A stretch of DNA of 64,000 nucleotides, taken from positions 1,612,001 through 1,676,000 of the forward strand of contig AP026546.1 in assembly GCA_026075535.2 (NCBI GenBank). The letters are read 5' to 3'. This DNA is from Tricholoma matsutake (lineage: Eukaryota > Basidiomycota > Agaricomycetes > Agaricales > Tricholomataceae). Positions 1-64,000 of the stretch are shown here, piece after piece. Below the pieces are notes generated by a model that had not been told where the DNA came from, did no database searches, and saw nothing but the letters and a program-made list of their open reading frames with translations. Each line of letters starts with the position of its first letter. Positions within the stretch are counted from its first letter, which is position 1. A program made the translations under genes and the position numbers.

Positions 1-1149
1 TGTCATCTCGACGGTCCATGGACAGTAGGTGATGGTTTTGCAACCTTCGGTTTGGAGGGACCCACATGCTGCTGTATGTCAGCCAGCTTATCGGTTGGAA
101 GTTCAGGGAAGGCCTTGGCTAGTCGCACAAGGCCATCCATGGAAGTGTTAGGTGCTCGCCCCCCAGGGAAGTGAGCGACCTGAGCAAAGGTTCCCCTGCC
201 TGAAGGCCTGGTGGACCAGTTCACGGGGGGAGGCAGTCCTCGACCCCATGACGACGAGACACCCCCTGCTGGGGGTTTGGGAAGAGGTCGAGCCCCTTTC
301 GGGCCTCGAGTCCTTGCTGATTTGTGAGGGGGGGGGCGTTGCCCATCCCATCCCTCCAGGTACTCCGTCCTTGGGACGTCGTTAGGATCGTTGGTGACCG
401 TGCCCGACCTAGGTCGTTTACTGCCCCCAGCCATTCTGTCTATAGCACTCCGGAGCGTAGCGTTTCCAGAGTTGTGATCTAAGCCAGCCTCGGCAGCTGC
501 TGCCAGCACCGAGCCCAGTTGTTCTGCTATGAGCTGCCGTTCTTCAGCAGTCGGTCGTCTAGATCCCGTCCTGTTGAGGACCACTCGGAATCCAGTTGCG
601 TACTCTCCCAGGTCACTGGCGAAGGTCTGGGGTCCGCTCCAGTCATCGCTAGTCATCTCCGTGTCCTGAATGACGTGGGTAGAGAGATTGTCGGCCACTT
701 CATCAGCCCACGAAGCAGGTGTTGAAGGGGTAGCCGGAGGTGCAGGAGACGCAGTCGCATCCCTGGAAGATAACGCTGGCACGCTAAAACGCTGTGCTCG
801 CGGAGTGATAGTGCCTGCCCCATAGGGGGAGGGGGTTGGAGAACCTCTTTGGGTCCTGTGAGGGCCCACGGAGGGAACGTTCTGTGTGGATCTGCGGCTC
901 GAAGAGAGCCGCAGGGAATCAATGGGGTCATCGCCAGGAGTTCTGGGCGTACCGGATCTAGAGGGTCCCCCCTCGTCCATCACCTCACCCGATCTCCCCC
1001 TACTTCTAGAATACGAATCAGACATGCGCTGGTAAGACGCTGGTTATACCGGATCGCTGGGATCAAGGACGGATTGAGCTGCAAAGTGTGAAAACAGTGT
1101 CGACGAAAATTTTTGTGGCTGTGCACGTCACGGTAAGAGGACAAGAAGC
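1..1149 (-). mobile_element. LINE-a, 5' part of a Tad1-like non-LTR retrotransposon
   Basis: The 5' end of the element lies at 1149, where the minus strand begins GCTTCTTGTCC, the same start as the other full-length LINE copies here. A 124-nt 5'UTR (1026-1149) precedes ORF1. The element runs off the left edge of the window, so ORF2 and the tail are not visible. Its 5' end touches the interior of LINE-b, consistent with a full-length insertion into it; the matching target duplication would lie outside the window. Confidence 0.85.
3..1025 (-). CDS. LINE ORF1 protein, N-terminal part (cut by window edge)
   Basis: ORF1 encodes the RNA-binding, gag-like protein that packages LINE RNA. The 340 residues visible are open with no stop. 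They begin MSDSYSRSRGRSG, are rich in Ser, Pro, Arg and Gly, look disordered for about 290 residues, and then enter the conserved MDGLVRLAKAFPELP helix near residue 295. The RRM-like region and zinc knuckles lie beyond the edge. The start codon matches the one used in LINE-d and LINE-h and sits 124 nt after the element's 5' end. This copy lacks the nonsense codons seen in its relatives over the same stretch. Confidence 0.85.
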   Translation of the reverse strand: MSDSYSRSRGRSGEVMDEGGPSRSGTPRTPGDDPIDSLRLSSSRRSTQNVPSVGPHRTQRGSPTPSPYGAGTITPRAQRFSVPALSSRDATASPAPPATPSTPASWADEVADNLSTHVIQDTEMTSDDWSGPQTFASDLGEYATGFRVVLNRTGSRRPTAEERQLIAEQLGSVLAAAAEAGLDHNSGNATLRSAIDRMAGGSKRPRSGTVTNDPNDVPRTEYLEGWDGQRPPPHKSARTRGPKGARPLPKPPAGGVSSSWGRGLPPPVNWSTRPSGRGTFAQVAHFPGGRAPNTSMDGLVRLAKAFPELPTDKLADIQQHVGPSKPKVAKPSPTVHGPSR

Positions 1150-1408
1150 GATGGCGCGAGGTGTGATCGTTCCGGCCCCATACGGGGAGGGAGTTGGAGA
1201 GCTTCTTTGGGACCGATGAGGGCCCACCGAAGGTGCTATCTGTGAGGATCTACGGCCCCCAGAGGGCCGTAGAGAATCAATGGGGTCGTCGCCAGGAGTT
1301 CTGGGCGTACCAGCTCTGGGATCGTTGACGGATGGAGCCACAAAAGATGAAAACGGTGTCGACGAAGTTTTTGGTGGCTGTGCACGTCGCGGTAACAAGA
1401 CAAGAAGC
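1150..1408 (-). mobile_element. LINE-b, 5' fragment with ORF1 start deleted
   Basis: A second LINE 5' end lies at 1408 on the minus strand. The 5'UTR runs normally to a GATCCCAG motif, then jumps directly to the ORF1 coding stretch GTPRTPGDDPIDSL. About 100 nt holding the ORF1 start codon and first codons are missing. The rest reads as ORF1 to TITPRA, where LINE-a begins. The coding stretch differs from the other copies (RPSGGRRSSQ where others have RLSSSRRSTQ), so it is a more diverged subfamily. I see no usable start codon. Confidence 0.75.
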
Positions 1409-1411
1409 GAT

Positions 1412-2389
1412 GACATACAGCAGCATGTGGGTCCTTCCAAACCGAAGGCTGCAAAGCCATCGCCTACTGTCCATGGACCGTCGAGACGACAGGTCCTGGT
1501 GCACGTTCGTCCCCCCCTCGGGGCGGAAACGAACCCTGCAGACTTCTTGGACCATGTCCGAGTAACCCTCGGATTGCACCACTCTAAACTAGTGGCCCAA
1601 TCCGCATCAATGCATGCTGGTAACCTATCAGTAGCTACTGACGTTGTGGCCTCCGAGGAGGACCTTCGTTGCTTCAAGGAGGTGGCCCACAAGGCGTTTC
1701 CTTTCGCTCTGCAAGTAGATGCAGCGCTACCCACGTCCACGTCGTACCTTAAGCTGGTCGATGTGCCATTCGTCGCTAACGACAAGGCTCTTACGCCTGA
1801 TGTCGTCGTTGCACACCTGGGGAAGTCCGGAATATCGGACCTCGCAGTGTTACAAGTCCCCCCCCGGGTCGTACGTGATTCGAAGATGTCGGATACGTGC
1901 ACCGTTTATCTTAACATCGCTGACTCTGTCAGCGGTGCACGAGCCAAGGCTCTTATTGGTCGGGGCGTCCAATTTGGACGCTACGTCGCTCACATTAGGG
2001 CTGCCAGGGCGAACCCTGGGATGCCTATCTGTCAACGGTGCTGGAAGTGGGGACACCCCACCCAAGCATGCAGAGCTCCACAGACCAAATGCCCGGTCTG
2101 CGCAGGCCCACACCGCAAGGAGCACCATCGTGCCCTCGCAGGGTGTTGTAAGGGAAACGCCAAGGCGAACCCTCCCATACCAGCTACCCCAGAGGGGGCA
2201 GCCTGTCCTCACCCGGCTAGGTGCATAAACTGCCGGAAAAACCACGCATCGGACGATCGTTGATGCAACTTCTGGCGACATCGCTTTGACCGTGATTGGA
2301 TCAAAGCTCGCTATGACAAGGTGAGTGCGAGACGTAACTCTCGCCCCTCTCCTTCTTACCATCCCGCAGGACGCGGTGGCTGAATGTAA
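1412..2389 (+). pseudogene. LINE-c ORF1, C-terminal half with nonsense codons
   Basis: Starting at DIQQHVGPSKPK, this reads through the RRM-like region (VYLNIADSVSGARAK, RGVQFGRYVAHIRAARAN) into the zinc knuckles: CQRC-x4-H-x4-C, CPVC-x3-H-x4-H and CINC-x3-H. A TGA at 2261-2263 replaces the CGA found in LINE-d, and a second TGA follows shortly before the normal TAA at 2387-2389. Both look like CpG C-to-T changes. The normal stop directly abuts the ORF2 ATG. The knuckles are expected to bind the element's own RNA. The N-terminal half is missing. Confidence 0.85.
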
Positions 2390-4660
2390 ATGAGGGATAG
2401 ACTTAGATCTACACCGCAGTTGCGCATATTTAGTCAAAATGTTAACCGTAATTGGGGGTACATGGACTCTTTACTGGCTGATTTCGTAGATGATTACGAT
2501 TTGCTTTTCATCCAAGAACCGCCCTGGCGATTGATAAGACACGCTCCCTCTGCCCACAACAGGGAGGGGGAAGAAGTTATAGGTGCACCGATGAGCCCAA
2601 ATTGGGGAACGTTAGTGCGCCCCTCGGGTATTGATTCCCCTCCACGCGTTGCTGTCTATTTCGCAAACGGCATCGCTAATTTAAGACCAGGTCTCAGACG
2701 AGATCTGATCGATAACCGTGATATCCTCCTTTTCTCACTGGGAATAGGAGAGGATGTCATATTACTCGCTAACGTCTACTCAGACAGCCAACACTCCGCC
2801 ATTACGCTCCTTTTTGAGAATGTCATGACGATCCCTCGCCTACACTTCATGTGTGGCGACTTTAACGTGAGGCACGCGTCCTGGGATCCCCAGGGGCCTG
2901 AGCACTCGATTCACGCTGACCACTTAGTGGAAACAGCCACGGCATTAGGCCTGACTAGAGCCCTACCAGTAGTGGAGGGCCCTACTCACTTCCCCCCTCA
3001 ACAGGGCCTTCACCCCACGGTGATCGACCTGATGTTCGTACCTACTGATCTTAGATTTGTATTGTACTGCGAGATCGTACCTGAACCCAGGGGAACGTCT
3101 GACCACGCTCCCCTGACGTTAGTGCTGCCTGGCCCGGGATCTTTGGTTCCGGTCACCAAGTGGTCCATCAAAAAAGGATCCGAGGAGGAAGCGTCGTATC
3201 GCGATGCTGTCTCCTCCGCTCTTGATCCGTGGCTAAACTGGCACGGAGAAACGCCGGCAGAAATCGATGACGTCATCTCGGCGATATCAATGATTTTAAA
3301 CAAGGCATGGGAAAACCATGCCAAGGAATCTCGCCTCGGCAAGTCGTCCAAAGGTTGGTGGACAGATGAATGCAGCGGCGCCCTAGACGCGTACAGGGCT
3401 TCTCGGGATGGGGAAGACTGGAAGCTTTACAGGAAAGTCATGCGACAAGCAAAGCGTGCCTTTTTTGATGACCGTATCCAAGAAGTGGCTACGATGAATA
3501 GGCGACCCTGGGACTGGACTCGTCAACGCAACCTCCCATCGTATGAGGCCATCTCCTATCGGGGAGAACCCTGCAACGATCTGGACTCGCTATGGGCTGC
3601 CCTTGATGGGTCTTATAATGCTGCCTCAGATCGAGTAGTCGATCTGAGCATTCTTGATGAACTCGACCCTGTGCCTGAAAGGGTCTGGATCCCGTTCTCT
3701 GTCACGGAAATGAAAGAAGCGCTAAACGCGTGTTCTTCCCGTTCCGCTCCAGGTCCCGATCATGTTACATGGTCGCACCTTAAACACTGGTGTAGCAACC
3801 CAGAGGTGGCAGGGCTTATCACCCGCATCGCTGAGGCATGCATCACTGCAGGCCATTGGCCAGCGCATTTTAAGGAATCCCTGTCGGTTATCATCCCAAA
3901 GCCAGGGAAACCTAATTATTCTACCCCTAAGTCATTCAGACCCATCGTGCTTCTGAACACTCTGGGCAAATTAGTCGAAAAGATGTTGTCCAGACGACTT
4001 CAATTCGACGGCGTCGCACACGAGGCCTTCGAGCAGAATCAGTTCGGAGGTGTCACCCAGCGTTCCACGGAGGACGCAGGAATCTACCTCACTCATCTTG
4101 TCAGGGCAGGATGGGCCAAAGGACTTAAGACAAGTGTTGTCGCTTTCGACATCGCTCAATTCTTCCCCTCCTTGAACCACCAGGTTCTGTTGGAGATCAT
4201 CTCTCGGTCGGGGTTCCCTGCGCAAGTAGTGAACTTCTTCCGGTCTTACCTGGTCGGTCGCAAGACGACCTACAAATGGAACGCTTTCTCATTGGGCTCC
4301 TTTGCAGCAGATGTGGGAGTGGGACAAGGTTCTGCCCTGTCCCCTGTCTTATCGGCGTTATACTTGACGCCCATCATGAAGCTCTTCAGAAGAAGCGAAA
4401 TCGGCAGAGATGTCGATCTCATGTCGTATGTGGATGATGGCACCCTCATCGCCCGCTCCCCACAGTTGGAGGACAATCTCCCCCTTCTAAAGAAAGCGTA
4501 TGGCTGGATCTTCCAGGCATTCACCTCCCTCGGACTAGTCCTCGAACATGACAAGTCCGAGATATTCCACTTTTCAAGGGCGAGGAGATTCACTCCCTTA
4601 CCCATCGATCTTGGTTTCGCCCCTTACACGGGTAATACCCCTCTCAAACCCAAGGTCACC
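2390..4660 (+). CDS. LINE-c ORF2, endonuclease and reverse transcriptase part
   Basis: This is ORF2 residues 1-757, in frame up to the NAE-A1 insertion and continuing at 6930. An APE-type endonuclease comes first: FSQNVN (Asn17), FIQEPP (Glu43), CGDFN (Asp157) and TSDHAPL, the active-site set that nicks target DNA. The reverse transcriptase follows: IIPKPGKP, FRPIVLLNTLGKL, FDIAQFFPS (motif A), GQGSALSPVLSALYL and YVDDGT with catalytic Asp682 and Asp683. Together with the downstream part it gives about 1286 residues with no other stop or frameshift. A 9-bp in-frame deletion removes the LMS tripeptide present in relatives near 3512. The start follows the ORF1 TAA with no gap. Confidence 0.92.
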
Positions 4661-4663
4661 ATC

Positions 4664-5443
4664 GCTCCTTGACTTGTTACAACCACTATAAACAGTGGTA
4701 AACACCTCTGCTCAACGTTGCCAGCGACGTCGACACTTCAATTTACGTCCGATTTTCGATCAGATTTCACCATCACAAACGCTCTCGGCGTCTCCAGGCC
4801 TACCCTGATTTGCTAAGAGATCCGTCCATCCGATCTCCGTGGATGCCCCGGTCATCGTTTTTGACAATGGCCGCTATTCGTCTCGGTCTCCTGGGCTTCG
4901 AGGATCCTGGTTAGGTGAGTGCTGGCAATGAAAGAGTAGTCTGGGCCCCTATGGGAGCTTAGAGTGGGTGTGGGATGCCTACTTCAATGCTCGCCCAAGT
5001 CGTCGCATTCGTTTAGCTGGGGGAGGTCTGGTTCAGGAGGAGGGACATATTCACTGGATTGTGGGTCGTCTGGGAGACTTCCTACCTCCATGCTGTGTGA
5101 GTTTCTACATCTAGAGACCTGCTACACTGACTACCTATTGGAATACACCATCGTTAAAAGGGGCCGGGCGATGGTGCCCCCTGGTGGCTAGGTCGACGCT
5201 CTGGTGGCCGCTATTCACCACCGACTCTTTACCTCCGGCACTCACACCCTTGAGGTGTTTGGAACCGGGTTCAATCGTCCCTCCCTATCGGCAGCAGGAT
5301 TTCCGGCCTGCCTGCCCCCTCGGAGCGTCTGGAGGCTGTGTCGGGTGGACCCGGAATTGAGATAAGGGACCGTCTGTTATCGTTATCACGCTACGTATCT
5401 TGACTTCTACCGTCATCTACTAGCACTAATACACACACTCTCA
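4664..5443 (+). other. NAE-A1 5'UTR (structured leader)
   Basis: 780 nt without a convincing gene. It begins with a hairpin, ACCAC/GTGGT around 4683-4700. A stem with pairing changes between families lies near 4853-4869, and a conserved AGGTGAGTG motif lies near 4912-4921. A tRNA-like GGTTCAATC lies at 5268-5276. The same layout is present in all NAE families. Promoter activity within it is likely, since an internal promoter is needed for retroposition, but no defined promoter motif was identified. Confidence 0.7.
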
Positions 5444-6274
5444 ATGCCCAAACGGCGAACTAGAGGCCAACCACCACATCGGGGTCTACGCGACCCCGTT
5501 TTGATCACGGGCGACATCTTTGATGATGACGTCCAAGACTACGACACCCGATTCGTGCAAGACGAATCGGAGGTAGCAGCTGCTTTCAAGGCAGCTAGAG
5601 ATCTATGGGCCGGGGAAGACCTCTCCGACCCTAACGATGACGACGATGACGAGTCTCTTGCCATGCAAGAGGCTCTTCTTTTTGCCGAGGGGGGGCCTAG
5701 GCTTTCCTCGAGGAAAACGATCGATCGTGTACGATGGGCACTTGGTGTCGACGTCGAACACAAGCGCTGGGTTCGTAGCCTCCCGAAGGAGGATATATAT
5801 TCACAGGAGCTCGGCATCGCTGAGCTCCTTTATCCGGAGGCATCCACTGCCCCACCACCGCCTTGGCCCCCCATCCCTGAGTTGGTGGAGGACGAAGTGC
5901 CGTTATCTAGGGATCAGAGGCTGGAAATCGAAGCCACCTCTGATGCCATGTTACATTTACTGGACATGATGACCTCCTTTGTAGGTACTGTCCGAGTGTC
6001 CGCGGTTCCTCTCAACGACAGGAACTCTTGGCGTCAGATGGCGTGGGAGCTCTTCACCACCACCTGGCGATTCTCAGGGAGCATGATGGAGTCGCTTCGC
6101 GCGGCATCGGCTCCCCTCGACCTTACGTCTCCGGCAGCCTTCCAGGCTTCCTATGCGGCGATGCAGGCGGCTCAGTCTGCCCCACCAGCGGCAGAGCCTC
6201 CAACCGAGGAACCCTTGTCCTCGGAACGGCGTCGACGTCCTCGTGGCCCCCGCCAACGACCACGCCGAGCTTGA
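5444..6274 (+). CDS. NAE-A protein (276 aa), unknown function
   Basis: I do not recognise this family. The N-terminus is basic (MPKRRTRG). It is followed by ITGDIFDDDVQDYDTR (21-36), RDLWAGEDLSDP (52-63), an acidic run at 64-70 and QELGIAELLYPE (121-132). The best-conserved core, about residues 143-235, includes PIPELVEDEVPLS, FVGTVRVSAVPL, WRQMAWELFTTTWR and PLDLTSPAAF. An Arg-rich tail (261-276, RRRRPRGPR) could bind nucleic acid or act as a nuclear signal. There are no Cys/His zinc motifs, no membrane segment, and no likeness to LINE ORF1. Intact homologues in families B and C argue for selection on the protein. A chaperone-like role for its RNA is a guess. The start codon is shared by all families. 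Confidence 0.85.
   Translation: MPKRRTRGQPPHRGLRDPVLITGDIFDDDVQDYDTRFVQDESEVAAAFKAARDLWAGEDLSDPNDDDDDESLAMQEALLFAEGGPRLSSRKTIDRVRWALGVDVEHKRWVRSLPKEDIYSQELGIAELLYPEASTAPPPPWPPIPELVEDEVPLSRDQRLEIEATSDAMLHLLDMMTSFVGTVRVSAVPLNDRNSWRQMAWELFTTTWRFSGSMMESLRAASAPLDLTSPAAFQASYAAMQAAQSAPPAAEPPTEEPLSSERRRRPRGPRQRPRRA
5805..5829 (+). other. Conserved stem-loop inside NAE ORF
   Basis: AGGAGCTCGGC - ATC - GCTGAGCTCCT forms an 11-bp stem with one G-U pair over the ELGIAEL codons. The same hairpin occurs in NAE-B1 (11779-11799, 9 perfect pairs), NAE-C1 (34622-34642) and NAE-C3 (55340-55360). Part of the symmetry follows from repeated GAG-CTC codons, so an RNA role is not certain. Confidence 0.5.
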
Positions 6275-6917
6275 AGAAGGGGACCTCCCCTTCTCTTCAC
6301 CGCCCACCAGGGCTGTTGTCGGGATGGTGACAATATGTCGCCGCCCTTTACCTTCCCCCCACTGCGGGGGGGATGATGTCACCGAGTGCATGCTCAGAGT
6401 AGCATTTGCTCGAGGGGGGGGCTTCGACCCCCTACCTACAGTAACTCCGGTGAATAACCAGTTACGGCAGTTCCGGTGAATAACCAGCTGCCTCGTCACT
6501 GTCACTTGTGCGTCAACACAGTGATGGTCCACCTCACTCACCTGGGGTGGTCAATCCTCGTTGTCTGGTGAAAGACGGTTACTCTTCCCGCAAGGGAGGA
6601 TTTACAGTGAATTGACACTGCTTGCGCCTGATCTGACTTCGGTCGGATATGTGGCCGGGGGGACCGAGATAGCACCAGACGGCGAACTAATGGCTAGCCT
6701 TTGTGGGGGGGGCCCCTCCCCTACAGATTATTGCCTTTCCTGTCTGAGAGGACAACACTGGTACGCCCGCCGTAACGTGGCTTCTGCAAGGGACCTGGTG
6801 TGGGATGCGGGCATAGGGAATGCGTAGTCTTAGTAGTACCTTGTTTGTATCTTGACCCGCGGACTGCGATCGAGCCCCGCGTTATAAATTGTTGACCCCA
6901 AAAAAAAAAAAAAAAAA
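6275..6917 (+). other. NAE-A1 3' region and tail
   Basis: Non-coding. It holds C-run/G-run inverted repeats near 6355-6373 and 6411-6432, a doubled CCGGTGAATAACCAG motif, a CTTTCC...CTGAGAGG block also seen in the LINE 3'UTR, and the LINE-like terminal 64 nt followed by 18 A. This is the presumed LINE RT recognition end. Confidence 0.75.
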
Positions 6918-6929
6918 CCCAAGGTCACC

Positions 6930-8519
6930 TGGAGGTACCTCGGATTCTTCTTTGACCGTAAGCTTTCTTTCAAGGAGCATACGCGATTCTATTCCACCAA
7001 AGCTCTCACCACGGCGAGGGCGATGGGAATGCTGGGCAATTCTGTCAGAGGGCTAACCCCTATGCAGAAACGCCTACTCTACCGCTTGTGCGTCGTACCC
7101 ATTATGACATACGGACTCAGACTATGGCACTTTAAAGGCGCTCGCGTCAAAGGTGTCATCAAGACGTTGGCCCAAGTGCAGTCCATCGCTGCACGTTGGA
7201 TCCTCGGTGCATTCAGAACCACCCCAATCGGTGGCCTGGAAAGTATCGCAGGACTGCTGCCTATGCAGCTGTTACTGCGTCGCTTAGTCGATAGGGGGGT
7301 ATTCAGAACCCCTCTACTGGCTCCATCACACCCCCTAAGAGCGATCTTAGGGCCTAATCACGTCGGCACCACCCACTCTCATGAGCTTGGACTCTGGGGA
7401 GGGAACGTGCTCGACACACTAACCTTGCAAGGGCCGTCTGTCGCCTCGGCTGCAGCCTTGGCCTTAGTACCAGGCGATGAATTCGACCCCTTTGGGGAAG
7501 AAAACACACCTGGAAACAGAGTGAAGGATTTATTCCCCACTCGCTTCTCCTCTCATCGCCTCACCTCTAAGGAGGATGGAGCGAGGAATTCTTACAGGAG
7601 TGACCTCGACAAGGCCTGGGCGTCTGCCCAGGTCGAGGAAGACACTCTGGTCATTGCAGTGGACGCTTCGGTGCCCACAGATGCCAAATTCCAAGCTGTC
7701 GCCTGCGCTCTCGTCTTCGGACAAGGAGAGCAGGTGGATCGCGTTGTCTCAGCTTCTGGGAGGAGAACCCCCCCAGAAGTCGAACTTTTTGCTCTCCAAC
7801 TGGGCGTCTCGGCTGCGTGCAGCAGAGGTTGCAAAAAGTTGGTGATCTTTTCGGACTCTACTACGGGCATTGAGTCCCTAGTCGATCCAAAACCACGGTC
7901 TGGGCAGATCTTTGCCCTGGACGCCTGTCGCTCTCTTCGCCCCTGGTTAGCCGGGGATGAGGAGCGAAACGTTACATTCTGGCACGTCCCCTCGAAATTC
8001 GAGTGGAACGTTCACAAGATGGCTCACGATGTAGCTACATCTACCAAGATCTCCGTGGGCAGACACCCGCGGACATCGTTAGACTACCTTAAAAACCAGG
8101 TCGAAAAGGCCGTTTGCAAGGATTGGCACACCCGGTTCGCAGATCCTGCGTACCGTGGACGACACTTCTACCAACTCAAGGGAGTAGGTGGAAAACCGGT
8201 GGTACCCTCGACTCACAAAGGTGGGCCCTGGCTGAAAGTTATGGGGAACAGCACTACGCTGACTTCCCGTTCAACTCGAATGATCACTGGCCATGCTCCC
8301 ATAGGGGAGTATCGTCAACGTCTATCCCTTGACGGGGAATACCAATGCTGGTGCCTTGGTCCCGACATACAAACTCGAGACCATCTACTACGCGTCTGCC
8401 CCAAGGTGGATCACAAAGAAACTCGTGCGAGCCCAGACTCTGTCGAAGGCTTCCATGAATTCATGGACAATAATCCTGCACTAGGATCGTTCAACTCACT
8501 TGCGTGGGATCCGGGATAG
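6930..8519 (+). CDS. LINE-c ORF2, thumb, RNase H and C-terminal part
   Basis: Continuation of ORF2 in the same frame after NAE-A1, about residues 758-1286. RT connection sequence (WRYLGFFFDRKLSFKEH) is followed by an RNase H domain: AVDASV (Asp about 1002), EVELFALQ (Glu), IFSDST (Asp about 1066) and HKMAHDVA (last Asp about 1124). A C-terminal CWC-x7-H-x4-C motif resembles the Cys/His tail of Tad1-like ORF2 proteins. RNase H would remove template RNA during target-primed reverse transcription. It is open to TAG at 8517-8519. The insertion separates it from its start, so this copy cannot make the whole protein. Confidence 0.9.
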   Translation, partial: WRYLGFFFDRKLSFKEHTRFYSTKALTTARAMGMLGNSVRGLTPMQKRLLYRLCVVPIMTYGLRLWHFKGARVKGVIKTLAQVQSIAARWILGAFRTTPIGGLESIAGLLPMQLLLRRLVDRGVFRTPLLAPSHPLRAILGPNHVGTTHSHELGLWGGNVLDTLTLQGPSVASAAALALVPGDEFDPFGEENTPGNRVKDLFPTRFSSHRLTSKEDGARNSYRSDLDKAWASAQVEEDTLVIAVDASVPTDAKFQAVACALVFGQGEQVDRVVSASGRRTPPEVELFALQLGVSAACSRGCKKLVIFSDSTTGIESLVDPKPRSGQIFALDACRSLRPWLAGDEERNVTFWHVPSKFEWNVHKMAHDVATSTKISVGRHPRTSLDYLKNQVEKAVCKDWHTRFADPAYRGRHFYQLKGVGGKPVVPSTHKGGPWLKVMGNSTTLTSRSTRMITGHAPIGEYRQRLSLDGEYQCWCLGPDIQTRDHLLRVCPKVDHKETRASPDSVEGFHEFMDNNPALGSFNSLAWDPG

Positions 8520-9061
8520 GTTGTGCGCGCAGGGCGTATGACCCTCGTCTGGTTCTAGCTAGTGTTATCGGTATGTCGGGGTGGCCGTAGGGCACCAGAC
8601 GAGTCCGTTAACCCTCATAAAGGGGGCCCACCCGTGTTCAGGAGCGACTGTCAGGGAGGGGGGACACGAACCTAGGTACCGGTTCGGGGAGGCGCCTGAG
8701 CGCTTTCAGATCCGCTGTCGGTTGTGCGTTACGGCTTTGATGCTGGCTACGCCCTCCTTTCCGAGCTGAGAGGCTCACGTCGGGGCGGCAGTTTCCCCTA
8801 AATCTTGCACTCATACCCGTAGGGATTCGGGGACACAACATCGTCAAGCTCGGGTTGTCGGTACGCCACCACTGGCAAGTCCGTTTACTCGATAAAGGGG
8901 GCCCCCTTAGTGGTCATTGCAGCTATCCAGGTGGTTGGTGCGAAGATCAGCAGGAGGAGGACTTGGGCTGGGCGTAGTGTACTTCGTTTGTATGTCTCTA
9001 CCGCGGACTGCGATCGGGCGCCGCGTTATAAACTTTTGACCCAAAAAAAAAAAAAAAAAAA
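8520..9061 (+). other. LINE-c 3'UTR and poly(A)
   Basis: 523 nt with no gene. It contains GGGGGCCCCC near 8898-8907, a GAGCTGAGAGGCTCACG block near 8763 that resembles the NAE 3' region, and the end ACTGCGATCGGGCGCCGC followed by TTATAAACTTTTGACCC and 19 A. Only the terminal part is clearly shared with NAEs at high identity. Confidence 0.85.
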
Positions 9062-10632
9062 TGGGTAGAGGAGTGAACCTCCTTGCCCTTGAGAAGTGGA
9101 ATATTTCAGACTTGTCGTGTTCAAGGACAAGACCGAGAGAGGTGAACGCCTGGAATATCCAGCCATACGCTTTTTTGAGCAGGGGGAGATTATCCTCCAG
9201 CTGTGGAGAGCGGGCAATGAGAGTACCATCGTCCACATATGACATGAGATCGACATCTCTGCCGATTTCGCTCCTTCTGAAGAGCTTCATAATGGGCATT
9301 AGGTATAACACCGATAAGACAGGGGACAAAGCAGAGCCTTGACCCACTCCCACATCGGCTGCAAAGGAGCCAGATGAGAAAGTGTTCCATTTGTAGGTCG
9401 TTTTGCGACCGACAAGGTATGAACGGAAGAAGTTCACTACTTGTGCAGGGAACCCCGACCGAGAGATGATCTCCAACAGAACTTGGTGGTTCAAAGAGGG
9501 GAAGAATTGAGCGATGTCGAAAGCGACGACGCTCGTTTTGAGTCCCTTGGCCCATCCTGCTCTGACCAGGTGGGTGAGGTAGATACCTGCATCCTCAGTG
9601 GAACGCTGGGCAACGCCTCCGAATTGGTTTTGCTCGAAGGCCTCGTGTGCGACACCATCAAACTGAAGTCGCCTAGACAACATCTTTTCGACTAATTTGC
9701 CCAGAGTGTTCAGAAGCACAATGGGCCTGAACGACTTAGGGGTAGAGTAATTAGGCTTCCCTGGCTTCGGGATGATAACCGACAGGGACTCCTTAAAGTG
9801 ATCTGGCCAGTGGCCAGCGGTGATGCACGCCTCAGCAATGCGGGTGATGAGCCCTGCCACTTCTGGGTTGCTACACCAGTGTTTTAGGTGCGACCACGTA
9901 ACATGATCGGGACCTGGAGCGGAACAGGAAGAGCATGCGTTTAGCGCTTCTTTCATTTCCGTAACGGAGAACGAGATCCAGGCCCTTTCAGGCACCGGAT
10001 CAAGGTCATCGAGAATGCTCAGATCGACTACTCGATCTGAGGCAGCGTTATAGGACCCATCAAGGGCAGCCCGAAGGGAGTCCAGATCATTACAAGGTTC
10101 TCCCCGATAGGAGATTGCCTCGTATGACGGGAGGTTACGTTGACGAGTCCAAGACATCAAGTCCCAGGGTCGTCTGTTCATCGTAGCCACTTCCTGGATA
10201 CGGTCGTCGAAAAAGTCGCGCTTTGCGTGTCGCATGACTTTCCTATAGAGCTTCCAGTCTCCCTCGTCTCGAGAGGCTCTGTAAGCGTCTAGGGCACCAC
10301 TGCATTCGTCTGTCCACCAGCCTTTGGACGACTTGCCGAGGCGGGATTCCTTGGCATGGTTTTCCCATGCCTTGTTTAAGATCGTTGATATCGCCGAAAT
10401 GACCTCATCGATCTCTGCCGATGTATTTCCGTGCCAATTTAGCCACGGAGTTAAAGCGGAGGAGACAGCATCTCGATAAGATGCTTCCTCCTCGGATCCT
10501 TTTTTTGATGGACCACTTGGTAACCGGAACCAAAGATCCCGGACCAGGTAGAACTAACGTCAGGGGGGCGTGGTCAGACGTTCCCCGGGCTTCAGGTACA
10601 ATCTCGCAGTACAATACAAATCTAAGATCTGT
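9062..10632 (-). pseudogene. LINE-d ORF2, linker and RT part, frameshifted
   Basis: Continues ORF2 from LRFVLYCEIV (upstream of NAE-B1) through the endonuclease SDHAPL motif, the RT block APGPDHVTW, motif A FDIAQFFPS and YVDDGT, up to the LINE-c insertion. A run of seven T at about 10500-10506, where other copies have six, shifts the frame after KWSIKK. The original frame resumes downstream and stays open. Catalytic RT residues are retained, so only one homopolymer slip and the insertions disable it. Confidence 0.85.
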
Positions 10633-12890
10633 CATTGCTCCTTGACTTGTTACAACCACCATAAATAGTGGTAAACACCTCTGCTCAACGTTGCACACGA
10701 CGTCGACACTTCAATTCTGGTCCGATTTTCGATCGGATTTCGCCATCACGAACGCTCTCGGCGTCTCCAGGCTTGCCCTGATTTGCTAAGAGATCCGTCC
10801 ATCCGATCTCTGTGGATGCCCCGGTCACTGTTTCTGACAGTGTCTGCTATTCGTCTCGGTCTCCTGGGCTTCGAGGATCCTGGTTAGGTGAGTGCTGGCA
10901 ATGAAAGAGTAGTCTGGGCCCCTATGGGGGCTTAGAGTGGGTGTGGGATGCCTACTTCAATGCTCGCCCAAGTCGTCGCATTCGTTTAGCTGGGGGAGGT
11001 CTGGTTCAGGAGGAGGGACATATTCACTGGATTGTGGGTCGTTTGGGAGACTTCCTACCTCCATGCTGTGTGAGTTTCTACATCTAGAGACCTGCTACAC
11101 TGACTACCTATTGGAATACACCATCGTTAAAAGGGGCCGGGCGATGGTGCCCCCTGGTGGCTAGGTCGACGCTCTGGTGGCCGCTATTCACCACCGACTC
11201 TTTACCTCCGGCACTCACACCCTTGAGGTGTTTGGAACCGGGTTCAATCGTTCCTCCCAATCGGCAGCAGGATTTGCGGCCTGCCTGCCCCCTCGGAGCG
11301 TCTGGAGGCTGTGTCGGGTGGACCCGGAATTGAGATAAGGGACCGTCTGTTATCGTTATCACGCTACGTATCTTGACTTCTACCGTCATCTACTTGTGCT
11401 AAATCATCCTCAATGCCCTCTGCAAACCGTAGAGCGCGAACTCGACACCAGGCGGCTCATGGCGACCCCCTCCTATACACAAACGCCGACTTCGCAGATT
11501 TCGACGACAATTACCTCCCAGAGTTCGGACACGTCTCCCTGAGCGGATGGGACTCTGATGTGGCCAACCAGTTCCACAATCTTTGGGCGGAGGACGACTC
11601 CTCCGACCTGTCAGACGACGATGACGGCTCTGCCACCGGCGAAGACGTCGAATTCATTCCGGGTCTCACCGAGCTAGCCTCGCAGGAGACGATAAACCGC
11701 TTCTTGGCATCACAAGTGATAGCCGATGAGGTGCATGATCTGGCTCTCGAGCTTGGGCTCGAGGCCAACAACAATCAAGAGCTCGGCATCGCCGAGCTCC
11801 TCTATCCGGAGGGGCAGCAGGAGCAATCTGCGCCGCCCCTCCCCACATCACCGGGTTCATCTGCCATCCCAGAGTTGGTGGAGGATGAGCCTCCGTTGTC
11901 GAGAGATGAGAGGGTGGACATAACATCCACCTCTCATGGCTTTCTACATTTACTGGAGGCTATGACGATTTTCGTCGGTACCGTCCGAGTATCCGCCGTT
12001 CCGCTCATAGAGAGGAATGCATGGCGCCAGATGGCATGGGAACTATTCACAACCACCTGGCGATTGTCCGAGCCAATGTCGGCAGAACTAGCAGCTGCCG
12101 GATTGCCTCTCGATCTCACGTCACCGGAAGCCTTCAGGGCTTCCTACGCGGCTAGGCAGGCAGCTCATGCAGAGCTCCATCATGAGGAACCCTCGTCCTC
12201 ATCACGGCGCCGTCATCCTCGAGGTCCTCGGAGACAGCCGCGCCGCAACCTATAGGGGAACACCCCTCCACAACCATGCCCACCAAATAATTGGTGGCCG
12301 ATATCGGGATAGTGACATCTTGTCGCTTCCCTCCACCTTCCCCCCGCTGCGGGGGGGACGTTGTCATCGAGTGCATGCACATGTCGGCATTTGCTCGAAG
12401 GGGGGCCTTGGCCCCCCTGCCTACGGTAGTTCCGGTGAATAACCAGGTGAACAACCAGCTACCACATCTCTGTCACTCGTGCGCAAACACGGTGATGGTC
12501 CACCCCATTCGTCTGGGGTGGTCAATCCTCGCTGGCTGGAAGTAGGCTATCGGTTATTCCTCCCGCAAGGGGGGATTTACGGTGAATTGACACCACTGCG
12601 CCTGATCTGACTTCGGTTGGATATGTGGCCGGGGGACCGGTTGGTACCAGTGGGCGACCTAATGGCTAGCTTCGGGAGGGGGAGGCTTCCCCTCCAGATT
12701 ATTGCCTTTCCTGGCTGAGAGGCCAACGTCTGTGGCACTGCCTGCCTAAAGTGGCTAAAACGAGGACCTGGGTGGGAGATGGGCGAGGGGAACGCGTAGA
12801 TATAGTAGTACCCTAGTTTGTACCCTGCTCCGCGGACTGCGATCGAGCCCCGCGTTATAAATTGTTGACCCAAAAAAAAAAAAAAAAAAA
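10633..12890 (+). mobile_element. NAE-B1, full-length family B element
   Basis: Inserted in LINE-d ORF2 opposite to its coding direction, with 12-bp duplications at 10621-10632 and 12891-12902 and four unmatched bases (CATT) before GCTCCTTG. Its 5'UTR is closely related to family A, but the first half of the ORF differs strongly. It ends GCGTTATAAATTGTTGACCC plus A18. Confidence 0.92.
11413..12255 (+). CDS. NAE-B protein (280 aa), unknown function
   Basis: Homologue of the NAE-A protein with a diverged N-terminal half (MPSANRRARTRHQ, DFADFDDNYLPEF, acidic SDDDDGS at 67-73). The C-terminal half is well conserved: NQELGIAELLYPE (121-133), IPELVEDEPPLSRDER, FVGTVRVSAVPL (187-198), WRQMAWELFTTTWRLSE (204-220), PLDLTSPEAFRASYAA. 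It ends in the same kind of Arg-rich tail (RRRHPRGPRRQPRRN). The ORF is intact. The pattern of a variable, acidic first half and a fixed core suggests the core carries the shared function. The start codon aligns with families A and C. Confidence 0.85.
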   Translation: MPSANRRARTRHQAAHGDPLLYTNADFADFDDNYLPEFGHVSLSGWDSDVANQFHNLWAEDDSSDLSDDDDGSATGEDVEFIPGLTELASQETINRFLASQVIADEVHDLALELGLEANNNQELGIAELLYPEGQQEQSAPPLPTSPGSSAIPELVEDEPPLSRDERVDITSTSHGFLHLLEAMTIFVGTVRVSAVPLIERNAWRQMAWELFTTTWRLSEPMSAELAAAGLPLDLTSPEAFRASYAARQAAHAELHHEEPSSSSRRRHPRGPRRQPRRNL

Positions 12891-12902
12891 TCTAAGATCT
12901 GT

Positions 12903-13556
12903 AGGTACGAACATCAGGTCGATCACCGTGGGGTGAAGGCCCTGTTGTGGGGGGAAGTGGGTAGGGCCCTCCACTACTGGTAGAGCTCTAGTCAGGCCTA
13001 ATGCCATAGCCGTTTCCACTAAGTGGTCAGCGTGAATAGAGTGGGCAGGCCCCTGGGGGTCCCAGGTGGCATGCCTCACGTTGAAGTCGCCACACATGAA
13101 GTGCAGGCGAGGAATCAGCATGATGTTCTCGAACAAGAGCGTAATAGCTGAGTGTTGGCTATCCGAGTAGACGTTAGCGAGTAGCATGACATCTTCCCCT
13201 ATTCCCAGTGAGAATAGAAGGATGTCACGATCGTCGATCAGATCTTGTCTGAGACCAGGTCTTAGATTAGCGATGCTGTTCGCAAAATAAACGGCAACGC
13301 GTGGAGGGGAGTCGATTCCCGATGGGCGCACCAAGGTTCCCCAATTAGGGCTCATTGGTGCGCCAATGACTTCGTCCCCTTCCCTGTTGTGGGCAGAAGG
13401 GGCGTGTCTTATCAATCGCCAGGGAGGCTCTTGGATGAAAAGCAAGTCATAGTCGTCTACGAAGTCTGCCAGTAAAGAGTCCATGTAACCCCAATTACGA
13501 TTTACATTTTGACTAAATATGCGTAGCTGTGGGGTAGATCTAAGTCTGTCCCTCAT
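12903..13556 (-). pseudogene. LINE-d ORF2, endonuclease domain (interrupted)
   Basis: The first 218 residues of ORF2: MRDRLRSTPQLRIFSQNVN, FIQEPPW, LHFMCGDFN and TVIDLMFVPTD. The APE-type endonuclease active-site residues Asn17, Glu43, Asp157 and Asn159 are all present. It is cut by NAE-B1. The ATG at 13554-13556 directly follows the ORF1 TAA, which supports termination-reinitiation as the way ORF2 is translated. Confidence 0.88.
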
Positions 13557-15479
13557 TTACGTTCGGCCACCGCGTCCTGCGGGATGGTAAGTAGGAGGGG
13601 AGCGAGAATTGCGTTTCGCACTCACCTCGTCGTAGCGAGCTTTGATCCAGTCACGGTCAAAGCGATGTCGCCAAAAATTGCACCGACGATCGTCGGATGC
13701 GTGATTCTTCCGGCAGTTGATGCATCTAGCCGGATGAGGACAGGCTGCCCCCTCAGGGGTAGCAGGAACGGGAGGGTTCGCCTTAGCGTTTCCCTTGCAA
13801 CACCCTGCAAGGGCACGATGGTGCTCCTTGCGGTGTGGGCCTGCACAGATCGGACATTTGGTCTGTGGAGCTCTGCATGCTGGGGTGGGGTGGCCCCACT
13901 TCCAGCAGCGTTGACAGAGGGGCAAGCCTGGGTTCGCCCTGGCAGCTCGAATATAAGCGACGTAGCGTCCAAATTGAACGCCCCGACCGATAAGAGCCTT
14001 GGCTCGTGCACCACTGACTGAGTCAGCGATGTTAAGATAGACGGTGCACGTATCTGACATCTTCGAATCACGTACTACGCGGGGGGGGACTTGTAACACT
14101 GCGAGGTCCGATATTCCGGACTTCCCTAAGTGTGCTATGACGACATCAGGTGTTAGAGCCTTGTCGTTGGCGATAAACGGCACGTCAACCAGCTTGAGGT
14201 ACGACGTGGAGGTGGGTAGCGCTGCATCTACTTGCAACGCGTAGGGGAACGCCTTGTGAGCGGCCTCCTTGAAGCAACGAAGGTCCTCCTCGGAGGCCAC
14301 GACGTCTGTAGCTACTGATAGGTTACCAGCATGCATTGATGCGGACTGGGCCACTAGTTTAGAGTGGTGCAGTCCGAGAGTGACTCGGACGTGATCCAAG
14401 AAGTCGGCAGGGTTCGTCTCCGCCCCAAGGGGGGGACGAACGTGTACCAGGACCTGTCGTCTCGACGGTCCATGGACAGTAGGTGATGGCTTTGCAGCCT
14501 TCGGTCTGGAGGGGCCAACATGCTGCTGAATGTCTGCAAGCTTGTCGGTTGGAAGTTCAGGGAAGGCCTTGGCTAGTCGCACAAGGCCATCCATGGAAGT
14601 GTTAGGTGTTCACCCCGCCGGGAAGCGAGCAACCTGAGCAAAGGTCCCCCTGCCCGAAGGCCTGGTGGACCAGTTCACGGGGGGAGGCGGTCCTCGGCCC
14701 CATGATGAAGAGACACCCCCTGTTGGGGGTTTAGGAAGAGGTCGAGCCCCTTTCGGGCCTCGAGTCCTCGCTGATTTGTGAGGGGGGGGGCGTTGCCCAT
14801 CCCATCCCTCCAGGTACTCCGTCATAGGGACGTCGTTAGGATCGTTGGTGACAGTGCCCGACCTGGGTCGTTTGCTGCTCCCAGCTATCCTGTCTATAGC
14901 ACTCCGAAGCGTAGCGTTTCCAGAGTTGCGATTGAGGCCAGCCTCGGCAGCTGCTAACAGCACCGAGCCCAGTTGTTCTGCTATGAGCTGCCGTTCTTCA
15001 GCAGTTGGTCGTCTAGATCCCGTCCTGTTGAGGACAACTCGGAATCCTGTGGCGTACTCTCCCAGGTCACTGGCGAAGGTCTGGGGTCCACTCCAGTCAT
15101 CGCTAGCCATCTCCGTGTCCTGAATGACATGGGAAGAGAGATTATCGGCCACCTCATCAGCCCACGAGGCAGGTGTAGAGGGTGTAGCCGGAGGTGCAGG
15201 AGACGCAGTTGCATCCCTGGAAGATAACGCTGGCACGCTAAAACGCTGTGCTCGCGGAGTAACAGTGCCCGCCCCATAGGGGGAGGGGGTTGGAGAGCCT
15301 CGTTGGGTCCTGTGAGGGCCCACTGAGGGTGCATTCTGTGTGGATCTGCGGCTCGAAGAGAGCCGCAGGGAATCAATTGGGTCGTCGCCAGGAGTTCTGG
15401 GCGTACCGGATCTAGAGGGTCCCCCCTCGTCCATCGCCTCGCCCGATCTCCCCCTACTTCTAGAATACGAGTCTGACAT
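13557..15479 (-). pseudogene. LINE-d ORF1 (about 640 aa) with one nonsense codon
   Basis: The only complete-length ORF1 uninterrupted by an insertion. Residues 1-290 are disordered and Ser/Pro/Arg-rich. MDGLVRLAKAFPELP starts near 296. An RRM-like region spans roughly 340-515. Three zinc motifs follow at about 522-600 (CQRC-x4-H-x4-C; CPIC-x3-H-x4-H; CINC-x3-H-x6-C). TGA at 14610-14612 replaces the CGA seen in LINE-a and LINE-f, a CpG transition. Otherwise the frame is open to the TAA at 13557-13559. It encodes the RNA-binding partner of ORF2. Confidence 0.88.
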
Positions 15480-15604
15480 GCACTGGTAAGACGCTGGTTA
15501 TACCGGATCGCTGGGATTGAGGACGGATTGAGCTGCAAAAGGTGAAAACGGTGTCGACGAAAAAATTTTGTGGCTGTGCACGTCGCGGTAAGAGGACAAG
15601 AAGC
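15480..15604 (-). promoter_or_regulatory. LINE 5'UTR with presumed internal promoter
   Basis: 125 nt from the element's first base to the ORF1 ATG. It is nearly identical in LINE-a (1026-1149) and LINE-h (26271-26395). A full-length LINE must carry its promoter inside the transcript, so promoter activity is inferred; I see no classical box. Confidence 0.45.
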
Positions 15605-16534
15605 GATGTGTTGGAAATCATCTCTCGGTTGGGATTCCCTGCGCAAGTAGTGAATTTCTTCCGTTCATACTTGGTCGGTCGCAAGACGACCTACAAATGG
15701 AACGCTTTCTCATCTGGCTCCTTTGCAGCCGATGTGGGAGTGGGCCAGGGCTCTGCCTTGTCCCCTGTCTTATCGGCGTTATATTTGACGCCCATCATGA
15801 AGCTCTTCAGAAGGAGCGAAATCGGCAGAGATGTCGATCTCATGTCATATGTGGACGATGGCACTCTCATCGCCCGCTCTCCACAGTTGGAGGACAACCT
15901 CCCCCTGCTAAAGAAAGCGTATGGCTGGATATTCCAGGCATTCACCTCCCTCGGACTCGTCCTTGAACACGACAAGTCCGAAATCTTTCATTTTTCAAGG
16001 GCGAGGAGATTCACTCCCCTACCCATAGATCTCGGCTTTGCCCCGTACATGGGCAACACCCCTCTCAAACCCAAGGTCACCTGGAGGTACCTGGGTTTTT
16101 TCTTTGACCGCAAGCTCTCTTTCAAGGAGCACACGCGATTTTACTCCACCAAAGCCCTCACAACTGCGAGGGCGATGGGAATGCTGGGCAATTCTGTAAG
16201 AGGGTTAACCCCTATGCAGAAACGCCTCCTATACCGTTCGTGTGTCGTACCTATCATGACATACGGACTCAGACTATGGCACTTCAAAGGCGCTCGCGTC
16301 AAGGGGGTCATCAAAATGTTGGCCCAAGTGCAGTCCATTGCTGCATGTTGGATCCTCGGTGCATTCAGAACCACCCCAATCGGGGGCCTGGAAAGTATCG
16401 CGGGACTGCTGCCCATGCAGCTGTTATTGCGTCGTTTAGTCGACAGAGGGGTATTCAGGACCCCCCTATTGGCCCCATCACACCCCCTAAGAGCGATTCT
16501 AGGGCCCAATCACGTCGGCACCACTCACTCTCAT
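15605..16534 (+). pseudogene. LINE-e ORF2 fragment, RT and thumb (left part)
   Basis: From LEIISRLGFPAQVV through GQGSALSPV, YVDDGT and RYLGFFFDRKLS to VGTTHSH, open in one frame. It is entered at its left by the LINE-d 5' end (a few junction bases at 15605-15608) and cut at 16534 by the tail of a minus-strand NAE. LINE-e resumes at 41720 after a 25-kb interruption. The 16-bp repeats CACCACTCACTCTCAT (16519-16534) and CACCACCCACTCTCAT (41720-41735) differ at one base and mark the insertion. The RT catalytic Asp pair is intact. Confidence 0.88.
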
Positions 16535-16896
16535 TTTTTTTTTTTTTTTTTTGGGTCAACAATTTATAACGCAGGGCTCGATCGCAGTCCGCGGAGCATG
16601 ATACAAACTTGGGTACTACTATAACTACGCTTCCCCTCGCCCATATCCTGCCCAGGTCCTCGTTTTAGCCACTTTAGGCGGGCAGTGCCACAGACGTTGG
16701 CCTCTCAGCCAGGAAAGGCAATAATCCGGAGGGGGAGCCCCCCCTCCCGAAGCTAGCCATTAGATCGCCCCCTGGAGCAAACGGTCCCCCAGCCACATGT
16801 CCAACCAAGGCCAGACCAGGCACAGCAGTGTTAATTCACCGTAAATCCCCCCTTGCGGGAGGAATAACCGTCTGCGTATTTCCAGCCAGCGAGGAT
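16535..16896 (-). mobile_element. Outer NAE (family C), 3' end
   Basis: The poly(T) is followed by GGGTCAACAATTTATAACGC, the reverse complement of the NAE tail, then the NAE 3' region, up to the LINE-f insertion at 16897. It continues at 24193. This is the 3' end of the element that split LINE-e. Its 5' end is at about 41713. Confidence 0.85.
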
Positions 16897-17437
16897 TTTT
16901 TTTTTTTTTTTTTGGGTCAAAAGTTTATAACGCGGCGCCCGATCGCAGTCCGCGGTAGAGACATACAAACAGAGTACACTACGCCCAGCCCAAGTCCTCC
17001 TCCTGCTGATCTTCGCACCAACCACCTGGATAGCTGCAAAGGCCACTAAGGGGGCTCCCTTTATCGAGTAAACAGACTTGCCAGTGGTGGCGTACCGACA
17101 ACCCGAGCTTGACGATGTCGTGTGCCCCGAATCCCTACGGGTATGTGTGCAAGATTTAGGGGAAACTGCCGCCCCGACGTGAGCCTCTCAGCTCGGAAAG
17201 GAAAGCGTAATCAGCATCGAAGCTGTGACGCATAACCGACAGCGGATCTGGAAGCGCTCAGGCGCCTCCCCGAACCGGTACCTAGGTTCGTGTCCCCCCT
17301 CCCTGACAGTCGCTCCTGAACACGGGTGGGCCCCCTTTATGAGGGTTAACAGACTCGTCTGGTGCCCACCGGCCACCCCGACATACCGATAACACTAGCT
17401 AGAACCAGACGGGGGTCATACGCCCTGCGCGCACAAC

Positions 17438-19165
17438 CTATCCTGGATCCCACGCAAGTGAGTTGAACGACCCTAGTACTGGGTTGTTGTCCATAAATTC
17501 GTTGAAGCCCTCGACAGAGTCAGGGCTTGCACGAGTTTCTTTGCGATCCACCTTGGGGCAGACGCGTAGTAGATGATCTCGAGTTTGAATGTCGGGACCA
17601 AGGCACCAGCATTGGTATTCCCCGTCAAGGGATAAGCGTTGACAATACTCCCCTATAGGAGCATGGCCAGTGATCATGCGAGTTGAACGGGAAGTCAGCG
17701 TGGTGCTGCTCCCCATAACTTTCAGCCAAGGCCCACCTTTGTGGGTCGAGGGTAAAACTGGCTTTCCACCGACTCCTTTGAGTTGGTAGAAGTGTCGTCC
17801 CCGGTACGCAGGGTCTGCGAATCGGGTGTGCCAATCCTTACAAACGGCCTTTTCGACCTGGTTTCTAAGGTAATCCAGAGACGTCCACGGGTGTCTGCCC
17901 ACGGAGATCTTGGTAGATGTAGCAACATCGTGAGCCATCTTGTGTACGTTCCACTCGAACTTCGAGGGAACATGCCAGAATGTAACGCTTCTCTCCTCAT
18001 CCCCAGCTAGCCAGGGGCGGAGGGAGCGACAAGCGTCCAGGGCAAAGATTTGCCCAGAACGTGGTTTTGGATCAATTAGGGACTCAATGCCCATAGTAGA
18101 ATCCGAGAATATCACCAACTTTTTGCATCCTCTGCTGCAGGCAGCCGAGACGCCCAGTTGGAGAGCAAAGAGTTCGACTTCTGGGGGGGTTCTCCTCCCA
18201 GAAGCTGAGACAACGCGATCAACCTGCTCTCCCTGTCCGAAGACAAGAGCGCAGGCGACGGCTTGGAATTTAGCATCCGTGGGCACCGAAGCGTCCACTG
18301 CAACGACGAGAGTGTCATCCTCAGCCTGAGCCGCAACCCAAGCCTTGTCGAGGTTACTCCTGTAAGAGTCCCTCGCCCCATCCTCCTTAGAGGTGAGGCG
18401 ATGAGAGGAGAAACGAGTGGGGAATAGATCCTTCACTCTGTTTCCAGGTGTGTTTTCTTCCCCGAAGGGGTCGAACTCATCACCTGGTACGAGGGCCAGA
18501 GCTGCAGCCGAAGCGACAGATGGGCCTTGCAGGTTAAATGTGTCGAGCACGTTCCCTCCCCAGAGTCCTAGCTCATGAGAATGGGTAGTTCCGACATGAT
18601 TGGGCCCTAAGATAGCTCTTAGGGGGTGTGACGGGGCCAATAGGGGGGTTCTGAATACCCCTCTGTCGACTAAGCGACGCAGTAACAGCTGCATAGGCAG
18701 CAGTCCTGCGATACTTTCCAGACCACCAATTGGGGTGGTTCTGAAGGCACCGAGGATCCAGCGAGCAGCGATGGACTGCACCTGGGCCAGCGTTTTGATG
18801 ACACCTTTGACGCATGCGCCTTTGAAGTGCCAGAGTCTCAATCCGTACGTCATGATGGGCACAACGCATGAATGGTAGAGAAGGCGTTTCTGCATGGGAG
18901 TTAACCCTCTTACAGAATTGCCAAGCATTCCCATTGCCCTCGCAGTGGTGAGGGCTTTGGTGGAGTAAAACCGCGTGTGCTCCTTGAAAGAGAGTTTGCG
19001 GTCGAAGAAGAAACCGAGGTACCTCCAGGTAACCTTGGGTTTGAGGGGGGTGTTGCCTGTGTAGGGGGCAAAGCCAAGATCGATAGGCAGGGGGGTGAAC
19101 CTCCTCGCCCTTGAAAAGTGAAATATTTCGGACTTGTCATGTTCGAGGACAAGTCCGAGGGAGGT
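17438..19165 (-). pseudogene. LINE-f ORF2, RNase H and thumb part
   Basis: The C-terminal ORF2 segment from TSLGLVLEHDKSE through WRYLGFFFDRKLS, the RNase H motifs (VVAVDASV, EVELFALQ, IFSDST, HKMAHDVA) and the CWCLGPDIQTRDH-type Cys/His tail, ending WDPG and stop. The segment is open. It is separated from its RT domain by NAE-B2, and a frameshift lies upstream of that insertion, so the copy is inactive. Confidence 0.88.
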
Positions 19166-20669
19166 CACGCTCCTTGACTTGTTACAACCACCATAAATAG
19201 TGGTAAACACCTCTGCTCAACGTTGCACACGACGTCGACACTTCAATTTTGGTCCGATTTTCGATCGGATTTCCCCATCACAAACGCTCTCGGCGTCTCC
19301 AGGCCTGCCCTGATTTGCTAAGAGATCCGTCCATCCGATCTCTGTGGATGCCCAGGCCACTGTTTTTGACAGTGTCTGCTATTCGTCTCGTTCTCCTGGG
19401 CTTCGAGGATCCTGGTTAGGTGAGTGTTGGCAATGAAAGAGTAGTCTGGGCCCCTATGGGGGCTTAGAGTGGGTGTGGGATGCCTACTTCAACGCTCGCC
19501 CAAGTCGTCGCATTCGTTTAGCTGGGGGAGGTCTGGTTCAGGAGGAGGGACATATTCACTGGATTGTGGGTCGTCTGGGAGGCTTCCTACCTCCATGCTG
19601 CGTGAGTTTCTACATCTAGAGACCTGCTACACTGACTACCCATTGGAATACACCATCATTAAAAGGGGCCGGGCGATGGTGCCCCCTGGTGGCTAGGTCA
19701 ACGCTCTGGTGGCCGCTACTTACCACCGACTCTTTACCTCCGGCACTCACACCCTCGAGGTGTTCGGAACCGGGTTCAATTGCCCCTCCCAATCTGCAGC
19801 AGGATTTGCGGCCTGTCTGCCCCCTCGGAGCGTCTGGAGGCTGTGTCGGGTGGACCCGGAATTGAGATAAGGGACCGTCTGTTATCGTCATCACGCTACG
19901 TATCTTGACTTCTACCGTCATCTACTTGTGCTAAATCATCCTCAATGCCCTCTACAAACCGTAGAGCACGAACTCGACACCAGGCGGCTCATGGCGACCC
20001 CCTCCTATACACAAATGCCGACTTCGCAGACTTCGACGACAACTACCTCCCAGAGTTCGGACACGTCTCCCTGAGCGGATGGGACTCTGATGTGGCTAAC
20101 CAGTTCCACAATCTTTGGGCGGAGGATGACTCCTCCGACCTGCCAGACGACGATGACGGCTCTGCCACCGGCGGAGACGTCGAATTCATTCCAGGTCTCA
20201 CCGAGCACGGTAGTTCCAGTGAATAACCAGGTGAACAACCAGCTACCACATCTCTGTCACTCGTGCGGGAGCGCGGTGATGGTCCACCTCATTCGTCTGG
20301 GGTGGTCAATCCTCGCTGGCCAGGAGTATGCAGACGGTTATTCCTCCCGCAAGGGGGGATTTACAGTGAATTAACACGGCCGCGCCTGATCTGACTTCGG
20401 TTGGATATGTGGCTGGGGGACCGTTCTGCACTGGTGGACGAGTTAATGGCTAGCTTCGGGAGGGGGGGCTCCCCCTCCAGATTATTGCCTTTCCTGGCTG
20501 AGAGGCCAACGTCTGTGGCACTGCCCGCCTAAAGTGGCTAAAACGAGGACCTGGGTAGGATATGGGTGAGGGGAAGCGTAGTTACAGTAGTACCCAAGTT
20601 TGTATCCTGCTCCGCGGACTGCGATCGAGCCCCGCGTTATAAATTGTTGACCCAAAAAAAAAAAAAAAA
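19166..20669 (+). mobile_element. NAE-B2, internally deleted family B element
   Basis: Both ends are intact: three unmatched bases then GCTCCTTGACTTG at 19169, and TTGTTGACCC plus poly(A) ending 20669. It is flanked by the 13-bp duplication GTCCGAGGGAGGT (19153-19165, 20670-20682). Compared with NAE-B4, about 749 nt are missing (equivalent to 60068-60816), fusing mid ORF to the 3' region. The deletion may predate insertion, which would show that most of the ORF is not needed in cis. Confidence 0.9.
19945..20226 (+). pseudogene. Truncated NAE-B protein (93 codons)
   Basis: The first 87 or so residues of the family B protein (MPSTNRRARTRHQ to FIPGLTEH), then a few out-of-family residues and a stop created by the 749-nt deletion. 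It lacks the conserved core and the Arg-rich tail, so it should not function. Confidence 0.8.
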
Positions 20670-20682
20670 GTCCGAGGGAGGT

Positions 20683-22823
20683 GAATGCCTGGAAAATCCA
20701 GCCATACGCATTCTTGAGAAGGGGAGGTTATCCTCCAACTGTGGAGAGCAGGCGATGAGGGTGCCATCGTCCACGTAGGACATGAGATCAACATCTCTGC
20801 CGACTTCGCTTCTTCTGAAGAGTTTCATGATAGGCGTCAAGTATAACGCCGATAAGACAGGGGACAAGGCAGAGCCTTGTCCCACTCCCACATCAGCTGC
20901 AAAGGAGCCAGATGAGAAAGCATTCCATTTGTAGGTCGTCTTGCGACCGACTAGGTATGAACGGAAGAAGTTCACTACTTGCGCAGGAAACCCCGACCGC
21001 GAGATGATCTCCAATAGAACCTGGTGGTTCAAGGAGGGGAAGAATTGAGCAATGTCGAAAGCGACAACGCTTGTTTTAAGCCCTTTGGCCCATCCTGCTC
21101 TGACTAGGTGGGTAAGGTAAATACCCGCATCCTCAGTGGAACGCTGGGCGACGCCTCCGAACTGATTTTGTTCGAAGGCCTCGTGTGCGACACCGTCGAA
21201 CTGAAGTCGCCTGGACAACATCTTTTCGACTAACTTGCCCAGAGTGTTCAGTAGCACAATAGGCCTGAACGACTTAGGGGTAGAGTAGTTGGGTTTCCCT
21301 GGTTTCGGGATAATTACCGACAGGGACTCCTTGAAGTGCGCTGGCCAGTGGCCAGCAGTGATGCACGCCTCAGCAATGCGGGTGATGAGCCCTGCCACTT
21401 CTGGGTTGCTACACCAGTGTTTTAGGTGCGACCACGTAACATGATCGGGACCTGGAGCGGAACGGGAAGAACACGCGTTGAGCGCTTCTTTCATTTCCGT
21501 GATGGAGAACGGGATCCAGGCCCTTTCAGGCACCGGATCAAGATCCTCGAGTATGCTCAGATCGACTGCTCGATCAGATGCGGCGTTATAGGACCCATCA
21601 AGGGCAGCCCACAGAGAATCCAAATCGTTGCACGGTTCTCCCCGATAGGAGATAGCCTCGTACGATGGGAGGTTGCGTTGACGAGTCCAGGACATTAGAT
21701 CCCAGGGTCGTCTGTTCATCGTAGCCACTTCCTGGATACGGTCATCAAAAAAGTCACGCTTTGCGTGTCGCATGACTTTCCTATAGAGCTTCCAGTCCCC
21801 CTCATCACGAGAGGCTCTGTAAGCGTCCAGAGCACCACTGCATTCGTCTGTCCACCAGCCTTTGGACGACTTGCCGAGGCGAGATTCCTTGGCATGGTTT
21901 TCCCATGCCTTGTTTAAGATCGTTGATATCGCCGAAACGACTTCATCGATCTCTGCCGAGGTATTTCCGTGCCAATTTAGCCACGGAGTTAAAGCGGAGG
22001 AGACAGCATCCCAATAGGATGCTTCCTCCTCGGATCCTTTTTTGATGGACCACTTGGTAACCGGAACCAAGGATCCCGGGCCAGGCAGCACTAATGTCAG
22101 GGGGGCGTGGTCAGACGTTCCCCTGGCTTCAGGCACAATCTCACAGTACAATACAAATCTGAGATCTGTAGGTACGAACATCAGGTCGATCACCGTGGGG
22201 TGAAAGCCCTGTTGAGGGGGGAAATGCGTAGGGCCCTCCACCACTGGTAGGGCTCTAGTCAGGCCTAATGCCGTAGCCGTTTCCACTAAGTGGTCAGCGT
22301 GGATAGAGTGTTCAGGCCCCTGGGGGTCCCAGGATGCGTGTCTCACGTTGAAATCGCCGCACATAAAGTGTAGGCGTGGGATCGTCATGACGCTCTCGAA
22401 TAAGAGCGTGATGGCAGTGTGTTGACTATCCGAGTAGACGTTAGCAAGTAACATGACATCCTCCCCTATTCCCAATGAGAACAGCAGGATGTCACGGTTA
22501 TCGATCAGATCTCGTCTGAGACCCGGTCTTAGATTAGCGATGCTGTTCACAAAGTATACAGCAACGCGTGGAGGGGAGTCGATGCCCGAGGGGCGCACTA
22601 ATGTTCCCCAATTTGGACTCATCGGTGCGCCTATAACTTCCTCCCCTTCCCTGTTGTGGGCAGAAGGGGCGTGTCTTATCAATCGCCAAGGTGGCTCTTG
22701 GATAAAAAGCAAATCGTAATCATCAACGAGATCAGCCAGTAACGAGTCCATGTACCCCCAATTATGGTTAACATTTTGACTAAATATGCGCAACTGCGGT
22801 GTAGATCTAAGTCTATCCCTCAT
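20683..22823 (-). pseudogene. LINE-f ORF2, endonuclease and RT part, frameshifted
   Basis: Starts MRDRLRSTPQLRIFSQNVN at 22823, with endonuclease motifs FIQEPP, CGDFN and SDHAPL, and RT motifs FDIAQFFPS and YVDDGT. A one-base deletion in the LPLLKKAYGW stretch (about 20720-20730) shifts the frame just after the YVDD box. Most residues are otherwise conserved, so the copy is young but dead. Confidence 0.87.
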
Positions 22824-24192
22824 TTACGTTCGGCCACCGCGTCCTGCGGGATGGTGAGTAGGAGGAGAGCGAGAGATGCGCCTCGCACTCACCTCGTCGT
22901 AGCGAGCTTTGATCCAGTCACAGTCAAAGCGATGTCGCCAGAAATTGCATCGACGATCGTCAGATGCGTGGTTCTTCTGGCAGTTTATGCACCTAGCCGG
23001 GTGAGGACAGGCTGCCCCCTCTGGAGTAGCTGGAATGGGAGGGTTCGCCTTGGCGTTTCCCTTACAACACCCTGCAAGGGCACGATGGTGCTCCTTACGG
23101 TGTGGGCCTGCACAGATCGGACATTTGGTCTGTGGAGCTCTGCATGCCGGGGTGGGGTGACCCCACTTCCAGCACCGTTGGCAAAGAGGCAATCCAGGGT
23201 TCGCCCTGGCTGCCCTAACATAAGCGACGTAGCGTCCAAATTGGACGCCTCGCCCGATAAGAGCCTTGGCTCATGCACCACTGACTGAGTCAGCGATGTT
23301 AAGGTATACGGTGCACGTATCCGACATTTTTGAATCGCGTACAACCCGGGGAGGGACCTGAAGCACTGTGAGGTCCGATATTCCGGACTTACCCAAGTGT
23401 GCAATGACAACATCAGGCGTTAAGGCCTTGTCGTTAGCGATAAACGGCACATCGACCAACTTGAGGTACGATGTGGAGGTGGGTAACGCTGCGTCTACTT
23501 GCAGCGCGAACGGGAACGCCTTATGGGCGGCCTCCTTGAAACAACGAAGATCCTCCTCGGAGGCAACAACGTCTGTAGCTACTGATATGTTACCAGCGTG
23601 CATTGATGCGGACTGGGCCACCAATTTGGAGTGGTGCAGTCCGAGGGTGATCCGGACATGGTCCAGGAAATCAGCTGGGTTCGTCTCCGCCCCGAGAGGG
23701 GGACGAACGTAAACAAGGACCTGTCGTCTCGACGGTCCGTGTACAGTAGGTGAAGGCTTGGACACCTTCGGTTTAGATGGACCTACATGCTGCTGTATGT
23801 CAGCCAGCTTGTCGGTTGGAAGCTCAGGGAAGGCCTTGGCTAGACGCACAAGGCCATCCATGGATGTGTTAGGTGTTCGCCCCCCAGGGAAGCGAGCAAC
23901 CTGAGCGAAGGTCCCCCTGCCCGAAGGCCTGGTGGACCAGTTCACGGGGGGAGGTGGTCCTCGACCCCATGAAGTAGAGACGCCCCCTGTTGGGGGTTTT
24001 GGAAGAGGTCGAGCCCCTTTCGGGCCTCGAGTTCTCGAAGATTTGTGAGGGGGGGGGCGTTGCCCATCCCATCCCTCCAGATAATCCACATTGGGATTGT
24101 CGGTGACCGTACCCGACCTAGGTCGTTTACTGCCCCCTGCGATTCTATCTATTGCTCCCCGGAGCAAAGAGCTCCCCGAGTCGCGATCTATG
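22824..24192 (-). pseudogene. LINE-f ORF1, 5'-truncated with nonsense codon
   Basis: From ORF1 residue of about 190 through the RRM-like region and zinc knuckles to the TAA that abuts the ORF2 ATG. TGA at 23271-23273 (normally CGA, in VSGARAK) splits it. The same codon is TGA in LINE-h at 30143-30145. Lacking a 5'UTR and start, it cannot be expressed from its own promoter. Confidence 0.85.
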
Positions 24193-24705
24193 CCAGCCAG
24201 CGAGGATTGACCACCCCAGGTGAGTGAGGTGGACCATCACCATGTTGTGCATGAGTGACAGTAGCGAGGCAGATGGTTGTTCACCTGGTTATTCACCGTA
24301 ACCGCCATAAGTGGGGGGCCAGGGCCCCCCTCGAGCAAATGCAAGCAAGTGCACGCACTCGATGACATCATCCCCCCCGCAGCGGGGGGAAGGTATAGGG
24401 AGGCGACACCATGTCACCATCCCGATAATGGCCACCAATTGGTACTTGGTGGCCGTGAATGTAGAGGGGGATAGGCCCCTGTACTAGTTGCGGCGCTGCT
24501 GTCCACGAGGACCTCGAGGACGACGGCGCCGTGCTGGGGACGAGGGTTCCCCAGATTGAGGCTCTGATTGAGCAGTGTGCATCGCCGCATAGGAAGCCCA
24601 GAAGGCTGCCGGAGACGTGAGATTGAGAGGTGTTGGAACGGCTGCTAGTTCCGCCAACATCGTCTCAGACAGTTGCCAGGTGGTCGTGAATAACTCCCAG
24701 GCCAT
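24193..24705 (-). mobile_element. Outer NAE (family C), middle part with ORF C-terminus
   Basis: Continues the element begun at 16535. The 3' region (24193-24483) and the last 73 or so codons of a family C ORF (24484-24705: MAWELFTTTWQLSET through the RRRRPRGPRG tail) are present. The ORF is cut by the LINE-g tail at 24706. The remaining family C sequence is not found to the right; recombination appears to have replaced it (see NAE-D2). Confidence 0.82.
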
Positions 24706-25869
24706 TTTTTTTTTTTTTTTTGGGTCAAAAGTTTATAACGCGGCGCCCGATCGCAGTCCGCGGTAGAGACATACGAAGTACACTACGCCCAGCCCAAGTC
24801 CTCCTCCTGCTGATCTTCGCACCAACCACCTGGATAGCTGCAATGACCACTAAGGGGGCCCCCTTTATCGAGTAAACGGACTTGCCAGTGGTGGCGTACC
24901 GACAACTCGAGCTTGACGATGTCGTGTTCCCCGAATCCCTACGGGTATGTGTGCAAGATTTTAGGGGAAACTGCCGCCCAGACGTGAGCCTCTCAGCTCG
25001 GAAAGGAAAGCGTAATCAGCATCGAAGCTGTGACGCATAACCGACAGAGGATCTGGAAGCGCTCAGGCGCCTCCCCGAACCGGTACCTAGGTTCGTGTCC
25101 CCCCTCCCTGACAGTCGCTCCTGAACACGGGTGGGCCCCCTTTATGAGGGTTAACGGACTCGTCTGGTGCCCAACGGCCACCCCGACATACCGATAACAC
25201 TAGCTAGAACCAGACGGGGGTCATACGCCCTGCGCGCACAACCTATCCTGGATCCCACGCAAGTGAGTTGAACGACCCCAGTACTGGGTTATTGTCCATA
25301 AATTCGTTGAAGCCCTCGACAGAGTCAGGGCTTGCACGAGTTTCTTTGTGATCCACCTTGGGGCAGACGCGTAGTAGATGGTCTCGAGTTTGAATGTCGG
25401 GACCAAGGCACCAGCATTGGTATTCCCCGTCAAGGGATAAGTGTTGACGATACTCCCCTATAGGAGCATGGCCAGTGATCATACGAGTTGAACGAGAAGT
25501 CAGCGTAGTGCTGCTCCCCATAACTTTCAGCCAAGGCCCACCTTTGTGAGTCGAGGGTAATACCGGTTTTCCACCTACTCCTTTGAGTTGATAGAAATGC
25601 CGACCGCGATACGCCGGATCTGAGAACCGGGTGTGCCAATCCTTACAAACGGCCTTTTCGACCTGGTTTTTAAGGTAGTCTAGAGACGTCCACGGGTGTC
25701 TGCCCACAGAGATCTTGGTAGATGTAGCTACATCGTGAGCCATCTTGTGAACGTTCCACTCGAATTTTGAGGGAACATGCCAGAATGTAACGTTTCTCTC
25801 CTCATCCCCAGCTAGCCAGGGGTGGAGGGAGCGACAAGCGTCCAGGGCAAAGACTTGCCCAGAGCGTGG
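24706..25869 (-). mobile_element. LINE-g, 3'UTR and RNase H part
   Basis: The poly(T) at 24706-24721 is followed by a normal LINE 3'UTR and ORF2 from its stop back to the RNase H stretch RSGQVFALDACRS, cut at 25869 by the NAE-D1 tail. The ORF2 part is open over this range. To the right of NAE-D1 only an ORF1 piece (39569-39842) follows, so about 3 kb of ORF2 is missing. Confidence 0.82.
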
Positions 25870-26267
25870 TTTTTTTTTTTTTTTTTTTTTGGGTCAACAA
25901 TTTATAACGCGGGGCTCGATCGCAGTCCGCAGAGCAGGATACAAACTTGGGTACTACTATAACTACGCTTCCCCTCACCCATATCCTACCCAGGTCCTCG
26001 TTTTAGCCACTTTAGGCGGGCAGTGCCACAGACGTTGGCCTCTCAGCCAGGAAAGGCAATAATCTGGAGGGGGAGACCCCCTCCTGAAGCTAGCCATTAG
26101 ATCACCCACTGGTGCGAAGCGGTCCCCCAGCCACATATCCAACCGAAGTCAGATCAGGCACGGCCGTGTTAATTCACTGTAAATCCCCCCTTGCGGGAGG
26201 AATAACCATCCGCATACTCCCAGCCAATGAGGATTGACCACCCCAGACGAATGAGGTGGACCATCAC
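25870..26267 (-). mobile_element. NAE-D1, 3' end
   Basis: The poly(T) at 25870-25890 is followed by an NAE tail and 3' region, ending at the LINE-h target duplication (GGTGGACCATCAC, 26255-26267). The element continues at 38091. Its left flank is LINE RNase H sequence, while its right flank at 39569 is LINE ORF1. Confidence 0.82.
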
Positions 26268-26395
26268 GGCGCTTCTTGTCTTCTTACCGCGACGTGCACA
26301 ACCACAAAACTTTTTCGTCGACTCCGTTTTCATACTTTGCAGCTCAATCCGTCCTCGATCCCAGCGATCCGGTATAACCAGCGTCTTACCAACGC

Positions 26396-27133
26396 ATGTC
26401 AGATTCGTATTCCAGAAGTAGGGGGAGATCGGGTGAGGCGATGGACGAGGGGGGACCGTCTAGATCCGGTACGCCCAGAACTCCCGGCGACGACCCCATT
26501 GATTCCCTGCAGCTCTCTTCGAGCCGCAGATCCACACAGATTGCACCCTCAGTGGGCCCTCACAGGACCCAAAGAGGCTCTCCAACCCCCTCCCCCTATG
26601 GGGCGGGTACTGTCACTCCGGGAGCACAGCGCTTCAGCGTGCCAGCGCTATCTTCCAGGGATGCAACTGCGTCTCCTGCACCTCCGGCTACCCCTTCAAC
26701 ACCTGCTTCGTGGGCTGATGAAGTGGCCGATAACCTCTCTACCCACGTCATACAAGACATGGAGATGACTAGCGACGACTGGAGCGGACCCCAGACCTTC
26801 GCCAGTGACTTGGGAGAGTACGCAGCTGGATTCCGAATTGTCTTAAACAGGACGGGACCTAAACGACCTACTGCTGAAGAACGGCAGCTCATAGCTGAAC
26901 AACTGGGCTCGGTGCTGGTAGCAGCTGCCGAGGCTGGTATCGATCGCAACTCTGGGAACGCCACGCTCCGGAGCGCTATAGACAGGATGGCTGGGAACAG
27001 CAAACGACCTAGGTCGGGTGCTGCCACTAACAATCCTAACGACGTCCCAAGGACGGAGTACCTGGAGGGATGGGATGGGCAACGCCCCCCCCCTCACAAA
27101 TCAGCGAGGACTCGAGGCCCGAAAGGGGCTCGA
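26396..27133 (+). pseudogene. LINE-h ORF1, N-terminal part
   Basis: 246 codons from MSDSYSRSRGRSGEAMDEGG to GPKGAR, disordered and Arg/Ser/Pro-rich, open up to the NAE-A2 insertion. It resumes in frame at 29408. The start is 125 nt from the element's 5' end, as in LINE-d. Confidence 0.87.
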
Positions 27134-29398
27134 ACTCGTCGCTCCTTGACTTGTTACAACCACCATAAATAGTGGTAAACACCTCTGCTCAACGTTGCAA
27201 GCGACGTCGACACTTCAATTTTCGTCCGATTTTCGATCGGATTTCACCATCACGAACGCTCTCGGCGTCTCCAGGCGTGCCCTGATTTTCTAAGAGATCC
27301 GTCCATCCGATCTCCGTGGATGCCCCGGTCATTGTTTTTGACAATGGCTGCTATTCATCTCGTTCTCCTGGGCTTCGAGGATCCTGACTAGGTGAGTGTT
27401 GTCTATGAAAGAGTAGTCTAGGTCCCTCTGGGGGCTTAGAGTGGGTGTGGGATGCCTGCTTCAACGCTCGCCCAAGTCGTCACACTCGTCTAGGTGGGGG
27501 AGGTCTGGCTTAGGGAGGAGGGACATTATCACTGGACTGCTGGTCGTCTGGGAGGCTTCCAGCCTCCATGCTCTGTGAGTTTCTACTACTAGAGACATGC
27601 TATACTGACTACCCGCTGGAATACACCATCGTTAAAAGGGGCCGGGTGATGGTGCCCCCTGGTGGCTAGGTCAACGCTCTGGTGGCCGCTACTTACCACC
27701 GACTCTTTACCTCCGGCACTCACACCCTCGAGGTGTTCGGAACCGGGTTCAATTGTCCCTCCCAATCTGCAGCAGGATTTGCGGCCTGTCTGCCCCCTCG
27801 GAGCGTCTGGAGGCTGTGTCGGGTGGACCCGGAATTGAGATAAGGGACCGTCTGTTATCGTTATCACGCTACGTATCTTGACTTCTACCGTCATCTACTG
27901 GCACTAATACACACACTCTCAATGCCCAAACGGCGAACTAGAGGCCAACCACCACATCGGGGTCTACGCGACCCCGTTTTGATCACGGGCGACATCTTTG
28001 ATGATGACGTCCAAGACTACGACACCCGGTTCGTGCAAGACGAATCGGAGGTAGCAGCTGCTTTCAAGGCAGCTAGAGATCTATGGGCCGGGGAAGACCT
28101 CTCCGACCCTAACGATGACGACGACGACGAATCTCTTGCCATGCAAGAGGCTCTTCTTTTTGCCGAGGGGGGGCCTAGGCTTTCCTCGAGGAAAACGATC
28201 GATCGTGTATGATGGGCACTTGGTGTCGACGTCGAACACAAGCGCTGGGTTCGTAGCCTCCCGAAGGAGGATATATATTCACAGGAGCTCGGCATCGCTG
28301 AGCTCCTTTATCCGGAGGCATCCACTGCCCCACCACCGCCTTGGCCCCCCATCCCTGAGTTGGTGGAGGACGAAGTGCCGTTATGTAGGGATCAGAGGTT
28401 GGAAATCGAAGCCACCTCTGATGCCATGTTACATTTACTGGACATGATGACCTCCTTTGTAGGTACTGTCCGAGTGTCTGCGGTTCCTCTCAACGACAGG
28501 AACTCTTGGCGTCAGATGGCGTGGGAGCTCTTCACCACCACCTGGCGATTCTCAGGGAGCATGATGGAGTCGCTTCGCGCGGCATCGGCTCCCCTCGACC
28601 TTACGTCTCCGGCAGCCTTCCAGGCTTCCTATGTGGCGATGCAGGCGGCTCAGTCTGCCCCACCAGCGGCAGAGCCTCCAACCGAGGAACCCTTGTCCTC
28701 GGAACGGCGTCGACGTCCTCGTGGCCCCCGCCAACGACCACGCCGAGCTTGAAGAAGGGGACCTCCCCTTCTCTTCACCGCCCACCAGGGCTGTTGTCGG
28801 GATGGTGACAATATGTCGCCGCCCTTTACCTTCCCCCCACTGCGGGGGGGATGATGTCACCGAGTGCATGCTCAGAGTAGCATTTGCTCGAGGGGGGGGC
28901 TTCGACCCCCTACCTACAGTAACTCCGGTGAATAACCAGTTACGGCAGTTCCGGTGAATAACCAGCTGCCTCGTCACTGTCACTTGTGCGTGGACACAGT
29001 GATGGTCCACCTCACTCACCTGGGGTGGTCAATCCTCGTTGTCTGGTGAAAGACGGTTACTCTTCCCGCAAGGGAGGACTTACGGTGAATTGACACTGCT
29101 TGCGCCTGATCTGACTTCAGTCGGATATGTGGCCGGGGGGACCGAGATAGCACCAGACGGCGAACTAACGGCTAGCCTTTGTGGGGGGGGCCCCTCCCCT
29201 ACAGATTATTGCCTTTCCTGTCTGAGAGGACAACGCTGGTACGCCCGCCGAAACGTGGCTTCTGCAAGGGACCTGGTGTGGGATGCGGACATAGGGAATG
29301 CGTAGTCTTAGTAGTACCTTGTTTGTATCTTGACCCGCGGACTGCGATCGAGCCCCGCGTTATAAATTGTTGACCCCAAAAAAAAAAAAGAAAAAAAA
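27134..29398 (+). mobile_element. NAE-A2, full-length family A element
   Basis: Seven unmatched bases precede GCTCCTTG at 27141. The tail is A-rich with one G (29378-29398). The target duplication GGGGCTCGA, possibly with preceding A, is at 27125-27133 and 29399-29407 in LINE-h ORF1. It is nearly identical to NAE-A1 and NAE-A3 except in parts of the 5'UTR. Confidence 0.9.
27922..28752 (+). pseudogene. NAE-A protein gene with one nonsense codon
   Basis: The same 276-codon frame as NAE-A1. TGA at 28210-28212 replaces CGA in the DRVRWALG motif, a CpG transition. The remaining 180 codons are open and nearly identical to NAE-A1, including the WRQMAWELFTTTWR core and Arg-rich tail. One recent mutation inactivates it. 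Confidence 0.88.
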
Positions 29399-29407
29399 GG
29401 GGCTCGA

Positions 29408-30592
29408 CCTCTTCCTAAACCCCCAGCAGGGGGTGTCTCGTCGTCATGGGGTCGAGGACCTCCTCCCCCCGTGAACTGGTCCACCAGGCCTTCGGGCAGG
29501 GGAACCTTCGCTCAGGTCGCTCGCTTCCCTGGGGGGCGAGCACCTAACACTTCCATGGATGGCCTTGTGCGACTAGCCAAGGCCTTCCCTGAACTTCCGA
29601 CCGATAAGCTGGCTGACATACAGCAGCATGTCGGTCCTTCCAAACCGAAGGCTGCAAAGCCATCGCCTACTGTCCATGGACCGTCAAGACGACAGGTCTT
29701 GGTACACGTTCGTCCCCCCCTCGGGGCGGAAACGAACCCTGCAGACTTCTTGGACCATGTCCGAGTCACCCTCGGATTGCACCACTCTAAACTAGTGGCC
29801 CAATCCGCATCAATGCATGCTGGTAACCTATCAGTAGCTACTGACGTTGTGGCCTCCGAGGAGGACCTTCGTTGCTTCAAGGAGGCGGCCCACAAGGCGT
29901 TTCCTTTCGCACTGCAAGTAGATGCAGCGCTACCCACGTCCACGTCGTACCTTAAGTTGGTCGATGTGCCATTCGTCGCTAATGACAAGGCTCTTACGCC
30001 TGATGTCATCGTTGCACACCTGGGGAAGTCCGGAATATCGGACCTCGCAGTGTTACAAGTCCCCCCCCGGGTCGTACGTGATTCGAAAATGTCGGATACG
30101 TGCACCGTTTATCTCAACATCGCTGACTCTGTTAGCGGTGCATGAGCCAAGGCTCTTATCGGTCGGGGCGTCCAATTTGGATGCTACGTCGCTCACATTA
30201 GGGCTGCCAGGGCGAACCCTGGATTGCCCATCTGCCAACGGTGCTGGAAGTGGGGTCACCCCACCCAAGCATGTAGAGCTCCACAGACCAAATGCCCGGT
30301 CTGCGCAGGCCCACACCGCAAGGAGCACCATCGTGCCCTCGCAGGGTGTTGTAAGGGAAACGCCAAGGCGAACCCTCCCATCCCAGCTACCCCAGAGGGG
30401 GCAGCCTGTCCTCACCCGGCTAGGTGCATAAACTGCTGGAAAAACCACGCATCGGATGATCGTCGATGCAACTTCTGGCGACATCGCTTTGACCGTGATT
30501 GGATCAAAGCTCGCTATGACGAGGTGAGTGTGAGACACAACTCTCGATCCCCTCCTTCTTACCATCCCGCAGGACGCGGTGGCTGAGCGTAA
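29408..30592 (+). pseudogene. LINE-h ORF1, C-terminal part with nonsense codon
   Basis: In frame with 26396-27133 across NAE-A2. It reads PLPKPPAGGVSSSWGRG, the RRM-like region, then TGA at 30143-30145 for CGA in VSGARAK. The zinc knuckles follow (CQRCWKWGH, CPVCAGPH). One knuckle-region residue differs (INCWKNH for INCRKNH). A further TGA precedes the normal TAA at 30590-30592, which abuts the ORF2 ATG. Confidence 0.86.
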
Positions 30593-33549
30593 ATGAGGGA
30601 TAGACTTAGATCTACACCGCAGTTGCGCATATTTAGTCAAAATGTTAACCGTAATTGGGGGTACATGGACTCTTTACTGGCTGATTTCGTAGATGATTAC
30701 GATTTGCTTTTCATCCAAGAACCGCCCTGGCGATTGATAAGACACGCCCCTTCTGCCCACAACAGGGAAGGGGAAGAAGTCATAGGCGCACCGATGAGCC
30801 CAAATTGGGGAACGTTAGTGCGCCCCTCGGGTATTGAGTCCCCTCCACGCGTTGCTGTCTACTTCGCGAACAGCATCGCTAAGTTAAGACCAGGTCTCAG
30901 ACGAGATCTGATCGATAATCGTGATATCCTCCTTTTCTCTCTGGGAATAGGAGAGGACGTCATATTACTCGCTAACGTCTACTCAGACAGCCAACACTCC
31001 GCCATTACGCTCCTTTTTGAGAATGTCATGACGATCCCTCGCCTACACTTCATGTGTGGCAACTTTAACGTGAGGCACGCATCCTGGGATCCCCAGGGGC
31101 CTGAGCACTCGATTCACGCTGACCACTTAGTGGAAACAGCCACGGCATTAGGCCTGACTAGAGCCCTACCAGTAGTGGAGGGCCCTACCCACTTCCCCCC
31201 TCAACAGGGCCTTCACCCCACGGTGATCGACCTGATGTTCGTACCTACAGATCTTAGATTTGTATTGTACTGCGAGATCGTACCTGAAGCCAGGGGAACG
31301 TCTGACCACGCTCCCCTGACATTAGTGCTGCCTGGCCCGGGATCTTTGGTTCCGGTCACCAAGTGGTCCATCAAAAAAGGATCCGAGGAGGAAGCGTCGT
31401 ATCGTGATGCTGTCTCCTCCGCTCTAGATCCGTGGCTAAACTGGCACGGAGAAACGTCGGCAGAAATCGATGACGTCGTCTCGGCGATATCAACGATTTT
31501 AAACAAGGCATGGGAAAACCATGCCAAGGAATCTCGCCTCGGCAAGTCGTCCAAAGGTTGGTGGACAGACGAATGCAGCGGCGCCCTAGACGCGTACAGG
31601 GCTTCTCGTGATGGAGAAGACTGGAAGCTTTACAGGAAAGTCATGCGACAAGCAAAACGTGCCTTTTTTGATGACCATATCCAAGAAGTGGCTACGATGA
31701 ATAGGTGACCCTGGGACTTAATGTCTTGGACTCGTCAATGCAACCTTCCATCGTATGAGGCTATCTCCTATCGGGGAGAACCCTGCAACGATCTGGACTC
31801 CCTTTGGGCTGCCCTTGATGGGTCTTACAATGCTGACTCAGATCGAGTAGTCGATCTGAGCATTCTTGATCAACTCGACCCTGTGCCTGAAAGGGCCTGG
31901 ATCCCGTTCTCTGTCATGGAAATGAAAGAAGCGCTAAACGTGTGTTCTTCCCGTTCCGCTCCAGGTCCCGATCATGTTACATGGTCGCACCTTAAACACT
32001 GGTGTAGCAACCCAGAGGTGGCAGGGCTTATCACCCGCATCGCTGAGGCATGCATCACTGCAGGCCACTGGCCAGCTCATTTTAAGGAATCCCTGTCGGT
32101 TATTATCCCGAAGCCAGGGAAACCTAACTACTCTACCCCTAAGTCGTTCAGACCCATCGTGCTTCTGAACACTCTGGGTAAATTAGTCGAAAAAATGTTG
32201 TCCAGACGACTTCAATTTGACGGCGTAGCACACGAGGCCTTCGAGCAGAATCAGTTCGGAGGTGTCGCCCAGCGTTCCACTGAGGATGCAGGAATCTACC
32301 TCACTCATCTTGTCAGGGCAGGATGGGCCAAAGGACTTAAGACAAGCGTTGTCGCTTTCGACATCGCTCAATTCTTCCCCTCCTTGAACCACCAGGTTCT
32401 GTTGGAGATCATCTCTCGGTCGGGGTTCCCTGCGCAAGTTGTGAACTTCTTCCGGTCTTACCTAGTTGGTCGCAAGACGACCTACAAATGGAACGCTTTC
32501 TCATCAGGCTCCTTTGCAGCAGATGTGGGAGTGGGACAGGGTTCTGCCCTGTCCCCTGTCTTATCGGCGTTATATTTGACGCCCATCATGAAGCTCTTCA
32601 GAAGAAGCGAAATCGGCAGAGATGTCGATCTCATGTCGTATGTGGACAATGGTACCCTCATCGCCCGCTCCCCACAGTTGGAGGACAACCTCCCCCTTCT
32701 AAAGAAAGCATATGGCTGGATCTTCCAGGCATTCACCTCCCTCGGACTAGTCCTCGAACATGACAAGTCCGAGATATTCCACTTTTCAAGGGCGAGGAGA
32801 TTCACTCCCTTACCCATCGATCTGGGTTTCGCCCCTTACACGGGTAATACCCCTCTCAAACCCAAGGTCACCTGGAGGTACCTCGGATTCTTCTTCGACC
32901 GTAAGCTCTCCTTCAAGGAGCATACGCGATTCTACTCCACCAAAGCTCTCACCACTGCGAGGGCGATGGGAATGCTGGGCAATTCTGTCAGAGGGCTAAC
33001 CCCCATGCAGAAACGCCTACTCTACCGTTCGTGCGTCGTACCCATTATGACATACGGACTCAGATTATGGCACTTCAAAGGCGCTCGCGTCAAAGGTGTC
33101 ATCAAGACGTTGGCCCAAGTGCAGTCCATCGCTGCACGTTGGATCCTCGGTGCATTCAGAACCACCCCTATCGGTGGCCTGGAAAGTATCGCTGGACTGC
33201 TGCCTATGCAGCTGTTACTGCGTCGCTTAGTCGACAGAGGGGTATTCAGGACCCCTCTATTGGCTCCATCACACCCCCTAAGAGCGATCTTAGGACCTAA
33301 TCACGTTGGCACCACCCACTCTCATGAGCTTGGACTCTGGGGAGGGAACGTGCTCGACACACTCACCTTGCAAGGGCCGTCTGTCGCTTCGGCTGCAGCC
33401 TTGGCCCTCGTACCAGGCGATGAATTCGACCCCTTTGGGGAAGAAAACACACCTGGAAACAGAGTGAAGGATTTATTCCCCACTTGCTTCTCCTCTCATC
33501 GTCTCACCTCTAAGGAGGATGGAGCAAAGAATTCTTATAGGAGTGACCT
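30593..33549 (+). pseudogene. LINE-h ORF2, endonuclease and RT part, catalytically dead
   Basis: Full endonuclease and RT length, but the CGDFN motif reads CGNFN (codon 31061-31063, GAC to AAC) and YVDD reads YVDN (codon 32648-32650, GAT to AAT). Both are G-to-A at CpG and hit catalytic metal-binding Asp residues. TGA at 31706-31708 replaces CGA. The rest aligns closely with LINE-c. It is cut at 33549 by NAE-C1 and resumes at 36635. Confidence 0.9.
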
Positions 33550-34189
33550 TTTTTTTTTTTTTTTTTTTTTGGATCAGAATTTATAACGCGGGGCTCGAAC
33601 GCAGTCCGCGGAGCAAGGTACAAACTTGGGTACTACTTTATCTACGCGTTCCCCTCGCCCATCTCCCACTCAGGTCCCCGTTTTAGCCACCTTTAGGCGG
33701 GCAGTTCCACAGACGTTGGCCTCTCAGCCAGGAAAGGCAATAATCTGGAGGGGGCGCCCCCCCCTCCCGAAGTTAGCCATTAGATCGCCCCCTGGAGCAA
33801 ACGGTCCCCCAGCCACATGTCCAACCGAGGCCAGACCAGGCGCAGCAGTGTTAATTCACCGTAAATCCCCCCTTGCGGGAGGAATAACCGTCTGCGTTTT
33901 TCCAGCCAACGAGGATTGACCACCCCAGACAAATGAGGTGGACCATCACCGTGTTGTGCACGAGTGACAGTAACAAGGCGGGTGGTTGTTCACCTGGTTA
34001 TTCACCATGACCGCCGTAAGTAGGGGGCCGAGACCCCCCTCAAGCAAATGCACCCATGTGCACGCACTCGATGACATTGTCCCCCCCGCAGTGGGGGGAA
34101 GGTATAGGGAAGCGACACCATGTCACCATCCCGATAGTGGCCACCAGTTACTTGGTGGCCGTGAACGTAGAGGGGGATAGCCCCCTGTA

Positions 34190-34999
34190 CTAGTTGCGGC
34201 GCTGCTGTCCATGAGGACCTCGAGGACGACGGCGCCGTGCTGGGGACGAGGGTTCCCCAGATTGAGGCTCTGATTGAGCGGTGTGCACCGCCGCGTAGGA
34301 AGCCCGGAAGGCTGCCGGAGACGTGAGGTCGAGAGGTGTCGGAACAGCTGCTAGTTCCGCCGACATCGTCTCAGACAGTCGCCAGGTGGTCGTGAATAAC
34401 TCCCAGGCCATTTGGCGCCAAGCGTTCCTCTCTGCAGGGGGAACGGCGGACGTATGGACGGTACCAACGAACATGGTCATCGCGTCGAGTTGGTGTAGCA
34501 TGGCATGAGAGGTGGCTTCGATTTCCAGCCTCTCATTCACAGATAACGGCACTTCGTCCTCCACCAGCTCAGGGATGGGGGGCAAAGGCGGTAGCGGGGC
34601 AGGGGATGCCTCCGGATAGAAGAGCTCAGCAATGCCGAGCTCCTGAGTGTACATGTCCTCGCGTTCGAGACTGCGAGTCCATCGTTTATGTGCGACATGG
34701 ACGTCCTGCGCCCACAGCACACGGTCGATCGTTTGCCTCGAGGCTAGCTTGGGGCTGCTCTCAGCATAATTGAGGGCCTCCTGCATAGCAAGAGAATCCT
34801 CGTCATCCTCAGGGTCGGAGAGGTCTTCTCCAGCCCATAGATCTCTAACTGCCCGTAGGGCAGTAGCTACATCCGGATCGTCATGATCGTACCGGGTGTC
34901 GTAGTCTTGGACGCCATCGTCGTAGATGTCGCCCGTAATCAGGGAGGGGTCGTGTAGACCCCAGCGTGGTGTTTGGGCTCTAGTTCGCCGTTTAGGCAT
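34190..34999 (-). CDS. NAE-C protein (269 aa), unknown function
   Basis: Intact. It is closest to the family A protein: MPKRRTRAQTPRWGLHDPS, ITGDIYDDGVQDYDTR (21-36), RDLWAGEDLSDPEDDEDS, DRVLWAQDVHVAHKRW, TQELGIAELFYPE (118-130), PIPELVEDEVPLSVNERLE, MTMFVGTVHTSAVPP, WRQMAWELFTTTWRLSET (195-212), PLDLTSPAAFRASYAA, and an Arg-rich tail. The Lys/Arg ends and acidic middle are shared with families A and B. It lies 3' of the duplicated leader, so translation could also begin at the first leader's ATG, which opens a short dead-end frame. Confidence 0.85.
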   Translation of the reverse strand: MPKRRTRAQTPRWGLHDPSLITGDIYDDGVQDYDTRYDHDDPDVATALRAVRDLWAGEDLSDPEDDEDSLAMQEALNYAESSPKLASRQTIDRVLWAQDVHVAHKRWTRSLEREDMYTQELGIAELFYPEASPAPLPPLPPIPELVEDEVPLSVNERLEIEATSHAMLHQLDAMTMFVGTVHTSAVPPAERNAWRQMAWELFTTTWRLSETMSAELAAVPTPLDLTSPAAFRASYAAVHTAQSEPQSGEPSSPARRRRPRGPHGQQRRN

Positions 35000-35630
35000 T
35001 GAGAGGGGAAGTTAGTACTAGTAGGTGATAGTAGAAATCAAGATACGTAGCGTGCCATCGATAACAGCTGGTCCCTTATCTCGATTCCGGGTCCACCCGA
35101 TACTGCCTCCGAACGCTCCGAGGGGGGGACAGGCCGCACATCCTGTAACCCAGTGGGAGAAGATTGAACCCGGGTCAGACCACCCTAGAAGAGTGAGCAC
35201 CGGAGGTAGAGAGTTGGTGGAGAGTGGCGGCCACCAAGGTGTCGACCTAGCCGCCAGGGGGCACCATCGCCCGGCCCCTTTTAACGATGGTGTATTCCAA
35301 CGGGTAGTCAGTGTAGCATGTCTCTAGTAATAGAAACTCACAGAGCATGGAGGCTAGAAGCCTCCCAGACAACTAGCAATCCAGTGATAACGTCCCTTCT
35401 CCCTAAGCCAGACCTCCCCCAACTAAACGAGTGTGTCGACTTGGGCGAGCATTGAAGCAGGCATCCCACACCCGCTCTAAGCCCCCATAGGGACCCAGAC
35501 TACTCTTTCATAGACATCACTCACCTAGCCAGGATCCTCGAAGCCAAGGGGAACAAGACAGATAGCAGTCACTGTTGGAAACAATGACCGAGACATCCCC
35601 GGAGATCGGATGGACGGATCTCTTAGCAAA

Positions 35631-35840
35631 TCAGGGCAAGCCTGGAGACACCGAGAGCGTTCGTGATGGTGAAATCCGATCGAAAATCGGACAAAAATTG
35701 AAGGGTCGACGTCGCGTGCAACGTTGAGCAGAGGTGGTGTCGTAGTCTTGGACGCCATCGTCATAGATGTCACCCGTAATCAGGGAGGGGTCGTATAGAC
35801 CCCAGCGTGGTGTTTGGGCTCTGGTTTGCCGTTTAGGCAT
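35631..35840 (-). pseudogene. Truncated first copy of the NAE-C start
   Basis: MPKRQTRAQTPRWGLYDP through QDYDT matches the normal N-terminus (about 35 codons). It then runs into the second 5'UTR copy and ends after 69 codons. The joint at about 35736/35737 shares a GGTG/GTGT stretch between the two parents, as expected for template switching or short-homology joining. Confidence 0.8.
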
Positions 35841-36634
35841 TGAGAGGGGAAGTTAATGCTAGTAGGTGATAGTAGAAATCAAGATACGTAGTGTGCCATC
35901 GATAACGGTTGGTCCCTTATCTCTATTCCGGGTCCACCCGATACTGCCTCCGAACGCTCCGAGGGGGGGACAGGCCGCACATCCTGTAACCCAGTGGGAG
36001 AAGATTGAACCCGGGTCAGACCACCCTAGAAGAGTGAGCACCGGAGGTAGAGAGTTGGTGGAGAGTGGCGGCCACCAAGGTGTCGACCTAGCCGCCAGGG
36101 GGCACCATCGCCCGGCCCCTTTTAACGATGGTGTATTCCAACGGGTAGTCAGTGTAGCATGTCTCTAGTAATAGAAACTCACAGAGCATGGAGGCTAGAA
36201 GCCTCCCAGACAACTAGCAATCCAGTGATAACGTCCCTTCTCCCTAAGCCAGACCTCCCCCAACTAAATGAGTGTGTCGACTTGGGCGAGCGTTGAAGCA
36301 GGCATCCCACACCCACTCTAAGCCCCCAGAGGGACCCAGACTACTCTTTCATAAACGACACTCACCTAGTCAGGATCCTCGAAGCCCAGGAGAACGAGAC
36401 AGATAGCAGCCATTGTCAAAAACAATGACCGGGGCATCCACGGAGATCGGATGGACGGATCTCTTAGCAAATCAGGGTAGGCCTGGAGACGCCGAGAGCG
36501 TTCGTGATGGTGAAATCCGATCGAAAATCGGACGAAAATTGGAGTGTCGACGTCGCTTGCAACGTTGAGCAGAGGTGTTTACCACTATTTATGGTGGTTG
36601 TAACAAGTCAAGGAGCGTCGTATAGGAGTGACCT

Positions 36635-37547
36635 CGATAAGGCCTGGGCTTCTGCCCTGGTCGAGGACGACACTCTCGTCGTTGCAGTGGATGCCTCAGT
36701 GCCCACAGATGCTAAATTTCAGGCTGTCGCCTGTGCTCTGGTCTTCGGACAGGGAGAACAGGTTGATCGCATTGTCTCTGCTTCTGGGAGGAGAACCCCC
36801 CCAGAAGTCGAACTCTTTGCTCTCCAACTGGGCGTCTCGGCTGCTTGCAGCAGAGGATGCAAAAAGTTGGTGATATTCTCGGATTCTACTACGGGCATTG
36901 AGTCCCTACTCGATCCAAAACCACGGTCTGGGCAAATCTTCGCCCTGGACGCTTGTCGCTCCCTCCGCCCCTGGCTAGCTGGGGACGAGGAGAGAAACCT
37001 TACATTCTGGCATGTCCCCTCGAAATTTGAGTGGAACGTTCACAAGATGGCTCATGATGTAGCTACATCTACCAAGATCTCTGTGGGCAGACACCCGCGG
37101 ACGTCTCTAGACTACCTTAGAAATCAGGTCGAAAAGGCCGTTTGTAAGGATTGGCACACCCGGTTCGCAGATCCTGCGTACCGGGGACGACACTTCTTCC
37201 AACTCAAAGGAGTTGGTGGAAAACCAGTATTACCCTCGACCCACAAAGGTGGGCCTTGGCTGAAAGTTATGGGGAGCAGCACTACGCTGACTTCTCGTTC
37301 AACTCGTATGATCACTGGCCATGCTCCTATAGGGGAGTATCGTCAACGCTTATCCCTTGACGGGGAATACCAATGCTGGTGCCTTGGTCCCGACATTCAA
37401 ACTCGAGATCATCTACTACGCGTCTGCCCCAAGGTAGATCGCAAAGAAACTCGTGCGAGCCCAGACTCTGTCGAGGGCTTCAACGAATTCATGGACAATA
37501 ATCCTGCACTAGGATCGTTCAACTCACTTGCGTGGGATCCAGGATAG
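36635..37547 (+). pseudogene. LINE-h ORF2, RNase H and C-terminal part
   Basis: Continues ORF2 after NAE-C1: DLDKAWASALVEDD, AVDASV, EVELFALQ, IFSDST, HKMAHDVA and the CWCLGPDIQTRDH Cys/His tail, ending WDPG. It is open and well conserved. The 3'UTR at 37548-38071 then runs to poly(A) with the variant end TTATAAATTTTTGATCC. Confidence 0.87.
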
Positions 37548-38090
37548 GTTGTGCGCGCAGGGCGTATGACCCTCGTCTGGTTCTGGCTAGTGTTATCGGT
37601 ATGTCGGGGTGGCCGTTGGGCACCAGGCGAGTCCGTTAACCCTCATAAAGGGGGCCCACCCGTGTTCAGGAGCGACTGTCAGGGAGGGGGGACACGAAAC
37701 TAGGTACCGGTTCGGGGAGGCGCCTGAGCGCTTTCAGATCCACTGTCGGTTACGCGTTGCGACGACTCCAGTTGACTACGCTTTCCTTTCCGAGCTGAGA
37801 GGCTCACGTTGGGGCGGCAGCTTCCCCTAAATCTTGCACTCATACCCGTAGGGATCGGGGAACACGACATCGTCAAGTCCGGGTTGTCGGTACGCCACCA
37901 CTGGCAAGTCCGTTTACTCGATAAAGGGGGCCCCCTTAGTGGTCATCGCAGCTATCCAGGTGGTTGGTGCGAAGATTAGCAGGAGGAGGACTGGGGCTGG
38001 GCGTAGTGTACTCTGCCTGTACGTCTCTACCGCGGACTGCGACCGGGCGCTGCGTTATAAATTTTTGATCCAAAAAAAAAAAAAAAAAAA

Positions 38091-39568
38091 GGTGGACCAT
38101 CACCGTGTAATGCACGCGTGACAGTAATGTGGCGGCTGGTTGTTCACCTGGTTATTCACCGGAACCGTCGTAGGCAGGGGGCCAAGGCCCCCCTCGAGCA
38201 AATGCGCTGCAAGCACATGCACTCGATAACAGTTTCCCCCCCGCAGCGGGGAGAACGTAAAGGGCAGCGACATTTGTCACCAACCCGACAGCAGCCAGCA
38301 GACTGACGGTGATGGGTGTGGAGCGGAATGCCCCACACGAGTAATGGCACGGCCATCTGTGATGATGACGGCACTGTACTGGGAACGAGGGTTCCCCAGA
38401 TTGAAGCTCTGCTAGAGCTGTTGGCATCGCCACACAGGAAGCTGGGACAGCTGCCGGAGGCGTAGGATCGTTGGAACGATCATCTCTGGTTGTCCACTTG
38501 GGCATCAGGAGCAAGTTAGTACTGGTATATGATGCTAGTGATCGAAATATGCAGCGTGCAGTGTAAGCGAGGGCCTCCTGCCTAGCAAGAAAGTCCTCGT
38601 AGTCGTCAGGGTCAGGGAGGTTCTCCCCAGCCCACAGATCTCAAACTGCCTAGGGCAGCTGCTACCTCCAGTTCGTTCTGTGAGAGCTGGGTGTCGTAGT
38701 CTTGGGCATCATCACCAATGATGTCACCCGTAATCAAGGTGGGGTCGTGAAGGCCCCAGCATGTGGTTTGGTCTCTGTTCAGCCGTTTGGGCATTGAGAG
38801 TGAGTTAGCACAGGTAAATGATGATAACAGTCAAAGTATGTAGCGTAAGATCGATAACAGATGGCCCCTTGTCTCAGTTCCAGGTCCACCCGATACAGCC
38901 TCCAAACGCTCCGAGGGGGCGAACAGGCCGTGCATCCTGTTGCCTGGTGGGAGAAGATTGAACCCGGGTCATAACACCCCAGAGGAGTGAGCACCGGAGG
39001 TGAGGAGTCGGTGGTGAAATGCGGCCACCAGAGCATCAACCTAGCTATCAGGGGGCACCGTCACCCGGCCCCTTTTAGCGATGGTGTATTCCAACAGGTA
39101 GTCAGTGTAGCTTGTCCCTAGTAGTAGTGACTCACATAGCATGGAGGTTGGAAGCCCCAGAGATGACCAGCAGTCCAGTAATGATGTCCCTCCCCCTGAG
39201 CCAGACCTCCCCCAACTAAGCGAGTGCGTCGACTTGGGCGAGCGTTGAAGCAGGCATCCCACACCCACTCTAAGCCCCCATAGGGACCTAGACTACTCTT
39301 TCATAGACACCACTCACCTAGCCAGGATCCTCGAAGCACAGGGGAACGAGACGAATAGCAGCCATTGTCAAAAACAATGACCGGGGCATCCCCGGGGATC
39401 GGATGGACGGATCTCTTAGAAAATCAGGGCAGGCCTGGAGACGCTGAGAGCGTTCGTGATGGTGAAATCCGATCGAAAATCAGACGTAAATTGAAGTGTC
39501 GACGTCGCGTGCAACGTTGAGCAGAGGTGTTTACCACTATTTATGGTGGTTGTAACAAGTCAAGGAGC
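38091..39568 (-). mobile_element. NAE-D1, body and 5' end
   Basis: Continues the NAE cut by LINE-h. It includes the family D 3' region, remnants of the chimeric coding part (38152-38514 and 38612-38794), the leader, and the 5' end GCTCCTTGACTTG on the minus strand at 39568. The coding part is interrupted by stops. The flank at 39569 is LINE ORF1 and does not match the left flank at 25869. Confidence 0.82.
38612..38794 (-). pseudogene. NAE-D first frame (60 codons)
   Basis: MPKRLNRDQTTCWGLHDP, LITGDIIGDDAQDYDTQ and ELEVAAALGSLRS align with the N-termini of families A and C, then the frame shifts after RSVGWGEPP. It is the same truncated frame as in the other family D copies, so family D appears to have spread without a full-length protein of its own. 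Confidence 0.7.
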
Positions 39569-39840
39569 GACGTCGGATGCGTGGTTCTTCCGGCAGTTCA
39601 AGCACCTAGCCGGGTGAGGACATGCTACCCCCTCTGGGGTAGCTGGGATAGGAGGGTTCGCCTTGGCATTGCCCTTACAGCACCCCGCTAGGGCACGATG
39701 GTGCTCCTTGCGGTGTGGGCCTGCACAGATCGGACACTTTGACTGTGGAGCTCTGCATGCTGGGGTGGGGTGGCCCCACTTCCAGCATCGTTGGCATAGC
39801 GGGAGACCAGGGTTTGCCCTGGCTGCCCTAACATAGGCGA

Positions 39841-39842
<2 letters not shown>
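39569..39842 (-). pseudogene. LINE-g ORF1 fragment, zinc-knuckle region
   Basis: Reverse-strand reading gives the ORF1 stretch from VAYVRAARANPGL through CQRCWKWGH and CAGPHRKEHH to NHASD. It lies between NAE-D1 and NAE-D2. It probably belongs to the same LINE as 24706-25869, with ORF2 removed by a deletion running through the NAEs. Confidence 0.7.
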
Positions 39843-39871
<29 letters not shown>

Positions 39872-41719
39872 GGGTCAACAATTTATAACGCGGGGCTCGA
39901 TCGCAGTCCGCGGAGCAGGATACAAACTTGGGTACTACTATAACTACACTTCCCCTCACCCATATCCTACCCAGGTCCTCGTTTTAGCCACTTTAGGCGG
40001 GCAGTGCCACAGACGTTGGCCTCTCAGCCAGGAAAGGCAATAATCTGGAGGGGGGGACCCCCTCCTGAAGCTAGCCATTAGATCGTCAGCTGGTGCGAAG
40101 CGGTCCCCCGGCCACATATCCAACCGAAGTCAGATCAGGCGCAGTGGTGTCAATTCACCGTAAATCCCCCCTTGCGGGAGGAATAACCGTCCGCATACTC
40201 CCAGCCAACGAGGATTGACCACCCCGGACGAACGAGGTGGACCATCACCGTGTCATGCACGAGTAACAGTAATGTGGCAGCTGGTTGTTCACCTGGTTAT
40301 TCACCGGAACCGCCGTAAGCAGGGGGCCAAAGCCCCCCTCGAGCAAATGCACTGCCAGCACATGCACTCAATAGCAATTTCCCCCCCGCAGCGGGGAGAA
40401 CGTAAAGGGTAGCGACATTTGTCACCAACCCGACAGCAGCCAGCGGACTGGCGGTGATGGGTGTGGAGCGGAATGCCCCACACAAGTAGCAGCACGGCCA
40501 TCTGTGATGATGATGGCACTGTACTGGGAACGAGGGTTCCCCAGATTGGAGCTCTGCTAGAGCTGTTGGCATCGCCACACAGGAAGCTGGAACAGCTGCC
40601 GGAGGCATAGGATCATTGGAACGATCGTCTCTGGTTGTCCGCTTGGGCATCAGGAGCAAGTTAGTACTGGTATATGATGCTAGTGATCGAAATACGCAGC
40701 GTGCAGTGTAAGCGAGGGCCTCCTGCCTAGCAAGAAAGTCCTCATAGTCGTCAGGGTCAGGGAGGTTCTCCCCAGCCCACAGATCTCAAACTGCCTAGGG
40801 CAGCTGCTACCTCCAGTTCGTTCTGTGAGAGCTGGGTGTCGTAGTCTTGGGCATCATCACCAATGATGTCACCCGTAATCAAGGTGGGGTCGTGAAGGCC
40901 CCAGCATGTGGTTTGGTCTCTGTTCAGCCGTTTGGGCATTGAGAGTGAGTTAGCACAGGTAAATGACGATAACAGTCAAAATACGTAGCGTAAGGTCGAT
41001 AACAGATGGCCCCTTATCTCAGTTCCAGGTCCACCCGATACAGCCTCCAAACGCTCCGAGGGGGCGAACAGGCCACGCATCCTGTTGCCTGGTGGGAGAG
41101 GATTGAACCCGGGTCATAACACCCTAAAAGAGTGAGCACCGGAGGTAGAGAGTTGGTGGTGAGTAGCGGCCACCAGAGCGTCGACCTAGCTGTCAGGGGG
41201 CACCATCGCCCGGCCCCTTTTAACGATGGTGTATTCCAACAGGTAGTCAGTGTAGCATGTCTCTAGTAATAGAAACTCACAGAGCATGGAGGCTGGGAGC
41301 CTCCCAGATGGCCAGCAGTCCAGTAAGAACGTCCTTCCCCCTAAGCCAGACCTCCCCCAGCTAAACAAGCGCTTCTACTTGGGCGAGCATTGAAGCAGGC
41401 ATCCCACACCCGCTCTAAGCCCCCATAGGGACCCAGACTACTCTTTCATAGACATCACTCACCTAGCCAGGATCCTCGAAGCCAAGGGGAACGAGACAGA
41501 TAGCAGTCACTGTTGGAAACAATGACCGAGACATCCCCGGGGATCGGATGGACGGATCTCTTAGCAAATCAGGGCAGGCCTGGAGACGCTGAGAGCGTTC
41601 GTGATGGCGAAATCCGATCGAAAATCGGACAAAAATTGAAGTGTCGACGTCGTGTGCAACGTTGAGCAGAGGTGTTTACCACTATTTATGGTGCTTGTAA
41701 CAAGTCAAGGAGCGGTTCT
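39843..41719 (-). mobile_element. NAE-D2, composite element closing the outer NAE
   Basis: The poly(T) at 39843-39871 has LINE ORF1 on its left. The family D 3' region, chimeric coding remnants (40297-40659, 40757-40939) and leader follow, with the 5' end at 41713 and six unmatched bases (41714-41719). The right flank is LINE-e and pairs with the duplication at 16519-16534, not with the local left flank. It is therefore read as a hybrid of two NAEs. Confidence 0.82.
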
Positions 41720-43414
41720 CACCACCCACTCTCATGAGCTAGGACTCTGGGGAGGGAACGTGCTCGACACACTCAACCTGCAAGGTCCATCTGTCGCCTC
41801 GGCTGCAGCGCTGGCCCTGGTACCAGGGGATGAATTCGACCCCTTTGGGGAAGAAAACACTCCTGGAAACAGAGTGAAGGATCTGTTCCCCACTCGTTTT
41901 TCCTCTCATCGCCTCACCTCTAAGGAGGATGGAGCGAAGAATTCTTACAGGAGTGACCTCGACAAAGCCTGGGCTGCTGCCCAGGCAGAGGATGACACTC
42001 TCGTCATTGCAGTGGACACCTCGGTGCCCACTGATGCTAAATTTCAAGCGGTCGCCTGCGCTCTTGTCTTTGGACAGGGAGAGCAGGTCGATCGCGTTGT
42101 CTCAGCCTCTGGGAGGAGATCCCCCCCGGAAGTCGAACTTTTCGCTCTCCAACTAGGCGTCTCGGCTGCTTGCAGCAGAGGATGCAAGAAGTTGGTGATC
42201 TTTTCAGATTCTACTACGGGCATTGAGTCCCTAATTGATCCCAAACCACGCTCTGAGCAAATCTTTGCTCTGGATGCCTGTCGCTCCCTTCGTCCCTGGC
42301 TATCTGGAGACGAGGAGAGGAATGTTACATTCTGGCATGTCCCCTCGAAATTCGAGTGGAACGTACATAAGATGGCTCAGGATGTAGCTACATCTACCAA
42401 GATCTCCGTGGGCAGACACCCGCGGACGTCTTTAGACTACCTTAAAAATCAGGTCGAAAAGGCTGTTTGTAAGGATTGGCACACCCGGTTCGCAGATCCG
42501 GCATATCGTGGTCGGCACTTCCACCAACTCAAAGGAGTAGGTGGAAAACCGGTATTACCCTTGACTCACAAAGGTGGGCCTTGGCTGAAAGTTATGGGGA
42601 ACAACACTACGTTGACTTCCCGTTCAACTCGTATGATTACTGGCCATGCTCCTATAGGGGAGTATCGTCAGCGTCTATCCCTTGACGGGGAATACCAATG
42701 CTGGTGCCTTGGTCCTGACATACAAACTCGGGACCATCTGCTACGCGTCTGCCCCAAGGTGGATCGCAAAGAAACTCGCGCAAGCCCAGACTCTGTCGAA
42801 GGCTTCCACGAATTCATGGACAATAATCCTGCACTAGGATCGTTCAACTCACTTGCGTGGGATCTAGGATAGGCTGTGCACGCAGGGCGTATGACCCCCG
42901 TCCGGTTCTGGCTAGTGTTATCGGTATGTCAGGGTGGCTGCAGGGCGCCAGACGAGTCCGTTAACCCTCATAAAGGGGGCCCACCCATGTTCAGGAGCGA
43001 CTGTCAGGGAGGGGGGACACGAAACCAGGTTCTGGTTCGGGGAGGCGCCTGAGCGCCTTCAGATCCACTGTCGGTTGTGCGTTACAGCTTCGACGCTGGC
43101 TACGCCCTCCTTTCCGAGCTGAGAGGCTCACGTCGGGGCGGCAGTTTCCCCTAAATCTTGCACTCATACCCGTAGGGATTCGGGGAACACGACATCGTCA
43201 AGTCCGGGTTGTCGGTACGCCACCACTGGCAAGTCCGTTTACTCGATAAAGGGGGCCCCCTCAGTGGTCGTTGCAGCTATCCAGGTGGTTGGTGCGAAGA
43301 TCAGCAGGAGGAGGACTTGGGCTGGGCGTAGTGTACTTCGTTTGTATGTCTCTACCGTGGACTGCGATTGGGCGCCGTGTTATAAACTTTTGACCCAAAA
43401 AAAAAAAAAAAAAA
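41720..43414 (+). mobile_element. LINE-e, right part (ORF2 C-terminus, 3'UTR, tail)
   Basis: Resumes LINE-e at the target duplication (41720-41735), continues ORF2 to its stop at 42872, then the 3'UTR and poly(A) at 43397-43414. The next 86 bases (43415-43500) show no repeat, so LINE-e sits directly in the host locus. Confidence 0.88.
41736..42872 (+). pseudogene. LINE-e ORF2, RNase H and C-terminal part
   Basis: GAGCTAGGACTC onward reads ELGLWGGNVLDT, the RNase H motifs (AVDTSV, EVELFALQ, IFSDST, HKMAQDVA) and the CWCLGPDIQTRDH tail, ending WDLG. It is open, with minor changes from LINE-c; the last RNase H motif has AQD in place of AHD. It is disconnected from its RT half by the 25-kb insertion. 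Confidence 0.87.
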
Positions 43415-43500
43415 TCCCGTCATTGCAAACATGGTATACAGCCATGCTTCGAGTCGGCTAATTTGCGGGTTATGAAAAGTGTCGGAGTCTATTCTTTTAG
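43415..43500. other. Host sequence left of copia
   Basis: 86 bases with no match to any repeat in the window. It ends TTTAG, the 5-bp copia target duplication also found at 61714-61718, so it was originally contiguous with the MFS gene region. I see no gene in it. Confidence 0.65.
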
Positions 43501-43774
43501 TGTTGGAGCAGACTATATATGCTGCACAGTGGAAGAGACAACATGTTCCTTACAACCTACCTGGGGTTTACTTAGACTTACAGCTAGGGTTAGCAGAGGT
43601 AAGAACACTGTATTCCTACTACGGTACAGGTTCTCCTTATATATATAATATTAAGGATGTCACATGACTTGGGAATGTGTTTACCACATGTATGCGCAGT
43701 AAGCGCAGTAACATGCGTATGCTGCATGTATTGCCTCATGTATACAGCATGCATCACGGAGATTAATTTCAACA
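43501..43774 (-). repeat. Copia 3' LTR
   Basis: 274 bp, preceded in element orientation by a purine tract (GAGGGGGG, 43775-43782). It differs from the 61440 LTR at 10 positions by eye. Nine of these are transitions within seven ancestral CpG sites. Confidence 0.88.
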
Positions 43775-43806
43775 CCCCCCCTCAAACTGTACAGCGCTCT
43801 AAGCAG

Positions 43807-45231
43807 CTAAGTTTGAATCTCGAAAGTAATTCCGAGAGAGTCTCTAAATTTCCTGAATAGGATGGTGCCAAGGTTCTTTGTGAACATGTCAGCTGGATTA
43901 TCACTTCCAGGAATGAAAACGACCATGACTTTGTCATTTTCTATGCATTCGCGGGTGTAGTGGTAGCGAATGTCTATATGTTTAGTCCTTCTTTCCTGAA
44001 CTGGATTTGATCCGATAAAGATGGATCCCTGATTATCAGCGCAGATTGGTACGCGCTTCAGTGTATATCCAAGTTCCTGGAATAAGGACTCTATCCACAC
44101 TATCTGCTGACAAGTGTCGGAGAGAGCCATATATTTGGCTTCTGTGGATGACAGTGCTACAGTTTTTTGTAAACAGGACTGCCAGCACACAATGCCACTC
44201 GCTAGAGTAGCAAAGTAACCCGTTGTAGATTGGTGCTTGACAGTGTCTGCTGCCCAATCAGAATCTGTGAAGGCCTGTAGCCCCTCGGATTTCTCTCCAT
44301 TGTAAACTATACTGTACTTCTGGGTTCCCACCAGATAGTGCATTATGTACATTGCTTTGTCTAGATGTTCTTGGCTAGGATTAGCCGAGAATTGTGACAT
44401 TTTGATTACTGCGTAAGCAATATCAGGTCGTGTTCCGAGCATCAGATACAATAAAGATCCGATCACAGACTGATATTTCGATCTAAGTGCCACGTTTGGC
44501 ATCGCTGTGTTTTCCGACGGTTTGTAACCAGTCGGGAGTGGAGTGGGGGCAACTTTGGCATTTGTCATCTCGAACCTCTCGAGCACTTTGGCGAGATATT
44601 CAGTTTGATCAAGTTTGACTTTTGTAGCGGTCTGCGTGATGCACATGCCTAAGAATTCCGTGACTTTTTCAGTACTACAGCACTCCCAATGCTTTAGACA
44701 AGCATTCTTCTTTTCATCCACAAGTTTCTTGTTCTTCCCCATGAACAAGCCATTGTCAACATAGACTAGTGCAATAACAATGCTGCCTGTCTTAGGATCC
44801 TTGTGTATGAAGATGCCAGCATTGGAGCTGGCACGCACAAACCCAATGGTGCGCATAAATGCCTCTAGCTCTTTCCACCATGCTAGTGAAGCCTGTTTAA
44901 GGCCATACAATGCTCGGCGTAAGCGCATTACTTTGCGCTCTTTACCCTCGAGTCTGAAACCCTTGGGTTGATCCATATAGATCTCCTCATCAAGTTTGCC
45001 ATATAAAAATGCGGTTTTTACATCTAGACCGGTCATATACATGCCTTCTAGAGATGCAAGTGCAAACATGAGGCGTACGGTCTCGTAGCGGACTACTGGT
45101 GAGAAAATCTCATCAAAGTCAACGCCTTCGACTTGTGAAAAGCCTTTGGCCACGAGTCTGGCTCGTTTTCTTCTGTCCAATTTCACGGAGAAAACCCATC
45201 TATTTTTGATCGTTTTTCAATCATGTGGAAG
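43807..45231 (-). pseudogene. Copia pol: reverse transcriptase and RNase H
   Basis: A 459-codon open stretch (45186-43807), with conserved residues upstream to 45231 interrupted by a TGA for CGA. It shows RARLVAKGFSQVEGVDF, the FSPVVRYETVR motif, DVKTAFLYGKLDEEIYM, YGLKQASLAWW, LVYVDNGLFMG, LTQTEYL-like QTEYLAKVL, GSLLYLMLGTRPDIAYAV and the RNase H part (FTDSDWAAD, STTGYFATL, SSTEAKYMALSD, ADNQGSI, KHIDIRYHYTRE). The catalytic YVDD has become YVDN (codon complement 44752-44754), a CpG transition. Integrase and gag are missing, cut off by NAE-D3. Confidence 0.92.
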
Positions 45232-46885
45232 ATCGTCGCTCCTTGACTTGTTACAACCACCATAAACAGTGGTAAACACCTCTGCTCAACGTTGCACGCG
45301 ACGTCGACACTTCAATTTTTGTCCGATTTTTGATCGGATTTCACCATCACGAACGCTCTCAGCATCTCCAGGCTTGCCCTGATTTGCTAAGAGATCCGTC
45401 CATCCGATCCCCGGGGATGTCTCGGTCATTGTTTCCAACAGTGACTGCTATCTGTCTTGTTCCCCTTGGCTTCGAGGATCCTGGCTAGGTGAGTGATGTC
45501 TATGAAAGAGTAGTCTGGGTCCCTATGGGGGCTTAGAGCGGGTGTGGGATGCCTGCTTCAATGCTCGCCCAAGTAGAAGCGCTTGTTTAGCTGGGGGAGG
45601 TCTGGCTTAGGGGGAAGGACGTTCTTACTGGACTGCTGGCCATCTGGGAGGCTCCCAGCCTCCATGCTCTGTGAGTTTCTATTACTAGAGACATGCTACA
45701 CTGACTACCTGTTGGAATACACCATCGTTAAAAGGGGCCGGGCGATGGTGCCCCCTGACAGCTAGGTCGATGCTCTGGTGGCTGCTACTCACCACCAACT
45801 CTCTACCTCCGGTGCTCACTCTTTTAGGGTGTTATGACCCGGGTTCAATCCTCTCCCACCAGGCAACAGGATGCGTGGCCTGTTCGCCCCCTCGGAACGT
45901 TTGGAGGCTGTATCGGGTGGACCTGGAACTGAGATAAGGGGCCATCTGTTATCGACCTTACGCTACGTATTTTGACTGTTATCGTCATTTACCTGTGCTA
46001 ACTCACTCTCAATGCCCAAACGGCTGAACAGAGACCAAACCACACGCTGGGGCCTTCACGACCCCACCTTGATTACGGGTGACATCGTTGGTGATGATGC
46101 CCAAGACTACGACACCCAGTTCTCACAGAACGAACTGGAGGTAGCAGCTGCCCTAGGCAGTTTGAGATCTGTGGGCTGGGGAGGACCTCCCCGACCCTGA
46201 CGACTACGTGGACTCTCTTGCTAGGCAGGAGGCCCTCGCTTACACTGCACGCTGCGTATTTCGATCACTAGCATCATATACCAGTACTAACTTGCTCCTG
46301 ATGCCCAAGCGGACAACCAGAGACGATCGTTCCAATGATCCTACGCCTCCGGCAGCTGTTCCAGCTTCCTGTGTGGCGATGCCAACAGCTCTAGCAGAGC
46401 TCCAATCTGGGGAACCCTCGTTCCCAGTACAGTGCCGTCATCATCACAGATGGCCGTGCTGCTACTTGTGTGGGGCATTCCGCTCCACACCCATCACCGC
46501 CAGTCCGCTGGCTGCTGTCGGGTTGGTGACAAATGTCGCTACCCTTTACGTTCTCCCCGCTGCGGGGGGGAAATTGCTATCGAGTGCATGTGCTGGCAGT
46601 GCATTTGCTCGAGGGAGGCTTTGGCCCCCTGCTTACGGCGGTTCCGGTGAATAACCAGGTGAACAACCAGCTGCCACATTACTGTTACTCGTGCATGACA
46701 CGGTGATGGTCCACCTCGTTCGTCCGGGGTGGTCAATCCTCATTGGCTGGGAGTATGCGGACGGTTATTCCTCCCGCAAGGGGGGATTTACGGTGAATTG
46801 ACACCACTGTGCCTGATCTGACTTCGGTTGGATATGTGGCCGGGGGACCGCTTCGCACCAGCTGACGATCTAATGGCTAGCTTCG
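45232..46885 (+). mobile_element. NAE-D3, family D element inserted in copia pol
   Basis: GCTCCTTGACTTG starts at 45238 after a few junction bases. Leader, chimeric coding part and 3' region follow up to CTAATGGCTAGCTTC, where NAE-A3 begins. The final 230 or so nt of an NAE 3' end are absent, because the right side of NAE-A3 is a LINE, not the rest of NAE-D3. Confidence 0.85.
46012..46654 (+). pseudogene. NAE-D chimeric coding region
   Basis: Frame 1 (46012-46200) starts MPKRLNRDQTTRWGLHDP and includes GDIVGDDAQDYDTQ, then stops after a frame change. Within it a second leader-like end (TGCGTATTTCGATCACTAG, about 46253) leads to a second start, MPKRTTRDDRSND (46301 onward), which jumps to C-terminal-type sequence (PPAAVPASCVAMPTALAEL, GEPSFPVQC). 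The conserved WELFTTTW core is missing. All four family D copies share this joint. Confidence 0.75.
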
Positions 46886-49143
46886 CATCGCTCCTTGACT
46901 TGTTACAACCACCATAAATAGTGGTAAACACCTCTGCTCAACGTTGCAAGCGACGTCGACACTTCAATTTTCGTCCGATTTTTGATCGGATTTCACCATC
47001 ACGAACACTCTCGGCGTCTCCAGGCGTGCCCTGATTTGCTAAGAGATCCATCCATCCGATCTCCGTGGATGCCCCGGTCATTGTTTTTGACAATGGCTGC
47101 TTTTCATCTCGTTCTCCTGGGCTTCGAGGATCCTGACTAGGTGAGTGTTGTCTATGAAAGAGTAGTCTAGGTCCCTCTGGGGGCTTAGAGTGGGTGTGGG
47201 ATGCCTGCTTCAATGCTCGCCCAAGTCGACACACTCGTCTAGGTGGGGGAGGTCTGGCTTAGGGAGGAGGGACATTATCACTGGACTGCTGGTCGTCTGG
47301 GAGGCTTCCAGCCTCCATGCTCTGTGAGTTTCTACTACTAGAGACATGCTATACTGACTACCCGCTGGAATACACCATCGTTAAAAGGGGCCGGGTGATG
47401 GTGCCCCCTGGTGGCTAGGTCAACGCTCTGGTGGCCGCTACTTACCACCGACTCTTTACCTCCGGCACTCACACCCTCGAGGTGTTCGGAACCGGGTTCA
47501 ATTGTCCCTCCCAATCTGCAGCAGGATTTGCGGCCTGTCTGCCCCCTCGGAGCGTCTGGAGGCTGTGTCGGGTGGACCCGGAATTGAGATAAGGGACCGT
47601 CGGTTATCGTTATCACGCTACGTATCTTGACTTCTACCGTCATCTACTAGCACTAATACACACACTCTCAATGCCCAAACGGTGAACTAGAGGCCAACCA
47701 CCACATCGGGGTCTACGCGACCCCGTTTTGATCACGGGCGACATCTTTGATGATGGCGTCCAAGACTACGACACCTGGTTCGTGCAAGACGAATCGGAGG
47801 TAGCAGCTGCTTTCAAGGCAGCTAGAGATCTATGGGCCGGGGAAGACCTCTCCGACCCTAACGATGACGACGACGACGAATCTCTTGCCATGCAAGAGGC
47901 TCTTCTTTTTGCCGAGGGGGGGCCTAGGCTTTCCTCGAGGAAAACGATCGATCGTGTACGATGGGCACTTGGTGTCGACGTCGAACACAAGCGCTGGGTT
48001 CGTAGCCTCCCAAAGGAGGATATATATTCACAGGAGCTCGGCATCGCTGAGCTCCTTTATCCGGAGGCATCCACTGCCCCACCACCGCCTTGGCCCCCCA
48101 TCCCTGAGTTGGTGGAGGACGAAGTGCCGTTATCTAGGGATCAGAGGCTGGAAATCGAAGCCACCTCTGATGCCATGTTACATTTACTGGACATGATGAC
48201 CTCCTTTGTAGGTACTGTCCGAGTGTCCACGGTTCCTCTCAACGACAGGAACTCTTGGCGTCAGATGGTGTGGGAGCTCTTCACCACCACCTGGCGATTC
48301 TCAGGGAGCATGATGGAGTCGCTTCGCACGGCATCGGCTCCCCTCGACCTTACGTCTCCGGCAGCCTTTCAGGCTTCCTATGTGGCGATGCAGGCGGCTC
48401 AGTCTGCCCCACCAGCGGCAGAGCCTCCAACCGAGGAACCCTTGTCCTCGGAACGGCGTCGACGTCCTCGTGGCCCCCACCAACGACCACACCGAGCTTG
48501 AAGAAGGGGACCTCCCCTTCTCTTCACCGCCCACCAGGGCTGTTGTCGGGATGGTGACAATATGTCGCCGCCCTTTACCTTCCCCCCACTGTGGGGGGGA
48601 TGATGTCACTGAGTGCATGCTCAGAGTAGCATTTGCTCGAGGGGGGGGCTTCGACCCCCTACCTACAGTAACTCTGGTGAATAACCAGTTACGGCAGTTC
48701 CGGTGAATAACCAGCTGCCTCGTCACTGTCACTTGTGCGTGGACACAGTGATGGTCCACCTCACTCACCTGGGGTGGTCAATCCTCGTTGTCTGGTGAAA
48801 GACGGTTACTCTTCCCGCAAGGGAGGACTTACGGTGAATTGACACTGCTTGCGCCTGATCTGACTTCGGTCAGATATGTGGCCGGGGGGACCGAGATAGC
48901 ACCAGACGGCGAACTAATGGCTAGCCTTTGTGGGGGGGGCCCCTCCCCTACAGATTATTGCCTTTCCTGTCTGAGAGGACAACGCTGGTACACCCGCCGT
49001 AACGTGGCTTCTGCAAGGGACCTGGTGTGGGATGCGGACATAGGGAATGCGTAGTCTTAGTAGTACCTTGTTTGTATCTTGACCCGCGGACTGCGATCGA
49101 GCCCCGCGTTATAAATTGTTGACCCCAAAAAAAAAAAAAAAAA
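46886..49143 (+). mobile_element. NAE-A3, family A element with mismatched flanks
   Basis: Starts GCTCCTTG at 46890 and ends in A17 at 49143. The left flank is NAE-D3, the right flank is LINE ORF1 (LINE-i), and no duplication pairs them. Sequence is almost identical to NAE-A2, including the 5'UTR variant. Best read as a recombinant of two family A copies. Confidence 0.87.
47671..48501 (+). pseudogene. NAE-A protein gene with nonsense at codon 5
   Basis: The 276-codon frame is identical in layout to NAE-A1, but codon 5 (47683-47685) is TGA in place of CGA, a CpG transition. The rest is open to 48501 with a few substitutions. Downstream in-frame Met codons lie too far in to keep the N-terminal motifs. 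Confidence 0.87.
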
Positions 49144-49946
49144 GTGGGTCCTCACAGGACCCAAAGAGGCTCTCCAACCCCCTCCCCCTATGGGGCGGGC
49201 ATCGTCACTCCGCGAGCACAGCGTTTCAGCGTGCCAGCGTTATCTTCCAGGGATGCGACTGCGTCTCCTGCACCTCTGGCTACCCCTTCTACACCTGCCT
49301 CGTGGGCTGATGAAGTGGCCGATAATCTCTCTACCCACGTCATTCAGGACACGGAGATGGCTAGCGACGACTGGAGTGGACCCCAGCCCTTCGCCAAAGA
49401 CCTGGGAGAGTACGCTGAAGGATTCCGTGTTGTCCTCAACAGGACGGGATCTCGACGACCCACTGCTGAAGACTGGCAGCTTATAGCAGAACGTCTGGGC
49501 TCGGTGCTGGTAGCAGCTGCCGAGGCTGGCATAGATCGCGACTCGGGGAGCTCTTTGCTCCGGGGAGCAATAGATAGAATTGCAGGGGGCAGTAAACGAC
49601 CTAGGTCGGGCACGGTCACCAACAATCCCAATGTGGACTACCTGGAGGGATGGGATGGGCAACGCCCCCCCCCTCACAAATCTTCGAGGACTCGAGGCCC
49701 GAAAGGGGCTCGACCTCTTCCAAAACCCCCAACAGGGGGCATCTCTACATCATGGGGTCGAGGACCACCTCCCCCCGTGAACTGGTCCACCAGGCCTTCG
49801 GGCAGGGGAACCTTCGCTCAGGTTGCTCGCTTCCCAGGGGGGCGAACACCTAACACATCCATGGATGGCCTTGTGCGTCTAGCCAAGGCCTTCCCTGAGC
49901 TTCCAACCGACAAGCTGGCTGACATACAGCAGCATGTAGGTCCATC
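49144..49946 (+). pseudogene. LINE-i ORF1, middle part
   Basis: An open reading from GPHRTQRGSPTPSPYGAG to DIQQHVGPS, the disordered region and the MDGLVRLAKAFPELP helix. It has both IDRDSGSSLLRG and lacks NDVPRTE, like LINE-f, so LINE-f and LINE-i form one subfamily. The start codon and zinc knuckles are missing on either side. Confidence 0.82.
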
Positions 49947-51832
49947 TCGCGCTCCTTGACTTGTTACAACCACCATAAATAGTGGTAAACACCTCTGCTC
50001 AACGTTGCACGCGACGTCGACACTTCACTTTTTGTCCGATTTTCGATCGGATTTCACCATCACGAACGCTCTCGGCGTCTCCAGGCTTGCCCTGATTTGC
50101 TAAGAGATCCGTCCATCCGATCTCCGTGGATGCCCCGGTCATTGTTTTTGACAATGGCTGCTATCTGTCTCGTTCTCCTGGGCTTCGAGGATCCTGACTA
50201 GGTGAGTGTCGTTTATGAAAGAGTAGTCTGGGTCCCTCTGGGGGCTTAGAGTGGGTGTGGGATGCCTGCTTCAACGCTCGCCCAAGTCGACACACTCGTT
50301 TAGTTGGGGGAGGTCTGGCTTAGGGAGAAGGGACGTTATCACTGGATTGCTAGTTGTCTGGGAGGCTTCTAGCCTCCATGCTCTGTGAGTTTCTATTACT
50401 AGAGACATGCTACACTGACTACCCGTTGGAATACACCATCGTTAAAAGGGGCCGGGCGATGGTGCCCCCTGGCGGCTAGGTCGACACCTTGGTGGCCGCC
50501 ACTCTCCACCAACCCTCTACCTCCGGTGCTCACTCTTCTAGGGTGGTATGACCTGGGTTCAATCTTCTCCCACTGGGTTACAGGATGTGCGGCCTGTCCC
50601 CCCCTCGGAGCGTTCGGAGGCAGTATCGGGTGGACCCGGAATAGAGATAAGGGACCAACTGTTATCGATGGCACGCTACGTATCTTGATTTCTACTATTA
50701 CCTACTAGCACTAACTTCCCCTCTCAATGCCTAAACGGCGAACTAGAGCCCAAACACCACGCTGGGGTCTACACGACCCCTCCCTGATTACGGGTGACAT
50801 CTACGACGATGGCGTCCAAGACTACGACACCCGGTACGATCATGACGATCCGGATGTAGCTACTGCCCTACGGGCAGTTAGAGATCTATGGGCTGGAGAA
50901 GACCTCTCCGACCCTGAGGATGACGAGGATTCTCTTGCTATGCAGGAGGCCCTCAATTATGCCGAGAGCAGCCCCAAGCTAGCCTCGAGGCAAACGATCG
51001 ACCATGTGCTGTGGGCGCAGGACGTCCATGTCGCACATAAACGATGGACTCGCAGTCTCGAACGCGAGGACATGTACACTCAGGAGCTCGGCATTGCTGA
51101 GCTCTTCTATCCGGAGGCATCCCCTGCCCCGTTACCGCCTTTGCCCCCCATCCCTGAGCTGGTGGAGGACGAAGTGCCGTTATCTGTGAATGAGGCTGGA
51201 AATCGAAGCCACCTCTCATGCCATGCTACACCAACTCGACGCGATGACCATGTTCGTTGGTACCGTCCGTACGTCCGCCGTTCCCCCTGCAGAGAGGAAC
51301 GCTTGGCGCCAAATGGCCTGGGAGTTATTCACGACCACCTGGCGACTGTCTGAGACGATGTCGGCGGAACTAGCAGCCGTTCCAACACCTCTCGACCTCA
51401 CGTCTCCGGCAGCCTTCCGGGCTTCCTACGCGGCAGTGCACACCGCTCAATCAGAGCCTCAATCTGGGGAACCCTCGTCCCCAGCACGGCGCCGTCGTCC
51501 TCGAGGTCCTCGTGGACAGCAGCGCCGCAACTAGTACAGGGGGCTATCCCCCTCTATGTTCACGGCCACCAAGTAACTGGTGGCCACTATCGGGATGGTG
51601 ACATGGTGTCGCTTCCCTATACCTTCCCCCCACTGCGGGGGGGACGATGTCATCGAGTGCGTGCACCCAACGTCTGTGGAACTGCCCGCCTAAAGGTGGC
51701 TAAAACGGGGACCTGAGTGGGAGATGGGCGAGGGGAACGCGTAGATAAAGTAGTACCCAAGTTTGTACCTTGCTCCGCGGACTGCGTTCGAGCCCCGCGT
51801 TATAAATTCTGATCCAAAAAAAAAAAAAAAAA
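49947..51832 (+). mobile_element. NAE-C2, family C element with mismatched flanks
   Basis: GCTCCTTG starts at 49951 after a few junction bases; poly(A) is at 51816-51832. The left flank is LINE ORF1 and the right flank LINE ORF2. About 0.3 kb of the 3' region is missing (joint near 51668, GCACCCAACGTCTG). A recombination between two family C copies in one LINE would explain the flanks. Confidence 0.84.
50727..51534 (+). pseudogene. NAE-C protein gene, frameshifted
   Basis: Matches the intact family C protein to VPLSVNE, then a two-base deletion near 51192 shifts the frame. The remaining codons, EIEATSHAMLH through the WELFTTTWRLSET core and Arg-rich tail, continue in another frame to 51534. 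Apart from this it is nearly identical to NAE-C1 and NAE-C3. Confidence 0.86.
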
Positions 51833-54270
51833 GGAGGAAACATCCTATCGGGATGCTGTCTCCTCCGCTTTAACTCCGTGGCTAAATTGGCACGGAGATA
51901 CCTCGGCAGAGATCGATGAAGTCATTTCCGCGATATCAACGATCTTAAACAAGGCATGGGAAAACCATGCCAAGGAATCTCGCCTTGGCAAGTTGTCCAA
52001 AGGCTGGTGGACAGACGAATGCAGTGGTGCTCTAGACGCTTACAGAGCCTCTCGTGATGAGGGGGACTGGAAGCTCTATAGGAAAGTCATGCGACACGCA
52101 AAGCACGACTTTTTCGATGACCGTATCCAGGAAGTGGCTACGATGAACAGACGACCCTGGGATCTGATGTCCTGGACTCGTCAACGCAACCTCCCATCGT
52201 ACGAGGCTATCTCCTATCGGGGAGAACCGTGCAACGATCTGGATTCTCTGTGGGCTGCCCTTGATGGGTCCTATAACGCCGCATCTGATCGAGCAATCAA
52301 TCTGAGCATACTCGAGGAACTTGATCTGGTGCCTGAAAGGGCCTGGGTCCCTTTCTCCGTCACGGAAATGAAAGAAGCGCTTAACGCATGTTCTTCCCGT
52401 TCCGCTCCAGGTCCCGATCATGTTACGTGGTCGCACCTAAAACACTGGTGTAGCAACCCAGAAGTGGCAGGGCTCATCACCCGCATTGCTGAGGCGTGCA
52501 TCACTGCTGGCCACTGGCCTGCGCACTTCAAGGAGTCCCTGTCGGTAATTATCCCGAAACCAGGGAAACCCAATTATTCTACCCCTAAGTCGTTCAGGCC
52601 TATTGTGCTACTGAACACTCTGGGTAAGTTAGTCGAAAAGATGCTGTCCAGGTGACTTCAGTTCGACGGCGTCGCACACGAGGCCTTTGAACAAAACCAG
52701 TTCGGAGGCGTCGCCCAGCGTTCCACTGAGGATGCAGGTATTTACCTTACCCACCTTGTCAGAGCAGGATGGGCCAGGGGGCTTAAAACAAGTGTTGTCG
52801 CTTTCGACATTGCTCAATTCTTCCCCTCCTTGAACCACCAGGTTCTGTTGGAGATCATCTCGCGGTCGGGGTTTCCTGCGCAAGTAGTGAACTTCTTCCG
52901 TTCATACCTAGTCGGTCGCAAGACGACCTACAAATGGAATGCTTTCTCATCTGGCTCCTTTGCAGCCGATGTGGGAGTGGGCCAAGGCTCTGCCTTGTCC
53001 CCTGTCTTATCGGCGTTATACTTGACGCCCATCATGAAACTCTTCAGAAGAAGCGAAGTCGGCAGAGATGTCGATCTCATGTCCTATGTGGACGATGGCA
53101 CCCTCATCGCCCGCTCTCCACAGTTGGAGGATAACCTCCCCCTTCTCAAGAAAGTGTATGGCTGGATTTTCCAGGCATTCACCTCCCTCGGACTTGTCCT
53201 TGAACATGACACGTCCGAAATATTTCACTTTTCAAGGGCGAGGAGGTTCACCCCCCTGCCTATCGATCTTGGCTTTGCCCCCTACACGGGCAACACCCCC
53301 CTCAAACCCAAGGTTACCTGGAGGTACCTCGGCTTTTTCTTTGACCGCAAACTCTCTTTCAAGGAGCACATGCGGTTCTACTCCACCAAAGCCCTTACCA
53401 CTGCAAGGGCAATGGGAATGCTAGGCAATTCTGTAAGAGGGTTAACTCCCATGCAGAAATGCCTTCTTTACCGTTCATGCGTTGTGCCTATCATGACGTA
53501 TGGATTGAGACTCTGGCACTTCAAAGGCGCTCGCGTCAAAGGTGTCATCAAAACGTTGGCCCAGGTGCAGTCCATCGCTGCACGCTGGATCCTCAGTGCA
53601 TTCAGAACCACCCCAATCGGTGGCCTGGAAAGTATTGCTGGACTGCTGCCCATGCAGCTGTTACTGCGTCGTTTAGTCGACACAGGGGTATTCAGGACCC
53701 CTCTATTGGCCCCCTCACACCCCCTAAGAGCGATCTTGGGGCCCAATCACGTCGGTACTACCCACTCTCATGAGCTAGGACTCTGGGGAGGGAACGTGCT
53801 CGACACACTCAACCTGCAAGGCCCATCTGTCGCCTCGGCTGCAGCCCTGGCCCTCGTACCAGGCGATGAATTCGACCCCTTTGGGGAAGAAAACACACCT
53901 GGAAACAGAGTGATGGATTTATTCCCCACTCGTTTCTCCTCTCACCGCCTCACCTCTAAGGAGGATGGAGCGAGGAATTCTTACAGGAGTGACCTCGACA
54001 AGGCCTGGGCTGCTGCCCAGGCGGAGGAGAACACTCTTGTCATTGCGGTGGACGCTTCGGTGCCCACAGATGCTAAATTTCAAGCTGTCGCCTGCGCTCT
54101 GGTCTTCGGACAGGGAGAACAGGTCGATCGCGTTGTCTCAGCTTCTGGGAGGAGAACTCCCCCAGAAGTAGAACTCTTCGCTCTCCAACTAGGCGTCTCT
54201 GCTGCTTGCAGCAGAGGATGCAAAAAGTTGGTGATATTCTCGGATTCTACTACGGGCATTGAGTCCCTAA
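51833..54270 (+). pseudogene. LINE-i ORF2, RT part
   Basis: From EETSYRDAVSSAL through the RT domain: APGPDHVTW, IIPKPGKP, FDIAQFFPS, GQGSALSPV, YVDDGT (intact), RYLGFFFDRKLS, and into the RNase H domain (AVDASV, IFSDSTTGIESL). TGA at 52653-52655 replaces CGA in SRRLQF. LEHDKSE reads LEHDTSE. It is cut by NAE-C3. Confidence 0.87.
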
Positions 54271-56498
54271 TTTTTTTTTTTTTTTTTTTGGATCAGAATT
54301 TATAACGCGGGGCTCGAACGCAGTCTGCGGAGCAGGGTACAAACTTGGGTACTACTTTATCTACGCGTTCCCCTCGCCCATCTCCCACTCAGGTCCCCGT
54401 TTTAGCCACCTTAGGCGGGCAGTTCCACAGACGTTGGCCTCTCAGCCAGGAAAGGCAATAATCTGGAGGGGGCGCCCCCCCCTCCCGAAGTTAGCCATTA
54501 GATCGCCCCCTGGAGCAGACAGTCCCCCAGCCACATGTCCGACCGAGGCCAGACCAGGCGCAGCAGTGTTAATTCACCGTAAATCCCCCCTTGCGGGAGG
54601 AATAACCGTCTGCGTTTTTCCAGCCAATGAGGATTGACCACCCCAGACGAATGAGGTGGACCATCACCATGTTGTGCACAAGTGACAGTAACAAGGCGGG
54701 TGGTTGTTCACCTGGTTATTCACCGTGACCGCCGTAAGTAGGGGGCCGAGACCCCCCTCGAGCAAATGCACCCATGTGCATGCACTCGATGACATCGTCC
54801 CCCCCGCAGTGGGGGGAAGGTATAGGGAAGCAACACAATGTCACCATCCCGATAGTGGCCACCAGTTACTTGGTGGCCGTGAACGTAGAGGGGGATAGAC
54901 CCCTGTACTAGTTGCGGCGCTGCTGTCCACGAGGACCTCGAGGACGACGGCGCCGTGCTGGGGACGAGGGTTCCCCAGATTGAGGCTCTGATTGAGCAGT
55001 GTGCACCGCCGCGTAGGAAGCCTGGAAGGCTGCCGGAGACGTGAGGTCGAGAGGTGTCGGAACGGCTGCTAGTTCCGCCGACATCGTCTCAGACAGTCGC
55101 CAGGTGGTCGTGAATAACTCCCAAGCCATTTGGCGCCATGCGTTCCTCTCTGCAGGGGGAATGGCGGATGTACGGACGGTACCAACGAACATGGTCATCG
55201 CGTCGAGTTGGTGTAGCATGGCATGAGAGGTGGCTTCGATTTCCAACCTCTCATTCACGGATAACGGCACTTTGTCCTCCACCAACTCAGGGATGGGGGG
55301 CAAAGGCGGTACTGGGGCAGGGGATGCCTCCGGATAGAAGAGCTCGGCCATGCCGAGCTCCTGTGAATACATGTCCTCGCGTTCGAGACTGCGAGTCCAT
55401 CGTTTATGTGCGACATGGACGTCCTGCGCCCACAGCACACGGTCTATCGTTTGCCTCGAGGCCAGCTTGGGGCTGCTCTCGGCATAATTGAGGGCCTCTT
55501 GCATAGCAAGAGAGTCCTCGTCATCCTCAGGGTCGGAGAGGTCTTCTCCAGCCCATAGATCTCTAACTGCCCGTAGGGCAGTAGCTACATCCGGATCGTC
55601 ATGATCGTACCGGGTGTCGTAGTCTTGGACGCCATCGTCGTAGATGTCGCCCGTAATCAGGGAGGGGTCGTGTAGACCCCAGCGTGGTGTTTGGGCTCTA
55701 GTTCGCCATTTAGGCATTGAGAGGGGAAGTTAGTGCTAGTAGGTGATGGTAGAAACCAAGATACGTAGCGTGCCATCGATACCAGTTGGTCCCTTCTCTC
55801 TATTCCGGGTCCACCCGATACTGCCTCCGAACGCTCCGAGGGGGGGACAGGCCGCACATCCTGTAACCCAGTGGGAGATGATTGAACCCGGGTCATAACA
55901 CCCTAGAAGAGTGAGCACCGGAGGTAGAGAGTTGGTGGTGAGTAGTGGCCACCAGAGCGTCGACCTAGCTGTCAGGGGGCACCATCGCCCGGCCCCTTTT
56001 AACGATGGTGTATTCCAACGGGTAGTCAGTGTAGCATGTCTCTAGTCATAGAAACTCACAGAGCATGGAGGCTGGGAGCCTCCCAGATGGCCAGCAGTCC
56101 AGTAAGAATGTCCTTCCCCCTAAGCCAGACCTCCCCCAGCTAAACAAGCGCTTCTACTTGGGTGAGCATTGAAGCAGGCATCCCACACCCGCTCTAAGCC
56201 CCCATAGGGACCCAGACTACTCTTTCATAGACATCACTCACCTAGCCAGGATCCTCGAAGCCAAGGGGAACAAGACAGATAGCAGTCACTGTTGGAAACA
56301 ATGACCGAGACATCCCCGGAGATCGGATGGACGGATCTCTTAGCAAATCAGGCCAGGCCTGGAGACGCCGAGAGCGTTCGTGATGGCGAAATCCGATCGA
56401 AAATCGGATGAAAATTGAAGTGTCGACGTCGCATGCAACGTTGAGCAGAGGTGTTTACCACTATTTATGGTGGTTGTAACAAGTCAAGGAGCGTGTTG
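54271..56498 (-). mobile_element. NAE-C3, full-length family C element
   Basis: Poly(T) at 54271-54289; 5' end at 56492 with six unmatched bases (56493-56498). The 13-bp duplication ATTGAGTCCCTAA is at 54258-54270 and 56499-56511 in LINE-i RNase H sequence. The tail is TTATAAATTCTGATCC-type. Confidence 0.92.
54908..55717 (-). CDS. NAE-C protein (269 aa), second intact copy
   Basis: Intact and about 97% identical by eye to the NAE-C1 protein. Differences include MPKWRTR (R to W, CpG), SQELGMAELFYPE, ELVEDKVPLS and VRTSAIPP. All shared motifs of the family are present: QDYDTRY, RDLWAGEDLSDP, FVGTVRTSA, WRQMAWELFTTTWRLSET, LDLTSPAAFQASYAA and the Arg-rich tail. Function unknown, as for family A. 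Confidence 0.85.
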   Translation of the reverse strand: MPKWRTRAQTPRWGLHDPSLITGDIYDDGVQDYDTRYDHDDPDVATALRAVRDLWAGEDLSDPEDDEDSLAMQEALNYAESSPKLASRQTIDRVLWAQDVHVAHKRWTRSLEREDMYSQELGMAELFYPEASPAPVPPLPPIPELVEDKVPLSVNERLEIEATSHAMLHQLDAMTMFVGTVRTSAIPPAERNAWRQMAWELFTTTWRLSETMSAELAAVPTPLDLTSPAAFQASYAAVHTAQSEPQSGEPSSPARRRRPRGPRGQQRRN

Positions 56499-56511
56499 AT
56501 TGAGTCCCTAA

Positions 56512-57150
56512 TCGATCCAAAACCACGTTCTGGGCAAATCTTCGCCCTGGACGCTTGTCGCTCCCTCCACCCCTGGCTAGCTGGGGATGAGGAGAGAAAC
56601 GTTACATTCTGGCATGTCCCCTCGAACTTCGAGTGGAACGTTCACAAGATGGCTCACGATGTAGCTACATCTACCAAGATCTCCATGGGCAGACACCCGC
56701 GGACGTCTTTAGATTACCTTAAAAAACCAGGTCGAAAAGGCCGTTTGCAAGGATTGGCACACCCGGTTCTCAGATCCGGCGTATCGTGGTCGGCACTTCT
56801 ACCAACTCAAAGGAGTAGGTGGAAAACCGGTATTACCCTCGACTCACAAAGGTGGGCCTTGGCTGAAAGTTATGGGAAACAACACTACGTTGACTTCCCG
56901 TTCAACTCGTATGATTACTGGCCACGCTCCTATAGGGGAGTATCGTCAACGTCTATCCCTTGACGGGGAATACCAATGCTGGTGCCTTGGTCCTGACATA
57001 CAAACTCGGGACCATCTGCTACGCGTCTGCCCCAAGGTGGATCGCAAGGAAACTCGTGCGAGCCCAGACTCTGTCAAAGGCTTTCACGAATTCATGGACA
57101 ACAATCCTGCACTAGGATCGTTCAACTCACTTGCGTGGGATCCAGGATAG
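56512..57150 (+). pseudogene. LINE-i ORF2, C-terminal part, frameshifted
   Basis: Continues RNase H (DPKPRSGQIFALDACRS, HKMAHDVATS). A run of six A near 56722, where relatives have five, shifts the frame at DYLKN. The correct frame resumes to the CWCLGPDIQTRDH tail and WDPG stop at 57150. The 3'UTR and poly(A) follow. Confidence 0.86.
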
Positions 57151-57695
57151 GTTGTGCGCGCAGGGCGTATGACCCCCATCTGGTTCTAGCTAGTGTTATC
57201 GGTATGTCGGGGTGGCCGTTGGGCACCAGACGAGTCCGTTAACCCTCATAAAGGGGGCCCACCCGTGTTCAGGAGCGACTGTCAGGGAGGGGGGACACGA
57301 ACCTAGGTACCGGTTCGGGGAGGCGCCTGAGCGCTTTCAGATCCACTGTCGGTTGCGCGTTACGGCTTCAATGCTGATTACGCCTTCCTTTCCGAGCTGA
57401 GAGGCTCACGTCGGGGCGGCAGTATCCCCTAAATCTTGCACTCATACCCGTAGGGATTCGGGGAACACGACATCGTCAAGCTCGGGTTGTCGGTACGCCA
57501 CCACTGGCAAGTCCGTTTACTCGATAAAGGGGGCCCCCTTAGTGGTCATTGCAGCTATCCAGGTGGTTGGTGCGAAGATCAGCAGGTGGAGGACTTGGGC
57601 TGGGCGTAGTGTACTTCGTTTGTATGTCTCTACCGTGGACTGCGATCGGGCGCCGTGTTATAAACTTTTGACCCAAAAAAAAAAAAAAAAAAAAA

Positions 57696-58224
57696 TGCAT
57701 CGGGGTGATGCATCTTAGAGAGGGGGTGATGTAAGGGGACTAGGGGGGTACCCTGTGTGTTTTTCCTATTTTTTATGTTCGTCCTATATTTTTCCCCACC
57801 TCATTTCCTTCTATTCTTCATTTTCTATGATTTTTCCGGATTTTATTACTAATTTTCCCTTGCTATCATGTTTGTACATGTTGACACTTTTATATTTAGA
57901 GGCGGAGTACCCCTTCCGACACATACCCCTTGGTATGATGTCATTTGGCAGCCTTGATCCGCCTATCTCTGCCTTGTTCTATTTTTAGGTTATATTTGAT
58001 TTTTGTCGTCTTCACATATACTGGGCATCAGCAAGGGGATCCTTAGAGTTTTCTCTTCGGATTTCCCTTTGCTAGAGGCTTAGGTTGCCCTTATACTGAG
58101 CCCAATAGATCGTGTCATTCCTCCTTAGAGGGACACAATGCATGATCGGGTTTCCATGCTCGATAAATGAAATGTGTGCGGCGGAACCACACACATCACT
58201 TCCGTCTTGTAAAAAGACCCCCAT
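57696..58224 (+). repeat. Probable gypsy LTR fragment
   Basis: After a short coding-like end (57696-57720), a purine tract AGAGAGGGGG precedes TGATGTAAGGGG, the layout of a polypurine tract and 3' LTR start. The following 0.49 kb is AT-rich and non-coding, unlike all other sequence here. It is cut at 58224 by the tail of NAE-B3, and the other end is not found. Assignment to Ty3/gypsy rests only on this layout. Confidence 0.5.
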
Positions 58225-59030
58225 TTTTTTTTTTTTTTTTTTTTTTTTTGGGTCAACAATTTATAACACGGGGCTCGATCGCAGTCCGCAGAGCAGGATA
58301 CAAACTTGGGTACTACTGTAACTACGCTTCCCCTCCCCCATATCCTACCCAGGTCCTCGTTTTAGCCACTTTAGGCGGGCAGTGCCACAGACGTTGGCCT
58401 CTCAGCCAGGAAAGGCAATAATCTGGAGGGGGAGCCCCCCCTCCGGAAGCTAGCCATTAACTCGTCCACCAGTGCAGAACGGTCCCCCAGCCACATATCC
58501 AACCGAAGTCAGATCAGGCGCGGCCGTGTTAATTCACTGTAAATCCCCCCTTGCGGGAGGAATAACCGTCTGCATACTCCTGGCCAGCGAGGATTGACCA
58601 CCCCAGACGAATGAGGTGGACCATCACTGCGCTCCCGCACGAGTGACAGAGATGTGGTAGCTGGTTGTTCACCTGGTTATTCACCGGAACTACCGTGGAT
58701 AGGGGGCCAAGGCCCCCTTCGAGTAGATGCTATCAAGGGCATACACTCGGTAACAACGTCCCCCCCGCAGCGGGGAGAAGGTAGAGGGAAGCGACAAACT
58801 GTCACTATCCCGACATCGGCCACCAACTAATTGGTGGGAGTAGATGTGGGGGGGTGACACCCCCCTTTCAGTAGCGGCGCTGCTGTGCTCGAGGACCTCG
58901 AGGATGGCGGCGTCGTGATGAGGACGAGGGTTCCCCATGATGGAGCTCTGCATGAGCTGCCTGCCTAGCCGCATAGGAAGCCCTGAAGGCTTCCAGTGAC
59001 GTGAGGTCGAGAGGCAATCCGGCAGCTGCC
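58225..59030 (-). mobile_element. NAE-B3, 3' part of a family B element
   Basis: Poly(T) at 58225-58249, then the family B 3' region and the last 55 or so codons of its ORF (down to AAAGLPLDLTS), where NAE-B4 starts. It is almost identical to the inverse of 60484-61292, so the pair forms an inverted repeat. The 5' half is missing. Confidence 0.85.
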
Positions 59031-61292
59031 GCTCCTTGACTTGTTACAACCACCATAAATAGTGGTAAACACCTCTGCTCAACGTTGCACACGACGTCGA
59101 CACTTCAATTTTGGTCCGATTTTCGATCGGATTTCCCCATCACAAACGCTCTCAACGTCTCCAGGCCTGCCCTGATTTGCTAAGAGATCCGTCCATCCGA
59201 TCTCTGTGGATGCCCAGGCCACTGTTTTTGACAGTGTCTGCTATTCGTCTCGTTCTCCTGGGCTTCGAGGATCCTGGTTAGGTGAGTGTTGGCAATGAAA
59301 GAGTAGTCTGGGCCCCTATGGGGGCTTAGAGTGGGTGTGGGATGCCTACTTCAACACTCGCCCAAGTCGTCGCATTCGTTTAGCTGGGGGAGGTCTGGTT
59401 CAGGAGGAGGGACATTTTCACTGGATTGTGGGTCGTCTGGGAGGCTTCCTACCTCCATGCTGCGTGAGTTTCTACATCTAGAGACCTGCTACACTGACTA
59501 CCCATTGGAATACACCATCATTAAAAGGGGCCGGGCGATGGTGCCCCCTGGTGGCTAGGTCAACGCTCTGGTGGCCGCTACTTACCACCGACTCTTTACC
59601 TCCGGCACTCACACCCTCGAGGTGTTCGGAACCGGGTTCAATTGCCCCTCCCAATCTGCAGCAGGATTTGCGGCCTGTCTGCCCCCTCGGAGCGTCTGGA
59701 GGCTGTGTCGGGTGGACCCGGAATTGAGATAAGGGACCGTCTGTTATCGTCATCACGCTACGTATCTTGACTTCTACCGTCATCTACTTGTGCTAAATCA
59801 TCCTCAATGCCCTCTACAAACCGTAGAGCACGAACTCGACACCAGGCGGCTCATGGCGACCCCCTCCTATACACAAACGCCGACTTCGCAGACTTCGACG
59901 ACAACTACCTCCCAGAGTTCGGACACGTCTCCCTGAGCGGATGGGACTCTGATGTGGCTAACCAGTTCCACAATCTTTGGGCGGAGGATGACTCCTCCGA
60001 CCTGCCAGACGACGATGACGGCTCTGCCACCGGCGGAGACGTCGAATTCATTCCGGGTCTCACCGAGCTAGCCTCGCAAGAGACCATAAACCGCTTCCTG
60101 GCATCACAAGTGATAGCCGATGAGGTGCATGATCTGGCTCTCGAGCTTGGGCTCGAGGCCAACAACAATCAAGAGCTCGGCATCGCCGAGCTCCTCTATC
60201 TGGAGGGGCAGCAGGAGCAATCTGCGCCGCCCCTCCCCACATCACCGGGTTCATCCGCCATCCCAGAGTTGGTGGAGGATGAGCCTCCGTTGTCGAGAGA
60301 TGAGAGGGTGGACATAACGTCCACTTCTCATGGCTTTCTACATTTACTGGAGGCTATGACGATTTTTGTCGGTACCGTCCGAGTATCCGCCGTTCTGCTC
60401 ATTGAGAGGAACGCATGGCGTCAGATGGCCTGGGAACTATTCACGACCACCTGGCGATTGTCCGAGCCAATGTCGGCAGAACTAGCAGCTGCCGGATTGC
60501 CTCTCGACCTCACGTCACCGGAAGCCTTCAGGGCTTCCTACGCGGCTAGGCAGGCAGCTCATGCAGAGCTCCATCATGGGGAACCCTCGTCCTCATCACG
60601 ACGCCGCCGTCCTCGAGGTCCTCGAGCACAGCAGCGCCGCTACTGAAAGGGGGGTGTCACCCCCCCACATCTACTCCCACCAATTAGTTGGTGGCCGATG
60701 TCGGGATAGTGACAGTTTGTCGCTTCCCTCTACCTTCTCCCCGCTGCGGGGGGGACGTTGTTACCGAGTGTATGCCCTTGATGGCGTCTACTCGAAGGGG
60801 GCCTTGGCCCCCTATCCACGGTAGTTCCGGTGAATAACCAGGTGAACAACCAGCTACCACATCTCTGTCACTCGTGCGGGAGCGCAGTGATGGTCCACCT
60901 CATTCGTCTGGGGTGGTCAATCCTCGCTGGCCAGGAGTATGCAGACAGTTATTCCTCCCGCAAGGGGGGATTTACAGTGAATTAACACGGCCGCGCCTGA
61001 TCTGACTTCGGTTGGATATGTGGCTGGGGGACCGTTCTGCACTGGTGGACGAGTTAATGGCTAGCTTCCGGAGGGGGGGCTCCCCCTCCAGATTATTGCC
61101 TTTCCTGGCTGAGAGGCCAACGTCTGTGGCACTGCCCGCCTAAAGTGGCTAAAACGAGGACCTGGGTAGGATATGGGGGAGGGGAAGCATAGTTACAGTA
61201 GTACCCAAGTTTGTATCCTGCTCCGCGGACTGCGATCGAGCCCCGCGTTATAAATTGTTGACCCAAAAAAAAAAAAAAAAAAAAAAAAAAAA
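59031..61292 (+). mobile_element. NAE-B4, full-length family B element
   Basis: Starts GCTCCTTG at 59031 inside NAE-B3 and ends with A28 at 61292. The right flank is the copia leader region, so its two flanks do not belong together. Leader and ORF are nearly identical to NAE-B2 and close to NAE-B1. Confidence 0.88.
59807..60646 (+). CDS. NAE-B protein (279 aa), second intact copy
   Basis: Intact and closely similar to the NAE-B1 protein (MPSTNRRARTRHQ, SDLPDDDDGSATGGDVE, NQELGIAELLYLE, WRQMAWELFTTTWRLSE, LDLTSPEAFRASYAA). The tail reads RRRRPRGPRAQQRRY. Compared with NAE-B1 there are about a dozen substitutions and a one-residue length difference at the C-terminus. Function unknown; see NAE-A1. 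Confidence 0.85.
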   Translation: MPSTNRRARTRHQAAHGDPLLYTNADFADFDDNYLPEFGHVSLSGWDSDVANQFHNLWAEDDSSDLPDDDDGSATGGDVEFIPGLTELASQETINRFLASQVIADEVHDLALELGLEANNNQELGIAELLYLEGQQEQSAPPLPTSPGSSAIPELVEDEPPLSRDERVDITSTSHGFLHLLEAMTIFVGTVRVSAVLLIERNAWRQMAWELFTTTWRLSEPMSAELAAAGLPLDLTSPEAFRASYAARQAAHAELHHGEPSSSSRRRRPRGPRAQQRRY

Positions 61293-61439
61293 TGCAGCTC
61301 ACAGGGAGCGCAATGCAGCTCACAGGGAGTGCAATGCAGCTCACGGAGATCACAAGGTTATAATTTGGAGACGATGAAGTCAACGTCATTTGCAGCCAAT
61401 TAAGGCACATTGGCGATGTGCCCAGCAGGGCCCATAACC
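61293..61439 (-). other. Copia primer binding site and leader
   Basis: In element orientation, directly after the 5' LTR comes GGTTATGGGCCC (61428-61439), complementary to the anticodon arm GGGCCCATAACC of eukaryotic initiator tRNA-Met. This is the half-tRNA primer used by many copia elements. The leader follows, with an ATG near 61393 that opens a frame (MTLTSSSPNYNL) which could be the start of gag. A 21-bp unit repeats about 2.7 times at 61293-61354. Confidence 0.75.
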
Positions 61440-61713
61440 TGTTGGAGCAGACTATATATGCTGCACAGTGGAAGAGACAACACGTTTCTTACAACCTACC
61501 TGGGGTTTACTTAGACTTACAGCTAGGGTTAGCAGAGGTAAGAACACTGTATTCCTACTATGGTACAGGTTCTCCTTATATATATAATATTAAGGATGTC
61601 ACATGACTCAGGAATGTGTTTACTGCATGTATGCACAGTAAGCACAGTAACATGCATATGCTGCATGTATTGCCTCATGTATACAGCATGCATCACGGAG
61701 ATTAATTTCAACA
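61440..61713 (-). repeat. Copia 5' LTR
   Basis: 274 bp, TGTTG...CAACA, 10 differences by eye from the LTR at 43501-43774. It is followed by TTTAG, the target duplication. Taken alone it looks like a solo LTR, but its flank pairs with the left end of the copia element. Confidence 0.87.
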
Positions 61714-61787
61714 TTTAGAACAGTTACAATAGAAATACATGTCAAAATGTTAGGGTATAGGATTAGATGATTATGTTTGCTGAAATT
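61714..61787. other. Host 3' flank of the MFS gene
   Basis: 74 bases between the copia LTR and the MFS stop codon: AT-rich and without repeats, presumably the gene's 3'UTR. Copia therefore landed just downstream of the gene. Confidence 0.6.
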
Positions 61788-62382
61788 CTATACACGTGCA
61801 AATATGTGAGGGTCTATCTCTAGCTTCGAGAGAAGAATGAAGAAAGAGCCTGCGATGAGGGTAGCCCCAGAGAACACGATCATTCCGTCGAAATTTCCAT
61901 GGCCTCAGACAAGTAGCGCCCCAGCCGCGGGGCCTCCAATCAAGGACCTAGAGCGCACATATCATCAGCACACATCAAACACTTGAGACAAGATCAAATG
62001 TATCAAATAATACATCATCATGAGCACCCTACATCTGTCGCGCCCAACTTCCCATAAGAGGAACCACAAGAAAAGTACTCATGGAAATGAAATAATGCTA
62101 TACAACATTCCAATCCTTGTCCCAATCTGTCGTATATCCGATATTTGGGCAATACAAGGTGTTATCACTGAGATAAACGCGCCCGAGAAGAAGCCGTACA
62201 TGACAGCAAACAGCATCACTGCCACGAGTGATTTAGCAAACATCCAGAAGACTAGACAGGCGAGACCAGAGAAGAAGGCTGACGGCATGAGAAGGTTAAA
62301 GCGCCCCACGGAGTCGGAGAGGTACGCAGGGGAAATGCGCCCAAAGAACCCTCCTGCGTTCATTATGGCTAGAACGTAGAAG
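61788..62382 (-). pseudogene. MFS transporter (monocarboxylate-type), C-terminal part, broken
   Basis: The host gene. The upstream exon (62083-62382) reads FYVLAIMNAGGFFGRISPAY, LSDSVGRFN, several hydrophobic helices and IGTRIGMLYSIISFP, typical of fungal SLC16/MCT-like MFS permeases of the plasma membrane. A 135-nt intron follows (61948-62082, ending CTCTAG with a CTGAT branch-like motif). The last exon (61788-61947) gives LIGGPAAGALL, DGMIVFSGATLIAGS and KLEIDPHIFARV before TAG. The expected GTGAGT donor reads ATGAGT, and a CGA in the last exon is now TGA (61905-61907); both are CpG transitions. LINE-j cuts the gene at 62383, so upstream exons lie beyond it. Substrate unknown. Confidence 0.8.
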
Positions 62383-62902
62383 TTTTTTTGTTTTTTTTTT
62401 TGGGTCAAAAGTTTATAACGCGGCGCCCGATCGCAGTCTGCGGTAGAGACATACAAACGAAGTACACTATGCCCAGCCCAAGTCCTCCTCCTGCTGAACT
62501 TCGCACCAACCACCTGGATAGCTGCGATGACCACTAAGGGGGCCCCCTTTATTGAGTAAACGGACTTGCCAGTGGTGGCGTACCGACAACCCGAGCTTGA
62601 CGATGTCGTGTTCCCCGAATCCCTACGGGTATGTGTGCAAGATTTAGGGGATACTGCCGCCCCGACATGAGCCTCTCAGCTCGGAAAGGAAAGCGTAGTC
62701 AGCATCGAAGCAGTAACGCATAACCGACAGCGGATCTGGAAGCGCTCAGGCGCCTCCCCGAACCGGTACCTAGGTTTGTGTCCCCCCTCCCTGACAGTCG
62801 CTCCTGAACACGGGTGGGCCCCCTTTATGAGGGTTAACGGACTCGTCTGGCGCCCAACGGCCACCCCGACATACCGATAACACTAGCTAGAACCAGACAG
62901 GG
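62383..62902 (-). mobile_element. LINE-j, 3'UTR only in view
   Basis: A T-rich tail with one G (62383-62401) is followed by a LINE 3'UTR that reaches AACCAGACAGGG, where NAE-D4 begins. The rest would lie beyond NAE-D4, outside the window. It interrupts the MFS coding sequence. Confidence 0.85.
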
Positions 62903-64000
62903 CACCGCTCCTTGACTTGTTACAACCACCATAAATAGTGGTAAACACCTCTGCTCAACGTTGCACGCGACGTCGACACCTCAATTTTTGTCCGATTTTC
63001 GATCGGATTTCACCATCACGAACGCTCTCGGCGTCTCCAGGCTTGCCCTGATTTGCTAAGAGATCCGTCCATCCGATCTCCGGGGATGTCTCGGTCATTG
63101 TTTCCAACAGTGACTGCTATCTGTCTTGTTCCCCTTGGCTTCGAGGATCCTGGCTAGGTGAGTGATGTCTATGAAAGAGTAGTCTGGGTCCCTATGGGGG
63201 CTTAGAGCGGGTGTGGGATGCCGGCTTCAATGCTCGCCCAAGTAGAAGCGCTTGTTTAGCTGGGGGAGGTCTGGCTTAGGGGGAAGGACGTTCTTACTGG
63301 ACTGCTGGCCGTCTGGGAGGCTCCCAGCCTCCATGCTCTGTGAGTTTCTATTACTAGAGACATGCTACACTGACTACCCGTTGGAATACACCATCGTTAA
63401 AAGGGGCCGGGCGATGGTGCCCCCTGACAGCTAGGTCGACACTCTGGTGGCCGCTACTCACCACCAACTCTCTACCTCCGGTGCTCACTCTTTTAGGGTG
63501 TTATGACCCGGGTTCAATCTTCTCCCACCAGGCAACAGGATGCACGGCCTGTTTGCCCCCTCGGAGCGTTTGGAGGCTGTATCGGGTGGACCTGGAACTG
63601 AGATAAGGGGCCATCTGTTATCGACCTTACGCTACGTATTTTGACTGTTATCATCATTTACCTGTGCTAACTCACTCTCAATGCCCAAATGGCTGAACAG
63701 AGACCAAACCACATGCTGGGGCCTTCACGACCCCACCTTGATTATGGGTGACATCGTTGGTGATGATGCCCAAGACTACGACACCCAGTTCTCACAGAAT
63801 GAACTGGAGGTAGCAGCTGCCCTAGGCAGTTTGAGATCTGTGGGCTGGGGAGGACCTCCCCGACCCTGACGACTACGTGGACTCTCTTGCTAGGCAGGAG
63901 GCCCTCGCTTACACTGCACGCTGCGTATTTCGATCACTAGCATCATATACCAGTACTAACTTGCTCCTGATGCCCAAGCGGACAACCAGAGACGATCGTT
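62903..64000 (+). mobile_element. NAE-D4, family D element (runs off right edge)
   Basis: GCTCCTTGACTTG starts at 62907 after a few junction bases. The full leader and the start of the chimeric coding region are present, close to NAE-D3. The tail and duplication are outside the window. Confidence 0.85.
63681..64000 (+). pseudogene. NAE-D chimeric coding region, partial
   Basis: MPKWLNRDQTTCWGLHDP, GDIVGDDAQDYDTQ and RSVGWGGPPRP, then a stop. The second, leader-like stretch and the second start (MPKRTTRDD, about 63970) follow to the window edge, exactly as in NAE-D3. It carries extra CpG transitions (R4W, T22M). Confidence 0.72.

What the first reader, a model, noticed from the sequence alone, without database searches (positions are those of the whole stretch)
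4661..6917. Protein-coding non-autonomous retroposons that wear the ends of a LINE
Seen: a 2.25-kb unit with 12-bp target duplications, poly(A) tail and one intact 276-aa ORF, but no endonuclease or RT. Families A-D are all present here. The 3' end matches the resident LINE. Known: most LINE-dependent elements are short and non-coding (SINEs), or keep a gag-like ORF1 (HAL1, HeT-A). This protein resembles neither LINE ORF1 nor any family I know. Inference: a class of coding passengers that use LINE ORF2 in trans while keeping their own protein. This is my main candidate for an undescribed system.
Basis: partly seen in the sequence, partly recalled or inferred. Interest (0 to 1): 0.88.

Follow-up and report, generated by a model that had tools for sequence, protein, structure and literature searches.

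The report
Protein-coding passenger of a mushroom LINE
In the presumed centromeres of the matsutake mushroom sits a jumping gene that seems to borrow the copying machinery of a larger jumping gene while carrying a protein of its own with almost no known relatives; it is real and unusual, but its protein has been in public databases for years and it is probably the element named marY2N.

Summary
Confirmed: 4661-6917 is a complete retroposon (12-bp target duplication, poly(A), intact 276-aa ORF, no enzyme domain found) inside a LINE. The genome matches the Tricholoma matsutake telomere-to-telomere assembly. LINE and these elements cover 94% of the window and cluster in 14 chromosomal blocks, matching the published presumed centromeres. 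The element shares only its first ~18 nt and last ~42-100 nt with an intact resident 6.4-kb LINE (CCHC ORF1; endonuclease, RT and RNase H in ORF2), plus similar target duplications. I read it as a LINE passenger. Its ORF shows purifying selection between families and has one diverged full-length relative, but is not needed in cis: family D, with a broken ORF, has at least 40 matches of 99-100% identity over 701 bp, and 2 of 3 fetched copies have 14-bp duplications. So there are three tiers: LINE, coding passenger, ORF-less derivative. "Undescribed" is not supported: the family-C protein is deposited as "CzcA-like protein" (Q9C4A5, 276 of 279 identical), probably from marY2N (Murata et al. 2001, not readable here). 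I did not find the LINE partnership, shared ends or ORF-less tier described in the listings and passages I saw. The protein's function is unknown; I infer an RNA-binding helper.

The parts
4649..4660 (+). 5' target-site duplication CCCAAGGTCACC (15 bp if the preceding AAA is counted)
4661..6917 (+). focal family-A element (marY2N-like passenger), complete, poly(A) included
4663..4680 (+). 5' terminal motif CGCTCCTTGACTTGTTAC shared with the LINE 5' end (CGCTTCTTGTCYTSTTAC)
4681..5443 (+). 5' untranslated region, exchanged between families (96% A/C over the first 769 bp of the element, while the ORF windows are 50-73% alike)
5444..6274 (+). 276-aa ORF; acidic first half, conserved C-terminal half, Arg-rich tail; no Pfam/NCBIfam match
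6275..6856 (+). 3' untranslated region, no strong similarity to the LINE except weakly in its last ~60 nt
6857..6899 (+). 3' terminal block shared with the LINE (CCGCGGACTGCGATCGAGCCCCGCGTTATAAATTGTTGACCC)
6900..6917 (+). poly(A) tail, A18
6918..6929 (+). 3' target-site duplication CCCAAGGTCACC
1411..9061 (+). host LINE copy (5' part not complete here), ORF2 at 2390-4672 (cut) and 7023-8519, poly(A) at 9043-9061
10633..12890 (+). family-C element, TSD AAATCTAAGATCTGT, ORF 11413-12255 (280 aa)
16913..24192 (-). 5'-truncated LINE (starts at LINE position about 672) inserted in a passenger, 16-bp TSD AATCCTCGCTGGCTGG, with further nested insertions
19166..20669 (+). family-C deletion derivative (1.49 kb), TSD AAGTCCGAGGGAGGT, ORF cut to 93 aa
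26266..38090 (+). full-length LINE copy with a 12-14-bp target duplication (AGGTGGACCATC, AC), inserted in a family-D element and itself interrupted by family A (27137-29395) and family B (33552-36617)
27137..29395 (+). family-A element, TSD AAAGGGGCTCGA
33552..36617 (-). family-B element with tandem duplicated 5' region, TSD AGGTCACTCCTATA, ORF 34190-34999 (269 aa)
39871..41717 (-). family-D element, 1845 nt plus A29 (poly(A) runs below 39871), ORF broken (60-aa start fragment, 117-aa fragment), no exact TSD
45235..46884 (+). family-D element, 3' part missing, ORF broken
46886..49143 (+). family-A element without an exact TSD
49948..51832 (+). family-B element, ORF frameshifted (208 + 114 aa), no exact TSD
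54271..56495 (-). family-B element, TSD ATTAGGGACTCAAT, ORF 54908-55717 (269 aa)
59028..61292 (+). family-C element, ORF 59807-60646 (279 aa), 276/279 identical to Q9C4A5 'CzcA-like protein'; no exact TSD

Best explanation
The unit is a coding, non-autonomous non-LTR retroposon, most likely of the T. matsutake marY2N family. Its polyadenylated RNA is copied into chromosomal sites by target-primed reverse transcription, using the ORF2 protein (and perhaps ORF1) of the resident 6.4-kb LINE, which has CCHC ORF1 and APE-type endonuclease, RT and RNase H in ORF2. Recognition would run through the shared 3' block and poly(A). The shared 18-nt start is probably a promoter or transcription-start element, as in trypanosomatid LINE/passenger pairs. 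The 269-280-aa protein is or was under purifying selection and most likely helps the family's RNA in trans (basic Arg-rich tail binding RNA, acidic N-terminal part), because ORF-broken family D spreads without making it. Shown here: anatomy, shared ends, target duplications, shared location, selection signature, spread of family D. Inferred: transcription, use of the LINE proteins, translation and function of the protein.
For: Complete ends, poly(A) and 12-18-bp TSDs in 46 of 66 rows. A as first TSD base in 41 of 43 and C or T before it in 37 of 43 distinct TSDs. Three LINE copies have TSDs of like length: 16 bp C|A in an intact copy, 16 bp C|A in a 5'-truncated one, 12-14 bp G|A in the copy at 26266. 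BLAST finds only the last 42 nt common to LINE and passenger; the 5' motif adds 15 of 18 nt. LINE ORF2: 35 of 59 scored rows show a 1289-aa frame with no stop in the aligned part (my count); 3 of 3 fetched copies have an intact ORF2 and 1 of 3 also an intact 640-aa ORF1 and both ends. All but 3 of 423 passenger rows and the 59 LINE rows lie in, or within about 12 kb of, the same 14 blocks by my reading of the tables. Nesting runs D, then LINE, then A and B, and another passenger was also entered by a LINE, so both were active in overlapping times. Between-family pN/pS 0.40/0.48/0.58 and no stops, against 300 neutral simulations each with minima 0.51/0.64/0.62 and a mean of 7-11 stops. Diverged full-length relative P0012 keeps many of the same motifs and the Arg-rich tail.
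Against: No expression or retrotransposition data. The 3' block does not fold better than shuffles in 4 of 5 sequences (z -0.63, -0.61, 0.28, 0.30; -1.75 in the fifth), so structure-based recognition is not shown. The 5' similarity is short and weak beyond 18 nt (24 of 1000 shuffles over 150 nt). 20 of 66 rows lack an exact TSD. The A at the TSD start is partly forced because the TSD abuts poly(A). Only 3 LINE TSDs were compared, and one reads G|A. B-C pN/pS (0.58) lies only just below the lowest simulation (0.62), and the simulation uses CpG and transition weights that I chose.
Confidence: 0.85

Rival explanations
1. HAL1/HeT-A-like: the ORF is a strongly diverged ORF1/gag of this or another LINE, and the element is a LINE that lost ORF2.
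For: One short protein with a basic tail in an mRNA-like element with LINE ends; the charge layout (acidic then basic) would suit an RNA-binding gag-like protein.
Against: No CCHC knuckles: 0 Cys in the A, B and C proteins tested, 1 in P0012. No sequence or profile relation to the resident ORF1 (hhalign probability 0.1%, E 0.44; best BLASTP E 0.22), though the ORF1 profile held only 3 near-identical sequences. No Pfam or NCBIfam match. Outside the two termini no DNA similarity to the LINE by BLAST at E 0.01. AlphaFold models are too poor to compare folds (mean pLDDT 37 and 40).
Confidence: 0.12
2. The ORF is a captured host gene: an mRNA of a fungal gene acquired LINE ends and became a retroposon (SVA- or retrogene-like in origin). 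This can hold together with LINE dependence.
For: Nothing but termini shared with the LINE; protein unlike catalogued mobile-element proteins.
Against: Of 423 scored rows only 3 lie outside the 14 blocks: C6:6835138 has 3 stops, C12:9880894 has 2, and C12:9911515 is open but sits at the chromosome end. No host homologue surfaced in three protein searches, which reach only proteins sharing 5-residue words (7992-7994 candidates scored each). Only the top 140-143 rows per genome query were scored, so a distant host gene could be missed.
Confidence: 0.15
3. The ORF is incidental: it is kept only because a translated mRNA meets the LINE protein at the ribosome, and the amino-acid sequence does not matter.
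For: Family D amplified after losing the ORF.
Against: pN/pS below every one of 300 neutral simulations in three of three family pairs, no stops; motifs kept in a relative at 33-41% identity.
Confidence: 0.12

Closest known systems
marY2N (Murata, Miyazaki & Yamada 2001, AB047280), Tricholoma sect. Caligata
   Same: T. matsutake LINE-like element resembling an mRNA with poly(A); marY2N-like sequences enriched at presumed centromeres of T. bakamatsutake (PMC10627285, passages read). The deposited T. matsutake protein Q9C4A5 'CzcA-like' is 276/279 identical to the family-C ORF.
   Different: I could not read the 2001 paper or AB047280, so that Q9C4A5 comes from marY2N is inference. The focal family-A protein is 49-54% identical to Q9C4A5.
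Trypanosomatid retroposons with the Pr77 5' end (L1Tc; NARTc, ingi, RIME recalled)
   Same: Coding and non-coding elements share the 5' terminus (77 nt; a Pol II promoter in L1Tc; PMC4748587, abstract read).
   Different: Passengers there are non-coding (recalled); here most families code. The shared 5' stretch here is about 18 nt, and no HDV-like ribozyme reached E <= 1 in an Rfam scan of the window.
HeT-A (Drosophila) and HAL1 (mammals) (recalled)
   Same: RT-less coding elements dependent on another element's enzyme; HeT-A, like this, is confined to one chromosomal compartment.
   Different: Their proteins are gag/ORF1 relatives; this one is not detectably so.
Sadhu elements of Arabidopsis (PMC2848041, abstract and passages)
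   Same: About 0.9-kb poly(A) retroposons, 7-16-bp TSDs, presumed LINE-mobilised, no similarity to known small RNAs.
   Different: Non-coding; the source of the enzyme is stated as unclear in the passages read.
SINEs with LINE-derived 3' tails (recalled)
   Same: 3' end shared with the partner LINE.
   Different: SINEs are Pol III-transcribed, short and non-coding.

Membership tests
marY2N | T. matsutake poly(A) element encoding the protein deposited as CzcA-like (Q9C4A5); that this protein belongs to marY2N is inferred | tested here: met
   276/279 identity of window 59807-60643; family A 49-54%, family B about 54% (against the window family-C protein)
marY2N | Nucleotide identity to AB047280 | not testable with these tools
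   paper not held; the record is in no collection offered
LINE-dependent non-autonomous retroposon | TSD and poly(A), no own RT/EN | tested here: met
LINE-dependent non-autonomous retroposon | 3' end shared with a resident LINE that has intact enzymes | tested here: met
LINE-dependent non-autonomous retroposon | Mobilised by that LINE's protein in trans | not testable with these tools
   needs an assay
SINE | tRNA/7SL/5S-derived Pol III head | tested here: not met
   Rfam scan at E <= 1 gives only 4 sub-threshold Chlorobi-1 hits; ARAGORN finds no tRNA in the window
HAL1/HeT-A type (ORF1-only LINE) | ORF is a LINE ORF1/gag relative (CCHC or profile match) | tested here: not met
   remote homology by fold could not be tested
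CzcA (RND efflux pump) | RND family match, membrane helices | tested here: not met
   no Pfam match for the 5 window proteins; highest 19-residue Kyte-Doolittle mean 0.75-1.84 in A, B, C and P0012
Tad1/I-like LINE (for the partner; clade names recalled) | CCHC ORF1; APE endonuclease, RT and RNase H in ORF2 | tested here: inconclusive
   Pfam Exo_endo_phos, Exo_endo_phos_2, RVT_1 and RVT_3 (the last near its cut-off); CCHC read by eye in ORF1; no RT tree made
Trypanosomatid-type pair with HDV-like 5' ribozyme | HDV-like ribozyme at the 5' end | tested here: not met

The most novel reading that the evidence does not exclude
A three-tier parasitic economy in fungal centromeres: a LINE supplies enzymes; a coding passenger supplies its own orphan RNA-binding protein as a shared good, acting in trans; and an ORF-less derivative (family D) exploits both. 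The orphan protein would be a new kind of retroposon accessory factor, possibly one that steers insertions to centromeric chromatin, as HeT-A Gag does at telomeres.
Probability: 0.25. Interest if true: 0.78.

Novelty: new variant of a known kind. Interest (0 to 1): 0.5.

Why it matters
LINE passengers are normally non-coding or keep a LINE-type ORF1 (general knowledge). A passenger that keeps an unrelated protein under selection, while an ORF-less derivative spreads beside it, makes it testable whether a retroposon protein can act in trans for its family. The passengers also make up 44% of this window of presumed centromere and, with the LINE, mark 14 candidate centromeres, two of them on chromosome 1, which bears on how large fungal centromeres are built.

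Tried and rejected
Rejected: SINE (no Pol III head found); CzcA transporter; HDV-like ribozyme at the shared 5' end; ORF1 origin by sequence; conserved 3' stem-loop as proven recognition element. Led nowhere: two AlphaFold jobs (mean pLDDT 37 and 40), so no fold search was made; profile search of solved structures (only 40S S25 at E 0.78); a third protein search, on an alignment headed by P0012, added nothing. The within-family pN/pS of 0.18 is not used as evidence, because those copies had been ranked by protein similarity. Literature searches: matsutake/telomere/centromere/LINE (20 listed of 27,750), marY2N (6 listed, one relevant), CzcA-like with Tricholoma (none), AB047280/Q9C4A5 (one paper), trypanosomatid pairs (8 of 20 listed), HAL1/HeT-A/retroposon (12 of 34), non-autonomous LINE terms (25 of 70), Sadhu/HeT-A terms. 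None of the listings or passages seen described the LINE partnership; subscription papers are not covered.

Corrected on re-check: the number of loci in which RT fusion is excluded (55 of 60, not 60), the mean simulated stops (7-11), the identity of family A to Q9C4A5 (49-54%), the G|A site of one LINE, and the wording on P0007/P0011; two calls were added (90, 91).
Full report
What the window is. The window is G000:C9:1612001-1676000 of a 161,040,721-base, 13-contig genome. These figures equal the T. matsutake telomere-to-telomere assembly of Kurokochi et al. 2023 (PMC10211490; passages read), which reports LINE-rich, GC-rich regions, one per chromosome and two on chromosome 1, as possible centromeres. 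The window is GC-rich (48-58% per 2 kb). By BLAST, LINE covers 32,282 and passenger elements 27,894 of 64,000 bases, together 94%.

The observation. The unit at 4661-6917 is as described: 12-bp duplication, A18, one 276-aa ORF. It sits in ORF2 of a LINE. Five window proteins (276, 280, 279, 269, 269 aa) align over their length, the others 53-71% identical to the first, and have no Pfam match up to E 0.1.

The partner. LINE ORF2 carries Exo_endo_phos, RVT_1 and RVT_3 matches. One full-length window copy (26266-38090) has ORF1 with CCHC-like motifs (638 codons, one in-frame stop) and ORF2 (one in-frame stop), 6447 nt without poly(A) when two nested passengers are left out. Intact copies exist: 3 of 3 fetched copies have an uninterrupted 1289-aa ORF2, and one of them is complete, with a 640-aa ORF1 and a 16-bp duplication. 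In the genome search 35 of 59 scored rows (1693 candidates) show a 1289-aa frame without a stop in the aligned part (my count from the table; stops outside the aligned part were not checked).

Shared ends. Against an intact LINE, BLAST (E 0.01) finds only the last 42 nt (88% for A and C, 83% for B); a weaker local alignment extends to about 100 nt. The alignment of 7 LINE and 13 passenger 3' ends of the window shows the common block. The 5' termini share 14-16 of 18 nt (anchored binomial P 6.5e-6 to 3.8e-8; 15 of 18 against the intact LINE). Beyond that the 5' similarity is weak (24 of 1000 shuffles over 150 nt), and 80-300 nt from the 3' end there is none (358 of 1000).

Insertion. Of 84 rows with a 5' end (window and 60 loci; window copies recur among the loci, two loci show a second 5' end, L012 and L058 gave none), 66 had a recognisable 3' end and 46 an exact duplication of 12-18 bp. 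In 55 of the 60 loci both ends flank the ORF 2197-2243 nt apart (my count). In 43 distinct duplications the first base is A in 41 and the base before it C or T in 37; the A is partly forced because the duplication abuts poly(A). LINE duplications: 16 bp, C|A in the intact copy; 16 bp, C|A for the 5'-truncated LINE at 24192-16913, which split a passenger; 12-14 bp, G|A for the copy at 26266, which split a family-D element.

Location. Three protein searches gave 140, 143 and 140 rows out of 1814, 2107 and 1285 candidates (in one search two rows are pieces of one copy). By my reading of the tables all but 3 of the 423 rows fall in 14 blocks, two of them on C1 (about 7.2-7.5 and 16.0-16.9 Mb), about 6.9 Mb or 4% of the genome. 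The exceptions are C6:6835138, C12:9880894 and C12:9911515. The 59 LINE rows and the 40 full-length family-D rows lie in, or within about 12 kb of, the same blocks. All lists are capped, so rarer copies elsewhere are not excluded.

Selection. NG86 dN/dS between families is 0.30 (A-B), 0.27 (A-C) and 0.43 (B-C). Uncorrected pN/pS is 0.40, 0.48, 0.58, against 300 neutral simulations each with means 0.77-0.81, minima 0.51, 0.64, 0.62 and a mean of 7-11 stops, where the real representatives have none. Premature stops in 28 of 30 A loci (two of other length dropped) and 30 of 30 B loci are all CGA to TGA, 5 and 3.

The protein elsewhere. The first search (10 hits, E <= 0.001) and second (12 hits, E <= 1) returned proteins labelled T. 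matsutake, two environmental fragments close to families B and A (P0007, P0011) and P0012, a 251-aa protein from a 909-bp ENA contig, 33-41% identical by partner and method, with many of the same motifs and an Arg-rich tail. A third search (11 hits) added none. The best hit, Q9C4A5 'CzcA-like protein', is 276/279 identical to window ORF 59807-60643. marY2N (AB047280) is described in PMC10627285 as a T. matsutake LINE resembling an mRNA with poly(A), exclusive to section Caligata so far, with marY2N-rich regions in presumed centromeres of T. bakamatsutake (passages). That Q9C4A5 is the marY2N product is my inference.

Family D. D elements are 1845-1846 nt and carry a 60-62-aa start fragment and a 117-aa fragment instead of the ORF. 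A 701-bp piece over the broken ORF has 40 full-length matches of 99-100% identity (40 of 1469 candidates scored). Of 3 such copies fetched, 2 had both ends and exact 14-bp duplications; in the third the 5' end was not found; the window copy at 39871-41717 has no exact duplication. So D spread after the ORF broke. Hence the protein is not needed in cis; whether it is supplied in trans is not known.

History and mosaicism. Between 25.9 and 39.6 kb a D element was split by a LINE, which was then entered by an A and a B element. The B element has a tandem duplication of its 5' region with a short ACACC-like overlap at the junction (by eye). 5' regions are exchanged between families: A1 is 95-100% identical to C1 from 151 to 750 but 50-73% in the ORF windows up to 1500. 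Template switching during reverse transcription or gene conversion could do this; I did not tell them apart.

Verdict. The element's protein was already public, so 'undescribed' fails in part; the paired-end LINE dependence and the ORF-less tier are what this work adds, as far as the papers I could search show. I rate it a new variant of a known kind.

Noticed in passing
window 33552-36617 (-): Family-B element with a tandem duplicated 5' region including the first ~60 bp of the ORF; loci L043 and L053 also show a second 5' terminus upstream.
   Followed up: partly
window 43807-45186 (-): Copia-type RVT_2 fragment (E 2e-59) in the longest stretch not covered by LINE or passenger (43397-45235).
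   Followed up: no
window 1-1411: Two LINE 5' ends on the minus strand (1154 and 1415) abut a plus-strand 5'-truncated LINE, a head-to-head arrangement with repeated 5' pieces; simple twin priming does not fit because the two parts overlap in LINE coordinates.
   Followed up: partly
L009-L068 ORFs: Near half of the substitutions within families A and B are CpG transitions (121 of 270; 181 of 361) though CpG makes up 17-18% of sites, and all 8 premature stops are CGA to TGA, as expected of methylated-CpG decay.
   Followed up: partly
window 46884-46887: Family-A element 46886-49143 lacks an exact TSD and follows directly on a 3'-truncated family-D element; possibly a template-switch chimera.
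   Followed up: no
G000:C12:9880894 and 9911515: Two passenger copies near the end of C12 (length 9,912,917), outside the main block.
   Followed up: no
window 4877-4924 and 36411-36364 (-): A 15-codon upstream ORF (MAAI..LLGFEDP.) occurs in the 5' region of the focal A element and in one of the two 5' copies of the B element at 33552-36617, ending right before GTGAGT.
   Followed up: no
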